A DNA stretch of 64,000 nucleotides from Daphnia pulex (taxonomy: Eukaryota > Arthropoda > Branchiopoda > Diplostraca > Daphniidae). The notes under the pieces were generated by a model. That model worked only from the letters and a program-made list of their open reading frames with translations, had not been told where the DNA came from and did no database searches. The stretch is from assembly GCF_021134715.1 (NCBI RefSeq), contig NC_060018.1, forward strand, positions 10,123,501 to 10,187,500, given 5' to 3'. A program made the position numbers and the translations under genes. This document shows positions 1-64,000 of this stretch, one piece after another (position 1 is the first letter of the stretch; each line of letters begins with the position of its first letter).

Positions 1-2348
1 GATTAAAAGTCACCAAAAGAGACAGATCGGTAGTCTTATAACCCAAATTTGATTTCGAGGATAATAATGCACGATTTTTCTCATTTTTTCTCCGCTGGGC
101 TTGTAACTTATAGATTTTTGTAAACATTTAGTCAAAATGAATTCCTATAATAATTCTGTACGTAGGGAGCCATTATAACTGTTGCTGTTATAGAGCATTA
201 ATAAGAATATATCGGGTCAATAATACTAGAGCTAAGAGCTGTGATCAACTTACACTATATAGGCCTACTTAGCACGCATAATATAACATTTTTTTTCAGT
301 TCAGGTTTTCATAAATATATATATTGAATGCTATCTACAACTATATGTAATATGATTTAGAGTATATGGGAATTTGCAAAATTTTATCAAGTGACCATAT
401 TTTGAAGAATTAAGTCTTGTGATGTGTTATACGCTTATATCAGAAAGGTTTTTGATTTCCAATATAGTATGTAAACCAATAAAAGAAACAATATAGCAAT
501 CACAAATTGTAATGTCTCAGTTCAATTTCATGATTTTTATATCGATTCATGGTTTAGTGGTTAGTGTACTATCTTGGGATTCTATAGGTCTTATTAGAAT
601 CAAATCATACTAGAAACAATTTTTTTTACCTTTTTACATTAATTTCTTATCTATGGGAGATTGGGTCGCACAGACATCTCAGAACTATGTCGGAATCATG
701 TGTGTAATTTCCGATGTCTAAACGACATAGTTTTCTTCTAGTTACATCACTGAATCACGACACATTAACAACATAGCAACGATAGTCGGGAGCCAACTAG
801 GCAGTAATCAAGTAAATAAAGTTGTTTTTCGATTTCATATTGAAATGCGATTGAACCTGGTTATTTTTAGCATTCGGATATAATGCGGTATTAATAAACT
901 ACGTCAATGTTTAACAATTATTTTTGCCGTTTATAAATGTTTAGTTTTACGAATGAATAAATTATGCACGCATCTTTTTTCAAAAACTTGTTTTATTAGT
1001 CATTAGCTGTTCATATGAGCTTTCTGGGGGTGGGCATCATTAGTGTTTTTGCACTTTTGTCCATTTGAACATTATTACAAATGGTGCATAGTTTTTGAAA
1101 AAAGGTCTCAACAACTGGAAAAAATGCCCAATCGACGCAATGGTACTGTGGCTTTTCCAACTCTCTCAATATTACAACGGTGAAATCATACGAGGCCTTT
1201 ACAACTTTTGACAGTACTGGATTCTTTCTAAACTGGAATTTGTTTACAATCAAGAAGAAGACAATCCTATTCTTCCAGAAATGGTTCATCCTGAAAACAT
1301 TATCCAAAAATGAAGAATGCGGAAAAAAAGTCAGCAAACATTTCGAAAAGTGAGAAATAAACGTTGCTCAAAAATATTTGGACTCACAAATAAAGATCAA
1401 GATTGCGTTTCAGTATATGAAAGAGCTCTTTATGTCGTAAATGATAAAGATGGAATCTCAATCAGGCCAACAACAGGCAACAAAATTTTACATCATAGGT
1501 ACTCTAGGTACCTCAAATATTGTCACGTTCTTCCCTCAACTATCGTGCACATACGAATACTTGGGTAATTGCTACCACGTACTAGCCTGTTATATGGCGA
1601 TTGATAGACAACAGATCAAGTAAAAAAAACAAATGCGACTTTGTACCGAAAGCGAAGAAGGAAGCGGGCGGACAAGAGATCCAGATGAAAATGTCCAAGA
1701 AAGCTTGACAGACCAGCTCTACCGAACGAAAACAGCGATACTCTAAGTAGAAATGACAACGTTGGTGGATTGGATCATGCTGATGATGCAACAAAGACGA
1801 ATAAGAGATCTCTAATGAAACGTCCCAGAAAGCTTGAAAAACATGCTCGAACGAGCGAAAACAGCAATACTTTAAGTGGAAAAAATGACGACGGTGGGTT
1901 GTTTTATGGTTATGACGCAGTCGACGATCGGTTGATGGCTAAGTTATAAACAAGAAAAGCCGATTAGTACCTCTGCACAAGGAGAATAAAACTATTTCTA
2001 ACGGCAATATCCCCTCAACTGATAAAGGAATAGAGGTTCTCAGACTGGTACGAATCATTTGATACAGATTTCAAAATAAGCTTCGATAGCAAGGAGGAAA
2101 AAAATGCAGCACGTGCAAAGTGGGACGATAGAGAAATAATCCGTTTAGGCAATTTATAATCGGAACTCGATCAACTTGAGATACCGAGAAAAAAAGAAAA
2201 AAACCACCATTATTAAAGAAAACATTTCTTTTATTATTTATTTCTTTGTACAATTTTTAAAATTAAATGGTTTACCGAATTTCAATTAAAGGTTGAGGAG
2301 TCAAACAACAATTTGGTTTACAGCGGGTAAGACATCGCTACTATTTAT
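1..2348. other. AT-rich stretch without recognisable genes
   Basis: I read both strands and found only short open frames with no recognisable motif, several starting with non-ATG codons. No tRNA, inverted terminal repeat or conserved domain was seen. Confidence 0.5.
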
Positions 2349-2953
2349 GGGGTGCGTCCAAAGTCCAAAAAAGTTAGCTGGGCTATCTAAGGTGAACGCC
2401 TGGTTATCCTGATTTCTCGAATTTCTATTGTTCCAACGTCAGGAATCGATTATTTGTTGCCTTTGGTGTCCAATATTATGGTTGCCAAAGTTCTATGTTT
2501 TAAAAACTGCCGTCAAATCGACGACCTCTAGAAGTTTTTTGCATGTGATGACAACAAAAATGATTTTGCTTCCCTAGTAATTGCATTGTTGCTTCGCAGA
2601 AAATCTGAAAAGCTTGCATTTGAACTGTCTGGCAACAGTTTGATATTTTGCAAGGGGTGTCGACACTAACGACAAAGGAAGAAAGAAAAAGTAGGGTAGG
2701 TAAGATATACGAGATAAAATGAAAACCAAACAAAAAGAACAACGGCAGGTAAATTTAAATAATTTTCTTTCCTTTTTTCTCCTGTTATCTCCTGTTGCCA
2801 AACTATCAGAATTTTGTAGCTGAAAATTCTTTTGAGCCAGCATATGGCAGTCGCTGAAGCGATCACGTGCCAAGCTAGCACGTAGCTAGCCAGGCTGTCT
2901 AAACGTTCAACTTAGGTAGCCCAGCTAACTTTTTTTTACTTTGGACGCACCCC
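2349..2953. mobile_element. DNA transposon/MITE with ~50 bp terminal inverted repeats
   Basis: The left end begins GGGGTGCGTCCAAAGT and the right end is its reverse complement. The arms stay similar for about 50 bp (about 90% by eye), including a shared GTTAGCTGGGCTA block. The interior has no transposase, so this is a non-autonomous element. The flanks (tatttat at the left, tgattat at the right) are only partly alike, so a target duplication, and hence the superfamily, cannot be assigned. Confidence 0.75.
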
Positions 2954-2993
2954 TGATTATGTTTTTATTTGATTTACTCCTTTAGTACCGACT

Positions 2994-3210
2994 CTAGCGA
3001 CCGTTAGCGACTTCATTAGTCGTGTTCATCTCCACGTTCACCTTCGTGTTCACCACCGCATTCACCGCCACGTTCGCGTTCACCTTCACGTTCACTTCCA
3101 CGTTCACCACTGCGTTAGCGTTCTTCGTGTTCACCATCGCGATCGCGTTCACCTTTGCGTTCACCTCGGCGCTCTGGTTCAAGTTCACGTTCTCTCTCTA
3201 GTTCAACTAC
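2994..3210 (+). repeat. Degenerate CGTTCACC-type tandem repeat, RS-like when translated
   Basis: A run of short degenerate repeats built around cgttcacc. On the plus strand one frame reads as Arg/Ser/Pro-rich sequence such as RSRSPSRS, broken by stops near 3118 and 3212. It could be a low-complexity minisatellite or the remains of an RS domain; the sequence alone does not decide. Confidence 0.45.
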
Positions 3211-4900
3211 GTGATCTACGGGATAATTTTCTTTTACATATTCACCTTCACGTTTGGAGCCTGAAATCCTTGATGGATATGAGACCGACAAGGAATTGAA
3301 AACTGCCGGTCGATAACCAATCCATAGCCGAATCGTTTTTTAAATAACATGTTGTGGTTGACCAAAGGAATGGGGTAATATTGGAACGCGATGAAATGAT
3401 AAAATCTGGCAGCCAAATCGCTGGTTTTCTACAAAAATCATAAATGCGGCAACGGAACTATACTCTAAGAAGGGTCATCTGAAAAATGTCAAAATTCTCG
3501 GTGACATCGACAAAATTGCTAGATGAATATGTTCAGCAGTCTGGTCTACGATGCCCCGTCGACTTTTTGTTTTACTCGATGTACCAGTAATGAATTTGCT
3601 GTATGGAACCAACTAAGCGCACATTCCCAAGGTCACGGGACAGCACTATTGGTGCAGACAGAGGGAGGATTGAGCTAATGGTGCAGACAACCTTGATTAT
3701 AAAAGGAAAAAAATCTGTTGAGCTTTCGTACTTTGGGCGTATTCCATTCCAAGAAATCACCTAAATGAATTTCATGTTAACAATTTTAATATGCGTTGTT
3801 CTGCATTCTAAATTATTCGTATTAGATGTCATAAGAATTTAGAAGTTAATATGATTTTTTTTAATTCATTGGTTTAAAAGTAGTGGCCAATTAAGTAACT
3901 AACTTTAGATGAATTAAAACAAAGCGAAAAGCGTAAGCGTTTGGTTGATTGTTACGAATACTTGTATTTTGAAGTACCAGTAAGCAGCAACCTAGTACAC
4001 TACGTTTGAAATGCGAGTGGAACAGCATTTATGAGATTAGAAACTGCTCTGGACGTGACGCTGGGTTTTTGTATCCCACATGTTTAAAAAATCCCAACAC
4101 AAATTTCCTTTTTAAACGGCAAAAGAACAATGTAAAAAAAATTATAAGCTAGAAACAATCCTAAAGCTACTTCCGTGTTTTTTATACTAGGAAGAATATG
4201 TGAGCGGTCATATATTTTTACTTAATAAGAGTTTTTTTTCGATAAGGCAAAAGCCAAGACCAGGCCTCCTCTTACTCGAGATGTTTTCAACGACGTCTAT
4301 CAGTAAAGTATCCTCCTACGAAATATCAAAATAAATGTAAAAACAAATTTTGATGCATCTTGGAATAATCTATAAAGGAAAGACTTTTATGATTTAATTG
4401 ATAGCTTCCTCGTGTCTCTTGATCCCGTCGTTACACCCCACCCCACCCCCCACTCACGAGAATTTAGGGAGAGAAGAACCAATAGATAAAGTATAAGTCT
4501 TATTTGTTCTGAAACGTCTGAATGAATGTCTGAATGATATGTCTGAATGTTTATTTAGCAACGAAGATCTATAAATTAAATGTGACGTATATTCAAAATC
4601 CTTTAAACTCCTCTTCGGTCTTGAGAAAAAGTGCAATAATGGCTTCAGATCTAAAGTATCGTTCATACCCACGCCTTTTGCATTATATTTACGTTACGTA
4701 TAGCGTTTCTGTTTTGTTTCGCATCGCTACGTACGGAGTGAACAAGATTTTACACTAAAAGTTTGTTCAAACTACAAAATGTGTTACCGGAAAAATTGCG
4801 AGGAATTTGTCACAATAGCAGATGTTGTTTGGTAAAAATCTGCCATTTTGTAACTGTCAATAGTGTCAAAACGTTTATTTTTCATATGACAATATTCGTC
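3211..4900. other. No recognisable gene
   Basis: Only short open frames without motifs. A C-rich run lies near 4437-4455 and a few direct repeats of gtctgaatg near 4507-4550. I see nothing else I can support. Confidence 0.4.
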
Positions 4901-4939
4901 ATATAGGATTATTTACAACACGAAGAATTAGATTTCCAA

Positions 4940-6350
4940 ATGGAAACAGAATATTTTGAATACCCCGAACAATCAGAAATTGAATACGAGAATGCCATGA
5001 GACTATGGAGAAGGAAAGCCAAAGTAGTACTCTTACTAATTTTGTTGTTGAAACTAAAAAAGAAAAGAGCCATGGCGAACCGTCGACGTCCAGTTGGTAA
5101 AATTAAAGATATGCTAAAATTTGTTTCACTAAAAAAAATCCTTTATATGTGCAGATAGACTGTGGACTAGGTTTCAAGACTTATCTGAAGAACTTAGAAA
5201 ACATTCACGCTGTAATTCCATCCTAGTTATTAAATTTAAAATGGTTTTATTTTTCGTAGTATTACTCAATTACCCGCATGTCTTTAACAATCTTTGAAAA
5301 CTTATTACTCAAGTTGTTCCAATTCTGAAAAAGAAATATACAAGGTTTTGGAAGGCTATTTTTGTTCGTGAGTAATTACCTACTTGTTGTTATACATGAA
5401 TGTTAAATTACTTTCAAATATTTCAAAATCTGCGTATTTCAGAAGAAAGGTTGGCTGGTATATTACGGTTTCTCGCATCAGGAGATTGTTTATAATCGCT
5501 GTCATATTCTTTTCTGATTGATCATTTTACCATTTCTACAATAGTTGTAGAGACTTGCATTGCAATTGCTGATGCGTTGTCTACGCAGTATTTTAAGAAG
5601 CCAGATATTGATGACTGGAAGAAAAAAGCAAGATATTTTTCAAAAATTTGAAATATTCCAAATTACGTTGTAGCTAGATATGGAAAAAATATTTCTATCT
5701 AATGCCCCAATAATGCCGAATCTCATTGGTTTAACTATAAAGGTTTTCATAGTTTGATGATGTTTGCCATCTACGTGATTCCAACTACTACAAAGTTAAT
5801 TGATTTGAGAGCCTATGGCAGAAAAAGGGATGCAAGTATTTTCGCATAATCCCAAGTAGCTATAGAAATTGAAAATGGAGATATGAGACTACCTGTTCCA
5901 TAAAAGTTAACGTGTTGCAACATCAGACTTACCCATTTCTCCTTTATGGTTCTTTCTTGGTTTTAAAAAATTATTCTATAAATATTTGAAGCAATAATGA
6001 ATCATTCCATTCATCAAATATTTACACGATAGGATGATGCTTTTCCTCTGAAAATCTATCTTGTGAAGCCGAACCCACCAGCAAGGACTAAAAAGATTCT
6101 GTCAGAAAAACAAAGAACATTCAACTACAGGTGCTGTGTTATAAAAATAATTGATAAAAAGAAAATAACAAATCCCCTTTTCCCTGTTAAAATATATTGA
6201 AGGCTGTCACGGGTTAGGCAAAATATTGAAAATGCCTTTGGCATATTAGCTAACAGATTCAGGCTTTTCCTCAAACTAATAACGGCAAAACCGGAAAAAA
6301 TAGAAAAATTCATCCGAGCCAGTGTTTTGCTGAATAGCATGGTAATTTAA
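4940..6350 (+). pseudogene. PIF/Harbinger transposase relic
   Basis: This is the decayed remains of a PIF/Harbinger (ALP1-like) DDE transposase, which cuts and pastes its own DNA element. Pieces appear in the family's order on the plus strand, in several frames. They are an N-terminal MANRRRP segment near 5073, a helix-turn-helix-type segment near 5450-5590 (ERLAGILRFLASGD, then ETCIAIADALSTQYF), a DDE-core segment near 5705-5850 (NYKGFHSLMMFAI, LIDLRAYGR), and the C-terminal block IENAFGILANRF near 6212-6247, which in the family carries the last catalytic glutamate. Stops and frameshifts separate the pieces, so no intact enzyme is encoded. Terminal repeats were not located and the ends are approximate. 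Confidence 0.8.
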
Positions 6351-8868
6351 GAGAATAGCTCCTTCTACTTTGATAATCAAATTCTATTGCGACAAATTCG
6401 ACAAAAACGGAAATTTCATGGAAGAATCTTGGCGATCTAAAAATTGTTCGAGTTCTTTTAGTTAACATACACATTATTGTAGAATTATGATAGTTATATA
6501 GATTATGATTTTGAAATAGGACTATTGAAGCCAAAATAGGACCCAATTTCACTAATGATTCAAAAGCAGCCAGAGATAAATTTACGGACGAAGATATATG
6601 AACGAAGGCTTTATTAGTTGGCAAACAGAAATTTTCAACGCCACTGGAAGAATTGATGGGTTTGTGTAAATCATCTGATACAGGCTTGTCAATCAAGATA
6701 TTTGAACCGACTTCATCTATTTTTTTTCATTAAATTTTTGATTTTAACGACAAATGGCTATAGAAAAATTGGTATTTTTCTGTACCACTTTGTAAAAAAA
6801 ATAGAAAAAAACCTTACAAATATAATGATGATCAATCGTAGTGTGTAGCAACGTATTCTAAATGAAGTTTCTTGACTTTAAATTAAGTTTTTTTTTCATG
6901 ACGTTTCCAACTTTTTCCATTCGACATGACCTTTACAGCCACACAGGGAAAAACACACTTAATCAGTCGAATCTTTACTTGTTCTTTCTTTCTATTTTTT
7001 TCCTTTTTTTTATCCCTGTTGACACTCTCGTACAAAAGCTGCTCCATTTTAAAACTTAAATCGTTTTTGATTCCTTTACTCTTCATGTCAGCTACAATAC
7101 AAAAATGTTTGAATTGTAATTAATGAGGATTATTGATGGGATTTATTTGATGAGATGAACTAACCCTCTTCAGAAAAAAACTGCAAAAGTTTTACGTGCC
7201 TGAAAGGCACGTAAAAAAAGTGGGCCTGAACGTCGCGGGTCTGAATGACTTGGCCTGAATGTCATACACCCATTATTAATTAAACTGAATGCCTACTACT
7301 ATGTGATGAAAGGTTAGTATATTTCAGATAAACATTTCTCAGTTTCATTGTTTAGTTCTTCCATGGAAACACTATTTAGGCTAATTGGAAATTAAGCATA
7401 TTATTTGTTCGAGTCAAATGAATCTTAATTGCAGTGATGAGATAAATTCTGATTGCTCGTTGATGCAACAGAAGTTGCATTTGAATATCTCCTATTAATA
7501 ACATGGTTTTGAGAAATTGGGTTTAGGTACAAGTAAACGTGACAAAAAAATTTAAAATCTTTGTCTGATGTGTGCATCCATGAAAGTCATGTTCTCGTAC
7601 AAGTCCCAACCTAAATTTCTTGTAGAGTCATCTGTGGCAGCGCCTGATGGATCTTCTTTCGACAAATTTTTCCTCGTTTCATGACAGACGTGGCAAAAAA
7701 TTAAATTGATTCCGACACACAGCTTGCAATGTGAAGTGATAATGAGCTAGAAAACTTGACGGTACAGTGTCTTGTTTGAGAGTAATGGTCGGATAAAGGG
7801 ATCAACTAAAAATGACTGAAAATGAAAAGACGGAGGGAAGGGGAAGCAAACGTACGATTTCACCAAACGAAATACTTTCGTCTGACTAAAAAATAGTCGT
7901 CAGAAAATATCCCATGTAAGAGATCAAAGAAAGTCGTCAATTCTACAAACGTGTTTTTCCCTTGGAATTTTATGTTCAACCATGCAACAAAAGAAATCAT
8001 TACAAAATTCAATAGTTTTATTAAGTGTCAGGACCATAAGAGGGGATGTTTTTTCCTCACATATGATGCATCACTTTTACCGAATTCTAGCTCTGTTGAC
8101 GAGGTGGCCTTGACGCTAACGAAAACTCCTTTCCAAAACTTCTTCGATTTTAATGACATTTTTAGCAAAATGGAAATAGTGAAACGCTCTTAAAAGGCGG
8201 GATGAGCGTTATGTGGGAGATCTCTTCTTGGTCATTTGAATATTTTCCAAACATTAATAATTTGCATAGCATTTCTTTAATTAGCTGAGAATGCTATTCA
8301 GCACATTGCCGTTTGAAAGCAAGTGTTTTGGATTGATTTTTGAAATTGTTCATTGTGTGGGCGGGTTTTTTATTGCTTCATCCAATCTTTCATAAAGAAA
8401 TACGGAAAAATCTTTTGGTGCGTCATTCTTCTTAATGAACGTTGGATAGTGAAAACTAAAAAATAAATTTTCGGTCGAATGGAATCATCTGGGTAAAGTG
8501 ATGGGAATTCTAAGAATTCAGCGTAAAGCCAAGAGTCAACTATTACTCTTGAAGATGCAAAAGAAGTTGCCAGGATAGGCTTCGTGTGTAAGAAAACTTG
8601 GAAAAAATTACGGGCTAAATTTAGGAATTTTACGGCTTAATTTTGGAAAATTGCAAGATTTTTGTGGCAATGAGGTTAGGTTAAAGACCATTACCAAGTG
8701 TTGGAATGGGTGAAAATTTAGTTGGTTGATGTTGCTTTATCACTTTAGCATTGAAGAAAAACGCTAGATAGGAAAATTGATAATTAAATTCTACACTGCA
8801 ATTTTTAACTTCTGAAAGGGAAAAAATCCCTCAATCCAAAACATATTGAATTATACCTTCTGGAATCG
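6351..8868. other. No recognisable gene; one short perfect hairpin
   Basis: No coding region recognised. A perfect 12 bp inverted repeat (ttttacgtgcct at 7190-7201, loop gaa, complement at 7205-7216) is followed by short direct repeats of gcctgaa to about 7260. The open frame at 7951-8193 has no recognisable domain and is not claimed as a gene. Confidence 0.4.
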
Positions 8869-10345
8869 TCAGCATTGAGTCGTTAATTTAATATTATTCA
8901 TTATGTGGTAGTACAGCAATGGAATCAAAACACCTGAACGTTTAATTCCGATGACGCGTCCAACATTTCCGTCGCCTTCTATTCCACTAGTTCTCATTGC
9001 TAGTTGGTTTTCACGAAAAATACGACGCATGTCGTCTCTGGAATCGTAACACAGGGCGCAACAGCCATCATAATTGAAAGAGGGGTCAATCCCAAAAGCT
9101 TCCTCCAAGCCGAGATTATCAGCAGTATATTGAGTTAATATGCCAAGCACACGCACGGTTTCTTTTCCTTGAATATTTAGGAGATATCCAGCCGTCTATT
9201 TTTTTTTATTTCTTGAACTTTGTAACTCATTAACTGCTCATATCCGCCACCTTCTGAAAGATGTTTGGAGTTAGAAATTGCAATAAGAGGTTTGTTTGCC
9301 AGGCGAGCATTCAATTTTGGAACTATATTATAAAAAGTCAAATAGAACCTTTTGTGCCGCTAGGTGGACCAGCTCGCATTCCATTGCTCAAAGAAGCCGC
9401 GTCAGAAAACAATGAGTAAATACAATTACGTGATCTAAGTTCACTGCTTGTTTGGACAATCTGCTTTCTTGAAAATGTGTTTAAGTTTGATATTTCGTGT
9501 AAACACCGTGAACTTCTCATTACTTCTTACAACTTTTAACGTTGCAGGAAAGACTTCTGCTAATTCTGGGTCCAATACGAGGGACTGAATTGCTTTTTGG
9601 ATTGAAATGTATTGCGCCGTTTTGTATTTGTTACTTAATCCATGTCTCCCTATTTTTATTGTTTCATGGGACACGAATCTTTCGAGTCTTTTGTATAATT
9701 TTTGTACTTTTCTCTCAGACTGCATATCGTCAAATACATGCTTTAGCGAAACGAGCTGTTCTATTACTTCCTCACTTGTATCTTTTACTATTTCAGTGAT
9801 CCCTAGCGTTTGAAACGAATTGTGAATCATAAATTAAGTTTTGTTGACAAACAACTGTACGAAAGAAGAAAAACATTTTGCAATTTCAACAGTTTTGTGG
9901 AATACCACACTTTGCTCGTAGGTTCGACATTATTTTAAACGCTTTGTCTGCAAAATTCTTGTAACATAAAAAAAAATTCATTTACCTCGTCATTCTCGGA
10001 TTCGTATGATCCCTCACTCAAGCCTGACATATCAATTTCCATTCGTGTAATGCAGTTTTGATTACTTTCCTTCAATATTTCAGTATCATGGTCATTCAGT
10101 TGAACGTGGCCGCATTCCGTTACTTGAGTAAAATCTGTGAAATTACCACTATACAAATTTATAAAATGGCGTACGTAGTTCATCTTTATGGAGTTCACAG
10201 ATACAAAACAATTACCTTTAGCACTTTAGTGGGATAAGTCATTTCACTACAATTTTCATGCTTATTTAGATGTGTATAAATAACATAACTGTCACCTATC
10301 ACTAAATTTTTTTCGCAAATAGTGCACTTATACACTTTTTTGTCA
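8869..10345 (-). pseudogene. Decayed zinc-finger/transposon-like protein gene
   Basis: Minus-strand pieces lie in a consistent order. Near 10345-10220 is a C2H2-like finger (CTIC, then HLNKH) ending at a plausible splice donor. An acidic exon (10198 to about 9988) follows, ending GAG|GTAAAT. After an acceptor near 9945 comes NLRAKCGIPQ and then a long helical segment (9830-9441). Finally there is a piece with YTADNLGLEEAFGIDPSF and a Cys pair CCALCYD (9156-8869). This arrangement (N-terminal finger, helical LRAK-type segment, later a DNLGL block with Cys pairs) recalls a large uncharacterised transposon-related protein family of invertebrates. I infer the family by memory of its pattern. A frameshift and a stop near 9840-9870 and others near 9180 show that it is broken. 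Confidence 0.5.
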
Positions 10346-11430
10346 GTTGATTACTTGTCCGTTATGCCGTTCTTCGATTGAAGAACGAGCTTTTCTTGGT
10401 TCTTAAATATATCTAGAGATCACATTTTTTTTTCTTTGTGTTTTTTACTATGCATGTGCCTTTGTGTTTTGTTACTACTGCAATAGTACAATATACATAC
10501 TATATACTATACTATGTCAATGACCAAAGAATTTGGAAAGACGGTTTATTAACAATGGAAAGCATAATTTCATATAACATGTGCGTAAAAAAGGAAATAT
10601 TATAAAGTTTCATTTTTAGATATTGCAGAATTTATATGTGCAGTGTTATATCCACCATCTGCCGAGCGTTTTTTTTTTTTTGAGAAGTATACCTGGATTT
10701 TAGTTGGAAAAGCTTAAAGAAGATGCCCTTTACGAAATCCTTAAGTTATTTACGGCCTGATGACAGCAACATTAAGATAAACAGAAGTGAATGCAATATC
10801 ACCCAATTCAGAAATGTTTTCATACAAATTAAGAAAGTAAATAACGATTATTGCAATCTACATTTTAAAGAAACAATTGGTAATTTTAATAATGTAGATT
10901 AGAAGCAGGAAAAGAATAACAAGTAAACTGAATTGGACAAAATTACAAGGCCACATACAACACGACACGAGAGACACAGTGGATGCATTGAATGTATAAA
11001 AACTTTTCTTTAGATTAAAAATATTGTAGTTTATTACTCTAATTTAAAAAACTACGCAAGAAAAGAAAATATTTATAGAAATTTCGCATTTTAAAGTTGT
11101 TGAAATTGTTCACTTTTAGCTGTGTTAGAAGCGGCAAAGCTGTTCTCTCTGAAAACGACAGATCTGTCATTCTTTTACTCTCTGGAAAAAATTATAAGCC
11201 GATGACATAAATTGTTTGATGTTTTTAGAAGATCATATTGCTTCAAGTTAATTATTAAAAATCTTCTATTTTTCAGGCAAGTTTTATTATGTTTACTTTT
11301 ATGTTTTACTGATGATGATATTCGAATAATTCGTAGTAATATTTCAGTGGTTTACCTTAAGATTATCACCGATTTATCGTTGACTATGGAATTCATCACA
11401 TATGTGCAACGTTATTTAAAATAACGTAAT
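10346..11430. other. No recognisable gene
   Basis: AT-rich sequence with homopolymer runs and a small palindrome (gttcttcgattgaagaac near 10371). No domain-bearing frame recognised. Confidence 0.4.
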
Positions 11431-11804
11431 TTTGTTTCTAGAGTACTGCAGCAACGATCCAAACGATACTATCAGGGAGAGACTCTATAAATTTCTGAAC
11501 TCAGAACTAAAAGTTGGGCCCATATACACAGTATCACACGATAGAGATGAAAAACTCTTTCGTGTGTCACTCATAGTGCCAAAGCTTTTAATAAAAAATT
11601 ACATTATTTGAATGATGCATCGCCATGTGTTTTGCATGAAACACATGGTGATGACGAGTAGGTTTTTCTTTTTAATAATTTATCTACATTACTTTTAGGT
11701 TTGGATCTGGATGATTTATATGCGTGTCGCTTTTTGGAAGCTGGCTAGAATTTGTGTACTGTTGCTGCCGTAAGGAAACTTGTAGAACGCGGATACCTTA
11801 CTCA

Positions 11805-12534
11805 GGATGTATGGCATTTCGGACCCTACAATTTCGGCCCCGTACCATTTCGGCCCAGTCCGAAATCGACCTACCAATTCGGCCACACTATTACCTTTTC
11901 GGTTCCATTTTTATTAATATTTTTTAAATTGTTAAAGTTAATGTTCAAAATTATGTTAAAAGTTTGCTTTTCACATCGCAAGTTTAAACATTTAAAGGAA
12001 CTTGGATTAGGGCCTTCTTATATCGAACTGATTCTCGTGTTAAGACATGCTGCCGTCAACTATTATCTTTAAATTTGCTCCCTGCTGAGAAAATCAGAAA
12101 GCTTTTCTATAAAATTAAAGATCAAATTGAGATGGAAGAGAATTTTGCCTGATCTTTTATCCTTTTGCATTTATGTAGAAAACACCTGGATTAATAGCTC
12201 TATCTGGCCCCCCCAAAATTGGTCTATGTTTATGCAAATGCGCAGAACCAACAACCACGTAGAAGAATTCCATAACTTCCTCCGTGTTCTAGTTAACGCC
12301 AACAACTCCCCTAATCTCATAAAATTTATTGGAATAGTGCTTTCAGAGGCAGAATCCATTGATTTACAGGCCAAACTCTTATCTCAAAATGAAGCTCTGA
12401 GTAACTTACACTTATTTATTTTATTTTAATAAAGCTGCCATTACAGACCCAGTTTTAGACATTTTAGGCCCCGGGCCGAAATGGTCGAAAAGGTATGGGG
12501 CCGAAATGGTAGGGTCCAAAACGTCGGAATACCC
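11805..12534 (+). mobile_element. Mutator-like (MULE) DNA element with 9 bp target duplication
   Basis: The inverted ends carry repeated tttcggcc blocks: at the left GGACCCTACAATTTCGGCC, and at the right, on the other strand, GGACCCTACCATTTCGGCC. The flanks are ccttactca (11796-11804) and ccttactcg (12535-12543), a 9 bp target duplication with one mismatch, the length typical of Mutator elements. The interior (about 11930-12430) keeps the C-terminal part of a MULE-type transposase, with the YVENTWI and RRTNNHVEEFHNFL blocks. It is split by a stop and frameshift near 12070-12160, so the copy is not autonomous. Confidence 0.8.
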
Positions 12535-13035
12535 CCTTACTCGCCAGTGGAGGTTATTTTCTTAAAATGCAGTTGGTAGCAATATTTATAATTTCTCATT
12601 TTTTTAACTATTTCAGTTGTGGGCCACTTTTCAATTTGGCTGTCCTCGCCGTGGAATCCGATAGAGAACAATTATACTTTGGATTCCACATTGGTTCTGT
12701 CAGATCAATCGTTCTTCAGGAACTCACAAAAAAATGATTCTCAATAAAAAGGAAAACACATTGGGGGTATCCTTGTTTACAAAGTTCAAGTGTGAACTTA
12801 TGGTTCCTTGCGTATTTTATGGTGTTTCATTTTTTCATAAATGATATGTATATGCTAATTTTCTGTTTATTAGGTCATCGTGCACAGTTCTTCAGTGAGA
12901 CTTCAAAAAAGGATGCTGAAAATATGGCCTTTTTTAAGTTGGCCTCCAATCTGTTTCGTAGTAAAGTTATTGAACACTACGGTCACTACAGGAAGAGGCG
13001 GAACGGAAACGTCAAACGAGAAACCCTGAAGTAGT

Positions 13036-13133
13036 TCAGGCGCCTTTTATGGCTCCAAATGCAGTTCAGGCGTCCGTCATGGCTCCAAATGTAATTCAGG
13101 CGCCCGTCATGGCTCCAAATGTAGCAGCCAATG
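13036..13133 (+). repeat. 33 bp tandem repeat (three copies) coding Pro/Ala-rich peptide
   Basis: Three near-identical 33 bp units of the form gttcaggcg..atggctccaaat run in frame and encode VQAPFMAPNA and its variants. They belong to the 3' end of the broken gene just upstream of the tRNA array. Confidence 0.75.
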
Positions 13134-13367
13134 CTGCTACAGTTGGAGTAGTTGAAAACGCATCCATTCAAGATGGTGGTAGGCGCAATAGGATTCTGGA
13201 TTAGCATGATGTTTAAATCACCCATTGCCATTCATTCTTAAAAAGTGTGTTCTCTTTAATCATTAATTCTTGCCGGCTCCCATTCCGGTTCCATTGCCGG
13301 AAGCGGACAGGACAAAATGTCTTCAATAAAACTTGGTTGATTACATTGGAATAGAGCAAAGTTTCAA

Positions 13368-13440
13368 GCTTGGCTAGCTCAGTCGGTAGAGCATAAGACT
13401 CTTAATCTCAGGGTCGGGGGTTCGAGCCCCTCGTTGGGCG
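13368..13440 (+). tRNA. tRNA-Lys(CTT), diverged copy in U0
   Basis: A 73-nt cloverleaf with A box (tggctagctcagtcgg), anticodon CTT in gactcttaatc and B box ggttcgagccc. Compared with the copies at 15236 and 24758 it has T for C at acceptor position 3 and A for G in the anticodon stem, which makes a mismatch. It may be decaying. Confidence 0.75.
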
Positions 13441-13536
13441 TTACATATTTGCAAATATTGTTGATTTAAGTAAGATTTTGGGAGACCATCGTTAGTATTT
13501 TGTAGTCATTTCAGAAAAATTCAAAGTTGGCATGAA

Positions 13537-13577
13537 GTTTCCATAGTGTAGTGGTTGTCACGTCGGCCTGACACGCA
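13537..13577 (+). pseudogene. Truncated tRNA-Val in U0
   Basis: The first ~41 nt match the tRNA-Val(AAC) copies (gtttccatagtgtagtgg). The anticodon region reads cctgacacg instead of cctaacacg, and the sequence stops at acacgc, where unrelated DNA begins. There is no B box, so it is non-functional. Confidence 0.85.
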
Positions 13578-13851
13578 TAAAAAGCAATATGAAAAGCCCA
13601 TTTGCGCCATAAGACAACACGGCCGGCGTCGGAGTGATCCGATACTTTGTGCGCCACTTTTCTAGGCATAAAAAATAGGGGAAAAAATCTGAAAAAAATT
13701 CAGCCAATAGAAAAAACGTAAAATGACATAAATCCCAAGTTTGGTGAATTTATGTCATTTTTTCGATTTTTGCCACCCGAAAAACCCATATGAAAAATAC
13801 ACGCCGCCTTATGGAACGGCGCGGGGTGATCCCATACTTATGGAGGGGACT
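13578..13851. mobile_element. Small foldback-type insertion replacing part of U0
   Basis: About 275 bp with no counterpart in U1-U3. It contains a perfect 14 bp inverted repeat (aaaatgacataaat at 13720-13733 and its complement at 13748-13761). Near its edges are two related blocks, gtgatccgatactt and gtgatcccatactt. No coding capacity; the class is unknown. Confidence 0.5.
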
Positions 13852-13981
13852 GTATGTACCTAAATACCTTGTCCCTTAGTTATGTGGCATTGAAACTCTT
13901 TTCTGCACTTGCTCGCTGCACTGGCTCGCTGCACTGGCAAAGGGAAGAAGTCCATAAACACCAGAAGGGAATCTATGATAG

Positions 13982-14016
13982 CAGCCGAACGCGCTAGCTA
14001 ATTGCGCCACAGAGGC
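13982..14016 (-). pseudogene. Half tRNA-Asn (5' half), U0
   Basis: 35 nt identical in layout to the 5' half of tRNA-Asn (acceptor, D arm, anticodon stem). It ends abruptly at cagccg inside the anticodon loop and joins spacer sequence (atctatgatag). Confidence 0.85.
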
Positions 14017-14099
14017 ATGCTGATTGGCTAACGACACCCATAAGGAAAGCAAACATTACATTTTTACTAAGGCCAACACGAATAAAATCTTGCAGTTGA

Positions 14100-15021
14100 C
14101 TTCCGGTATGCCATAGTGTAGCCCGTACGAAACTTTTAGCTAGTTCCGCACTAGAAATAGCTACGAAGTTAGGGGTATTTAGCTATAAATATTCAGACTA
14201 AAATTTTTAAATTCCACATTGGGAATTTTAGGGTAGTTTTAGCTGTTTTTTCTAGCTAGAAATCTTAGATTGAAGGTAGCTTGAAATTTTCTCGCTACCA
14301 TACCAATTGACGAAAAAGGGATTTTCCGCGGGCGCTTCCTTTATTAGCCTGGTCACCCATCCAGTTACTGTTTTAAAATTATTTGCTGCACTTATTTAGC
14401 TATGGTCGCTGGTTGTCCGGATCTGGCAGCTTCTGATGTTTCTTAAATTTTTGTTTCCATTAATATTTGATCCTATTATAGCTATGTCGATAATTCTTCA
14501 CTTAGACTTCAAATTATAAAACTAATCAAATAGAATCAAGTAAAAACTTATATAAAAATAAAGAATTAAAAAATATATATTTTAAACATTTTACCTATTG
14601 CCCATACCTATTAAGCTATTATACTATGCGTAGGTTATACATAGAAAAATCTGTAGGCCTATTTTGTGTTTAGGACTACCTCATATGCAGCGTTTTTTTA
14701 ACCTTTTTTATATCACGATTTATTTCGCGATCAAATTAAAAGCGAAACCCTAGATTAAAAATTCCATACTAAAATTAGCTGTAACAGTTAGGAAATATAT
14801 TAGGGGGGAAAAATTCGAGCTGATTTTAAGGTCAATTATTTCAAGCCAGATCATAAAACGGTGATTGCAAGCATCATAGCTGGTTTGATTTTTTAGCCTA
14901 GCACCGCGCGAGCTGTTATTAGCTAACAGTTAAAATTTAAGCTAAAAGTTTCGTACGGGAGAGGTTATCACATCGTCTTCGCAAGCTGAAGATCCTCAGT
15001 TCGTTCCTAGGTGGAAGCATC
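14100..15021 (+). pseudogene. tRNA-Val relic split by element A (U0)
   Basis: The 5' part (to 14121, ..gccatagtgtag) and 3' part (from 14960, agaggttatcac to aggtggaagca) together match tRNA-Val. Element A (14122-14959) sits in the D loop. The T-loop sequence gttcgttcc and other changes show decay. The same split relic recurs in U1, U2 and U3. Confidence 0.75.
14122..14959. mobile_element. Element A, copy A1 (CCCGTACG inverted-repeat transposon)
   Basis: The ends are perfect inverted repeats CCCGTACGAAACTTTTAGCT. The interior is AT-rich with many TTAGCT/AGCTA motifs and no long open frame, so the element is non-autonomous. The flanks carry ag on both sides; removing one ag restores the tRNA-Val D-loop length, which suggests a 2 bp target duplication. 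This copy lacks an internal segment present in A3. Confidence 0.8.
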
Positions 15022-15235
15022 AGAAAAGCTATGGGAACAAATAATATCCGAAGAAAAGTAAAAAAAAAATGAGTAATAGTAGTGTATCTCATCTAGACGA
15101 TTAGAAGTATTAGGCAACTGTGAACTACCCACAAAACCAAACAAACATAATAAAAGTTCGTTCACGGCTAGCGGACAGGACAAAATGTCTTCAATAAAAC
15201 TTGGTTGATAACATTGGAATAGAGAAAAATTTCAA

Positions 15236-15308
15236 GCCTGGCTAGCTCAGTCGGTAGAGCATGAGACTCTTAATCTCAGGGTCGGGGGTTCGAGCCCCCC
15301 GTTGGGCG
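15236..15308 (+). tRNA. tRNA-Lys(CTT), U1
   Basis: 73 nt with complete cloverleaf. The acceptor GCCTGGC pairs with GTTGGGC (with wobbles), the anticodon is CTT in the loop of gactcttaatc, the B box is ggttcgagccc and the discriminator is G. It looks functional. Confidence 0.92.
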
Positions 15309-15404
15309 TTACATATTTGCAAATATTGTAGATTTAATTTAGATTTTGGGTGACCATCGTTAGTATTTTGTAGTCATTTCAGAAAAATTCAATGTTGGCA
15401 TGGA

Positions 15405-15477
15405 GTTTCCATAGTGTAGTGGTTATCACGTCGGCCTAACACGCTGAAGGTCCTCAGTTCGATCCTGGGTGGAAACA
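15405..15477 (+). tRNA. tRNA-Val(AAC), U1
   Basis: 73 nt. The acceptor GTTTCCA pairs with TGGAAAC, the anticodon AAC lies in ctaacac, and the T arm is cagttcgatcctg. A T-run (tatttttt, about 10 nt downstream) can serve as the Pol III terminator. It looks functional. Confidence 0.92.
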
Positions 15478-15987
15478 GGGAAGTATTTTTTAGAAAGACT
15501 ATCAATCAGATGCATATTTGGAATTTATGCAAAGGCCATATTCTTTGTGAATGAAATCTACAATCTGACAATCTGAAAATATTCGCAATGCTGTATCCGG
15601 AAGAAGTCAACAGACAGGGGGAGATCAATGGCGACTGCTTTTATTGTGCAGGTGCTATAACCCTTAAGAGACTTTCTTCTTTGGCCAATCGACAATGCCC
15701 TTTGGTTTTAGGAATGTGGGAAATGACTTGTGCTGGATGGGGAAGAAGTCCATAAAAACCAGAAGAGGGGAATCTATGATAGATTACACCTGAACCTGGA
15801 ACAGTAGCTCCACAGAGAGAATGAACATGATGCGTGTGCACCCTACGTTGCAAATGTTCAGTAGATTCAACAGTCATCAGCTAAAGAAGCCATATCGTGA
15901 GTGTGCACTCTACAATGCAAGCTTTAGTCGGGTATAAGGTCATGAGAAGAAGAGTTCAAAATAGAGCAAGAGATTTCAATCACCATG

Positions 15988-16061
15988 CGCCCCTAGGTGG
16001 GATCGAACCACCAGCCTTCCGGTTAACAGCCGAACGCGCTAGCCAATTGCGCCACAGAGGC
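15988..16061 (-). tRNA. tRNA-Asn(GTT), U1, intact
   Basis: 74 nt on the minus strand. The acceptor GCCTCTG pairs with TAGGGGC, the anticodon is GTT in ctgttaa and the B box is ggttcgatccc. This is the only uninterrupted tRNA-Asn of the array. The matching genes in U2 and U3 are split by a LINE in the anticodon loop. Confidence 0.92.
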
Positions 16062-16519
16062 ATGTTAAGTAACTAACGACACCCATTACGAAATCAAACA
16101 ATACATTTTTGTGCAGCTGTGCTGTGCTATGCTGTGCCTGGAAGAATTTCTTCTTGTTCCTATTTCATAAACATCATGGATGTTTTATGAATTCATTAAT
16201 TCAATTAACTTTAAATGGTGTATTGGACATTGATTTACATATCCTGTAAGAATAAATCGCTTTGAATAAGCGAAACAGTAAATATATCAAATTCAAATTC
16301 ATTTAAGTGGTGTTTGCCAGCTCGTCAAAGCAGTATTTTTTATTTTTCTTCAAGACCAATGCAAGATATGACTTATAAGAAGTTATCATGTCAATTATTC
16401 ATGTGTGAACGAAGTAGAAATGAAAATCCATATTTTTACCTAAAATGTATCATTGTTGAAAATTGACTTCAATTCCGTAGGTTGACTAGTCTGCTAAGAA
16501 CTATCAATAATAGCTAAAT

Positions 16520-16591
16520 TGCGATAGTCGAGATTCGAACTCGGGTTAATTGATTGGAAGGCAACTATGCTAACCACTATAACACCATCGC
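16520..16591 (-). tRNA. tRNA-Gly(TCC), U1
   Basis: 72 nt on the minus strand. The acceptor GCGATGG pairs with CTATCGC, the D arm is tagtggttagca, the anticodon TCC lies in cttccaa and the T arm is agttcgaatct. It is absent from U2 and U3, where the surrounding spacer is joined directly. The weak anticodon and T stems suggest some divergence. Confidence 0.85.
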
Positions 16592-16772
16592 TTGATGTGA
16601 GTGAGCGTCATCATTTTCGTATTGTATTGTCACATCTTTTTAAATTACAGAAAATCGACAAGTATTACCACTTGGTGACCTTGTATCGTGGCATTCTCTA
16701 TCACTATATCAAAGCAAACTCTCTAATTATTTTGCAATGCGATGATCATGTGAATTCAGAAAACCATAAGTT

Positions 16773-16892
16773 TGTCAAGAGTGGGATTTGAACCCACGCC
16801 TTCATTGAAGACCAGAACACTGCAACTTCTCTATATTGAATCAAGGAATATATCCTTGAGTCTTGCGACTTAGACTGCTCGGCCATCCTGAC
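16773..16892 (-). tRNA. tRNA-Leu(CAA) with intron, U1
   Basis: 120 nt on the minus strand, including an intron after the anticodon. The acceptor GTCAGGA pairs with TCTTGAC. The anticodon CAA is in gactcaag, the long variable arm is present and the B box is gggttcaaatccc. One anticodon-stem pair is mismatched (CAAGA against TCTGG), unlike the copy at 31571. A TTTT lies about 10 nt downstream. Confidence 0.87.
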
Positions 16893-17028
16893 CACATCAT
16901 ATGTACCTAAATACCTTGTCCGTTAGTTATGTGGCATTGAAACTCTTTTCTGCACTTGCTCGCTGCACTGGCTCGCTGCACTGGCAGAGGGAAGAAGTCC
17001 ATAAACACCAGAAGGGAATCTATGATAG

Positions 17029-17063
17029 CAGCCGAACGCGCTAGCCAATTGCGCCACAGAGGC
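17029..17063 (-). pseudogene. Half tRNA-Asn (5' half), U1
   Basis: Same 35-nt half gene as at 13982, cut at the same anticodon-loop position (cagccg) and joined to the same spacer end. Confidence 0.85.
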
Positions 17064-17464
17064 ATGCTGATTGGCTAACGACACCCATAAGGAAAGCAAA
17101 CATTACATTTTTACTAAGGCCAACACGAACAAAATCTTGCAGTTGACTTCCGGTATGCCATAGTGTAGCCCGTACGAAACTTTTAGCTAGTTCCGCACTA
17201 GAAATAGCTACGAAGTTAGGAGTATTTAGCTAGAAATATTCAGACTAAAATTTTTAAATTCCACATTGGGAATTTTAGGGTAGTTTTAGCTGTTTTTTCT
17301 AGCTAGAAATCTTAGATTGTAATTCAAAAATTCGTTCGACTTCAACTGTGTTGACCTTGTCTATTTTAGCTCTTTACAGCAGACGATAATTAAATTTTTG
17401 TCTTCTTGGTCTGATGTACGCCCTTTAATCCTCAGAGTTTTTCTAGCTCTGTTACAGTTCAGTC

Positions 17465-20400
17465 ATGCCGTCTAGCTCTAGTGCGTCTGAAGGTTCCGAA
17501 AGTGATTCGAGTAGTGGTAACGTAAAGCGTACAAGGAAAACGCCCCCAGTCGCACCAGTCGCACGTAGGGAAATCGCTAACGAGTTACCTGATGACCCAG
17601 CCGTTGCTGGGCCAGCCAACCCCGGGGACGAAAATCCAGGGGCGGAACCAGGAGATCCAGACGCTACTAGACAAGACGAGTATAGTTTCGAGTTATCAAG
17701 AAGAAAATCGAAGAAATTAAGAAAGTTGATGTTCGAAGGAGTTAGTTCGGCCGAAGCCAAAGTTTTGAGGAATAGATTTACTCCGATTTTTCGTAAGAAA
17801 TCAGTAAAACTACAGATCCCCGAGCTAGATGAAGCCATGTATAGACGATTAAAATCTCTCAAAAACTCTACAGCCTCGAAGGCTTTAATTGACCCTCAGG
17901 AAAAATCTCTTTCAGCTTTACAGTATAAGATTATTGACATTGCTCGTCCATTACTATTCCTTTGGGAAAACAGGCAAGCAGATCCGGCTAGTCGGGAGGC
18001 AGTTCGTACGGCCTTAAATTTATGGGGAGGCCTGTTAAATGATGTGACAGATCGCCGTAGAGCAAACATCTTAAAGCAGACCAGTCCTTCATTCACTACT
18101 CTCCTCTCAGAACCTGACAAATTTGACGAGGAGGAATCGACCTCTCTTTTTGGTTCACATTTCATTCAAGAGATGGTTAAGGCAGCAAATGACGAAGCAG
18201 CCCTGAATTCTATTGGCCGCATGAGCGGGCCCTCAAATCGATCTAGCAATGGTAGATCATTCCGTGGTGGCCAACACGGGAACTACGTGGGCAATGGCAG
18301 CACGTCCAACTTCCAGAGCCGTCAGCCGGGCTCATCCATCCCTTCCCAGAGGGGAGCAAGTTCATCGAGAGGCTTCAACAATCAATTCAACAACCGCGGA
18401 AGGTATGATGTCGTTCCTTTTAACTCATTAAAGATAGAAAAAGAGAGCGAGCCTATTGTAGCCGGTAGACTAAGAAATTTTGCGCGGTGTTGGGGCCAAT
18501 TTACTAAAGACCCATGGATCCTTGAGGTTGTCTCTGATGGTTTGAAACTAGACTTAATTGAGAGACCTGTACAAGTAATTGAACCGTGTAATATGTCATT
18601 CGGGGAACCTCAGACAATTTTGTGCAACGAGGAGATAGCTAACTTACTGAAAAAAGGGGCGGTATCGGAGGTGGCGAACCCAGTGTTTATTAGTAGTCTC
18701 TTTGTCATTCCGAAAAAAACTGGTGGGTTTAGGCCAGTCATTAATTTAAAAGGGTTAAATCAGTACGTCACTCATCATCACTTCAAGATGGAAGGTCTTT
18801 CCTTTTTGAAACATCTTGTCCAACCGGGTGACTGGCTGGCAAAACTAGATTTAAAAGATGCCTATTTTACGGTGCCGATGCACCTTTCAGACCAAGAATT
18901 GTTACAGTTTAGATGGCAGGGAAAAGTTTATCAATTCAACTGTCTACCCTTTGGACTTTCATCGGCCCCGTGGGCCTTTACTAAATTACTAAAACCTTTG
19001 GTGGCCTTTTTTCGGGAAAGAGGGATCAGACTAGTGATCTACTTAGACGACATTTTAATACTAGGGTCATCCAAGGAGAAATTGACAGAGGACGTCGGCC
19101 TCGTCAGATCAGTTTTAGAGTCAGTGGGATTTATTGTAAACGAAGAAAAATCGAGTTTTGAGCCCTCCCAAAATATTGAATTCATAGGTTTGATTGTCGA
19201 CACAATCGCGATGTCCCTGTCGCTTCCCCAACCCAAAGTAAAATCGGTAATAACCTCTTGTAGAAAACTCATTTCTCAATCGAAGCCCTCGTTGAGGGAA
19301 ATTGCTAGCGTGATGGGGAATTTTTCGTGGGCGATACCAGCGGTGCCTTTTGCTAGAGCCCACTACCGCAATTTGCAAATGCTTTATAACGACCGTTTAA
19401 AGCACACGGCGGATCTTGATACCAAAGTGAGCCTTTCAGAAGATGCCATCACAGACCTTCGTTGGTGGATCGCTCATTTACCTAGCGTCAATGGTAAATC
19501 TCTAACCACGGCCGAACCTTCACTCATTATTTGCTCCTACGCTTCTTTACTAGGGTGGGGCGCAGTTTGTAATAATGTGACGTCGAATGGCCCCTGGTCA
19601 TTCGAGGATAGCAAGCGACACATAAACGAATTAGAGTTACAGGCCGCATTTAATGCGCTTCAGGCATTTACCCATTCGTTGAAAAATATAGCCGTTTTGC
19701 TCATGATGGACAACACGACGGCGGTGGCATACGTGAATAAGGCGGGGGGCACAAGGTCTAAAGAGATGTGTAAATTGGCAACAGAAATGGCTTCGTGGTG
19801 CGAGTCGAAGGGGATTTTACTTCAAGCCGCTTACCTTCCGGGATCTCTAAATTCCATTGCAGACACGGAGTCGAGACGCAGCCACGATGCGAGCGATCGG
19901 CAACTGGAAAAGACGGCCTTCAGGGCCATATCGGAGAAATGGCCGATCAACATAGACCTCTTTGCAACATCTTGGAACGCACAGACACCGAAATTTGCCA
20001 GCTGGTTCCCACAGCCCGGGGCATCCCTGAACGATGCGCTGTCATTCAGTTGGGTGGGGTTGAAAGGTTACGCGTTTCCCCCATTTTTCCTAATAAAGAA
20101 TTGCCTCTCCAAAATCAGGAGGGAGAAGTCGGAAATAATTCTTGTTTGCCCGTACTGGCCCAGCCAGCCTTGGTTCCCAGTCCTTCTAGAGCTGGCATCG
20201 TCAACCCCGGCCATCTTCAGGCCATCGGAGAACCTGCTACTGTCGTCGCTGGGCGACCCACACCCACTCTGCATGAAGCCGACCTTCCTTCTGACCGCCT
20301 GGAAGTTGTCAGGAGACGTTTCGAAGGGAAAAATCTTCCGGAATCAGTTATTAAGCTACTATTGGCAGCCAACCGGAAGACCACACACATTGCTTACAAG

Positions 20401-20467
20401 TCCGCCTGGCGCTCTTGGCGTAATTGGTGTATGGGATAAAATATCAATTCCGTGTCAATTAATATAA
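17465..20467 (+). CDS. DIRS Gag-like/reverse transcriptase/RNase H polyprotein
   Basis: A 1000-residue frame with an ATG start just after the left repeat. Residues 1-80 are Ser/Pro/acidic, and residues about 255-318 form a Gly/Asn/Arg-rich basic tract that may bind nucleic acid. The reverse transcriptase covers about 390-560, with GFRPVINLKGLN, then LDLKDAYFTVP, then the catalytic YLDD at 526-529. The RNase H region (about 690-810) has GWGAV, NELELQA and MDNTTAV. The protein copies the element's RNA into DNA. The last ~60 codons overlap the recombinase frame. The frame is open throughout, so the protein could still be made. The mid-protein Gag boundary is inferred. Confidence 0.92.
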   Translation: MPSSSSASEGSESDSSSGNVKRTRKTPPVAPVARREIANELPDDPAVAGPANPGDENPGAEPGDPDATRQDEYSFELSRRKSKKLRKLMFEGVSSAEAKVLRNRFTPIFRKKSVKLQIPELDEAMYRRLKSLKNSTASKALIDPQEKSLSALQYKIIDIARPLLFLWENRQADPASREAVRTALNLWGGLLNDVTDRRRANILKQTSPSFTTLLSEPDKFDEEESTSLFGSHFIQEMVKAANDEAALNSIGRMSGPSNRSSNGRSFRGGQHGNYVGNGSTSNFQSRQPGSSIPSQRGASSSRGFNNQFNNRGRYDVVPFNSLKIEKESEPIVAGRLRNFARCWGQFTKDPWILEVVSDGLKLDLIERPVQVIEPCNMSFGEPQTILCNEEIANLLKKGAVSEVANPVFISSLFVIPKKTGGFRPVINLKGLNQYVTHHHFKMEGLSFLKHLVQPGDWLAKLDLKDAYFTVPMHLSDQELLQFRWQGKVYQFNCLPFGLSSAPWAFTKLLKPLVAFFRERGIRLVIYLDDILILGSSKEKLTEDVGLVRSVLESVGFIVNEEKSSFEPSQNIEFIGLIVDTIAMSLSLPQPKVKSVITSCRKLISQSKPSLREIASVMGNFSWAIPAVPFARAHYRNLQMLYNDRLKHTADLDTKVSLSEDAITDLRWWIAHLPSVNGKSLTTAEPSLIICSYASLLGWGAVCNNVTSNGPWSFEDSKRHINELELQAAFNALQAFTHSLKNIAVLLMMDNTTAVAYVNKAGGTRSKEMCKLATEMASWCESKGILLQAAYLPGSLNSIADTESRRSHDASDRQLEKTAFRAISEKWPINIDLFATSWNAQTPKFASWFPQPGASLNDALSFSWVGLKGYAFPPFFLIKNCLSKIRREKSEIILVCPYWPSQPWFPVLLELASSTPAIFRPSENLLLSSLGDPHPLCMKPTFLLTAWKLSGDVSKGKIFRNQLLSYYWQPTGRPHTLLTSPPGALGVIGVWDKISIPCQLI

Positions 20468-21273
20468 ATAGTATCCTAAAATTTTTATCGGACGCGTTTG
20501 AATCTGGGAAAGCGTACAGCACAATTAATGTTTATCGCTCAATGTTGTCCGGCACGTACGACCAAATTGAAGGTTTTGATATAGGTTGCCATACCCTCGT
20601 TCTAAAACTGATGAAAGGAATTTTCAACAGTAATCCCCCGAAGCCCAAATATTCTAACACGTGGGACTTGAATATAGTGCTGGACTATTTTAAAACGGCC
20701 CCAAGCGAAGATCTCGGCCTGCCCCCATTAGCCTGCAAACTAGTTACTCTTCTATCATTTGCCACTATGCTAAGAGTCTCGGAATTGGCATCCATCGATA
20801 GGAAGTCGGTAATATTTTCGGACAACTCAGTTAATTTCTCTCTTTGCAAACCAAGGAAATCCCAAAGAGCTGGGCTGCTTAGGTCACTGACCGTGAAAAA
20901 ACTGGAGGATCAATCAATCGATCCGGTCCACTGTTTAGGCCTCTATGTTCATTCAACAGACACCCTGAGAAGCGAAGTTAACGAGCACCGGCTGTTCATC
21001 GGCTCGGTGAAACCTCACAAACCCGTTAGCGGGTCAACGATAGCTAGGTGGATTAAAAAGCAACTGGAAGAAGCGGGGGTAGATACATCCACCTTTTCAG
21101 CGCACTCAACGAGAGGCGCGGCAGCGTCCAAAGCAGCTACGCTTGACGTGCCCATCCAATCAATATTAAGCGCAGCAGACTGGGCCTCTGAGTCCACCTT
21201 TTCAAGATTCTATCGTCGAGAAGTTGCAGAACCTACAGTAGCTGAGCTAATAATGGCGGGAGCTCCGAGTTAG
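20299..21273 (+). CDS. DIRS tyrosine recombinase (one in-frame stop)
   Basis: Tyrosine recombinase that integrates the circular DNA form. From 20299 the frame reads as an N-terminal SAM-like segment (AYKSAWRSWRNWC) and then meets a TAA at 20437-20439. It continues open from 20440 to 21273. The catalytic set is visible: Arg in LRVSELAS, His and Arg in HSTRG, Trp in DWASES, and the nucleophile Tyr in FYRRE near the C-terminus. It overlaps the reverse transcriptase frame (+2 relative). No ATG stands right after the stop, so this copy is probably disabled unless the stop is read through or spliced around. Confidence 0.85.
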
Positions 21274-22164
21274 GCTCAAGATGTTAGGTGCTTTAAAATC
21301 ACAGTTGAAGTCGAACGAATTTTTGAATTACAATTAAAAATTGTTCGAGTGAGCGCGAAGCGCGAATGAGGAACAATTTGGATTGTATAAGAAAATAAGG
21401 AGACTTCAACTGTCTCAAAAACCCGCATGCCTACCCACCCTATTTAATAATCTTCTTGTTATTTGTTTAAACAGATTTTATCAGAATCGCGGTGGCTTCA
21501 GAGGCGCCCACTAAGGAGGCACAGAAACCATCGCAAAGATCTGAGGATTAAAGGGCGTACATCAGACCAAGAAGAAAAAAATTTAATTATTGTCTGCTGT
21601 AAAGAGCTAAAATAGACAAGGTCAACACAGTTGAAGTCTCCTTATTTTCTTATACAATCCAAATTGTTCCTCATTCGCGCTTCGCGCTCACTCGAACAAT
21701 TTTTAATTGAAGGTAGCTTGAAATTTTCTCGCTACCATACCAATTGACGAAAAAGGGATTTTCCGCGGGCGCTTCCTTTATTAGCCTGGTCACCCATCCA
21801 GTTACTGTTTTAAAATTATTTGCTGCACTTATTTAGCTATGGTCGCTGGTTGTCCGGATCTTTTTTTTTTTATATTTAAACGATTTATTGTCACAATTAA
21901 AATTTAAATTGCTTTACAGATACTTGGGGCATTTACGTGATTTGTGACATAAGTGACTTGCTGTGGCCAAGGAGAAACATAACAAAGAAAAACAAAAAGA
22001 ACCAATTTCGAGACGGAATTGAAAGAGGACAAATGATTTTGGTGAAAAATAGAAAATTTAACAATACGACATCTGGGGGGGATCCAAGAAATTATAATTG
22101 TAATGAGAGAACAATGTTGTATAAAGATAAGACGAAATTTGTGGAGAATTTTGAGAAAGAATAT

Positions 22165-23710
22165 TTAAGGATTAGGAGGTGACATCTGGGGAGAATTTTT
22201 TGAAAGAAGGAGGCTTGACCAGAGAGACTGTATTTCGTTTATGGCTGGGGTGAGGTTTTGGCTGCGGGCGGTCCAGACGGTGATGATGTAGGATTGGATG
22301 AGGGCCAGTATTTTCTCTTTATTGGGGCCATTTCCAATGTCTCCATTTATTGTTGATTTGAGTGTTTTTTGACATCCAAGTTTCGTTAGTTGAATTCGAA
22401 GCCATAAACTGATGTGGACTTTCTCAGAACAGAGTAACATAAGATGGTCGTCAGTTTCTTGGCCGCCATTGCATAGAGGACATTGGTCATTTATAGAAAG
22501 TCTGAGGCTTGTGAGGCGCATTTTGGTAGGGAGCTGATTATGGTTGAAATCCCAGACCAGTTCAGCGTTTCTTCCTTTCATTTTGGCCACCCAACGCCAG
22601 ATGGAAGCCCAGTCGAGGTCTGGTTTCGCAACTTCGGTTCTCCCTGGTTGCCCAAGGTTAGCAATCAGGTGATTGTAGGTGGCGCGGTGATTGGATACGG
22701 TTGACGATGTGAAGATGCCAGCTTTAAGTAGATCGGTGATGGTTGAAAGTGCGGTGGTGAAATATGGATGTGATGAATGGGTTGCATTTAATCTGGGCTG
22801 GATGATTTGTTGAAGGAGATTCTTGAGGTGTGGACCCAACCAATAAACGGCTGCAGCTCTCTCAATAGCCTCGGGATGGATTAAAGATTTAAAGATTTGA
22901 CGGGTGAAAAGGGATTGGAAGAATTGAAAAAGTAAGGTGACTCCAAGTCCACCTTGGAGTCGGGGGCGGATCAAAACATTTAGGGGTGGGTGCTCTCTTC
23001 TTTGTGCCCAAAGAAATTTGTTGCATTTTTGTTGGAGGAGAAGGGCTTGGGTTTTGTTGCAAGGGAGTACATGAGCTATATGAATAAGTTGTGATAAGAC
23101 ATGTTGTTTGATGAATAGGACGCGACCATAAAAAGTGAAATGACGGTGTGTGTTTGTGATAAGAATATTTTGTATGATGTTGAACTGTCTTTGCCAATTG
23201 TCTCTTACTGTTGTTTTTATTTCAGAATAAAAAGTAATTCCAAGAATCTTCAAATTGTCTACTTGAGTTATCCAATCATGTGGCCAAGTACGTTTAGGAT
23301 GAGTTTGATTGAAATTGCTTCTACGTGGGATCGAACTCCTAACCTCAGGAATCCCAGCCGACGCCGCTACCGTCTGCGCTACTACGGTCTGTGGACAATG
23401 ATATAAGGTCCAAGTGCCTAGACCAAGTAATTTTGTCTTCCCCTTGTTAATACGTGCATTTGTCCAGGCACAAAATTCTAGAATAATCTCGCATGCACGA
23501 CGTACATCTTTCATTGATGAGACAAAAACTACTAGATCATCTACATATGCACGAACTTTGATGCGTTTTCCGTAGTGTTCAATTCCGTCAATACCCCTAG
23601 ACAAGCAAACTAAAAGCGGTTCAATATAGAGGGCAAACAGATGGACTGACAGAGGGCACCCCTGTCGCACGGATTGTGCATTGTCCACAGTACCGACTAT
23701 GTCATTACCG
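22165..23710 (-). CDS. LINE L1: C-terminal reverse transcriptase fragment (ORF2)
   Basis: The surviving part of ORF2 is open to the stop at 22165. It begins within the RT palm, with VRQGCPLSVHLFALY and the catalytic AYVDDLVVF. It continues through the thumb region to a C-terminal Cys/His finger, CPLCNGG..H..C, as in zf-RVT domains. A tRNA-like sequence (23317-23394) is read in frame as VVAQTVAASAGIPEV. The upstream endonuclease and fingers are missing through truncation, so it cannot be active on its own. Confidence 0.88.
23317..23394 (-). other. tRNA-like module 2 in LINE L1 ORF2
   Basis: On the coding strand: A-box-like tagcgcagacggtagcg and B-box-like agttcgatccc at the spacing of a tRNA, with ends of limited pairing. 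It encodes VVAQTVAASAGIPEVRSSIP in the ORF2 frame. Confidence 0.65.
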
Positions 23711-24482
23711 TCTGGCAGCTTCTGATGTTTCTTAAATATTTGTTTCCATTAATATTTGATCCTATTATAGCTATGTCGATAATTCTTCACTTAGACTTCA
23801 AATTATAAAACTAATCAAATAGAATCAAGTAAAAACTTATATAAAAATAAAGAATTAAAAAATATATATTTTAAACATTTTACCTATTGCCCATACCTAT
23901 TAAGCTATTATACTATGCGTAGGTTATACATAGAAAAATCTGTAGGCCTATTTTGTGTTTAGGACTACCCCATATGCAGCGTTTTTTAACCTTTTTTTAA
24001 ATCACGATTTATTTCGCGATCAAATTAAAAAGCGAAACCCTAGATTAAAAATTCCATACTAAAATTAGCTGTAACAGTTAGGAAATATATTAGGGGGGAA
24101 AAATTCAAGCTGATTTTAAGGTCAATTATTTCAAGCCAGATCATAAAACGTCCTAGCTAGGAAAATAAAAGCTGATTTCTGCTAAAAAAAAGTGGAGCGA
24201 AACCCTAGATGAAAACTTCCATACTGGAATTAGCTTACAGTTAGGAAATATATTTAGGGAGAAAAATTCAAGCTGGTTTTCAGGTTAATTTTTTCAAGCA
24301 AAATAAGAAAACGCCCTAGCTTGAAGAAAAAGCTGATTTCTGCTAAAAAAAGGGGGAATTATGTTGAGGTAAAAAATTTCGAGGTGATTGCAAGCATCAT
24401 AGCTGGTTTGATTTTTTAGCCTAGCACCGCGCGAGCTGTTATTAGCTAACAGTTAAAATTTAAGCTAAAAGTTTCGTACGGG

Positions 24483-24545
24483 AGAGGTTATCACATCGTC
24501 TTCGCAAGCTGAAGATCCGCAGTTCGTTCCTAGGTGGAAGCATCA
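24483..24545 (+). pseudogene. 3' half of tRNA-Val relic (U1)
   Basis: Follows the right end of element A2: agaggttatcac to aggtggaagca. It matches the 3' two thirds of tRNA-Val, with a mutated T loop (gttcgttcc). Its 5' half is at 17148-17168. Confidence 0.7.
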
Positions 24546-24757
24546 GAAAAGCTATGGGAACAAATAATATCCGAAGAAAAGTAAAAAAAAATGAGTAATA
24601 GTAGTGTATCTCATCTAGACGATTAGAAGTATTAGGCAACTGTGAACTACCCACAAAACCAAACAAACATAATAAAAGTTCGTTCACGGCTAGCGGACAG
24701 GACAAAATGTCTTCAATAAAACTTGGTTGATGACATTGGAATAGAGTAAAATTTCAA

Positions 24758-24830
24758 GCCTGGCTAGCTCAGTCGGTAGAGCATGAGACTCTTAATCTCA
24801 GGGTCGGGGGTTCGAGCCCCCCGTTGGGCG
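24758..24830 (+). tRNA. tRNA-Lys(CTT), U2
   Basis: 73 nt, identical in all stems to the U1 copy. Anticodon CTT, B box ggttcgagccc. It looks functional. Confidence 0.92.
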
Positions 24831-24926
24831 TTACATATTTGCAAATATTGTAGATTTAATTTAAATTTTGGGAGACCATCGTTAGTATTTTGTAGTCATT
24901 TCAGAAAAATTCAATGATAGCATGAA

Positions 24927-24999
24927 GTTTCCATAGTGAAGTGGTTATCACGTCGGCCTAACACGCTGAAGGTCCTCAGTTCGATCCTGGGTGGAAACA
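24927..24999 (+). tRNA. tRNA-Val(AAC), U2
   Basis: 73 nt with anticodon AAC and an intact acceptor stem. One D-loop change (gtgaag for gtgtag) falls within the A box. A T-run follows within about 12 nt. Probably functional. Confidence 0.85.
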
Positions 25000-26991
25000 G
25001 GGGAGTATTTTTTAGAAAGACTATCAATCAGATGCATATTTGGAATTTATGCAAAGGCCATATTCTTTGTGAATGAAATCTACAATCTGACAATCTGAAA
25101 ATATTCGCAATGCTGTATCCGGAAGAAGTCAACAGACAGGGGGAGATCAATGGCGACTGCTTTTGTTGTGCAGGTGCTATAACCCTTAAGATACTTTCTT
25201 CTTTAGCCAATCGACAATGCCCTTTGGTTTTAGGAATGTGGGAAATGACTTGTGCTGGATGGGGAAGAAGTCCATAAACACCAGAAGAGGGGAATCTATG
25301 ATAGATTACACCTGAACCTGGAACAGTAGCTCCACAGAGAGAATGAACATGATGCGTGTGCACCCTACGCTGCAAATGTTCAGTAGATTCAACAGTCATC
25401 AGCTAAAGAAGCCATATCGTGAGTGTGCACTCTACAATGCAAGCTTTAGTCGGGTATAAAGTCATGAGAAGACGAGTTCAAAATAGAGCAAGAGATTTCA
25501 ATTACCATGCGCCCCTGGGTGGGATCGAACCACCAGCCTCCCGGTTTTTTTTAATATTTAAACGATTTTTTGTCACGATTAAAATTTAAATTGCTTTGAG
25601 GATACTTGGGGCATATACGAGATTTGTGACATAAGTGACTTGCTGTGCCCAAGGAGAAACATAACAAAGAAAAAGAAACATTTCGAGACGGAAATGAGAG
25701 AGGACAAATGATTTTGGTGAAAAATGTGAAATTTAACAATACGACATCTGGGGGGGATCCAAGAAATATTAATTGTAATGAGAGAACAATTTTGTATAAA
25801 GATAAGAAGAAATCTGTTGAGAATTTTGAGAGGGAATATTTATGGATTAGAAGGTGACATCTGGGGAGAATTTTTTGAATGAAGGAGGCTTGACCAGAGA
25901 GACTGTATTTCATTGATGACTGGGGTGAGGTTTTGGCTGCGGGCGGTCCAGACGGTGATGATGTAGGATTGGATGAGTGCCAATATTTTCTCTTTATTGG
26001 GGCCATTTCCAATGTCTCCATTTATTGTTGATTTGAGTGGTTTTTGACATCCAAGTTTCGTTAGTTGAATTCGGAGCCATAAACGTATGTGAACTTTTTG
26101 AGAACATAGTAACATAAGATGGTCGTCAGTTTCTTGGCCGCCATTGCATAGAGGACATTGGTCATTTCTAGAAAGTCTGAGGCTTGTGAGGCGCATTTTG
26201 GTAGGGAGCTGATTATGGTTGAAATCCCAGACCAGTTCAGCGTTTCTTCCTTTCATTTTTGCCACCCAACGCCAGATGGAAGCCCAGTCGAGGTCCGGTT
26301 TCGCAACTTCGGTTCTCCCTGGTTGCCCAAGGTTAGCGATCAGGTGATTGTAGGTGGCGCGGTGATTGGATACGGTTGACGATGTGAAGATGCCAGCTTT
26401 AAGTAGATCGGTGATGGTTGAAAGTGCGGTGGTGAAGTATGGATGTGATGAATGGGTTGCATTAAATCTGGGCTGGATGATTTGTTGAAGGAGATTCTTG
26501 AGGTGTGGACCCAACCAATAAACGGCTGCAGCTCTCTCAATAGCCCCGGGATGGATTAAAGATTTAAAGATTTGACGGGTGAAAAGGGATTGGAAGAATT
26601 GAAAAAGTAAGGTGACTCCAAGTCCACCTTGGAGTCGGGGGCGGATCAAAACATTTAGGGGTGGGTGCTCTCTTCGTTGTGCCCAAAGAAATTTGTTGCA
26701 TTTTTGTTGGAGGAGAAGGGCTTGGGTTTTGTTGCAAGGGAGTACATGAGCTATATGAACAAGTTGTGATAAGACATGTTGTTTGATGAATAGGACGCGA
26801 CCATAAATAGTGAAATGACGGTGTGTGTTTGTGATAAGAATATTTTGTATGATGTTGAACTGTCTTTGCCAATTGTCTCTTACTGTTGTTTTTATTTCAG
26901 AAGAAAAAGTAATTCCAAGAATTTTCAAGTTGTCTACTTGAGTTATCCAATCATGTGGCCAAGTACGTTTAGGATGAGTTTGATTGAAATT

Positions 26992-27069
26992 GCTTCAACG
27001 TGGGATCGAACTCCTAACCTCAGGAATCCCAGCTGACGCCGCTACCGTCTGCGCTACTACGGCCTGTGG
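26992..27069 (-). other. tRNA-like module 2 in LINE L2 ORF2
   Basis: Same module as at 23317, with A- and B-box-like blocks on the coding strand. Here its 3' end carries the TGA stop that breaks ORF2. Confidence 0.65.
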
Positions 27070-27987
27070 ACATTGATTTAAGGTCCAAGTGCCTAGACCA
27101 AGTAATTTTGTCTTCCCCTTGTTAATACGTGCATTTGTCCAGGCACAAAATTCTAGAATAATCTCGCATGCACGACGTACATCTTTCATTGATGAGACAA
27201 AAACTACTAGATCATCTACATATGCACGAACTTTGATGCGTTTTCCGTAGTGTTCAATTCCGTCAATACCCCTAGACAAGGAAACTAAAAGCGGTTCAAT
27301 ATAGAGGGCAAACAGATGGACTGACAGAGGGCACCCCTGTCGCACGGATTGTGCATTGTCCACAGTACCGACTATGTCATTACCGTTCAATGGGCATAGT
27401 TCAGTTATACTGTACGGCGTTTTCAACCAATCAACAAAGAGGGGGGATAGCCCATGGCTGTCATTACTTCCCACAGAACGTCTCGATTGACAAGGTCATA
27501 TGCTTTCTCTAAATCGTACGCGATAATGGCGGCCGGTTTGAGAGAAGATACCTCTTTTGATTTACGACCTGTATTATCAATGACATCTCGGATTAAACAC
27601 AAGCTGTCAAAGATATAGCGGCCGGGTTCACCACCTTTTTGATGTGAGTCTAGAGAGTTTTGAAGAGATTTTCTCAGACGAAAAGCCAATACTGACGCGA
27701 TTAACTTGTAATCGGTATTTAACAAAGAGATTGGTCGGTAATCGGTGATTTTACTCGGTGTTGGGATTTTTGGGACTAATCTTATAGCTGCCCTTCCCTG
27801 CGACGGCTGGAGTTTTCTTTTGTCGAGGACGTAATTCATCATTTCCAGAAAATGAACACCAATAACATCCCAAAATTTTATATAAAACTCAAAAGGAATG
27901 CCATCTGTGCCCGGGGCCTTGTTCTTTTTAGTTGCCTTAAGGGCGTTGTTAATTTCATCTACTATGAACGGATCTACAAGAAAGTTG

Positions 27988-28060
27988 TCACTCTCCGGGA
28001 TCGAACCTAGTATTCCTCGATTCAACGCTTGAGCGTTTAACGACTGAGCTACCACTGATA
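27988..28060 (-). other. tRNA-like module 1 in LINE L2 ORF2
   Basis: On the coding strand: A box ggtagctcagtcgtt and B box ggttcgatccc, about 73 nt in all. It is translated in frame as VVAQSLNAQALNRGILGSIP between the endonuclease and RT domains. The stems are partly mismatched. Confidence 0.7.
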
Positions 28061-29380
28061 CACCCGAATCGTTTTTAGTGGGTTTTGTACGGGTAAGTGC
28101 ACCTCTAATCCCTTCTAGAAATTTTCCAGCTAATTGGGTATTGGGGGAGGGCTGGTTCTGAAAAATTCTACTAAAGTGTTCAATTATTTCTTGGTTAATC
28201 TGCTCAGGTTGGGTAATTTTACAGTTATCATTAGTTTTGAGCTGAGTGATCAGAGACTTCTGGAAATTGCTCGTTGACTTGTTCATATGAAAGGTAGATG
28301 GCTCTTCTTCGGCTATACTTTGAACGCGTGAACGTATTGCAAATCCCCTCAATGCTTCTCGCTCCCAGGCTAGAAACTCACGTTTAAACTCCATGTAACG
28401 CGCATGATTGAAATTTACATTGTTCACGGTTTCTTTTAGTTGATGTTGGAGCAATTTCCTTTTGACTCTCTGATCACAGATTCTCTTTTTACAATAGTTC
28501 ATTGATAATCGCCTGAGGCTAGGTTTGAAAATAATCTCCCACCAATGATCTACGTTTTCAATACGGGATGGGTGTTGAGACATTTCTTCAATAAAGACAT
28601 GCACCAAGTTTATATATTCTTCTTCCTCAAGAATTGATGAGTTAAGTTTCCATAAATTCCTTGACTTGTTCCTCACTACACTAGGAGGGGTGGTGCTGTT
28701 TATATACCCTACGATTGGTCTGTGATCCCCGAGTGGTAAGTCGTGCAAATGGATATCAGAAAATTTTACGTGATGGTGGCAATAAATTCGGTCCAATCTA
28801 GCCTGGCTAGCCGCACAATTGTACGTCCAACAAGGTTCATTTTTCCGAATTTCTCTCCAGACATCTGTTAATGAAAGGGCTTTTACTAAATCTCGGAGGG
28901 GTTCTAGTAATGCTAGTCTAATTTTAGGTGGTGTTGTCTTGCTACTTTTACGGTCATCGATCTCGTCAACGGCATTAAAATCTCCCAATATAATTGCTGG
29001 TGCCTTATACTGGGCAACATAAGCCGGAATAGTTTGCCGGAGGAAAGAATCTCTATAACTTTTATTTTGGTCACCAGATGGGGCGTAAATACACACGAAA
29101 GCAAGACCCTTTACTTCCATGGCTATCAGCCTCCCCTCCGGTTCAAACAAAATTTTTTTGGCGCTCAGCCCGTGTCGTACTAGGATGGCTGTCCCATGTT
29201 GTCTAGGACCGAGATTTGTGTGCATCTGGTAATGTTTAGTAAATACGGTGCTAGAGTGAAATACTACTTCTTGCAAACATATAATATCAAGTTTATGATG
29301 TAAAAAGAAATTGAGTATTATTTGAAGTTTGTCAGGTGACGATATTCTGTTGATATTATATGTCGCGATGTTAGTCATGA

Positions 29381-30880
29381 TTAATATTTAAATTTGGGTT
29401 TAGAGGGTTGGGTTTTGTTATCGTGGGCTTTTTTCCTTCTAACGGCCTCCATTGCTTTGAGAGTTTTATCTTCTATGGGGGTTGATGGAGTGCCGAGGGG
29501 GACGCCCAAGGACTCCTGAGTCTCACTCACATGACTAGCCTCCTGGCTATCAAGTGGCCGTTGTCCTGGCTGAATACTCCCACCAGAAAAAGAAATGTCT
29601 TCATCAGGATTTGAAATCGAAACCACCTCGGTTGCATCCATCTCTTCAACCACCTCGTTATCCATCTGATCTATCGTGGATGGAATAGATGGTACTCCAG
29701 GTGAGATTGGAGCGGGTGGAACATCGTTCCTCCCAGAGAGGGCGGGAAAAGAATTAATGTCCACACCCGGTATCGAAACTGGAACCTCTCGAGTCGGAGA
29801 CCCGAGTTCAACCAACTGAGCTACACCAGATTCAATTTCCTCAGCTACCTCGCCCGAGCCAGAGGAAGAGGCAGTACGACTCCTCTTTTTTGATTGTTTT
29901 TGTTGGTCACGGAATTCCCTCGTCTGTTTCATTTTCTTTTTCTTGACCAATTTGGACGCAACAGACGAACCTACACAGTTGGTGTCTTCAGCGTCAGCAT
30001 CGTTGTCAGAAGAAGATTCAGTTCCATCGGGTTTCGAAATCGGATCCTCTGGAGCTCCATCAAGAACGACAACAGTCGACGTCGTTGGCCTCTGGGCTAA
30101 CTCAGGGAATGTATCAGCGTCAACAGTTGGAGCAATTGGCATTTGTCCGCCACCAATCGGGCCTGTCTCCTGGGGCTTCCTAACAGTTGTCCTAACTGGG
30201 CCACGATTTGTTAGTAATACACTACTATAGCTACGTGTTCCAATGGGGCCTTTTGAAATGGTGCTGGGGTTGGTTAAACTACGGGGTTGCTTGGGGCAAT
30301 TAGCTAAGACATGGGTGGGAGAATCACACATGCGGCATGTGTGCATTTGCCCTGCATAAGACACCAATATTGGTTCCTTGTAGCTTCCAAAGGTGATATA
30401 AGACGGAATGCTCTTGTGGATTTCCATATCCACGTTGACAATTCCAGTCTTTATCCCGTTCCACCTTGGGAGCGATCTATCCTGATACGTGTCCCAAAAA
30501 ATCCGAGAAATCACTCCATACTCACGCAATCTCTTGTTTAGCAGGCTTAGGTCATCATCGAATTTGAAATGTTGAATTCTAACGCGTACAAGGTTAACTG
30601 ACCTATCTCTCACTCTAATTTTGACCTCCTTGCCACTAATGACTACTGATTCTTTAGCACTAAATTTATTCAAAAATTCAATATGGTCATTGACGGTCTT
30701 GAACCCAATTCGGAAAACGCAAATAGCTCGTCCTGGTAGGCGAGAAACTGCATCAAAGATGCTATCAGATTCATTACTGTCGTGCTCGAAACATTCGTAG
30801 AACTCATGCCTGGTCACTTCAGTATTACCAAAAGAGATTTCAGCAGTACGTGGCCAGACGTCTGGGGATTCCGATCCCAT
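29381..30880 (-). CDS. LINE L2 ORF1 (CCHC nucleic-acid-binding protein)
   Basis: Predicted RNA-binding protein of the LINE particle, about 500 residues, starting at MGSESPDVWPR (the same start lies at 39423 in L3). The first ~200 residues are globular and contain conserved segments such as RVRIQHFKFDDDL. A zinc knuckle CRMCDSPTHVLANC (CX2CX4HX4C) lies near residue 190. The rest is acidic and Ser/Pro-rich with a Lys/Arg patch (KKRSRTASSS). A tRNA-like module is read as GVAQLVELGSPTREVPVSIP near residue 350-375. The stop is 3 bp before the ORF2 start. The frame is intact; a longer upstream extension from 30925 is possible. Confidence 0.85.
   Translation of the reverse strand: MGSESPDVWPRTAEISFGNTEVTRHEFYECFEHDSNESDSIFDAVSRLPGRAICVFRIGFKTVNDHIEFLNKFSAKESVVISGKEVKIRVRDRSVNLVRVRIQHFKFDDDLSLLNKRLREYGVISRIFWDTYQDRSLPRWNGIKTGIVNVDMEIHKSIPSYITFGSYKEPILVSYAGQMHTCRMCDSPTHVLANCPKQPRSLTNPSTISKGPIGTRSYSSVLLTNRGPVRTTVRKPQETGPIGGGQMPIAPTVDADTFPELAQRPTTSTVVVLDGAPEDPISKPDGTESSSDNDADAEDTNCVGSSVASKLVKKKKMKQTREFRDQQKQSKKRSRTASSSGSGEVAEEIESGVAQLVELGSPTREVPVSIPGVDINSFPALSGRNDVPPAPISPGVPSIPSTIDQMDNEVVEEMDATEVVSISNPDEDISFSGGSIQPGQRPLDSQEASHVSETQESLGVPLGTPSTPIEDKTLKAMEAVRRKKAHDNKTQPSKPKFKY
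29762..29831 (-). other. tRNA-like module 3 in LINE L2 ORF1
   Basis: On the coding strand: ggtgtagctcagttggtt (A box) and agtttcgatacc (weak B box), about 70 nt. It reads in frame as GVAQLVELGSPTREV. Confidence 0.6.
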
Positions 30881-31570
30881 TTTACCCACAATAACAGGGG
30901 CAAAAGGACGGGGAGAAAAATGCATAAAGAGGGAACAAAACCAAAATGGCGCTCAACAAACAACAAGGGAAACAGGACACACAAGCAACAATACAACAAA
31001 AGAGAAACTAAAAAAGAACAAATAGTTTTTTTACTCACAGCAAGATGTCACACTTGGAAGATCAGTTGGACACGTCTAGTCACAGCCGAACGCGCTAGCC
31101 AATTGCGCCACAGAGGCATGTTAATTAACTAACGACACCCATTAGGAAAGCAAACAATACATTTTTGTGCAGCTGTGCTGTGCTGTGCCTGGAAGAATTT
31201 CTTCTTGTTCCTATTTCATAAACATCGTGGATGTTTTATGAATTCATTAATTCAATGAACTTTAAATGGTGTGTTGGACATTAATTTACATATCCTGTAA
31301 GAATAAATCGCTTTGAATAAGCGAAACAGTAAATATATCAAATTCAAATTCATTGAAGTGGTGTTTGCCAGCTCGTCAAAGCAGTATTTTTGATTTTTCT
31401 TCAACACCAATGCAAGATATGACTTATAAGAAGTTATTATGTCAATTATTCATGTGTGAACGAAGTAGAAATGAAAATCCATATTTTTACCTAAAATGTA
31501 TCATTATTGAAAATTGACTTCAATTCCGTAGGTTGGCTAGTCTTCATGTGAATTCAGAAAACCATAAGTT

Positions 31571-31690
31571 TGTCAGGAGTGGGATTTGAACCCACGCCTT
31601 CATTGAAGACCAGAACACTGCAATTTTTCTATATTGAATCAAGGAATATGTCCTTGAGTCTGGCGCCTTAGACTGCTCGGCCATCCTGAC
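31571..31690 (-). tRNA. tRNA-Leu(CAA) with intron, U2
   Basis: 120 nt. The acceptor GTCAGGA pairs perfectly with TCCTGAC, and the anticodon stem CCAGA with TCTGG. Anticodon CAA is followed by the intron. This is the best-preserved of the three tRNA-Leu copies. Confidence 0.92.
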
Positions 31691-31826
31691 CACATAATAT
31701 GTACCTAAATACCTTGTCCCTTAGTTATGTGGCATTGAAACTCTTTTCTGCACTTGCTCGCTGCACTGGCTCGCTGCACTGGCAGAGGGAAGAAGTCCAT
31801 AAACACCAGAAGGGAATCTATGATAG

Positions 31827-31861
31827 CAGCCGAACGCGCTAGCCAATTGCGCCACAGAGGC
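31827..31861 (-). pseudogene. Half tRNA-Asn (5' half), U2
   Basis: Same 35-nt fragment and breakpoint (cagccg) as in U0 and U1. Confidence 0.85.
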
Positions 31862-31966
31862 ATGCTGATTGGCTAACGACACCCATAAGGAAAGCAAACA
31901 TTACATTTTTACTAAGGCCAACACGAATAAAATCTTGCAGTTGACTTCCGGTATGCCATAGTGTAG

Positions 31967-33029
31967 CCCGTACGAAACTTTTAGCTAGTTCCGCACTAGA
32001 AATAGCTTAGGAGTATTTAGCTAGAAATATTCAGACTAAAATTTTTAAATTCCACATTGGGAATTTTAGGGTAGTTTAAGCTGTTTTTTCTAGCTAGAAA
32101 TCTTAGATTGAAGGTAGCTTGAAATTTTCTCGCTACCATACCAATTGACGAAAAAGGGATTTTCCGCGGTCGCTTCCTTTATTAGCCTGGTCACCCATCC
32201 AGTTACTGTTTTAAAATTATTTGCTGCACTTATTTAGCTATGGTCGCTGGTTGTCCGGATCTGGCAGCTTGTGATGTTTCTTAAATATTTGTTTCCATTA
32301 ATATTTGATCCTATTATAGCTATGTCGATAATTCTTCACTTAGACTTCAAATTATAAAACTAATCAAATAGAATCAAGTAAAAACTTATATAAAAATAAA
32401 GAATTAAAAAATATATATTTTCAACATTTTACCTATTGCCCATACCTATTAAGCTATTATACTATGCGTAGGTTATACATAGAAAAATCTGTAGGCCTAT
32501 TTTGTGTTTAGGACTACCTCATATGCAGCGTTTTTTTAACCTTTTTTATATCACGATTTATTTCGCGATCAAATTAAAAGCGAAACCCTAGATTGAAAAT
32601 TCCATACTAAAATTAGCTGTAACAGTTAGGAAATATATTAGGGAGGAAAAATTCGAGCTGATTTTAAGGTCAATTATTTCAAGCCAGATCATAAAACGTC
32701 CTAGCTAGAAAAATAAAAGCTGATTTCTGCTAAAAAAAGTGGAGCGAAACCCTAGATGAAAACTTCCATACTGGAATTAGCTTACAGTTAGGAAATATAT
32801 TTAGGGAGAAAAATTCAAGCTGGTTTTCAGGTTAATTTTTTCAAGCAAAATAAGAAAACGCCCTAGCTTGAAGAAAAAGCTGATTTCTGCTAAAAAAAAG
32901 GGGAATTATGTTGAGGTAAAAAATTTCGAGGTGATTGCAAGCATCATAGCTGGTTTGATTTTTTAGCCTAGCACCGCGCGAGCTGTTATTAGCTAACAGT
33001 TAAAATTTAAGCTAAAAGTTTCGTACGGG
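31967..33029. mobile_element. Element A, copy A3 (uninterrupted)
   Basis: 1063 bp with perfect CCCGTACGAAACTTTTAGCT ends and no secondary insertion. It is the reference for mapping the insertions in A2 and A4. No long open frame. It lies in the tRNA-Val relic, whose 3' half follows at 33030-33090. Confidence 0.87.
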
Positions 33030-33305
33030 AGAGGTTATCACATCGTCTTCGCAAGCTGAAGATCCTCAGTTCGTTCCTAGGTGGAAGCATCAGAAAAGCT
33101 ATGGGAACAAATAATATCCGAAGAAAAGTAAAAAAAAAATGAGTAATAGTAGTGTATCTCATCTAGACGATTAGAAGTATTAGGCAACTGTGAACTACCC
33201 ACAAAACCAAACAAACATAATAAAAGTTCGTTCACGGCTAGCGGACAGGACAAAATGTCTTCAATAAAACTTGGTTGATGACATTGGAATAGAGTCAAGT
33301 TTCAA

Positions 33306-33379
33306 GCCTGGCTAGCTCAGTCGGTAGAGCATGAGACTCTTAATCTCAGGGTCGGGGGTTCGAGCCCCCCCGTTGGGCG
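33306..33379 (+). tRNA. tRNA-Lys(CTT), U3, one-base insertion
   Basis: As in U1 but with seven instead of six C between the B box and acceptor (gagcccccccgttggg), giving 74 nt. The extra base disturbs the T/acceptor stacking, so function is doubtful. Confidence 0.75.
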
Positions 33380-33466
33380 TTACATATTTGCAAATATTGT
33401 AGATTTAATTTAGATTTTGGGAGTCCATCGTTAGTATTTTGTAGTCATTTCAGAAAAATTCATGAA

Positions 33467-33539
33467 GTTTCCATAGTGTAGTGGTTATCACGTCGCCCTA
33501 ACACGCTGAAGGTCCTCAGTTCGATCCTGGGTGGAAACA
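33467..33539 (+). tRNA. tRNA-Val(AAC), U3, stem mutation
   Basis: 73 nt with anticodon AAC and intact acceptor and T arms. G to C in the anticodon stem (cgtcgccct for cgtcggcct) creates a C-C mismatch, so it may be impaired. Confidence 0.78.
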
Positions 33540-35537
33540 GGGGAGTATTTTTTAGAAAGACTATCAATCAGATGCATATTTGGAATTTATGCAAAGGCCA
33601 TATTCTTTGTGAATGAAATCTACAATCTGACAATCTGAAAATATTCGCAATGCTGTATCCAGAAGAAGTCAACAGACAGGGGGGATCAATGGCGAATGCT
33701 TTTGTTGTGCAGGTGCTATAACCCTTAAGATACTTTCTTCTTTAGCCAATCGACAATGCCCTTTGGTTTTAGGAATGTGGGAAATGACTTGTGCTGGATG
33801 GGGAAGAAGTCCATAAACACCAGAAGAGGGGAATCTATGATAGATTACACCTGAACCTGGAACAGTAGCTCCACAGAGAGAATGAACATGATGCGTGTGC
33901 ACCCTACGCTGCAAATGTTCAGTAGATTCAACAGTCATCAGCTTAAGAAGCCATATCGTGAGTGTGCACTCTACAATGCAAGCTTTAGTCGGATATAAAG
34001 TCATGAGAAGAAGAGTTCAAAATAGAGCAAGAGATTTCAATTACCATGCGCCCCTGGGTGGGATCGAACCACCAGCCTTCCGGGTTTTTTTTTATATTTA
34101 AACGATTTATTGTCACAATTAAAATTTAAATTGCTTTACAGATACTTGGGGCATTTACGTGATTTGTGACATAAGTGACTTGCTGTGGCCAAGGAGAAAC
34201 ATAACAAAGAAAAACAAAAAGAACCAATTTCGAGACGGAATTGAAAGAGGACAAATGATTTTGGTGAAAAATATAAAATTTAACAATACGACATCTGGGG
34301 GGATCCAAGAAATTATAATTGTAATGAGAGAACAATGTTGTATAAAGATAAGACGAAATTTGTGGAGAATTTTGAGAAAGAATATTTAAGGATTAGGAGG
34401 TTACATCTGGGGAGAATTTTTTGAAAGAAGGAGGCTTGACCAGAGAGACTGTATTTCGTTTATGGCTGGGGTGAGGTTTTGGCTGCGGGCGGTCCAGACG
34501 GTGATGATGTAGGATTGGATGAGTGCCAGTATTTTCTCTTTATTGGGGCCATTTCCAATGTCTCCATTTATTGTTGATTTGAGTGGTTTTTGACATCCAA
34601 GTTTCGTTAGTTGAATTCGAAGCCATAAACTGATGTGGACTTTCTCAGAACAGAGTAACATAAGATGGTCGTCAGTTTCTTGGCCGCCATTGCATAGAGG
34701 ACATTGGTCATTTCTAGAAAGTCTGAGGCTTGTGAGGCGCATTTTGGTAGGGAGCTGATTATGGTTGAAATCCCAGACCAGTTCAGCGTTTCTTCCTTTC
34801 ATTTTGGCCACCCAACGCCAGATGGAAGCCCAGTCGAGGTCCGGTTTCGCAACTTCGGTTCTCCCTGGTTGCCCAAGGTTAGCGATCAGGTGATTGTAGG
34901 TGGCGCGGTGATTGGATACGGTTGACGATGTGAAGATGCCAGCTTTAAGTAGATCGGTGATGGTTGAAAGTGCGGTGGTGAAGTATGGATGTGATGAATG
35001 GGTTGCATTAAATCTGGGCTGGATGATTTGTTGAAGGAGATTCTTGAGGTGTGGACCCAACCAATAAACGGCTGCAGCTCTCTCAATAGCCTCGGGATGG
35101 ATTAAGGATTTAAAGATTTGACGGGTGAAAAGGGATTGGAAGAATTGAAAAAGTAAGGTGACTCCAAGTCCACCTTGGAGTCCGGGGCGGATCAAAACAT
35201 TTAGGGGTGGGTGCTCTCTTCGTTGTGCCCAAAGAAATTTGTTGCATTTCTGTTGGAGGAGAAGGGCTTGGGTTTTGTTGCAAGGGAGTACATGAGCTAT
35301 ATGAACAAGTTGGGATAAGACATGTTGTTTGATGAATAGGACGCGACCATAAAAAGTGAAATGACGGTGTGTGTTTGTGATAAGAATATTTTGTATGATG
35401 TTGAACTGTCTTTGCCAATTGTCTCTTACTGTTGTTTTTATTTCAGAAGAAAAAGTAATTCCAAGAATTTTCAAGTTGTCTACTTGAGTTATCCAATCAT
35501 GTGGCCAAGTACGTTTACGATGAGTTTGATTGAAATT

Positions 35538-35615
35538 GCTTCTACGGGGGATCAAACTCCTAACCTCAGGAATCCCAGCCGACGCCGCTACCGTCTGTGC
35601 TACTACGGCTTGTGG
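35538..35615 (-). other. tRNA-like module 2 in LINE L3 ORF2
   Basis: Same module as at 23317, with weakened boxes (tagcacagacggtagcg, gtttgatcccc). Open in frame. Confidence 0.6.
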
Positions 35616-36533
35616 ACATTGATTTAAGGTCCAAGTGCCTAGACCAAGTAATTTTGTCTTCCCCTTGTTAATACGTGCATTTGTCCAGGCACAAAATTCT
35701 AGAATAATCTCGCATGCACGACGTACATCTTTCATTGATGAGACAAAAACTACTAGATCATCTACATATGCACGAACTTTGATGCGTTTTCCGTAGTGTT
35801 CAATTCCGTCAATACCCCTAGACAAGCAAACTAAAAGCGGTTCAATATAGAGGGCAAACAGATGGACTGACAGAGGGCACCACTGTCGCACAGATTGTGC
35901 ATTGTCCACAGTACCGACTATGTCATTACCGTTCAATGGGCATAGTTCAGTTATACTGTACAGCGTTTTCAACCAATCAACAAAGAGGGGGGATAGCCCA
36001 TGGCTGTCATTACTTCCCACAGAACGTCTCGATTGACAAGGTCATATGCTTTCTCTAAATCGTACGCGAGAATGGCGGCCGGTTTGAGAGAAGATACCTC
36101 TTTTGATTTACGACCTGTATTATCAATGACATCTCGGATTAAACACAAGCTGTCAAAGATATAGCGGCCGGGTTCACCACCTTTTTTATGTGAGTCTAGA
36201 GAGTTTTGAAGAGATTTTCTCAGACGAAAAGCCAATACTGACGCGATTAACTTATAATCGGTATTTAACAAAGAGATTGGTCGGTAATCGGTGATTTTAC
36301 TCGGTGATGGGATTTTTGGGACTAATCTTATAGCTGCCCTTCCCTGCGATGGCTGGAGTTTTCTTTTTTCGAGGACGCAATTCATCATTTCCAGAAAATG
36401 AACACCAATAACATCCCAAAATTTTATATAAAACTCAAAAGGAATGCCATCTGTACCCGGGGCCTTGTTCTTTTTAGTTGCCTTAAGGGCGATGTTAATT
36501 TCATCTACTGTGAACGGATCTACAAGAAAGTTG

Positions 36534-36606
36534 CCACTCTCCGGGATCGAACCTAGTACTCCTCGATTCAACGCTTGAGCGTTTAACGACTGAGCTACCA
36601 CTGATA
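36534..36606 (-). other. tRNA-like module 1 in LINE L3 ORF2
   Basis: Same as at 27988: ggtagctcagtcgtt and ggttcgatccc on the coding strand, translated as VVAQSLNAQALNRGVLGSIP. Confidence 0.7.
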
Positions 36607-37926
36607 CACCCGAATCGTTTTTAGTGGGTTTTGTACGGGTAAGTGCACCTCTAATCCCTTCTAGAAATTTTCCAGCTAATTGGGTATTGGGGGAGGGCTG
36701 GTTCTGAAAAATTCTACTAAAGTGTTCAATTATTTCTTGATTAATCTGCTCAGGTTGGGTAATTTTACAGTTATCATTAGTTTTGAGCTGAGTGATCAGA
36801 GACTTCTGGAAATTGCTCGTTGACTTGTTCATATGAAAGGTAGATGGCTCTTCTTCGGCTATACTTTGAACGCGTGAACGTATTGCAAATCCCCTCAATG
36901 CTTCTCGCTCCCAGGCTAGAAACTCACGTTTCAACTCCATGTAACGCGCATGATTGAAATTTACATTGTTCACGGTTTCTTTTAGTTGATGTTGGAGTAA
37001 TTTCCTTTTGACTCTCTGATCACAGATTCTCTTTTTACAATAGTTAATTGATAATCGCCTGAGGCTAGGTTTGGAAATAATCTCCCACCAATGGTCTACG
37101 TTTTCAATACGGGATGGGTGTTGAGACATTTCTTCAATAAAGACATGCACCAAGTTTATATATTCTTCTTCCTCAAGAATTGATGAGTTAAGTTTCCATA
37201 AATTCCTTGACTTGTTCCTCACTACACTAGGAGGGGTGGTGCTGTTTATATACCCTACGATTGGTCTGTGATCCCCGAGTGGTGAGTCGTGCAAATGGAT
37301 ATCAGAAAATTTTACGTGATGGTGGCAATAAATTCGGTCCAATCTAGCCTGGCTAGCCGCACAATTGTACGTCCAACAAGGTTCATTTTTCCGAATTTCT
37401 CTCCAGACATCTGTTAATGAAAGGGCTTTTACTAAATCTCGGAGGGGTTCTAGTAATGCTAGTCTAATTTTAGGTGGTGTTGTGTTGCTACTTTTACGGT
37501 CATCGATCTCGTCAACGGCATTAAAATCTCCCAATATAATTGCTGGTGCCTTATACTGGGCAACATAAGCCGTAATAGTTTGCCGGAGGAAAGAATCTCT
37601 ATAACTTTTATTTTGGTCACCAGATGGGGCGTAAATACACACGAAAGCAAGACAATTTACTTCCATGGCTATCAGCCTCCCCTCCGGTTCAAACAAAATG
37701 TTTTTGGCGCTCAGCCCGTGTCGTACTAGGATGGCTGTCCCATGTTGTCTAGGACCGAGATTTGTGTGCATCTGGTAATGTTTAGTAAATACGGTGCTAG
37801 AGTGAAATACTACTTCTTGCAAACATATAATATCAAGTTTATGATGTAAAAAGAAATTGAGTATTATTTGAAGTTTGTCAGGTGACGATATTCGGTTGAT
37901 ATTATATGTCGCGATGTTAGTCATGA

Positions 37927-39423
37927 TTAATATTTAAATTTGGGTTTAGAGGGTTGGGTCTTGTTATCGTGGGCTTTTTTCCTTCTAACGGCCTCCATTG
38001 CTTTGGGAGTTTTATCTTCTATGGGGGTTGATGGAGTGCCGAGGGGGACGCCCAAGGACTCCTGAGTCTCACTCACATGACTAGCCTCCTGGCTATCAAG
38101 TGGGCGTTGTCCTGGCTGAATACTCCCACCAGAAAAAGAAATGTCTTCATCAGGATTTGAAATCGAAACCACCTCGGTTGCATCCATCTCTTCAACCTCC
38201 TCGTTATCCATCTTATCTATCGTGGATGGAATAGATGGTACTCCAGGTGCGTTTGGAGCGGGTGGAACATCGTTCCCCCCAAAAAGGGCGGGAAAAGAAT
38301 TAATGTCCACACCCGGTATCGAAACTGGAACCTCTCGAGTCGGAGACCCGAGTTCAACCAACTGAGCTACACCAGATACAATTTCCTCAGCTACCTCGCC
38401 CGAGCCAGAGGAAGAGGCAGTACGACTCCTCTTTTTTGATTGTTTTTGGTGGTCACGGAATTCTCTCGTATGTTTAATTTTCTTTTTCTTAACCGATTTG
38501 GACGCAACAGACGAACCTACACAGTTAGTGTCTTCAGCGTCAGAATCGGTGTCAGAAGAAGATTCAGTTCCATCGGGTTTCGAAATTGGATCTTCTGGGG
38601 CTCCATCAAGAACGACCACAGTCGACGTCGTTGGCCTCTGGGCTAACTCGGGGAATGAATCAGCGTCAACAGTTGGAGCAAATGGCATTTGCCCGCCACC
38701 AATCGGTTCTGTCTCCTGGGGCTTCCTAGCAGTTGTCCTAACTGGCCCACGATTTGTTAGTACACTACTATAGCTACGTGTTCCAATGGGGCCTTTTGAA
38801 ATGGTGCTGGGAGTGGTTAAACTACGGGGTTGCTTGGGGCAATTAGCTAAAACATGGGTGGGAGAATCACACATGCGGCATGTCTGCATTTGCCCTGCAT
38901 AAGACACCATTATTGGTTCCTTGTAGCTTCCAAAGGTGATATAAGACGGGATGCTCTTGTGGATTTCCATATCCACATTGACAACTCCAGTCTTTATCCC
39001 GTTCCACCTTGGAAGCGACCTATCCTGGTACGTGTCCCAAAAAATCCGAGAAATCACTCCATACTCACGCAATCTCTTGTTGAGCAGGCTAAGGTCATCA
39101 TCGAATTTGAAATGTTGAATTCTAACGCGTACAAGGTTAACTGACCTATCTCTAACTCTAATTCGGACCTCTTTGCCACTAATAACAACAGACTCTTTAG
39201 CACTAAATTTATCCAAGAATTCAATGTGGTCTTTGAAGGTCTTGAACCCAATTCGGAAAACACAAAAAGATCGTCCTGGTAGGCGACAAACTGCATCAAA
39301 GATGCAATCAGATTCGTTACTACCCTGCTCGAAACATTCGTAGAATTCATGCCTGGTCACTTCAGTATTACCAAAAGAGATTTCGGCAGTACGTGGCCAG
39401 ACGTCTGGGGATTCCGTTCCCAT
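37927..39423 (-). CDS. LINE L3 ORF1 (CCHC nucleic-acid-binding protein)
   Basis: Counterpart of the protein at 29381-30880, starting MGTESPDVWPR. Zinc knuckle CRMCDSPTHVLANC, acidic/Ser-Pro C-terminal half, tRNA-like module read as GVAQLVELGSPTREV. An in-frame ATG at 39555 would add a hydrophobic leader not shared with L2, so I prefer 39423. The frame is intact. Confidence 0.85.
   Translation of the reverse strand: MGTESPDVWPRTAEISFGNTEVTRHEFYECFEQGSNESDCIFDAVCRLPGRSFCVFRIGFKTFKDHIEFLDKFSAKESVVISGKEVRIRVRDRSVNLVRVRIQHFKFDDDLSLLNKRLREYGVISRIFWDTYQDRSLPRWNGIKTGVVNVDMEIHKSIPSYITFGSYKEPIMVSYAGQMQTCRMCDSPTHVLANCPKQPRSLTTPSTISKGPIGTRSYSSVLTNRGPVRTTARKPQETEPIGGGQMPFAPTVDADSFPELAQRPTTSTVVVLDGAPEDPISKPDGTESSSDTDSDAEDTNCVGSSVASKSVKKKKIKHTREFRDHQKQSKKRSRTASSSGSGEVAEEIVSGVAQLVELGSPTREVPVSIPGVDINSFPALFGGNDVPPAPNAPGVPSIPSTIDKMDNEEVEEMDATEVVSISNPDEDISFSGGSIQPGQRPLDSQEASHVSETQESLGVPLGTPSTPIEDKTPKAMEAVRRKKAHDNKTQPSKPKFKY
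38308..38378 (-). other. tRNA-like module 3 in LINE L3 ORF1
   Basis: Same as at 29762: A box gtgtagctcagttggtt and weak B box gtttcgatacc on the coding strand, read in frame. Confidence 0.6.
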
Positions 39424-40126
39424 TTTACCCACAATAAAGGGGCAAGGAGACGGAAAAAGAAACAATACAAAAAAAATTGAACAAAAAGCAAAATGGCGCT
39501 TAACAAACAATAAGAGAAACACGAAAGACAAGCAACAATACAATAAAGAGAACAAAAAAAAGAACAGATAGTTTTTTTACTCACAGCAAGATGTCACACT
39601 TGGAAGATCAGTTAGACACGTCTAGTCACAGCCGAACGCGCTAGCCAATTGCGCCACAGAGGCATGTTAATTAACTAACGACACCCATTAGGAAAGCAAA
39701 CAATACATTTTTGTGCAGCTGTGCTGTGCTGTGCTGTGCTGTGCCTGGAAGAATTTCTTCTTGTTCCTATTTCATAAACATCGTGGATGTTTTATGAATT
39801 CATTAATTCAATTAACTTTAAATGGTGTATTGGACATTAATTTACATATCCTGTAAGAATAAATCGCTTTGAATAAGCGAAACAGTAAATATATCAAATT
39901 CAAATTCATTGAAGTGGTGTTTGCCAGCTCGTCAAAGCAGTATTTTTGATTTTTCTTCAACACCAATGCAAGATATGACTTATAAGAAGTTATTATGTCA
40001 ATTATTCATGTGTGAACGAAGTAGAAATGAAAATCCATATTTTTACCTAAAATGTATCATTATTGAAAATTGACTTCAATTCCGTAGGTTGACTAGTCTT
40101 CATGTGAATTCAGAAAACCATAAGTT

Positions 40127-40246
40127 TGTCAGGAGTGGGATTTGAACCCACGCCTTCATTGAAGACCAGAACACTGCAACTTCTCTATATTGAATCAAGG
40201 AATATATCCTTGAGTCTTGCGACTTAGACTGCTCGGCCATCCTGAC
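40127..40246 (-). tRNA. tRNA-Leu(CAA) with intron, U3
   Basis: 120 nt. The acceptor is perfect (GTCAGGA with TCCTGAC) and the anticodon is CAA with an intron. It has the same anticodon-stem mismatch (CAAGA) as the U1 copy. Confidence 0.87.
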
Positions 40247-40382
40247 CACATCATATGTACCTAAATACCTTGTCCGTTAGTTATGTGGCATTGAAACTCT
40301 TTTCTGCACTTGCTCGCTGCACTGGCTCGCTGCACTGGCAGAGGGAAGAAGTCCATAAACACCAGAAGGGAATCTATGATAG

Positions 40383-40417
40383 CAGCCGAACGCGCTAGCC
40401 AATTGCGCCACAGAGGC
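40383..40417 (-). pseudogene. Half tRNA-Asn (5' half), U3
   Basis: Same 35-nt fragment and breakpoint as in the other units. Confidence 0.85.
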
Positions 40418-41527
40418 ATGCTGATTGGCTAACGACACCCATAAGGAAAGCAAACATTACATTTTTACTAAGGCCAACACGAATAAAATCTTGCAGTTGA
40501 CTTCCGGTATGCCATAGTGTAGCCCGTACGAAACTTTTAGCTAGTTCCGCACTAGAAATAGCTACGAAGTTAGGAGTATTTAGCTAGAAATATTCAGACT
40601 AAAATATTTAAATTCCACATTTGGAATTTTAGGGTAGTTTTAGCTGTTTTTTCTAGCTAGAAATCTTAGATTAAAGGTAGCTAGAAATTTTCTCGCTACC
40701 ATACCAATTGACGAAAAAGGGATTTTCCGCGCGCGCTTCCTTTATTAGCCTGGTCACCCATCCAGTTACTGTTTTAAAATTATTTGCTGCATTTATTTAC
40801 CTATGGTCGCTGGTTGTCCAGATCTCGCAGTTTCTGATGTTTCTTTTTCTATAAATATGTTATCCTATTATAGCTATATCGATAATTCTTCACTTAGACT
40901 TCAAATTATAAAACTAATCAAATAGAATCAAGTAAAAACTTATATAAAAATAAAGAATTAAAAAATATATATTTTCAACATTTTACCTATTGCCCATACC
41001 TATTAAGCTATTATACTATGCGTAGGTTATACATAGAAAAATCTGTAGGCCTATTTTGTGTTTAGGACTACCTCATATGCAGCGTTTTTTTAACCTTTTT
41101 TATATCACGATTTATTTCGCGATCAAATTAATAGCGAAACCCTAGATTAAAAATTCCATACTAAAATTAGCTGTAACAGTTAGGAAATATATTAGGGGGG
41201 AAAAATTCGCAGTGTTCTGCCGAATAAAGTTCTTTCGAATAAAAAACGTATTCTGAATAAGAATACGAATAAAATCTTATTCTTTATTTCGAATAAATTT
41301 GTATCCAATTTATTCTTATTCTTTATTCTCGAATAATTGTTAGCTTTATTTTATTCTTATTCTTTATTCGATTATCCAAAATTTAAATGAAAAAGGCGAA
41401 TAAAAAATAAAGTTTTTTCAAGTTTAAAATTTCATATTTCCGCTGGCCGTTGCTCTTTTGTTTTGATTTATTTTTTTCCGTTTAGCCATTGAAAATAGTC
41501 ATGAGGCCAATAATTGTCTCACGCTAA

Positions 41528-41554
41528 GCATGGTGTACAGACTGTACACCATGC
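41528..41554. repeat. Perfect 13 bp palindrome inside the hAT-like element
   Basis: gcatggtgtacag, one spacer base (a), then its exact complement. Confidence 0.85.
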
Positions 41555-41773
41555 GCTAAGCAGTAAGTACGGCAGTAAGCACACTAGTGAATTAGTTATA
41601 GTACTACTGGAAGAACCGGGAAGAACTTAAAGTATAAAACTAAGCTGTTACGTATCAAACGTTGTGTATCAAATATTCAAATTTTGCTACTGGAAATTAG
41701 GCATTTTGGTAATAAAATTATCAAATATTGCCATTTAATTTATTATTGAATACTAATACAATAGGGCTACTTG

Positions 41774-41929
41774 AATGGAGCAGTCTAACATCCACGTTTC
41801 CAATAAATTTGTGTCCAAAATGGCCCGCGTTTTAAAGCGTTTTAAAGCGTTTTAAAGATGCTGTGCGCTGATTGGCCATTTTGGACAAAAAATTGATGGC
41901 AACGCAGGATATTATTAGACTGCTCCATT
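41774..41929. mobile_element. 156 bp MITE nested in the hAT-like element
   Basis: Long inverted arms beginning AATGGAGCAGTCTAA and including GTCCAAAATGGCC. Flanked by TTG on both sides (41771-41773, 41930-41932). The centre has three copies of gcgttttaaa. Confidence 0.75.
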
Positions 41930-43042
41930 TTGAATATGTGTGAGTGTAAGACAGGTGTCAGGTGTGAGCTGTTCAGATCAAATAAATCAATCAATCAAAA
42001 AAAGCGTTTAATTAATTTCGGTCTTGTATCAATATTTTTTTATTTTTTCTGTTTGTTTTCATGAATCTGACTTCAGTGGTTTTGACTTTTGAAGTTGTTT
42101 GATTTGATTGGACTGGTGATGTGTCAGATAAATAAAGAAATCACTTAAACTGTTAAACAAGGCCTAATTAAAAGTAATTATTTACTATTAATGGTTTTTT
42201 TATAATTTTATGATTCAAAAATCAAAATATCATCCTTAAATTTCGCAAATTATGAGCAGTTATTTTATTCGAAAATTTATTCGAAAATTTATTCGAAATA
42301 CGAATAAAAATAAATTTTATTTTTATTCTTTATTCTTTATTCTTCATTTTTAATTTTTATTCTTTATTCTTATTCTTTATTCGATCACATTTTCATTTTA
42401 TTCATATTCATATTTAAATAAATCTATACCTTATTCGGCAGAACACTGAAAATTCGAGCTGATTTTAAGGTCAATTATTTCAAGCCAGATCATAAAACGT
42501 CCTAGCTAGGAAAATAAAAGCTGATTTCTGCTAAAAAAAAGTGGAGCGAAACCCTAGATCAAAACTTCCATACTGGAATTAGCTTACAGTTAGGAAATAT
42601 ATTTAGGGAGAAAAATTCAAGCTGGTTTTCAGGTTAATTTTTTCAAGCAAAATAAGAAAACGCCCTAGCTTGAAGAAAAAGCTGATTTCTGCTAAAAAAA
42701 AGGGGGAATTATGTTGAGGTAAAAAATTTCGAGGTGATTGCAAGCATCATAGCTGGTTTGATTTTTTAGCCTAGCACCGCGCGAGCTGTTATTAGCTAAC
42801 AGTTAAAATTTAAGCTAAAAGTTTCGTACGGGAGAGGTTATCACATCGTCTTCGCAAGCTGAAGATCCTCAGTTCGTTCCTAGGTGGAAGCATCAGAAAA
42901 GCTATGGGAACAAATAATATCCGAAGAAAAGTAAAAAAAAATGAGTAATAGTAGTGTATCTCATCTAGACGATTAGAAGTATTAGGCAACTGTGAACTAC
43001 CCACAAAACCAAACAATCATAATAAAATTTCGTTCACGGCTA

Positions 43043-43540
43043 CTCGTTCCGACTTAATTCCGGCTCCAATTGTACCTACTGTTCCGGCTTTAGTTCCAGC
43101 CCCAGTTCAAGCTCCGTGTTCTGCACTAATTCTAGTTCAACCTCAGCGTGAGGTGCCAGCTGCAGCACCAGCGGCTCCAACCAAGCCGACAATCGGCCTA
43201 GTCTGTGACAGTGACGACAAGTGGGAGCCCGCTGGAGAAGCTGCTCCAAGGATCCACCCAGCTGAGCAAGAAGAAGAATACGGTGATTCAACTGTGCCTT
43301 ACAGAATCATCCAACTTCAGCTCAACAGACAAAGACGAACGAGAATTCCGTTTCATGAAAGAGACGAATCCAACATTCACCGCAGCGGAGCAGAGAGGCG
43401 AGTGGGCTGCGAGGGCCTTTTTATCAACCGACAAGGAGCCGAGGAACGGGAAGAGGAGGAACCAGAGGAACAGAGACCAAATCAGCTTACGATGGTATGA
43501 AGTAACCAAAAGTGTATTCTCTGGAATGGCAACTAAATAA
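43043..43540 (+). pseudogene. Pro/Ala/Val-rich coding-like fragment right of the array
   Basis: One frame reads IPAPIVPTVPALVPAPVQAP and goes on to about 43255 (PAAAPAAPTKPTIG, DSDDKWEPAGE). A second overlapping frame (to 43540) reads DEREFRFMKETNPTFTAAE and GEWAARAFLSTDKEPRNG and ends at a stop. I do not recognise a family. The Pro/Ala/Val pattern resembles the sequence just left of the array (13036-13300), so both may be parts of one gene split by the array. Frames do not join cleanly; treat as a fragment. Confidence 0.35.
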
Positions 43541-45700
43541 GCTGCTAAATACACTTAGTAAACATCTCACAAGACAGAACATGCAGAAAATGCTGAGTAG
43601 CTCGCCGAAGAAGAGAAATCTCTCCGTATTTTGTAAACGTCCCTATCGTTTTTCCAACAAAAAATCATCATTTCCTACCCCAAGGGAAGAATGGAAAGAA
43701 GAGACGAAGAAGAAACTAAGAGGAGACACTCTTTCCTCTGGGCAGGAATATTCTTTGCAAACAAAATGCCTTTTCCTAAAAAATAAACAATAAATAAAGT
43801 ACAATGAATATCGTGGTCAAATAAATCTTAAAATGTCACCTGATAACTAGGGAATGCAGTTATCTAATTCTAAATGGGAACTGAAGATGACTTAATCGGG
43901 AAAAAACAACTAATAATGACACCGGCGAAAGCTCCATAAGCCTCCATGCAAGACCAACTTTCAGTTAGTGCACACATTTTTGGGGTGGTTTTAATAGAAC
44001 TGGCAACTTCGAACGTTCACCATACTGGGAGAAAGACCTATCCAAGATGGCCAAGAAAACCTCGAACCACTCTTTTCATGGTGTATTAGAATGGTGGGGG
44101 AACTTATGGTTGGAATCGGTTATCTCGAATAAAGCCAGTTTCCGGACCAAGGGGAGGAGCTTAGTGCAAAAGGCTATATTCTTAACAGCCAATTGCAGGG
44201 CGTGTCGCCTGTTGTTGGTGCCCCCTATGAACCAAAATACCAAATTCTTTTGTAAAATTATTTGTCTGTAAAAAAGTATATATTTTTAACATTTCCGATA
44301 ATTGAAATCAACTGGTTGTCACAGTGGTAAGAGTTCCGGTCTACGGCTCCAGAATGTGTAGGTTCGTGCTAAATATTCTTCACTTCTTTTTTCATATTTT
44401 TTGTCTATTAATTTTAAAATAATTTAAGCTGGAAAAATAATACTTAATTATTATGATTGACTCTTCCTTTACGTATCTGCAGTACACATGCAATGTGCAA
44501 TTGGACTTAGAGCATTTTCAAACCGTTGAGAGCATTCAAGGGGGTTTTTAGCTCATAGTTGACCCAATTGTCCACCAGTCAGCGCTGATCATAGGCGACC
44601 ACTGGCTTCATGCCAAATCCAAATGTCTTACCTTCCATTGAATTGGTGACAAACCCACCCACCTAGCCCTCGTCACCCACCAAACTTTGAAGTTGAGTAG
44701 GTGGGTGGTGGCCACTGGGGGTTGACGAGATAAGAGAGAGAGAGAGATACGACCTTTGGACTCGGCATACCACGCGTCAAGAACGTTGCCGTGCGTCATG
44801 ATTGACCGATTGACCCTAGCGGTGTCATGGTGTAGAAGAGGGGATGGACGGATGGTATGTTCACGTACTAGAATTTTCCACACCCGCTGGGGGACTTCTT
44901 GTCATAGCCGCTGCAACTTTTGCAACAAGAAGCCCCCAGCGGGTGTGTTGATTACTAAAACTGAAAATGACGATTGGGGGTCTATAAAAACATGAAAATC
45001 TTACAGAAAAATCGGTCCCGCCTTCAAAAAACTAATAAAACTTGAAGTAGAAGAAAAAATGAATAAAACGAGACTAAATTTGTAATTTGAGGTCGTTTAG
45101 GTTAGAAACGGGAGAGATTTTTAAACTTTTCGTTTCCCCATAAGCGCCATGTTAAAACGCGCAAAGACGGCTCACCGATTTTTCAATAGATTTTACTTTT
45201 TTTGTAATACTAAGTTACATTGAAATTAAACCAAAATTGGAACTTAAGTTAATTTTGCAATTCTCTTTAACCCTGAATTTTAAAATACCAAATTTTTAAT
45301 TAAAAAACACCATTTAGCATAAGGTAAATTTTTAAACACATTTTTTTTTAAATATGATCACTTTATTTTTTCTTGGGCGGGTTTTAAAAAGAGTAAGAAA
45401 ACATAGGTATAAATAAAGCTCATTAAAAAATCACTTTTAACAATTTGTTTTGGGTTAAAATGCTAAAATGACTGTACTATAAACATAAGGCCGCTATAAA
45501 CCGCTTAAGGAGTTACTACAAAAGTATCAAAAACTTTAACGTGAAAATTAAAAACGCGATCAAATAAAAAAAAATTTTACTTGCACGGCTTCTTCTCTTT
45601 AAGTATCTTCATTGAACGGGTTTTCTTATCAAAGTATAAATAATCATCAACAGTCAAAGTTAAATACCTAACAAAATAGCAAAAACATTGAAATCAATGA
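43541..45700. other. No recognisable gene; tRNA-like trace and hairpins
   Basis: No domain-bearing frame. Near 44310-44375 a stretch (cacagtggtaagag and later aggttcgtgct) loosely resembles tRNA A and B boxes and may be a SINE head. A shorter inverted repeat (cccacccaccta against taggtgggtggt) lies near 44654-44710. Confidence 0.4.
44879..44947. repeat. Strong hairpin, ~23 bp arms
   Basis: Left arm 44879-44902 (cacacccgctgggggacttc..) pairs with right arm 44925-44947 apart from a single bulged base. Loop of 22 nt. Confidence 0.85.
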
Positions 45701-45712
45701 GGTTGTTTAATC

Positions 45713-45718
45713 TTTATT
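45713..45718 (-). promoter_or_regulatory. CIR1 polyadenylation signal
   Basis: AATAAA on the minus strand, about 62 nt after the CIR1 stop codon. Confidence 0.7.
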
Positions 45719-45779
45719 AGATCGGAATACAATCAATTCCAAAAGTTTAAAAAATACAGCGAACTGCAACTGAAAAAAT

Positions 45780-47203
45780 TTAGTCTCTGTATTTTTTCCT
45801 CTTCATTCTTTCGTCAGATTCTTCGTGTCTTCTCTTTTCTCGATGTTCTTTTTCTCTGGATCGCGATCGTCTATCACGGCTACGAGGCCGTTTGGGACTA
45901 CGGCTGCCATCGCTTTGATGGACTTTTCTGTAACCTTTGCCATCCTCCCTGGAGGAAGATGCTGTCAACCGAGACGGACTTCTACTTCGGCGTCTCTCAT
46001 TCCGCGACGAAGATGCTGTCAATGGAAGTGGACTTCTGCTTCTTAGTTTTAGAACCCGTGAAGAAGATGCTGTCAATGGAGGTGGACTTCTATTTTCTCT
46101 CTTTTCATTCTTTCTCTTCTTCTTCTTCTTTTTCCCTTTTTCCTTGTCTTCCAGTTTTTCCAGCTTCCTAATTCATGAACCATTAAACTTTATAGATATA
46201 TTTAACACGAGAATTTGTGATGAGTAAAGCACATACTTAAGTAGTTTCTTCTTTTCTTTGGTTGATAAAGTTTTCAGAAATGTCAATTCTTCTGCTGCAG
46301 GCTCCTCCTCAGACTTGGATAATTGTTTCTAAAATTCAAAAGACAAGCACTGTCAGAACTCAGAACAAATGAATAAATACAGGTTTGCATTGCACTTATT
46401 ACCTGCATTGGAACCGCCATTTGCTCTAAAGTACTAATAGCACTTTTGGTCATAGCCAAACCAGTTTCCTTCATATCATTCATCAACTTCTCAGAAGGAT
46501 CAGCAGCTGCAATGGCTTCATCAAAGGCATCTCTAGCCTTGTTGAACAAAGGGCATTCCCTGTCTACATGTTCAAATAATCAATCTTGAAATATTAAAAA
46601 AAAAATTTAATGACACAGTTACATTAAATATTACCTGTGTTTACGTGTCCCCATTTGTGACATTTGATACAACGAACATTTCTGACAGCAATACCAAAAG
46701 GTTGGTCCCTGATGTCCTCATCACCACGACAATAATCTTCACGTGGAGCATTATATTTTCTCTGCCACTCAAACTTGAATTCTGGTTCCCCATCTTCTTT
46801 TTCTCTTTCTTTCTTCATTCCTGGTGGTGGTTCATACAGAAAATTGACACTCAGCTTCTCCTTGCTTTCCTTGCTGACAAGTGATCTGAATTTTTAAAAA
46901 AGTATCAGTTAATATAAATGATATTATATTTAAATTTTTTGTTGTGGATTTACTTGTTGACGTATAAATCTTGTTCTTTTTCATACTGAGCTTTCAACTC
47001 TTCCTGCTTTTTCTTCTCTGCATCCGTCTTTTGTTGAGCCATCCAGACCTAAAAATGTATGATTCAAATAGTTTACACAGTAAATTACATATTCTACAAC
47101 TGATCTTAAACTGACACACGGTCGGACATACCCTTTTCAAGTTATCTCGAGATCCAGGGTGAAAGAACTTCTTGCACATGTAGTTATTGAATCCTTTGCC
47201 CAT
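45780..47203 (-). CDS. Cir1: CIR1-like transcriptional co-repressor (six exons)
   Basis: Homologue of CIR1, the nuclear co-repressor that links RBPJ/CSL of the Notch pathway to histone deacetylase complexes. Exons: 47203-47132, 47048-46954, 46885-46635, 46563-46403, 46328-46237, 46167-45780. All junctions are GT/AG and phases agree, giving 352 residues. The N-terminus [18 protein letters not shown] and the VWMAQQK segment form the Cir_N domain. The hallmark [25 protein letters not shown] runs across residues ~115-138 (zinc-knuckle-like CX2CX3HX2H), followed by DRECPLF. The C-terminus is a Lys-rich coil ([15 protein letters not shown]) and an Arg/Ser domain with three LTASSSR repeats. Introns are only 68-83 nt. 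The human protein is longer; the difference is in the C-terminal tail. The start is the conserved MGK. Confidence 0.93.
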
Positions 47204-50200
47204 TTTTCAGCTTCCTCAAATTCGTAGCGCCGCTGGATAAAATGGAGGGTACTCAAAGCCAAAAGGATACAATAGATCAAATGAATCACTATAAAGTAAA
47301 AAGTAAGTCAGAATTTTCCAAAAATTTAGAACACACAAATCAGTTGCGTCAACCTACGATGATACGATCAAGTCTTCGTCTACAACGGTTTACAAGTAAA
47401 AACAAACGCGAAACGCGATGTTGCCACATTTTTTGAATTTTTCCCAGGTTAACCTTTCTTATCCACTTTAAACTCTGATCGCTAGATGACGTATGATACA
47501 TCCAACGCTCGTCCAGACGTCCACGTCTGCGTATAAGTTCAACAAAATTAATTTAAAAATAAACGATAAAAAAATAAATGGTAATGTAATCCGAAATCTC
47601 GATTGATGATCAGAATAAAGATAAGTTACCATAGCAAATTAATCCTTCCAATTTTATAAATTTATTTTTTTTAAATAATTTACTTGATTTTTGTACTTAT
47701 GTTTCTTCTTTCTTTATCTTTTTTCACTTGTCTGCAGTATTTTGATGTTTCTCATCTTAATAAATCCACAGCCACCTGATAGCCACGAATTCGTATTAAA
47801 TCTGCTTCATCTTGGAACGACATTAAACGATTCGTAAGTCGAGAAATCAAGGGAAAAGGTAGAAATAAGAAAACACACATAATTATGATTGCACTAAATC
47901 AAACCGCATTAAATATTGAATTTACTGCAAAACTTCCTCTGCTCCCTTGGAGCCATAAAAATCGTACTCTCCTTTATTATCTGAAAGTTCTGCAGGGATA
48001 TGAGCTTCCGGTAGCTAGTGTACTAAAATGCGCCTATACGTCTACTAAACGAGGACGAGGACTTAATGGTTGTTTATCGCTGTGCTGTGATTATATTTTC
48101 AGTATAGGAGAAGGTGTGAAAAGTTTCTGCCCGTTTTAAAAATACAAATAAGCAGAACCTATCAGAATAATCAATCAAGAAATGTGTTGAAGGCTGAATA
48201 GATCATTTTTTTTAGGTTTCTCTGCATATACGAATCCGGAACTTTCTATCCCTCTTTCAGTCGATCCAGGTAAATTCTTGCAGAAAAATGCTAATGATAT
48301 ATCCCTCCCCCACTCCTGGCTGGCGGTCAAAACTTCCGCTGTTTATTATATCTTTGACTCGAAGAAAGAATCCATATTTAAGAGAACGTTAATACTAATG
48401 CCTAAACAACGATTGATATTCGCGAGCCATAAAAACCAACCAACGCTTAAAAATTATTATTCAAACGTTTTTGGTTTTGTTATTATTATTTTTTTTTTGC
48501 TAATTGCCTTTCCAATCATCTGCGAAATTATTTATTTTAAACTTGTAAACACATTGCTGGAAATATTTCTTTCCAAAAATATGTGTTCTTGCTTTGTATG
48601 AACGAGTGATAGTCGGAAGTGACAGTCAACAACGAAATGGGGTATGTTTTCAAATTTGCTATAATGGCAATTTTGAACTAAACTTTGTCGGCTCCCAACT
48701 ATAACAGTAGGAAGAGAGGTCAGACCTGAAATGTGTCCTGTACACTGTCATGTTCTCCTTCACTGGCGGGTCACTTTTTTAAGGGGGGAGGGGAATTAGA
48801 AACCAAAACAACTCTAAGATAAACACATTTTTTTACTTTTGTGCGATGGGGCGCAGCAGTGAATGAAGCAATCGATCGACTATTCAAGGGGTAGGCCAAA
48901 ATCAAACATCATGATCATGAAGGAGAAGTTGTGGTCTTGTCCAAGTTGGAAGAAGAAAAGACGCGGCTTCGACTGAATGGCGGACCTCACGTACTTTTCT
49001 TTTATGGATCCCCCGTTTTCTTGTCGAAAAAAGGATACACACTAAATAGTCAATGCGTTTAGTACACTATAGCGATCAACTCTTTTCATTCTATTTCCTC
49101 TGATTTTTCAGTTTCCACGCGGCATGCGACTGCTGGCCAAAGTTCAAGCCCATCAATGTTAACCGTGGGCATTGTGCCCCATTATCAAAGGGGTTGTGCT
49201 ATATGTATCGGACGTTTTGGCTCACAAAAGACTCTTTTTGACTCTGAAATGTGTTTTGGCCATTCTGATGGGGAGTCGATTCGACGGGAAGAATTGCGGA
49301 TCTAGCGGCAAAGCGGGTGGCGAACCTATTGTCCAACATCGGAACCTTTTATTTCTTCTTCCCATTTTGCCTTGGCATTTCCAATGGGGCTGTAGTGTGT
49401 GTTTCCCATTCACAGGATAGCTCTCATGTTGCCTTTGAATACACCACATTTCCCCCTTTTGTAGCCTATCCGGGGCACTCTGCACAGTAGGCCGATATTA
49501 TAGGCCCTTGTACTACACGAGCTGGTTCGGAACCGCACAAGTTCCGACCGAGTGCGATATGTATGTGTACGAAGCATGTGTTTTGAGAGTGAATGCCGCC
49601 GCTGGGCCACACCTGGCGCTATATGTTGTATATGTGTGTACTTTTTTTTTCTTCTTGTACACTATTGATGAGAAAAAGCCCTCTCGTTTGGACACGCTTC
49701 ATTCGCGACTCGATTGTCTGTGTCAATGCTATAGAAAACTCTCTGTTGGAGACGATGCCGGCGGTCCTGGTACTACACCAGCACAACAGGCAATCCAGGA
49801 ACCATCAGGAATAATCGAAAACACGCCGAAGGTTATTCCAGCATAAGAATGTGTGCGCACATATTTGAAATAGTATATTGTATTTTGTGTGCCGTGCATA
49901 TTTTGTCTTTTAGCATAGGAAACAAACAGGAACATCAGCATTATCGGACACACATTTTTCTTGCATGATCGAAAGGTCAATTTATTTTACTTAGTAAGGT
50001 TATTTGTTGTTGCCAGTTCGTTTTTTGCACGGGAAAGGGCACTTATATTTTCGCACGGGGAATTTCAATGTCCTGTTTTTCCTTTTCGATTCTGCATGCA
50101 GAATAAGTTTAGTTACGCCATTAACTTGTTGGACAGCAAATCTGTCATAGAATTCATTTAAAAAATAACTTTTCAAACGTGACTTCAAAATACGACCAGA

Positions 50201-53200
50201 AGTTAACAAATGAAGATGAATGGATCAGATTAAGTTTGCAGTTTTTCCATTCTTCGGAAATTTTAGGGGGAAAAAAAGAAGAAGAAGAAAGAGATGTAGA
50301 GACTACTAATCCAGTCAAGTTCGACAAGTACTCGAGATTAATCACAATGCTACGGTTCTCTTTTTTTTCTTTCTTCTACAATATTTTTGGGCCTGGAAAA
50401 TTGAATAGAGATTGTTTTCTTGTCTCTAAGTAAGTGGATTAAAAAATCCGAGTCTCGGCCCAAGTAGTCTTTACATAGGCACGTTGCTGAGTCCAGATAG
50501 GCAGATACATAGTGAGTGAAAAGGCACCCGTGCACAATCTAAGCTGATCTGCGCAAAGGGTCGAAATCTTGTTTTCTCACGGGCCATCAGGTAGACAAGA
50601 AAGTGTATATAGCAGCGGGGTCTTCCTTCTATTTTTTTTTTCTTGAAGATGATGAGGGGTATCCCCTACCCCCCACCCACCCTATGTGTGTGTGTGTGTG
50701 TGAAAGAAAATCGGCTATGTCGGCAACTCTAGCAGCAGCAGAGGTAGACAGAGTACCGACAAGCCCCAGGAATGTCATTGAAACCCAGTTAAAGAATAGG
50801 CTAAAGAGAGGAAGAAGAAGAAGAAGGGGGTCATATACCATTGTGCCTTGTGGAGAGAAGATGGTGGCGGCGGGGTCTTTTCCCATTTTTTTTTTCGAAT
50901 CAAAGAGAGGCGGGTTTTTAGCGGCTATTGTGGCCCATTGTATGGGCGATCAGTGGCTTCAGTGTCCCGGCGCTCCTTTGTCCCTCTTGTCATTGGAACA
51001 CATATTCAAACGGAGCGCCGTTTTGTATGTGTGTCTACTATACATGTAGATCTATCTGCTGCTGCTGGGAGTCGAGCGGAGGTGGTCTTTGGCTTCTTGG
51101 TGGGCCGCCAGGAAAGTGCCTATACAGCCCCCTTCCGATGTCTGTTTGCAGGCTCATTCTATCTAACTATAGAACCCCCCCCCTTTCAGGAGTTATATTT
51201 CCTTCTCATCATTCTTTCGATGATGTATAGTCTGCGCACTAAATAGCTAGCCCATTTCTCTTATTTAGGCCCCATCCGCAGCCAAAAGATGAGGTCGAGA
51301 ATTGTAACTTTTTTTTTCACAGAAGAATGCGCGATGAGATCGTCTTCTCTCGCTAACATCCTAAACTGCTGTTAATGGTGCTGCTCTGCTCTTGGATCGC
51401 GGCTCAATCGCTCAGTTGTATTATATGCTCTAGGGTGGCATTATATCATTTGGCGTATACTATACTACCGGCATTCACTGTCCCATTCGGATATTGCGCA
51501 ATAAAAGAATCATTTGATGATGTATCAATGGAAAGCGGAGGAATGTCTGGCGCATTCTACCGCCACTCTCTCATTTCTCTATAGTCGACCTAGCTGTGTT
51601 AGTCATACAGTCCTTTTGTATTCATTTCAGTTTTTCAGCACATTTGCGCATCACGTATGCGCTCGAAAATTTTCTGGATTCCTGTCAGTTCAAATCAACC
51701 GGCTATGACAGCTTCGTTCTCACACAATTTGACAAGCTGTATGTAATAAAAGTATTTAGGGTGGACAGCTTCGAATCGTCCGAACAACTTGTTCGATGGT
51801 CAAATTCGGCAGTTCCATAATGACGTCATATGAAAGTTAAGTTCTTCGTCTGTGGAAAATATATAGATTATTCAAAATAAACTGAAGTTCAACGTCAAAG
51901 AGAATAAAGGTTTACTTTATATGTGACTAAATATACTTCGTGATGAGGTGTAATTGTGATGAGTAAGCGCAGAAGATTTCCAAATATTGTTTATTAATTG
52001 AAATTTCGTTCTGGAAAAAGAGCCATGACGGAGAGACATGCCGGGTTGTTGTTTTAACAGATCCGATTCAAATGCGATCAATTCAATGAAGCCATTTGTT
52101 ATCGAGCGAGCGCAAGAGTATAGGGACAAGCCAATCTCACGCTTATTTATTAGCGTGGCGGCAAGCCATTGGAAATGGATGTTTATATGAATCAGCCGCG
52201 GCTCTGCTGTGGTGAAACGGCGTGACAACAAGTAACAACAGACAATGTTTCCTCTCATTCCCTTTGCTGCGGAAAAAAGGGAATCTTTCAACTTTCGAGT
52301 AAGTATAATAATATCCATTATTCCGTTACCGAGTTTCAGCAGTTTGCGCGTAAATTGCTGGCGGCAAACAAAAATATATAGCACTTCCGGCGGCGAAGTT
52401 GCGCTGTTTCTCTCGGGATTTACGACTACCCCGTAAATCTCGATGCCGATTGAACGTCGAAAACTGCGTTCGTCACATCGCACCCATCAGGTAGCGCGCT
52501 TTTTTTTTTTTTTTGCTTCCAGTAAATCTCTTTTGCTGGATTGCTGCAACAGCTTTTTTGGGGGGGGTTATTTCCTCTTTACGACGTCGTTAACGAGTTC
52601 CGACGGTATGGCAAAACGTAGAACGTAACGAAAACGAACTGAATCAATTTCGTGCGAGTAGCCGTTGTTTTTTTTTCTTTTCTTCTTTAACGTCGAAAAA
52701 GGAAAACGAAATGGAACCAGTTTGCCTCGTATATATATACTCTCTCTCGTGTGTACATAATTACTAGTGTTTGGCTTTTTTCAGAACAAAAGGAAAATAA
52801 ACCCCCCGAAAAATAAAACAGGTAAAACAAGGAGTAGCACACGCGGTTCACCGGAAAATGAGATTTACACCTTTTCGACAGCCTCAAGTGCGCTTCCTTT
52901 TTTCCCCTTGTAGAGTTCGGTCGTCGTTCAAATGAAGGGGGGATACATCCATCTGGAAACAGAGATCTGGTTATTGTTGTGTAATAATTTCACTTAACCC
53001 CCTCTCATTTTCTATGACCCCGCTCACTCCGCGGCGCTCATACTCCGCGCTTACTACTCGTATCATTACGAAAAAAGGGAGTGTTTCTTTTATATTCCTG
53101 CTGGTTGGTTTAGACAATAACGTTATATTGTACTTCATGTCTGACACAAACGCGTGTTTGCTGCCAGCTTCTATATTCTTGTCTGTAGAATAGTTGATTT

Positions 53201-55960
53201 TTTGTTAACGACGAGTTAAATTGATTTCCGACACCTGGTCAGCTGCTCTAAAGCTTCTCTATTCGTCGTTTTTTCCCTTTTGTCTATATTTATTCTTTCC
53301 TTGTAATAGGTTGTGAGATCCCATACATTTTCCTTGTCTGGTTTGAGAATCAATTTGCTTCGTTTCCTGTCCGCGTATTTCAACTCCCCAATTCTCTTTT
53401 TTTCTTATTGCTGGTTTTGTGGTGATTTGGGGGTTTATTACAAACAGTCCAAATGGCTAAAAAGCTCACCGGGTTTTCCGTTTAATTGCTGACTGCTGAT
53501 GGTACAAACATGTAGTGAAAGTCTACGGCGTCTCTCGGTATACATGCTACATATTTTTTTTAATTTCGTTATGGAGCCAACCTGTGAGACTTTGGCATAT
53601 CATCAACAACAAAAGTAACAAATCGATCTCAACAAAAGTGATTGTTTTTATTTTCCAAGAACTTTATCGTGTTCCTTTCTTGAGTTTTGGTGTTTTTCAT
53701 CTATATAAATTATTCTCTCGATGTTATTTGAAGATTGGCATTTGGACGCATATCATCAAGCGCGGATGAATAATTCAAGGAGCGAGTTGGTGTTTATACT
53801 AGCGCTATAGGTGTTGCCGTACTTTACATACAGGCATAATGAATGGAACGCACACGTATATACAGCGCACTCATCCGATATCTTGGCTCGGTTGCTCTTC
53901 TTTTTCTCTACATTCTACGTGTCTATATTGGAGAACCAGCAGCAGCCGGGGGTTCGACAATCCCCTGATATGTGAGGATTGTTTTTTTCTTTTTTTCTTT
54001 CCTTATCTCTTTTTGGTATAATACTTTATTATTCGTTTATTTCCTTGTAGGTGTTTGAGTGTGTTCTTCTCCGATTCTCTGTCTTTCTAGTATTTCTTCT
54101 CGACACCTATTGTTTCGGACCGCCCGGCTTTCGTACAAAACAACTGCCAGAACCCGCACAGCTGGTGGCCCTCTCTTTTCTCTTCGGCTCTAGATGTAAG
54201 AACGTGTGTTGGCTGTCTTGTCGGCTCACACCTTCACACAGCCATATATATCTACATATACAACATCTCCCACAGTTCAAACCGAATGGAACTTTTCTTT
54301 CCAATTGTTTTTTTTTTTTTTTTTTTTTTTTTCCTGCTTTTCTCTTTTTGTTTTTCGCTGTTTTTCTAAGGTATATATATAAATGTATATTTCTCTCTAG
54401 CCCTTTTACACTCTATCATCGCGGGGCCGCGTTGTTTTCTCTATTCCTCAGCGATGTGCTGCGGTCGTCATTCGTCGATTTCCAGTTTGAACGCCACCAT
54501 GTTTTGTTTTTTTTCCTACTTTTGCCGTTATAACTACTTTTCGTCAATCAATTGCAGCCATACATTTGACTGCGTCCCCTTTTCTGACGCGTTTATCTAA
54601 ATGGTTATTTAGCTGTCTTGAAACTTTTACTGTGTCAAACGATTTATCCGAAATTGTATAATAATAAGCTAAGAATTTTCTTTTGGATTGAAAAAGCTTC
54701 GACCCTCCCCGATGGTGTATTATTATGCTATTAATCATGAGTGTTGTACAATACAATAGATCGGAAATTATTCACTGAGTGAATTATTCATCGATGCGCG
54801 GGTTGACTCCCCTCTGAGCTCTTTCCCATTTCTTATTTTGTTGTATACTGCGCTGCGATCTAATTGCTTTTCAATTTCTTTTGTTTTTACCATTCGACTG
54901 ACTTTTGTATTTTTTTTTATTACAAACTGTGAACTGATAAGGTTATAGTTGGGCTAACTTACGCGAGCGGTGCGCATTCCGGTTGATGATTGATTCTCTT
55001 CATTCATTTGCATGGGTAGACTAATGTATAAGATTAGGGAAATAACTGGCTCTCTTAACTTAAAAATACACTCCAGCAGGTAAGTTCAATGCGCGAATGA
55101 ATCACTTGTACCTTTTTTCGATGCTATTGATAATTTCATATCATTCCCAATATGTAGTTTCAAACCTTATATTTTGGTTTTTAAAAAGGCGATGAAGGCG
55201 CGTACTGGAACAAACAGGATGACGAAGCCATTCCATTCCACTTTTACATTTGCCCATAAATTTCTTGCAGGCCGATCGTTCACCTCTTTTGCGCTTGAAT
55301 GTGATACAATATAATTGAACGTGTCATTAGATGAGTTTAACGGAGGCTTTCACAGGTGTGGAAATCAATCCGGGGATGACCAAATCATCAAAACAGGAAC
55401 GGGGAAATAAGTCATTTAGTATTATCAGATCGTACCGAATTGCGTAAGAAGAAGGAATTTATTTAGCTCATCTTTTAACCCATAACTTGAATTTTCCATC
55501 AACGGAATTTAGTGCGTAGAATTCCTTGCGTGATAAATTACGTGAATGGGGTAATAGACGTGTATGCAGCATATACGTGAGCGCTGCGGAGGTCAATATA
55601 ATAAGACGAGCCCACTCGTTCCCCTGAAATTTCTACGTGTACCTATCACGTTCTTAGTTCATCCAAACGTTTTGACTAATTTTCACGAAAAGAACGTTTA
55701 TACCAGTCAGAGTTTCGAGACTAAACGTGTTTTTCTTATTAAATGAAGATTGCCGCCGTCTCGTGTTGGTTCGGCTGGAAGAAGAAGAAGCCATCCATCT
55801 TCTGTTTGATAGTTGTAATATGGGCCCCGACAACGTTTTCCCCTCGGGGACTCATCAACAGAATCCATCTTAGTAGCCTACTTAACCTTGTAATAACAAA
55901 GAATCATTGAAGCCTTGTATAAATACAAGTTACATCGAAAACAAGGTATTGTAAGCTCTT
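47204..55960. other. Non-coding region between CIR1 and Pax3/7
   Basis: No frame here carries a recognisable domain or splice pattern. It contains simple repeats (TG run near 50689-50702, long T-runs near 52500 and 54308-54332) and purine/pyrimidine-rich tracts. It may hold control sequences of Pax3/7, but none can be named. The frame at 47242-47436 overlaps the CIR1 5' region and is not claimed. Confidence 0.45.
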
Positions 55961-55986
55961 CTCGTCTGCTTGGAAAATGTTTATGA

Positions 55987-56560
55987 CATTTTATTGATTT
56001 TCACATGAATTTAAACATGATTGTCATTACAAAACATCAATAGAAAATAATGATTAATAACTCAGAATATATGACAAATTACTGATTTATATTAAGAAAA
56101 TATCATGATATTCCTGCTGAATGATTAATGATTTTTTGAAGATTTTTCATGCGATAAAACTGCGGGAAAAATCACTACATTTATTGATTTTCACGTAATT
56201 TTACACAATTATCTCATAAAAAAATACAAATAGAAATTAATGATTTAAACCTCCTACTACATGATAAATTACGGAATTATTATAAGAAAATGTCATGATA
56301 TTCCTGCTGAATAGTTAATGATTTTTTTAAGATTTTTCAGGCGATAAAACTGCGGGAAAAATCACAACATTTTATTGATTTTCACATCATTTTACACAAG
56401 TATCTCATATAAAAATACCAATAGAAATTAATGATTTAAACCTCATACTACATGATAAATTACTGAATTATTATAAGAAAATGTCATGATATCTATGCTT
56501 AATAATCAACAATTTCTTGCATATTTCTCATGAGAAAAGTCTGTGGTAAAATCATCAAAT
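55987..56560. repeat. ~190 bp tandem repeat, three copies
   Basis: Units start at about 55987, 56178 and 56368 with cattttattgattttcac. Each contains tcatgatattcctgctgaat or a variant and gcgataaaactgcgggaaaaa in the first two. The third decays towards 56560. Extremely AT-rich, no coding potential. Confidence 0.85.
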
Positions 56561-59200
56561 TTATATGATTTATTTATGATTTCCTACGATGGATTGGGTT
56601 AAAACTAATGTGAAATGCGACAAAAATATTTTAAACATTTTTAATGATAAATATGTGGGTGAAAATTCTCATCAATTTAATGAGAAATATATGAGATCAT
56701 CAAACATTATTAAAAAATCATTTATGTCATTAAAAAACATGTGATTTCTCATATAGTTTGATGAGATTTTTCCGTAAGGGCGGCGCCGCGTTTGAAACGC
56801 CTTTTATGGGTCGCCACCGCGCTGTCGTCGTCGTTGACGTCGCAAACCGTCGCAAACCAACTTTCGTCGTTCACGTCCGTTTATTTCGTGGGAATTTTTA
56901 ACAATAACGACAATCACATCCAGCAGTGAGAATTGCTGTAGAGAAATTAAAGTGAAACACGCCAGTTATATCTTCTGAATTCGCAATTAATAAAGACACG
57001 TACCGGTAGGTTTTGTACTCGCGTAAATATTACCGAGAAAATATGAACTGCTAAATGACATTTCTCTTTTCTAAATAATAATTTCTCCATATAAAATCAC
57101 GGCCGAATCTCATGAAATTCCATCGCCGCAAAAGAGTGGATTTTATTAAGACTCACAAGAAGAGGAAATGAATTTATGTTACAACCAATTACCAACACTG
57201 GCCTCTAATCAAAGCATCCGTCCGCTTCCCTCCTTTATTGTTGGCCATTGCTGGCTGGCCTGCTAGGTAACATTAACGTCAGCGGATCCTTTGAAACACG
57301 TTCAATTCAAGCTGGAATGCGTCTTTAATCCGATTCCTATTGTCCGACGATTCAACCGTCAATATAATCCAATTCAGCTGCCCACGAGCCCACGTAGCTA
57401 TAGTATATACGCATACATTCCTCAACATAGACGTCTTCGTTGGGCTCATTCATAAGAAACCCGAAGAATAAACCCGAAGAAACCAAACCGAAATTAATAG
57501 AAAACGGTGAATGAAAACCACACAGAAAAAGAGAGAATTCCCTAGAATACCGCATTTCTGTGATTATTAAAAATAAAATGAAAGAGATGCTGAATCATTT
57601 AGAATTCTATCGACAACTCGTAGAGAACATACAAAAGCTGACAAACAGCTGAGCAAGAAGTTAACTAGTCTGAAAAATTGCCACTTTTTTTGCAATTCTG
57701 CCATCGACACGTACAGACATTTTTATTGGAAATTATCTGGCTGATGCTATATGAGCACTTGAAATTATTCCACACAGAGTGGGAGTCGCTATAGTAGTGA
57801 AATAACAACCACACACGACTTCACAGTATAAAACCAGGAATTCTGAATTGAATTCCGACGAAAGGGATCGTTTATTTTCTCTCATTGTGGATGTGGGTAA
57901 GGTCATAAGTTGATGATTTGATGTCGAAAATCAAATGGAGGGGAAAAAAAGATGGCCAAGAGACTACAGTCGAAGAAGAAGAAGAAGAAACGTAGGATAT
58001 GTAAGAAGGAAAAGAGGGGAAGAAGAAGAAGAAGAAAAAAAAATGGATGGAAATAATATAAGAAAGAAAAAAAAAGGGGAATGATGACCACCCGTGAGGT
58101 GTTGCTGCATGCAGAGAGCGCCGAAGCTGAAAACTGTGTGGGGAGTCCGTGACTGCTCCTCCACCACGGCAGAGAGCGGCGCGGCATATATATATATTCT
58201 GTTGAATATAACATTCAGAAAAAAAGAAGAAGAAAAAAAAAAGGTTTTCTACTTCTTCTTCTTGCTTTCTTGTTTCTTTTTTTTTTCCTTTTTATTATTG
58301 TAAAACGAGAGGTAGGAGGAACTCAAGCACGCCCCTCTCCACCACCACCGTCCATCACACCTCAACCAGCCAATGGGAGCCCGCCTGGGCGCTTTGCCGC
58401 TTCGCTGCGGCTCAAAGACGGACCGAGACACATCGTGGTGGTAGTGTAAGCGCGCTCAGCCAGAACCCCCTGTATACACACACACACAACACAGCCAATT
58501 GAGCTTGTTCCAATAAAACAGAGTCATTTCACCTGTCAACTAAATATACGTGTCAACATGTCGCTAACGAAGTTAGCCGCTTTAATCTACCTTTCAGTTG
58601 TCAACTCAAGTCCCATGTATAACCTACAAGAAAACCAAACGCGAAATGTTATCTGTTTGAAAGTGTGAAATTCTCTGCTAATTTCAGATTTAACTGAACG
58701 TATTCGCTTGGATGATCATTTTTGTCATAATCATACTCTCATTGCTTTGCGATTTGAATATGGGATTAGCAGTAATATTATTAGAGAAGAACTGTATCTG
58801 TATATTTTCCAAAAAGTTCCTCATTTAATTGATCATTAGATTTGGGCCTATAATAACAGTTTTTGTCCTCTAATAAGAACCGATATGGAACTTTGAAAGC
58901 ACACTAAAAAATACCTAGAAATTTCTTTTAAAAAAAACGCCGATATACGTAGCTATATACACGTTTGGAACAAGAAAAAGAAAGAAAGATGAAAAAGTAG
59001 GCTGGTAAAAGGAAGAAAAAGGGGCGGAACTAGATCCGTCCGGCTGGAGAGACCTTCCAGTCCCTTTTTTTTTCCTTGGTTCTCTCTCTCTTCTCCTTGC
59101 AGATGATGAGACTTTTTTTTTCCTTTTTTCTTACCCGCAAGGAGCACAGCAACGGTGGGACTGGAACATACATCACACAGGTGCCTATATGGTGGTCATG
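56561..59200. other. Upstream region of Pax3/7, no gene seen
   Basis: GAA/AAG microsatellite tracts (57974-58075), a short TA run (58186-58196), and a GC-richer segment (58320-58460) with a CCAAT motif in agccaatgggagc. No recognisable coding exon. Confidence 0.4.
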
Positions 59201-59215
59201 CTGGAGTCGCTCGCC

Positions 59216-59254
59216 TTCAAAAAGAGGCTGCTATCCCTGGCCAGGTACTCAGTC
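59216..59254 (+). promoter_or_regulatory. Candidate Pax3/7 core promoter
   Basis: An arthropod initiator match TCAGTC (59249-59254, start at A59251) lies about 30 bp after an A-rich ttcaaaaag, a weak TATA position. A second initiator-like catcagtt lies at 59377-59384. Both are upstream of the ATG at 59523. This is inference from motif spacing only. Confidence 0.25.
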
Positions 59255-59522
59255 GAGTTTTAGACTCTCGAGTTCAAACAAGCTCTCACAATCACAGTTC
59301 AGCCAAAGTTCGACAGCTATAGCAGGGCAGCAGCATATATCGATTGAATCTATTTAGCGCTCGAAAGTTTTGAATTTCATCAGTTAAACAAGCGACTCAA
59401 CTGGCTTCCAATTGATTTTTGTTCATTCTCCGACGCCACATCAGTGCCAATTATATTGTGCTTCGAAATTTCAACAGGCGCGGCTAACAGCTGAAACTGT
59501 ACCAAGAAGAAATCAAGGAGTC

Positions 59523-61321
59523 ATGTCAGTTGCCAGCATGAACATGCCGCATCATCTCTTCACCGGCTATCCATTCCAAGGTACTTCACTTTTCTTATCG
59601 TGTAGGAACGTAATTAATCCCGTGAGTAATCTAGCTCGAATTGAGTTGCAAAATTATTCAGTCGCCATTGGTGCGATATTATATACAAGTGCCGATGGTA
59701 CACATTTCTTGGTGGGATTGCGCATTATTCGGCATTTACAAGGATTTCAGTTTGATGGCTACGTGTTAAAAAAATGTGTATAATGGAACTGACTCTTTTT
59801 CTCGCATTTTGAACGTATAAGAGCCGAGCGCTCGCTGCACATACTTCTGTTAATAATAATCACAGTACCGAAATGCCCTCGGCAGCAATGACACGGGGAG
59901 AACACTAGTGTCTAATTAAAGGACAGCAGTATATAAGGATGGGGGCCGCTTATAATTAAATCATACGCCACCACTGAGATGGTCTCTGAAATGTGCCGCC
60001 GCAGCCGCCACACACGACCGCAGAGCCGCTACCCACCGCGCCGTGGCCCGGCAGCCCCGTAACATTTTCCATACCGTTTCTTTTCCATCAATTCCATAAT
60101 GAATAAGAAGGAATGGTGAATGCACTCAAGTGCCGTACAATGAGAGAAGAGAAAACTGATTACAAGAATGCACGCAACACCCAGCGTATATATATATGTA
60201 GCTGCCTGCCTAGCTGGATTCATGGGGCCTACACATCCGTACAGTTTTAATAGATTGGGAAAAGGGTGGAGAGATAGTCGGACGGGGGAGGAGGATGAAA
60301 GCCGACTCGATTCACGCAGATATGTTTTTAGAAATACATATCAAACATATGTGAACTATATGGCGAAGGCCTACGCGCTGCTTATGCAATGACGATCTAA
60401 ATTTTTTTTAAAAAAGAACCCAGCCGGTGCAGCGGTGGAGGTCTCAAAAGGGGGAAAAAAAGGCCGGGGTTGGAGGAGGACCTGCTGTAAATTAACGTCG
60501 GTAATTACAAGGTTGAGGGAGGTCCGCGCAGTTACATGCATTTATTACGATTCTACGAACGGCTATCTTATACATGTGTGTGGGTTATGCCCAGCCTAAA
60601 TACCTGTGTCGCTCTCATCGGCATGCCCTTTGAAAAGCCGAATAATGTTTCATCTCTCTGATTTCTATTTTTGAAATATCAGACACATTTTGAGATTTTG
60701 GTTTAACATTTATAACAACAATTTTTCAATGAATCTGAAGATTTATTCAATTATCTAATCTTGTCTTGCTGTTGCTGTATTAGGCCAGGGTCGTGTCAAT
60801 CAGCTGGGCGGAGTGTTCATCAACGGCCGTCCGCTGCCGAACCACATCCGTTTGAAGATCGTCGAATTGGCGGCGGCTGGCGTCCGTCCGTGCGTCATCT
60901 CCCGCCAGTTGCGCGTCTCCCACGGCTGCGTCTCAAAGATCCTCAATCGCTACCAGGAGACGGGCAGCATCCGCCCGGGAGTCATCGGCGGATCGAAACC
61001 AAAGAGCAGCTCCTCAGGCTCGTCCGTGTCACCCGGCGGAGGAGGCAGCGGATGCGGAATGAACAGCGGCGAAGCCGAACGCAAGTCGGAAGACTACCGA
61101 CGGGAGACCGCCAACAACAACATCTTCTCCTGGGAATTCCGCGACCGACCCTCCCACAAGGTAAAGATCCTTTCCCCATTTTCAATCCGAATCTCGAACA
61201 AATTCAAATTCAATTCAAACATCCTGGATTAATTATGCATAAATAACAACAGGATGAAAAGGAATTGATGAGCGGATCGATAGCGCCAGCAACTTCCATC
61301 AATCGGCTGTTACAGCAGCAG

Positions 61322-61359
<38 letters not shown>

Positions 61360-61472
61360 TCCGCATCACCGCGGGATGATGAGCATGATGGAGAACACCA
61401 ACAGCGCAATCAGTCCCGACGGCTTAATCAACAGGCATCCTCACCAGCACTCGATCGACGGCATTCTAGCAG
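59523..61472 (+). CDS. Pax3/7: Pax3/7 family transcription factor, exons 1-3 (3' end outside window)
   Basis: Paired-domain transcription factor of the Pax3/7 (paired/gooseberry) class, a nuclear regulator of segmentation and neural patterning. Exons: 59523-59580, 60784-61160, 61253-61472. Junctions are CAAG|GTACTT, TTAG|GC, CAAG|GTAAAG, ACAG|GA, GCAG|GTCAGT, and phases agree. Exon 1 gives [19 protein letters not shown] and upstream there is no in-frame ATG. Exon 2 gives the PAI half of the paired domain, [19 protein letters not shown] to [18 protein letters not shown], almost at family consensus. A long Ser/Gly linker follows, then FSWEFRDRP. Exon 3 finishes a divergent RED half ([10 protein letters not shown]), runs into about 17 glutamines, and ends with the octapeptide HSIDGILAG that marks Pax3/7. 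The homeodomain should lie to the right. Confidence 0.93.
61309..61359 (+). repeat. CAG/CAA repeat coding poly-glutamine in Pax3/7 exon 3
   Basis: Mixed cag and caa codons, about 17 Gln, directly after the last paired-domain residues and before HPHHRG. Confidence 0.85.
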
Positions 61473-64000
61473 GTCAGTCCTTTTTACACCGACAGTCTTT
61501 CTAATAGATCCGCCCTCCAAATCAAACGAAAGGCTTTTAAAGCCGCTGCTGCTGCTGCTGCCCTGTGGTGTGTTTTTCTTGGGAGTCCGCTCTCATTTTT
61601 GTGTTGCGCTCCGGAGAAAGAATCAGATCAACACGGGTGATGGATGGTTATTCGTCCGAGCACTCCTCCTCCACGCGTCTAAAATGCATGGCAGGCTAAG
61701 TCATCATTAAAGAGAATTGATAGTGAATAATATCATCATGGAAATCGTAGACTTTTCTCGCCGTTTCTATACTACACATTTCTTTTTTTCTACGTAATGA
61801 TTGCCCGTTTTCTACCTGGGAGGTTTTTTTTCTTTTTTCGTCGTATTTTGTTTTTCTGATTTTTCACAACAATGTGGGGAAGGTTGGCGGACGATCTACT
61901 TGTATCGCCCCGAGCCACCGCTCTCTCGTCCTATACTCCTCTGCCGAAAAAAATGAAAGAAACGCGCGCAGACCAAATTGCAATCAGCGGAGACCATCCA
62001 GCTTTTTAATTCAGTTCTTTCCGTGTGTGCGCTATAGGAAAGACAGAAAGAATCTAACAGCCAAGTCGCCTCTCTCTCTCTCTCATTGTGATCAGCCATG
62101 AATAATACTTTTGCTTATATTAGAAGAACATATAATAACGTATAGCATTTGTAATATTCCTAAAATAATAATAAGCGGACAGCCAAAAGGCAAATCATAG
62201 AGTTTAGACCATCATCATCTAGTGTGGCAGGCGCATTTATAGATCAAACCCACCGCAAAGAGTTTCTCGGTCGCCTGTTGTAAGTTGTACATAACGTGTA
62301 CATATATTCAGAGACTCTTATGTATAGCTAGTACCACTACACACCGGCGTATAAGCGGTTATTTTTCTTCTCCTCTAGAAAATGTACTGTAAAGAGAGAC
62401 TGAGCGAGAGAGAGAGGGGGAAAAGGCATTTCTTTTAATAGTGGTAATAATAGTACACTAATAAATTCCACCTGTAATATAATGATATCATTGGGCTGCT
62501 GGTTGTTGGCGGCCGAGGCCGGCGGTTGCGCGAGAGACGTCGGCTTCTTTTGACTTTGCGGGAGGGCCTTTTTTCTTCTTCTTCTTCTTCTTCTTTCTTT
62601 CTTTCGTGTTTTGTTGTACTCTGTCAGTGGTGGCGGGCTGTGTGTGTGTGTGGTGTCCCGCCCGGAGCGGCCCAAAAGGAGCCCCATCGTCCGTGCGTAA
62701 TATATCAGGATGAAAATAAAAGAAGAGATGCTGCTGGGGCTCTAGATAACACGAGCATATACACACTGTTCGAGGCTGGCTGGATACAAGTACACACATA
62801 CATAGATATCGGCCTTATGGCGTCGTGATTTATGCGTTTGTCCAGGCCAGCAACATGTTTTTTTTCTCTTCTTTCTAGCTCCATTCTCTTGTCTGATTTT
62901 TCTCTTATGAGTTTCTATTTACGAGCTTTTTATTTATCACCTTGACATCGCCAACTATTGCTGTGATGCTATATGCGGCCGTTGTCCTCATTCTTCTTCT
63001 GTTGTACATTTCCTTATCATTTCAATTTTCGTCTCGTTTCTGATATCATCAGCTTAATATTTAGATAATTTTCTATCTGGCTAATTGCGGTGGTTGGCTT
63101 CAATTGCAGCCACTGCTGCAAACGGGGCCTGGGTTATTCACTCGGGGTCTAAAGTAATTACTGACCACAATTTTTTTGTTTTTTTTTTGCTATTAAATAT
63201 CTTGCTGTGGGTAATAGATACGGGTGGTACGAATGTTAATAATGAGCTTTCATTTTTTGTGTGTCTTCTCAAAAAAATGTTCGCGCGGGTGTCCTGGCCG
63301 CCCAGGAAGAACGAAATGCGTAGGTGATTCGACCACTTTCGGTCGGACGGTTGCTGGGATGATGCGCGGGCACTTTAAAAGAGTGAATCTAATGGGCCAG
63401 CAAAACATCTCTCATCGCCGCGATGTGTATTATATTATTCCCAACCGCAACAGCGCGTATTTATTTCTTATTTACTGCACACAACCAACCACAAAATAAT
63501 AAATGGTGGGGGAGAGACCAACAACAACAAAAAATTTTTTTCCAGTGCTGTATAGCTATAGCCAGCGAATTGGGTGTATAGAGTCGGACTATTAGACTGA
63601 TGGAAACTGTTCAGAGTTCTTTTCTTATGTAGGACATTTAATGATAAGAGGATAGAGCTGCAAAGGCTACAATCATCTATGCGCCTATAGCATATCCCCA
63701 CACACACACACACAGGCAGACAGACAAAAAAAGAAGCCACTAATGGCCGGGCTATATTGCTGAGGTCTTATTTTTCTGACTCAACTCTTTTTCTCTAATT
63801 CATTCAAAGAGGAGCCGCGCACAGTGTCTTGCTGCCGGGGCCCTCCGAGACCTCCCTTTTTCTTTTTCTTCTTTTCCATTACTCTTTGAACCCCCCATCG
63901 TAAGTTGTTTCTCCGCTAGCTATATAGGATGCATAGTGTATAAGTATCTCTTTTAATAGCCTAATTAGCAGCATGCAGTCTCTCTTGGAAATGAAATGAT
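61473..64000 (+). other. Pax3/7 intron 3, continuing past the window
   Basis: Begins GTCAGTCC after the octapeptide codons. Contains CTT and TG microsatellites (62573-62604, 62639-62652) and a CA run near 63699-63714. No homeodomain or other Pax exon was found before the right edge. Confidence 0.6.

Follow-up and report, generated by a model that had tools for sequence, protein, structure and literature searches.

A site-specific LINE in tRNA-Asn genes of Daphnia pulex with tRNA-like modules inside its coding sequence

The window analysed here, a stretch of 64,000 nucleotides of the Daphnia pulex genome (assembly GCF_021134715.1, contig NC_060018.1, positions 10,123,501 to 10,187,500), contains three copies of a LINE family, named A, B and C (Table 1). 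Pieces of copy A match the Pfam families Exo_endo_phos (5.8e-14), RVT_1 (6.4e-11 and 3.2e-14) and zf-RVT (4e-09), such that the endonuclease and reverse transcriptase (RT) domains of a LINE are both present. The best PDB match of the piece spanning endonuclease and RT is the human LINE-1 ORF2p, which is also among the best PDB matches of the RT C-terminal piece.

Table 1. LINE copies, tRNA-like modules (M1 to M3) and tRNA-Asn sequences in the window
Feature	Position	Strand	Basis or remark
LINE copy A, full length, between two tRNA-Asn(GTT) gene halves	25545..31082	-	self-comparison, junctions, Pfam
LINE copy B, full length, at the equivalent point of a further tRNA-Asn unit	34084..39628	-	self-comparison, junctions, Pfam
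LINE copy C, 5'-truncated, 3' part of ORF2 only	21863..23711	-	self-comparison
M1, copy A, in ORF1	29762..29831	-	boxes 16/18, spacing 44
M1, copy B, in ORF1	38308..38378	-	boxes 16/18, spacing 44
M2, copy A, between endonuclease and RT	27988..28060	-	boxes 16/18, spacing 44
M2, copy B	36534..36606	-	boxes 16/18, spacing 44
M3, copy A, downstream of RT palm motifs; TGA near end	26992..27069	-	boxes 16/18, spacing 44
M3, copy B	35538..35615	-	boxes 15/18, spacing 44
M3, copy C	23317..23394	-	boxes 16/18, spacing 44
5' half of split tRNA-Asn with A box, directly upstream of copy A	31083..31118	-	end set by alignment to 15988-16061
3' half of split tRNA-Asn with B box, directly downstream of copy A	25510..25546	-	boundary ambiguous within A-run
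5' half of split tRNA-Asn at copy B	39629..39664	-	self-comparison, junctions
3' half of split tRNA-Asn at copy B	34049..34083	-	self-comparison, junctions
Intact (empty) tRNA-Asn(GTT), neighbouring unit, reference target	15988..16061	-	Rfam, junctions

The initial annotation had placed this LINE inside a tRNA gene, and the junctions with split tRNA-Asn halves bear this out. Across the genome, tRNA-Asn(GTT) is split at the anticodon loop by LINE copies on four contigs (C2, C3, C12 and C7; junctions read), and one copy on a fifth contig comes after an apparent tRNA-Asp. The C10 copy lies at a new site and is preceded there by tRNA-Asn 5' sequence; pieces of tRNA thus get copied with the element. 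The coding sequences of copy A and the C12 copy differ at 0.59% of 4939 sites, with 3' flanks 84.0% identical over 394 positions; for copies A and B the coding difference is 2.44% of 4952 sites, with flanks 98.8% identical. In both pairs the divergence of the LINE disagrees with that of its flanks, indicating that some landings were independent. Independently landed copies share one insertion position, the exception being copy C, which is not in a tRNA gene but at a CCGGA-bearing site that resembles the one in tRNA-Asn. The LINE is a site-specific element with an APE-type endonuclease, inserting in tRNA-Asn(GTT) at the anticodon loop.

Within the LINE, the initial annotation had described seven tRNA-like stretches with A and B boxes, all of which were recovered on the minus strand, in the sense of the LINE: M1, M2 and M3 in copies A and B, and M3 in copy C. 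They were scored against an A-box consensus TRGYNNARNNGG and a B-box consensus GGTTCGANTCC, which together have 18 fixed positions. The seven stretches score 15-16 with a canonical A-to-B spacing of exactly 44 nt in all three modules; on the same scale, scores of 14-17 were obtained for five types of tRNA in the window, with spacings of 44 (Lys, Val) and 45 (Asn). The match exceeds chance: once tRNAs, LINE-tRNA junctions and modules had been masked, no other position in the window, on either strand, scored at least 16, and six scored 15. Among 1000 dinucleotide shuffles of copy B, 13 had one site of at least 16 and none had two, as against two such sites in the real copy B (its M3 stands at 15) and three in copy A. 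Random synonymous recoding of the module peptides (20000 trials) reached the observed score 1054 times for M1, 418 times for M2, and 892, 170 and 158 times for M3 of copies B, A and C, respectively.

That the modules are translated in frame into peptides with VAQ and SIP holds in general, but M3 of copy B has LIP, and in copy A an in-frame TGA lies at the end of M3 (26995-26997). In both long window copies, A and B, the ORF2 frame shifts between the part with M2 and the part with M3. Five copies (L012, L014, L017, L018 and L019) have an open frame of 1182 aa whose aligned stretch is free of stops.

The initial annotation had named absence from sister LINEs as a sign of support, and M2 and M3 are indeed without counterpart in those sister LINEs that could be read. 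Relative to sisters, M2 is part of a net insertion of about 30-34 aa and M3 of one of about 36 aa, and human L1 ORF2p is ~31-33 residues shorter at both places. M2 is missing in 4/4 readable sisters (L034, L036, L038 and L053; L050-L052 and L054-L058, for which the stretch was unaligned or uncovered, are not in this count). M3 is missing in all 11 sister loci readable on both sides (L034, L036, L038, L050, L053, L056, L057, L058, and the loci at C12:5.177, C2:8.782 and C4:8.060 Mb), a count in which several loci are copies of one sister family and which omits short partial matches not spanning M3 as well as L037, a degenerate relative with M1 and remnants of M3. For ORF1 the alignment with sister L034 stops before M1, which probably also lies in an insertion. 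Three captures in one family are a lot, a point against passive capture.

The Rfam tRNA model matches none of the isolated modules; no RF00005 match in the window falls on them, and between 25500 and 31800, at E up to 10, RF00005 matches only the tRNA at 31571-31690. The refuting outcome named initially, covariance scores no better than those of shuffled sequence, is thus reached for tRNA structure, though not for sequence. Weak Rfam matches such as sno_ZL8 over M1 (26.5 bits, cut-off 52) were taken as chance. The lack of an Rfam tRNA match is what chance resemblance would predict, yet such resemblance is scarcely credible, given that no shuffle yielded two sites of at least 16, against three in copy A that all share the 44-nt spacing, and that M2 and M3 fall at insertions specific to the lineage.

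We next consider where such sequence could have come from. Matches to the modules across the genome all fall inside this LINE family, as assigned by coordinate comparison (20/20, 21/21 and 22/22, module by module, with L037 as one of the 21); genome-wide, neither module copies outside the family nor dispersed SINE-like copies were found, by a search that skips very common words and may miss diverged sources. The source sequence is likewise missing from the genome searches run, which speaks against capture. In a narrow comparison set (Lys, Arg, Val, Asn and Gly types only, with no shuffled control), the closest tRNA type is Lys for all three modules, with Asn near for M3.

One possible origin of the modules is that SINEs with tRNA heads, of one kind or several, inserted three times through target-primed reverse transcription, each time into a LINE copy that went on to act as a master. 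Such SINEs are characterised by tRNA-like heads with A and B boxes, and the inserts, at ~30-36 aa, are slightly longer than a tRNA-like core. Against this, the longest word shared by the flanks of the inserts is 4-6 nt, no target duplication rising above shuffles, and no A-tail is seen beside the modules, although old insertions could have lost both tail and duplication. The genome searches, which could overlook a diverged relative of the modules, gave none elsewhere, nor was a partner SINE sharing the LINE 3' tail found among 24 genome matches: the one that stands apart, on C7, is a LINE truncated at its 5' end within a tRNA-Asn gene, and the other 23, not read singly, lie at LINE places on C2, C3 and C12. 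We regard SINE insertion as possible but rather unlikely. Of the initial proposal that captured SINE heads or tRNAs had become coding, the capture of tRNA-like sequence stands, while the searches do not decide between SINE and tRNA as its source.

The modules are present in most copies examined. In an alignment of 22 rows, the boxes of M1 score 8+8 in 16 (five are deleted or uncovered and one is partly covered), those of M2 score 7+9 or one off in 20 (two uncovered), and those of M3 score 8+8 in 20 and 8+7 in two. Clear purifying selection on module codons was not seen by pN/pS, for which counts are small: over 21 copies the ratio is 1.01 in the modules (23 N, 9 S) and 0.45 in the rest of the ORFs (212 N, 135 S), a contrast in N:S that is not significant (Fisher p=0.26) and whose events are not independent, since many copies are tandem duplicates. 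For variants in at least two copies, N:S is 9:3 in the modules (1.18) and 87:95 in the rest (0.26). By module, N:S is 6:1 for M1, 6:1 for M2 and 11:7 for M3; the pN/pS of M3 alone (0.59) is near that of its surroundings (0.44), and any relaxation therefore rests on M1 and M2. Over the 22 rows, variable sites make up 31/222 module sites (14.0%) and 354/4799 other ORF sites (7.4%; p=0.001), an excess due to M3, with M1 and M2 unremarkable.

These data bear on two functional explanations. The inserts could matter as protein, with the VAQ...SIP segments kept for their help to the ORF proteins: VAQ and SIP-like ends in frame are common to all three modules, most copies have the modules, and the pN/pS of M3 by itself (0.59) comes fairly close to that around it. 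We consider this very unlikely, as pN/pS for the three modules together is near 1, the nucleotide choice exceeds what the peptides need in its tRNA-likeness under synonymous recoding, and some copies have a deletion in M1 or a stop in M3.

Alternatively, the modules might be kept as DNA signals, their B boxes docking TFIIIC and so marking copies as Pol III-type chromatin or aiding the finding of tRNA genes. The LINE would then have equipped its own ORFs with several A/B-box modules that bind TFIIIC, each copy being Pol III-marked by the same bases that are translated, and the chromatin marks would insulate the LINE or bring its machinery to tRNA genes. Consistent with this, most of the copies examined have high scores for both boxes, the 23 box sites of M1 show no substitution, a TTTT lies 18 nt 3' of the M1 B box, and the element targets tRNA genes. 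Overall, however, box sites vary at 7/69 and other module sites at 24/153, no clear difference; a 23-nt deletion takes out the M1 B box in three copies; M3 is more variable than the rest of the ORFs; and readable sisters manage without M2 and M3, no box pair of at least 16 occurring in the sister pieces scanned. We judge both the docking of TFIIIC and the self-equipped LINE that it implies to be improbable. Full-length Pol III transcription of the LINE, which has 36 T-runs, is not supported, and the role in Pol III recruitment or targeting once suggested for the modules finds no support in the T-runs, in codon selection or in the variability of box sites.

We hypothesize, with a probability of roughly 60%, that a LINE targeting tRNA genes captured tRNA-like sequence at sites that tolerate it, and that this sequence is now drifting. 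In an ancestor of the family, tRNA-like DNA would have entered coding sequence, at M2 and M3 within observed insertions and presumably also at M1. The likely source would be a tRNA or tRNA-like RNA, taken up by template switching or by retroposition when the LINE was active at tRNA genes. The modules may have survived because these positions tolerate extra residues and because VAQ...SIP offers a readable frame through tRNA-like sequence. Today they appear to drift as spacers, with boxes not clearly protected as measured from small counts, and look more like tolerated passengers than working parts; most of the arrangement is likely an evolutionary accident rather than machinery. On this reading, a tRNA-targeting LINE remained mobile after its own genes had taken up tRNA-like sequence, at two demonstrated positions and probably at a third. 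This offers a concrete case of how fragments of the target class come to be acquired by site-specific retrotransposons, and also a natural test of whether coding DNA can draw TFIIIC.

The literature searched holds tRNA-gene LINEs already, but none was found there with tRNA-like inserts in coding sequence. Heads of tRNA-derived SINEs have A and B boxes spaced as in tRNAs, within a degenerate cloverleaf. The LINE modules have this box arrangement in common with them; unlike SINE heads, they lie inside LINE ORFs, with no visible tail or duplication and with no independent copies found. Among LINEs, Dewa belongs to the Tx1 clade. Found in zebrafish and inserted in a tRNA-Leu spacer, Dewa is described as likewise specific for tRNA loci, whereas the Daphnia LINE occupies the gene body of tRNA-Asn and is not a Dewa element by this measure (PMC3706591). 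LINEs related to NeSL are, like the Daphnia LINE, target-specific for a tRNA gene (NeSL-1_TV for tRNA-Pro, and the planarian LIN15_SM and LIN25_SM for tRNA-Arg and tRNA-Glu), but a restriction-like endonuclease is reported for LINEs with target specificity that belong to neither the Tx1 nor the R1 clade, and the Daphnia LINE has an APE-type one (Exo_endo_phos); the available portion of their description does not mention tRNA-like coding inserts such as the Daphnia LINE has (PMC4640811). The TRE5 and TRE3 elements of Dictyostelium, L1-group LINEs, are also bound to tRNA loci; TRE5-A is described as needing intact B boxes in its targets, with an ORF1 protein that contacts TFIIIB in vitro (PMC5911963, PMC5006619). 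These elements land at some distance from tRNA genes, on the upstream or the downstream side, in contrast to the one position inside the gene used by the Daphnia LINE (PMC5911963, PMC5006619). Dada elements, by contrast with the Daphnia LINE, are DNA transposons without reverse transcriptase and with 6-bp target duplications; of the two tRNA-gene regions that they are reported to favour, near the A box and around the anticodon (Dada-tL, -tA, -tD and -tV), the latter resembles the anticodon-loop site of the Daphnia LINE (PMC8869645, PMC3706591).

Three tRNA-like modules, M1, M2 and M3, each with an A and a B box in the sense direction, lie inside the ORFs of a LINE family that sits in tRNA-Asn genes of Daphnia pulex. 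The genome searched comprises 133 Mb in 13 contigs, and the window lies on contig C2, in a region where tRNA genes for Lys, Val, Asn and Gly (ARAGORN) are repeated in tandem and which also contains LINE copies and a DIRS-like element. ORF1 of the long window copies carries a zinc knuckle of CCHC-like type (recognised by eye and without a Pfam match), and ORF2 encodes an APE-type endonuclease, a reverse transcriptase (RT) and a zf-RVT domain. In a genome search with a 654-residue query, at least 17 copies match over 640 or more residues with identities of 96% and above; at least 12 of these lie on contig C3 (2.22-2.36 Mb), where neighbouring copies are often ~8 kb apart. Copies A and B look disabled, judging from a frame change that interrupts ORF2 in both and from an in-frame TGA near the M3 end in copy A (26995-26997), while five other copies have a 1182-aa open frame with no stops in the aligned stretch in both genome searches.

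Features of the window (window coordinates)
Feature	Position	Strand	Remarks
LINE copy A	25545-31082	minus	long
LINE copy B	34084-39628	minus	long
LINE copy C	21863-23711	minus	truncated; retains only the 3' part of ORF2
Module M1			in ORF1
Module M2			between endonuclease and RT
Module M3			downstream of RT palm motifs
tRNA with long anticodon-loop insertion, ~40 nt (Rfam alignment)	31571-31690, 40127-40246, 16773-16892		probably intron-bearing tRNA-Leu (by eye)
DIRS-like element	17447-21273		consecutive ORFs with RVT_1 and Phage_integrase (tyrosine recombinase) domains
Putative PAX-like ORF	60759-60990	plus	appears by eye to resemble a paired domain
Direct repeats	55986-56571		spaced ~191 bp, 78-84% alike

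Both junctions were read for two window copies, two on C12 and one on C3. In each of these, the insertion interrupts tRNA-Asn(GTT) within its anticodon loop: the gene runs up to GTTCGGCT, the LINE begins with GTGACTAG, and after the terminal A-run of the LINE the gene continues from CCGG, with one additional C in copy B. A truncated copy on C7 is also inside tRNA-Asn(GTT). At least 40 full-length tRNA-Asn matches are still present (40 of 125 candidates scored). Copy C occupies a site bearing CCGGA outside tRNA genes, and the specificity is thus strong, not absolute. Empty tRNA-Asn units in the arrays on C12 (G000:C12:2939930-2959571) and C3 (C3:2217093-2355071) are often 1.24 kb apart.

Copy A diverges from a C12 copy by 0.59% in coding sequence (4939 sites), against only 84.0% identity of the 3' flanks (over 394). 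For copies A and B the coding divergence is 2.44% (4952 sites), with flanks 98.8% identical. Neither pair fits shared ancestry of whole units, indicating that the LINE has been recently mobile and has re-used the same site, although gene conversion among LINE copies may instead account for the mismatch between LINE and flank. The C7 copy, with near-equal divergence (LINE ~91%, flank 92.9% identity), is uninformative in this respect. At a C10 copy (L040, G000:C10:5389350-5389950), the LINE is preceded, in order, by the 5' half of a tRNA-Asp(GTC) (by eye), an imperfect tRNA-Asn 5' piece and a longer one, such that the stretch of tRNA-Asn 5' sequence separating the LINE from its target is duplicated and partly scrambled; on the 3' side the sequence is N, and ARAGORN names no tRNA at the locus. 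The upstream pieces suggest that the transcript of this copy started within the upstream tRNA-Asn half, its old target.

The presence of tRNA-like modules within the ORFs, first proposed in the initial annotation, is borne out by box scores, spacing and shuffles. Each module matches 16 of 18 fixed positions of the box consensuses (15 for M3 of copy B), with an A-to-B spacing of exactly 44 nt that is shared by the tRNA-Lys and tRNA-Val genes of the window; the five tRNA types of the window score 14-17. With tRNAs, LINE-tRNA junctions and modules masked, no position of the window on either strand reaches 16; six positions reach 15, two of which are the same LINE site in its two copies. Copy B was shuffled 1000 times at the dinucleotide level: 13 shuffles held one site of at least 16 and none held two. 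Random synonymous recoding equalled the observed score in 1054 (M1), 418 (M2) and 158-892 (M3) of 20000 trials; the module codons are more tRNA-like than their peptides need. The Rfam tRNA model matches none of the three, so the cloverleaf was lost or never existed. A fourth, weaker ORF1 site (29673 and 38219, minus strand, ~150 nt past M1) scores 15/18 with a spacing of 50; chance suffices for it, as 150 of 1000 LINE shuffles hold a site as good.

That the modules are insertions, as had also been proposed, holds for M2 and M3, two of the three. Sister LINEs were compared by tblastn at ~25-55% identity, some sites being read by eye from translation only. M3 is skipped, with both sides aligned, in 11 of 11 readable sister loci, which are not independent families (L034, L036, L038, L050, L053, L056, L057, L058, and C12:5.177, C2:8.782 and C4:8.060 Mb); L050 has LGLGNWKHQSQWPLPWL where our family has LGLGTW, ~36 extra residues and KRTWPHDWI. 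At M2, ~30-34 residues are skipped in four of four sisters (L034, L036, L038, L053), and human L1 ORF2p is ~31-33 residues shorter at each of the two places. The ORF1 stretch holding M1 has no alignment to sister L034. A degenerate closer relative, L037, retains the M1 region at ~77% and M3 remnants, with a deletion covering the M2 place. In a box scan of 15 loci including L037, none reached 16, and the only score of 15 was in L034, antisense to the LINE.

As to their source, the closest tRNAs are Lys, with Asn near for M3, in a limited tRNA set without a control. The main rival explanation is that the modules are SINE insertions. All genome matches to them, common words skipped, fall inside the LINE family (20/20, 21/21 including L037, and 22/22), they lack any visible A-tail or target duplication, and a genome search with the LINE tail found no SINE sharing it. 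For these reasons we favour capture, in which tRNA-like RNA would have entered the LINE during its activity at tRNA genes.

A possible role of the modules in Pol III recruitment or targeting had further been suggested, a reading that the results do not support. In 21 copies, the modules show 23 nonsynonymous and 9 synonymous events (pN/pS 1.01; M1 6:1, M2 6:1, M3 11:7), versus 212 and 135 (0.45) in other ORF parts. The excess persists among variants in at least two copies (9:3, 1.18, versus 87:95, 0.26), in seven chosen copies (11:5, 0.84, versus 122:102, 0.34) and in the five single-open-frame copies (6:1, 2.37, versus 34:27, 0.36); M3 alone gives 0.59 versus 0.44 in its surroundings. With all events the difference is not significant (Fisher test, p=0.26), so that it amounts to a trend whose direction is consistent but whose counts are small. 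Variable sites are more frequent in modules (31/222) than elsewhere in the ORFs (354/4799; p=0.001), an excess that comes from M3, M1 and M2 being average; within modules, 7 of 69 box sites vary versus 24 of 153 others. Three C3 copies (L020, L023, L024) have lost the M1 B box through a common deletion of 23 nt, a length not divisible by three, and the sense strand of copy B holds 36 T-runs of at least four, the first, of eight T, at ~nt 68. Such runs should stop Pol III. Together, these observations favour the modules being passengers; that TFIIIC binds at them is a less likely possibility.

LINEs specific for tRNA-Pro, tRNA-Arg and tRNA-Glu genes have already been described (PMC4640811), and our family itself may already be catalogued. 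Among papers screened by title and abstract, none describes a LINE whose ORFs contain tRNA-like inserts; the partial coverage of this search makes that weak evidence of absence. Among other elements, Dewa occupies the spacer of tRNA-Leu (PMC3706591), the TRE elements of Dictyostelium integrate close to tRNA genes (PMC5911963, PMC5006619), and Dada DNA transposons use two tRNA-gene regions, one around the anticodon (PMC8869645). In its arrangement within the tRNA-Asn arrays of C12 and C3, the LINE resembles R2 in rDNA.
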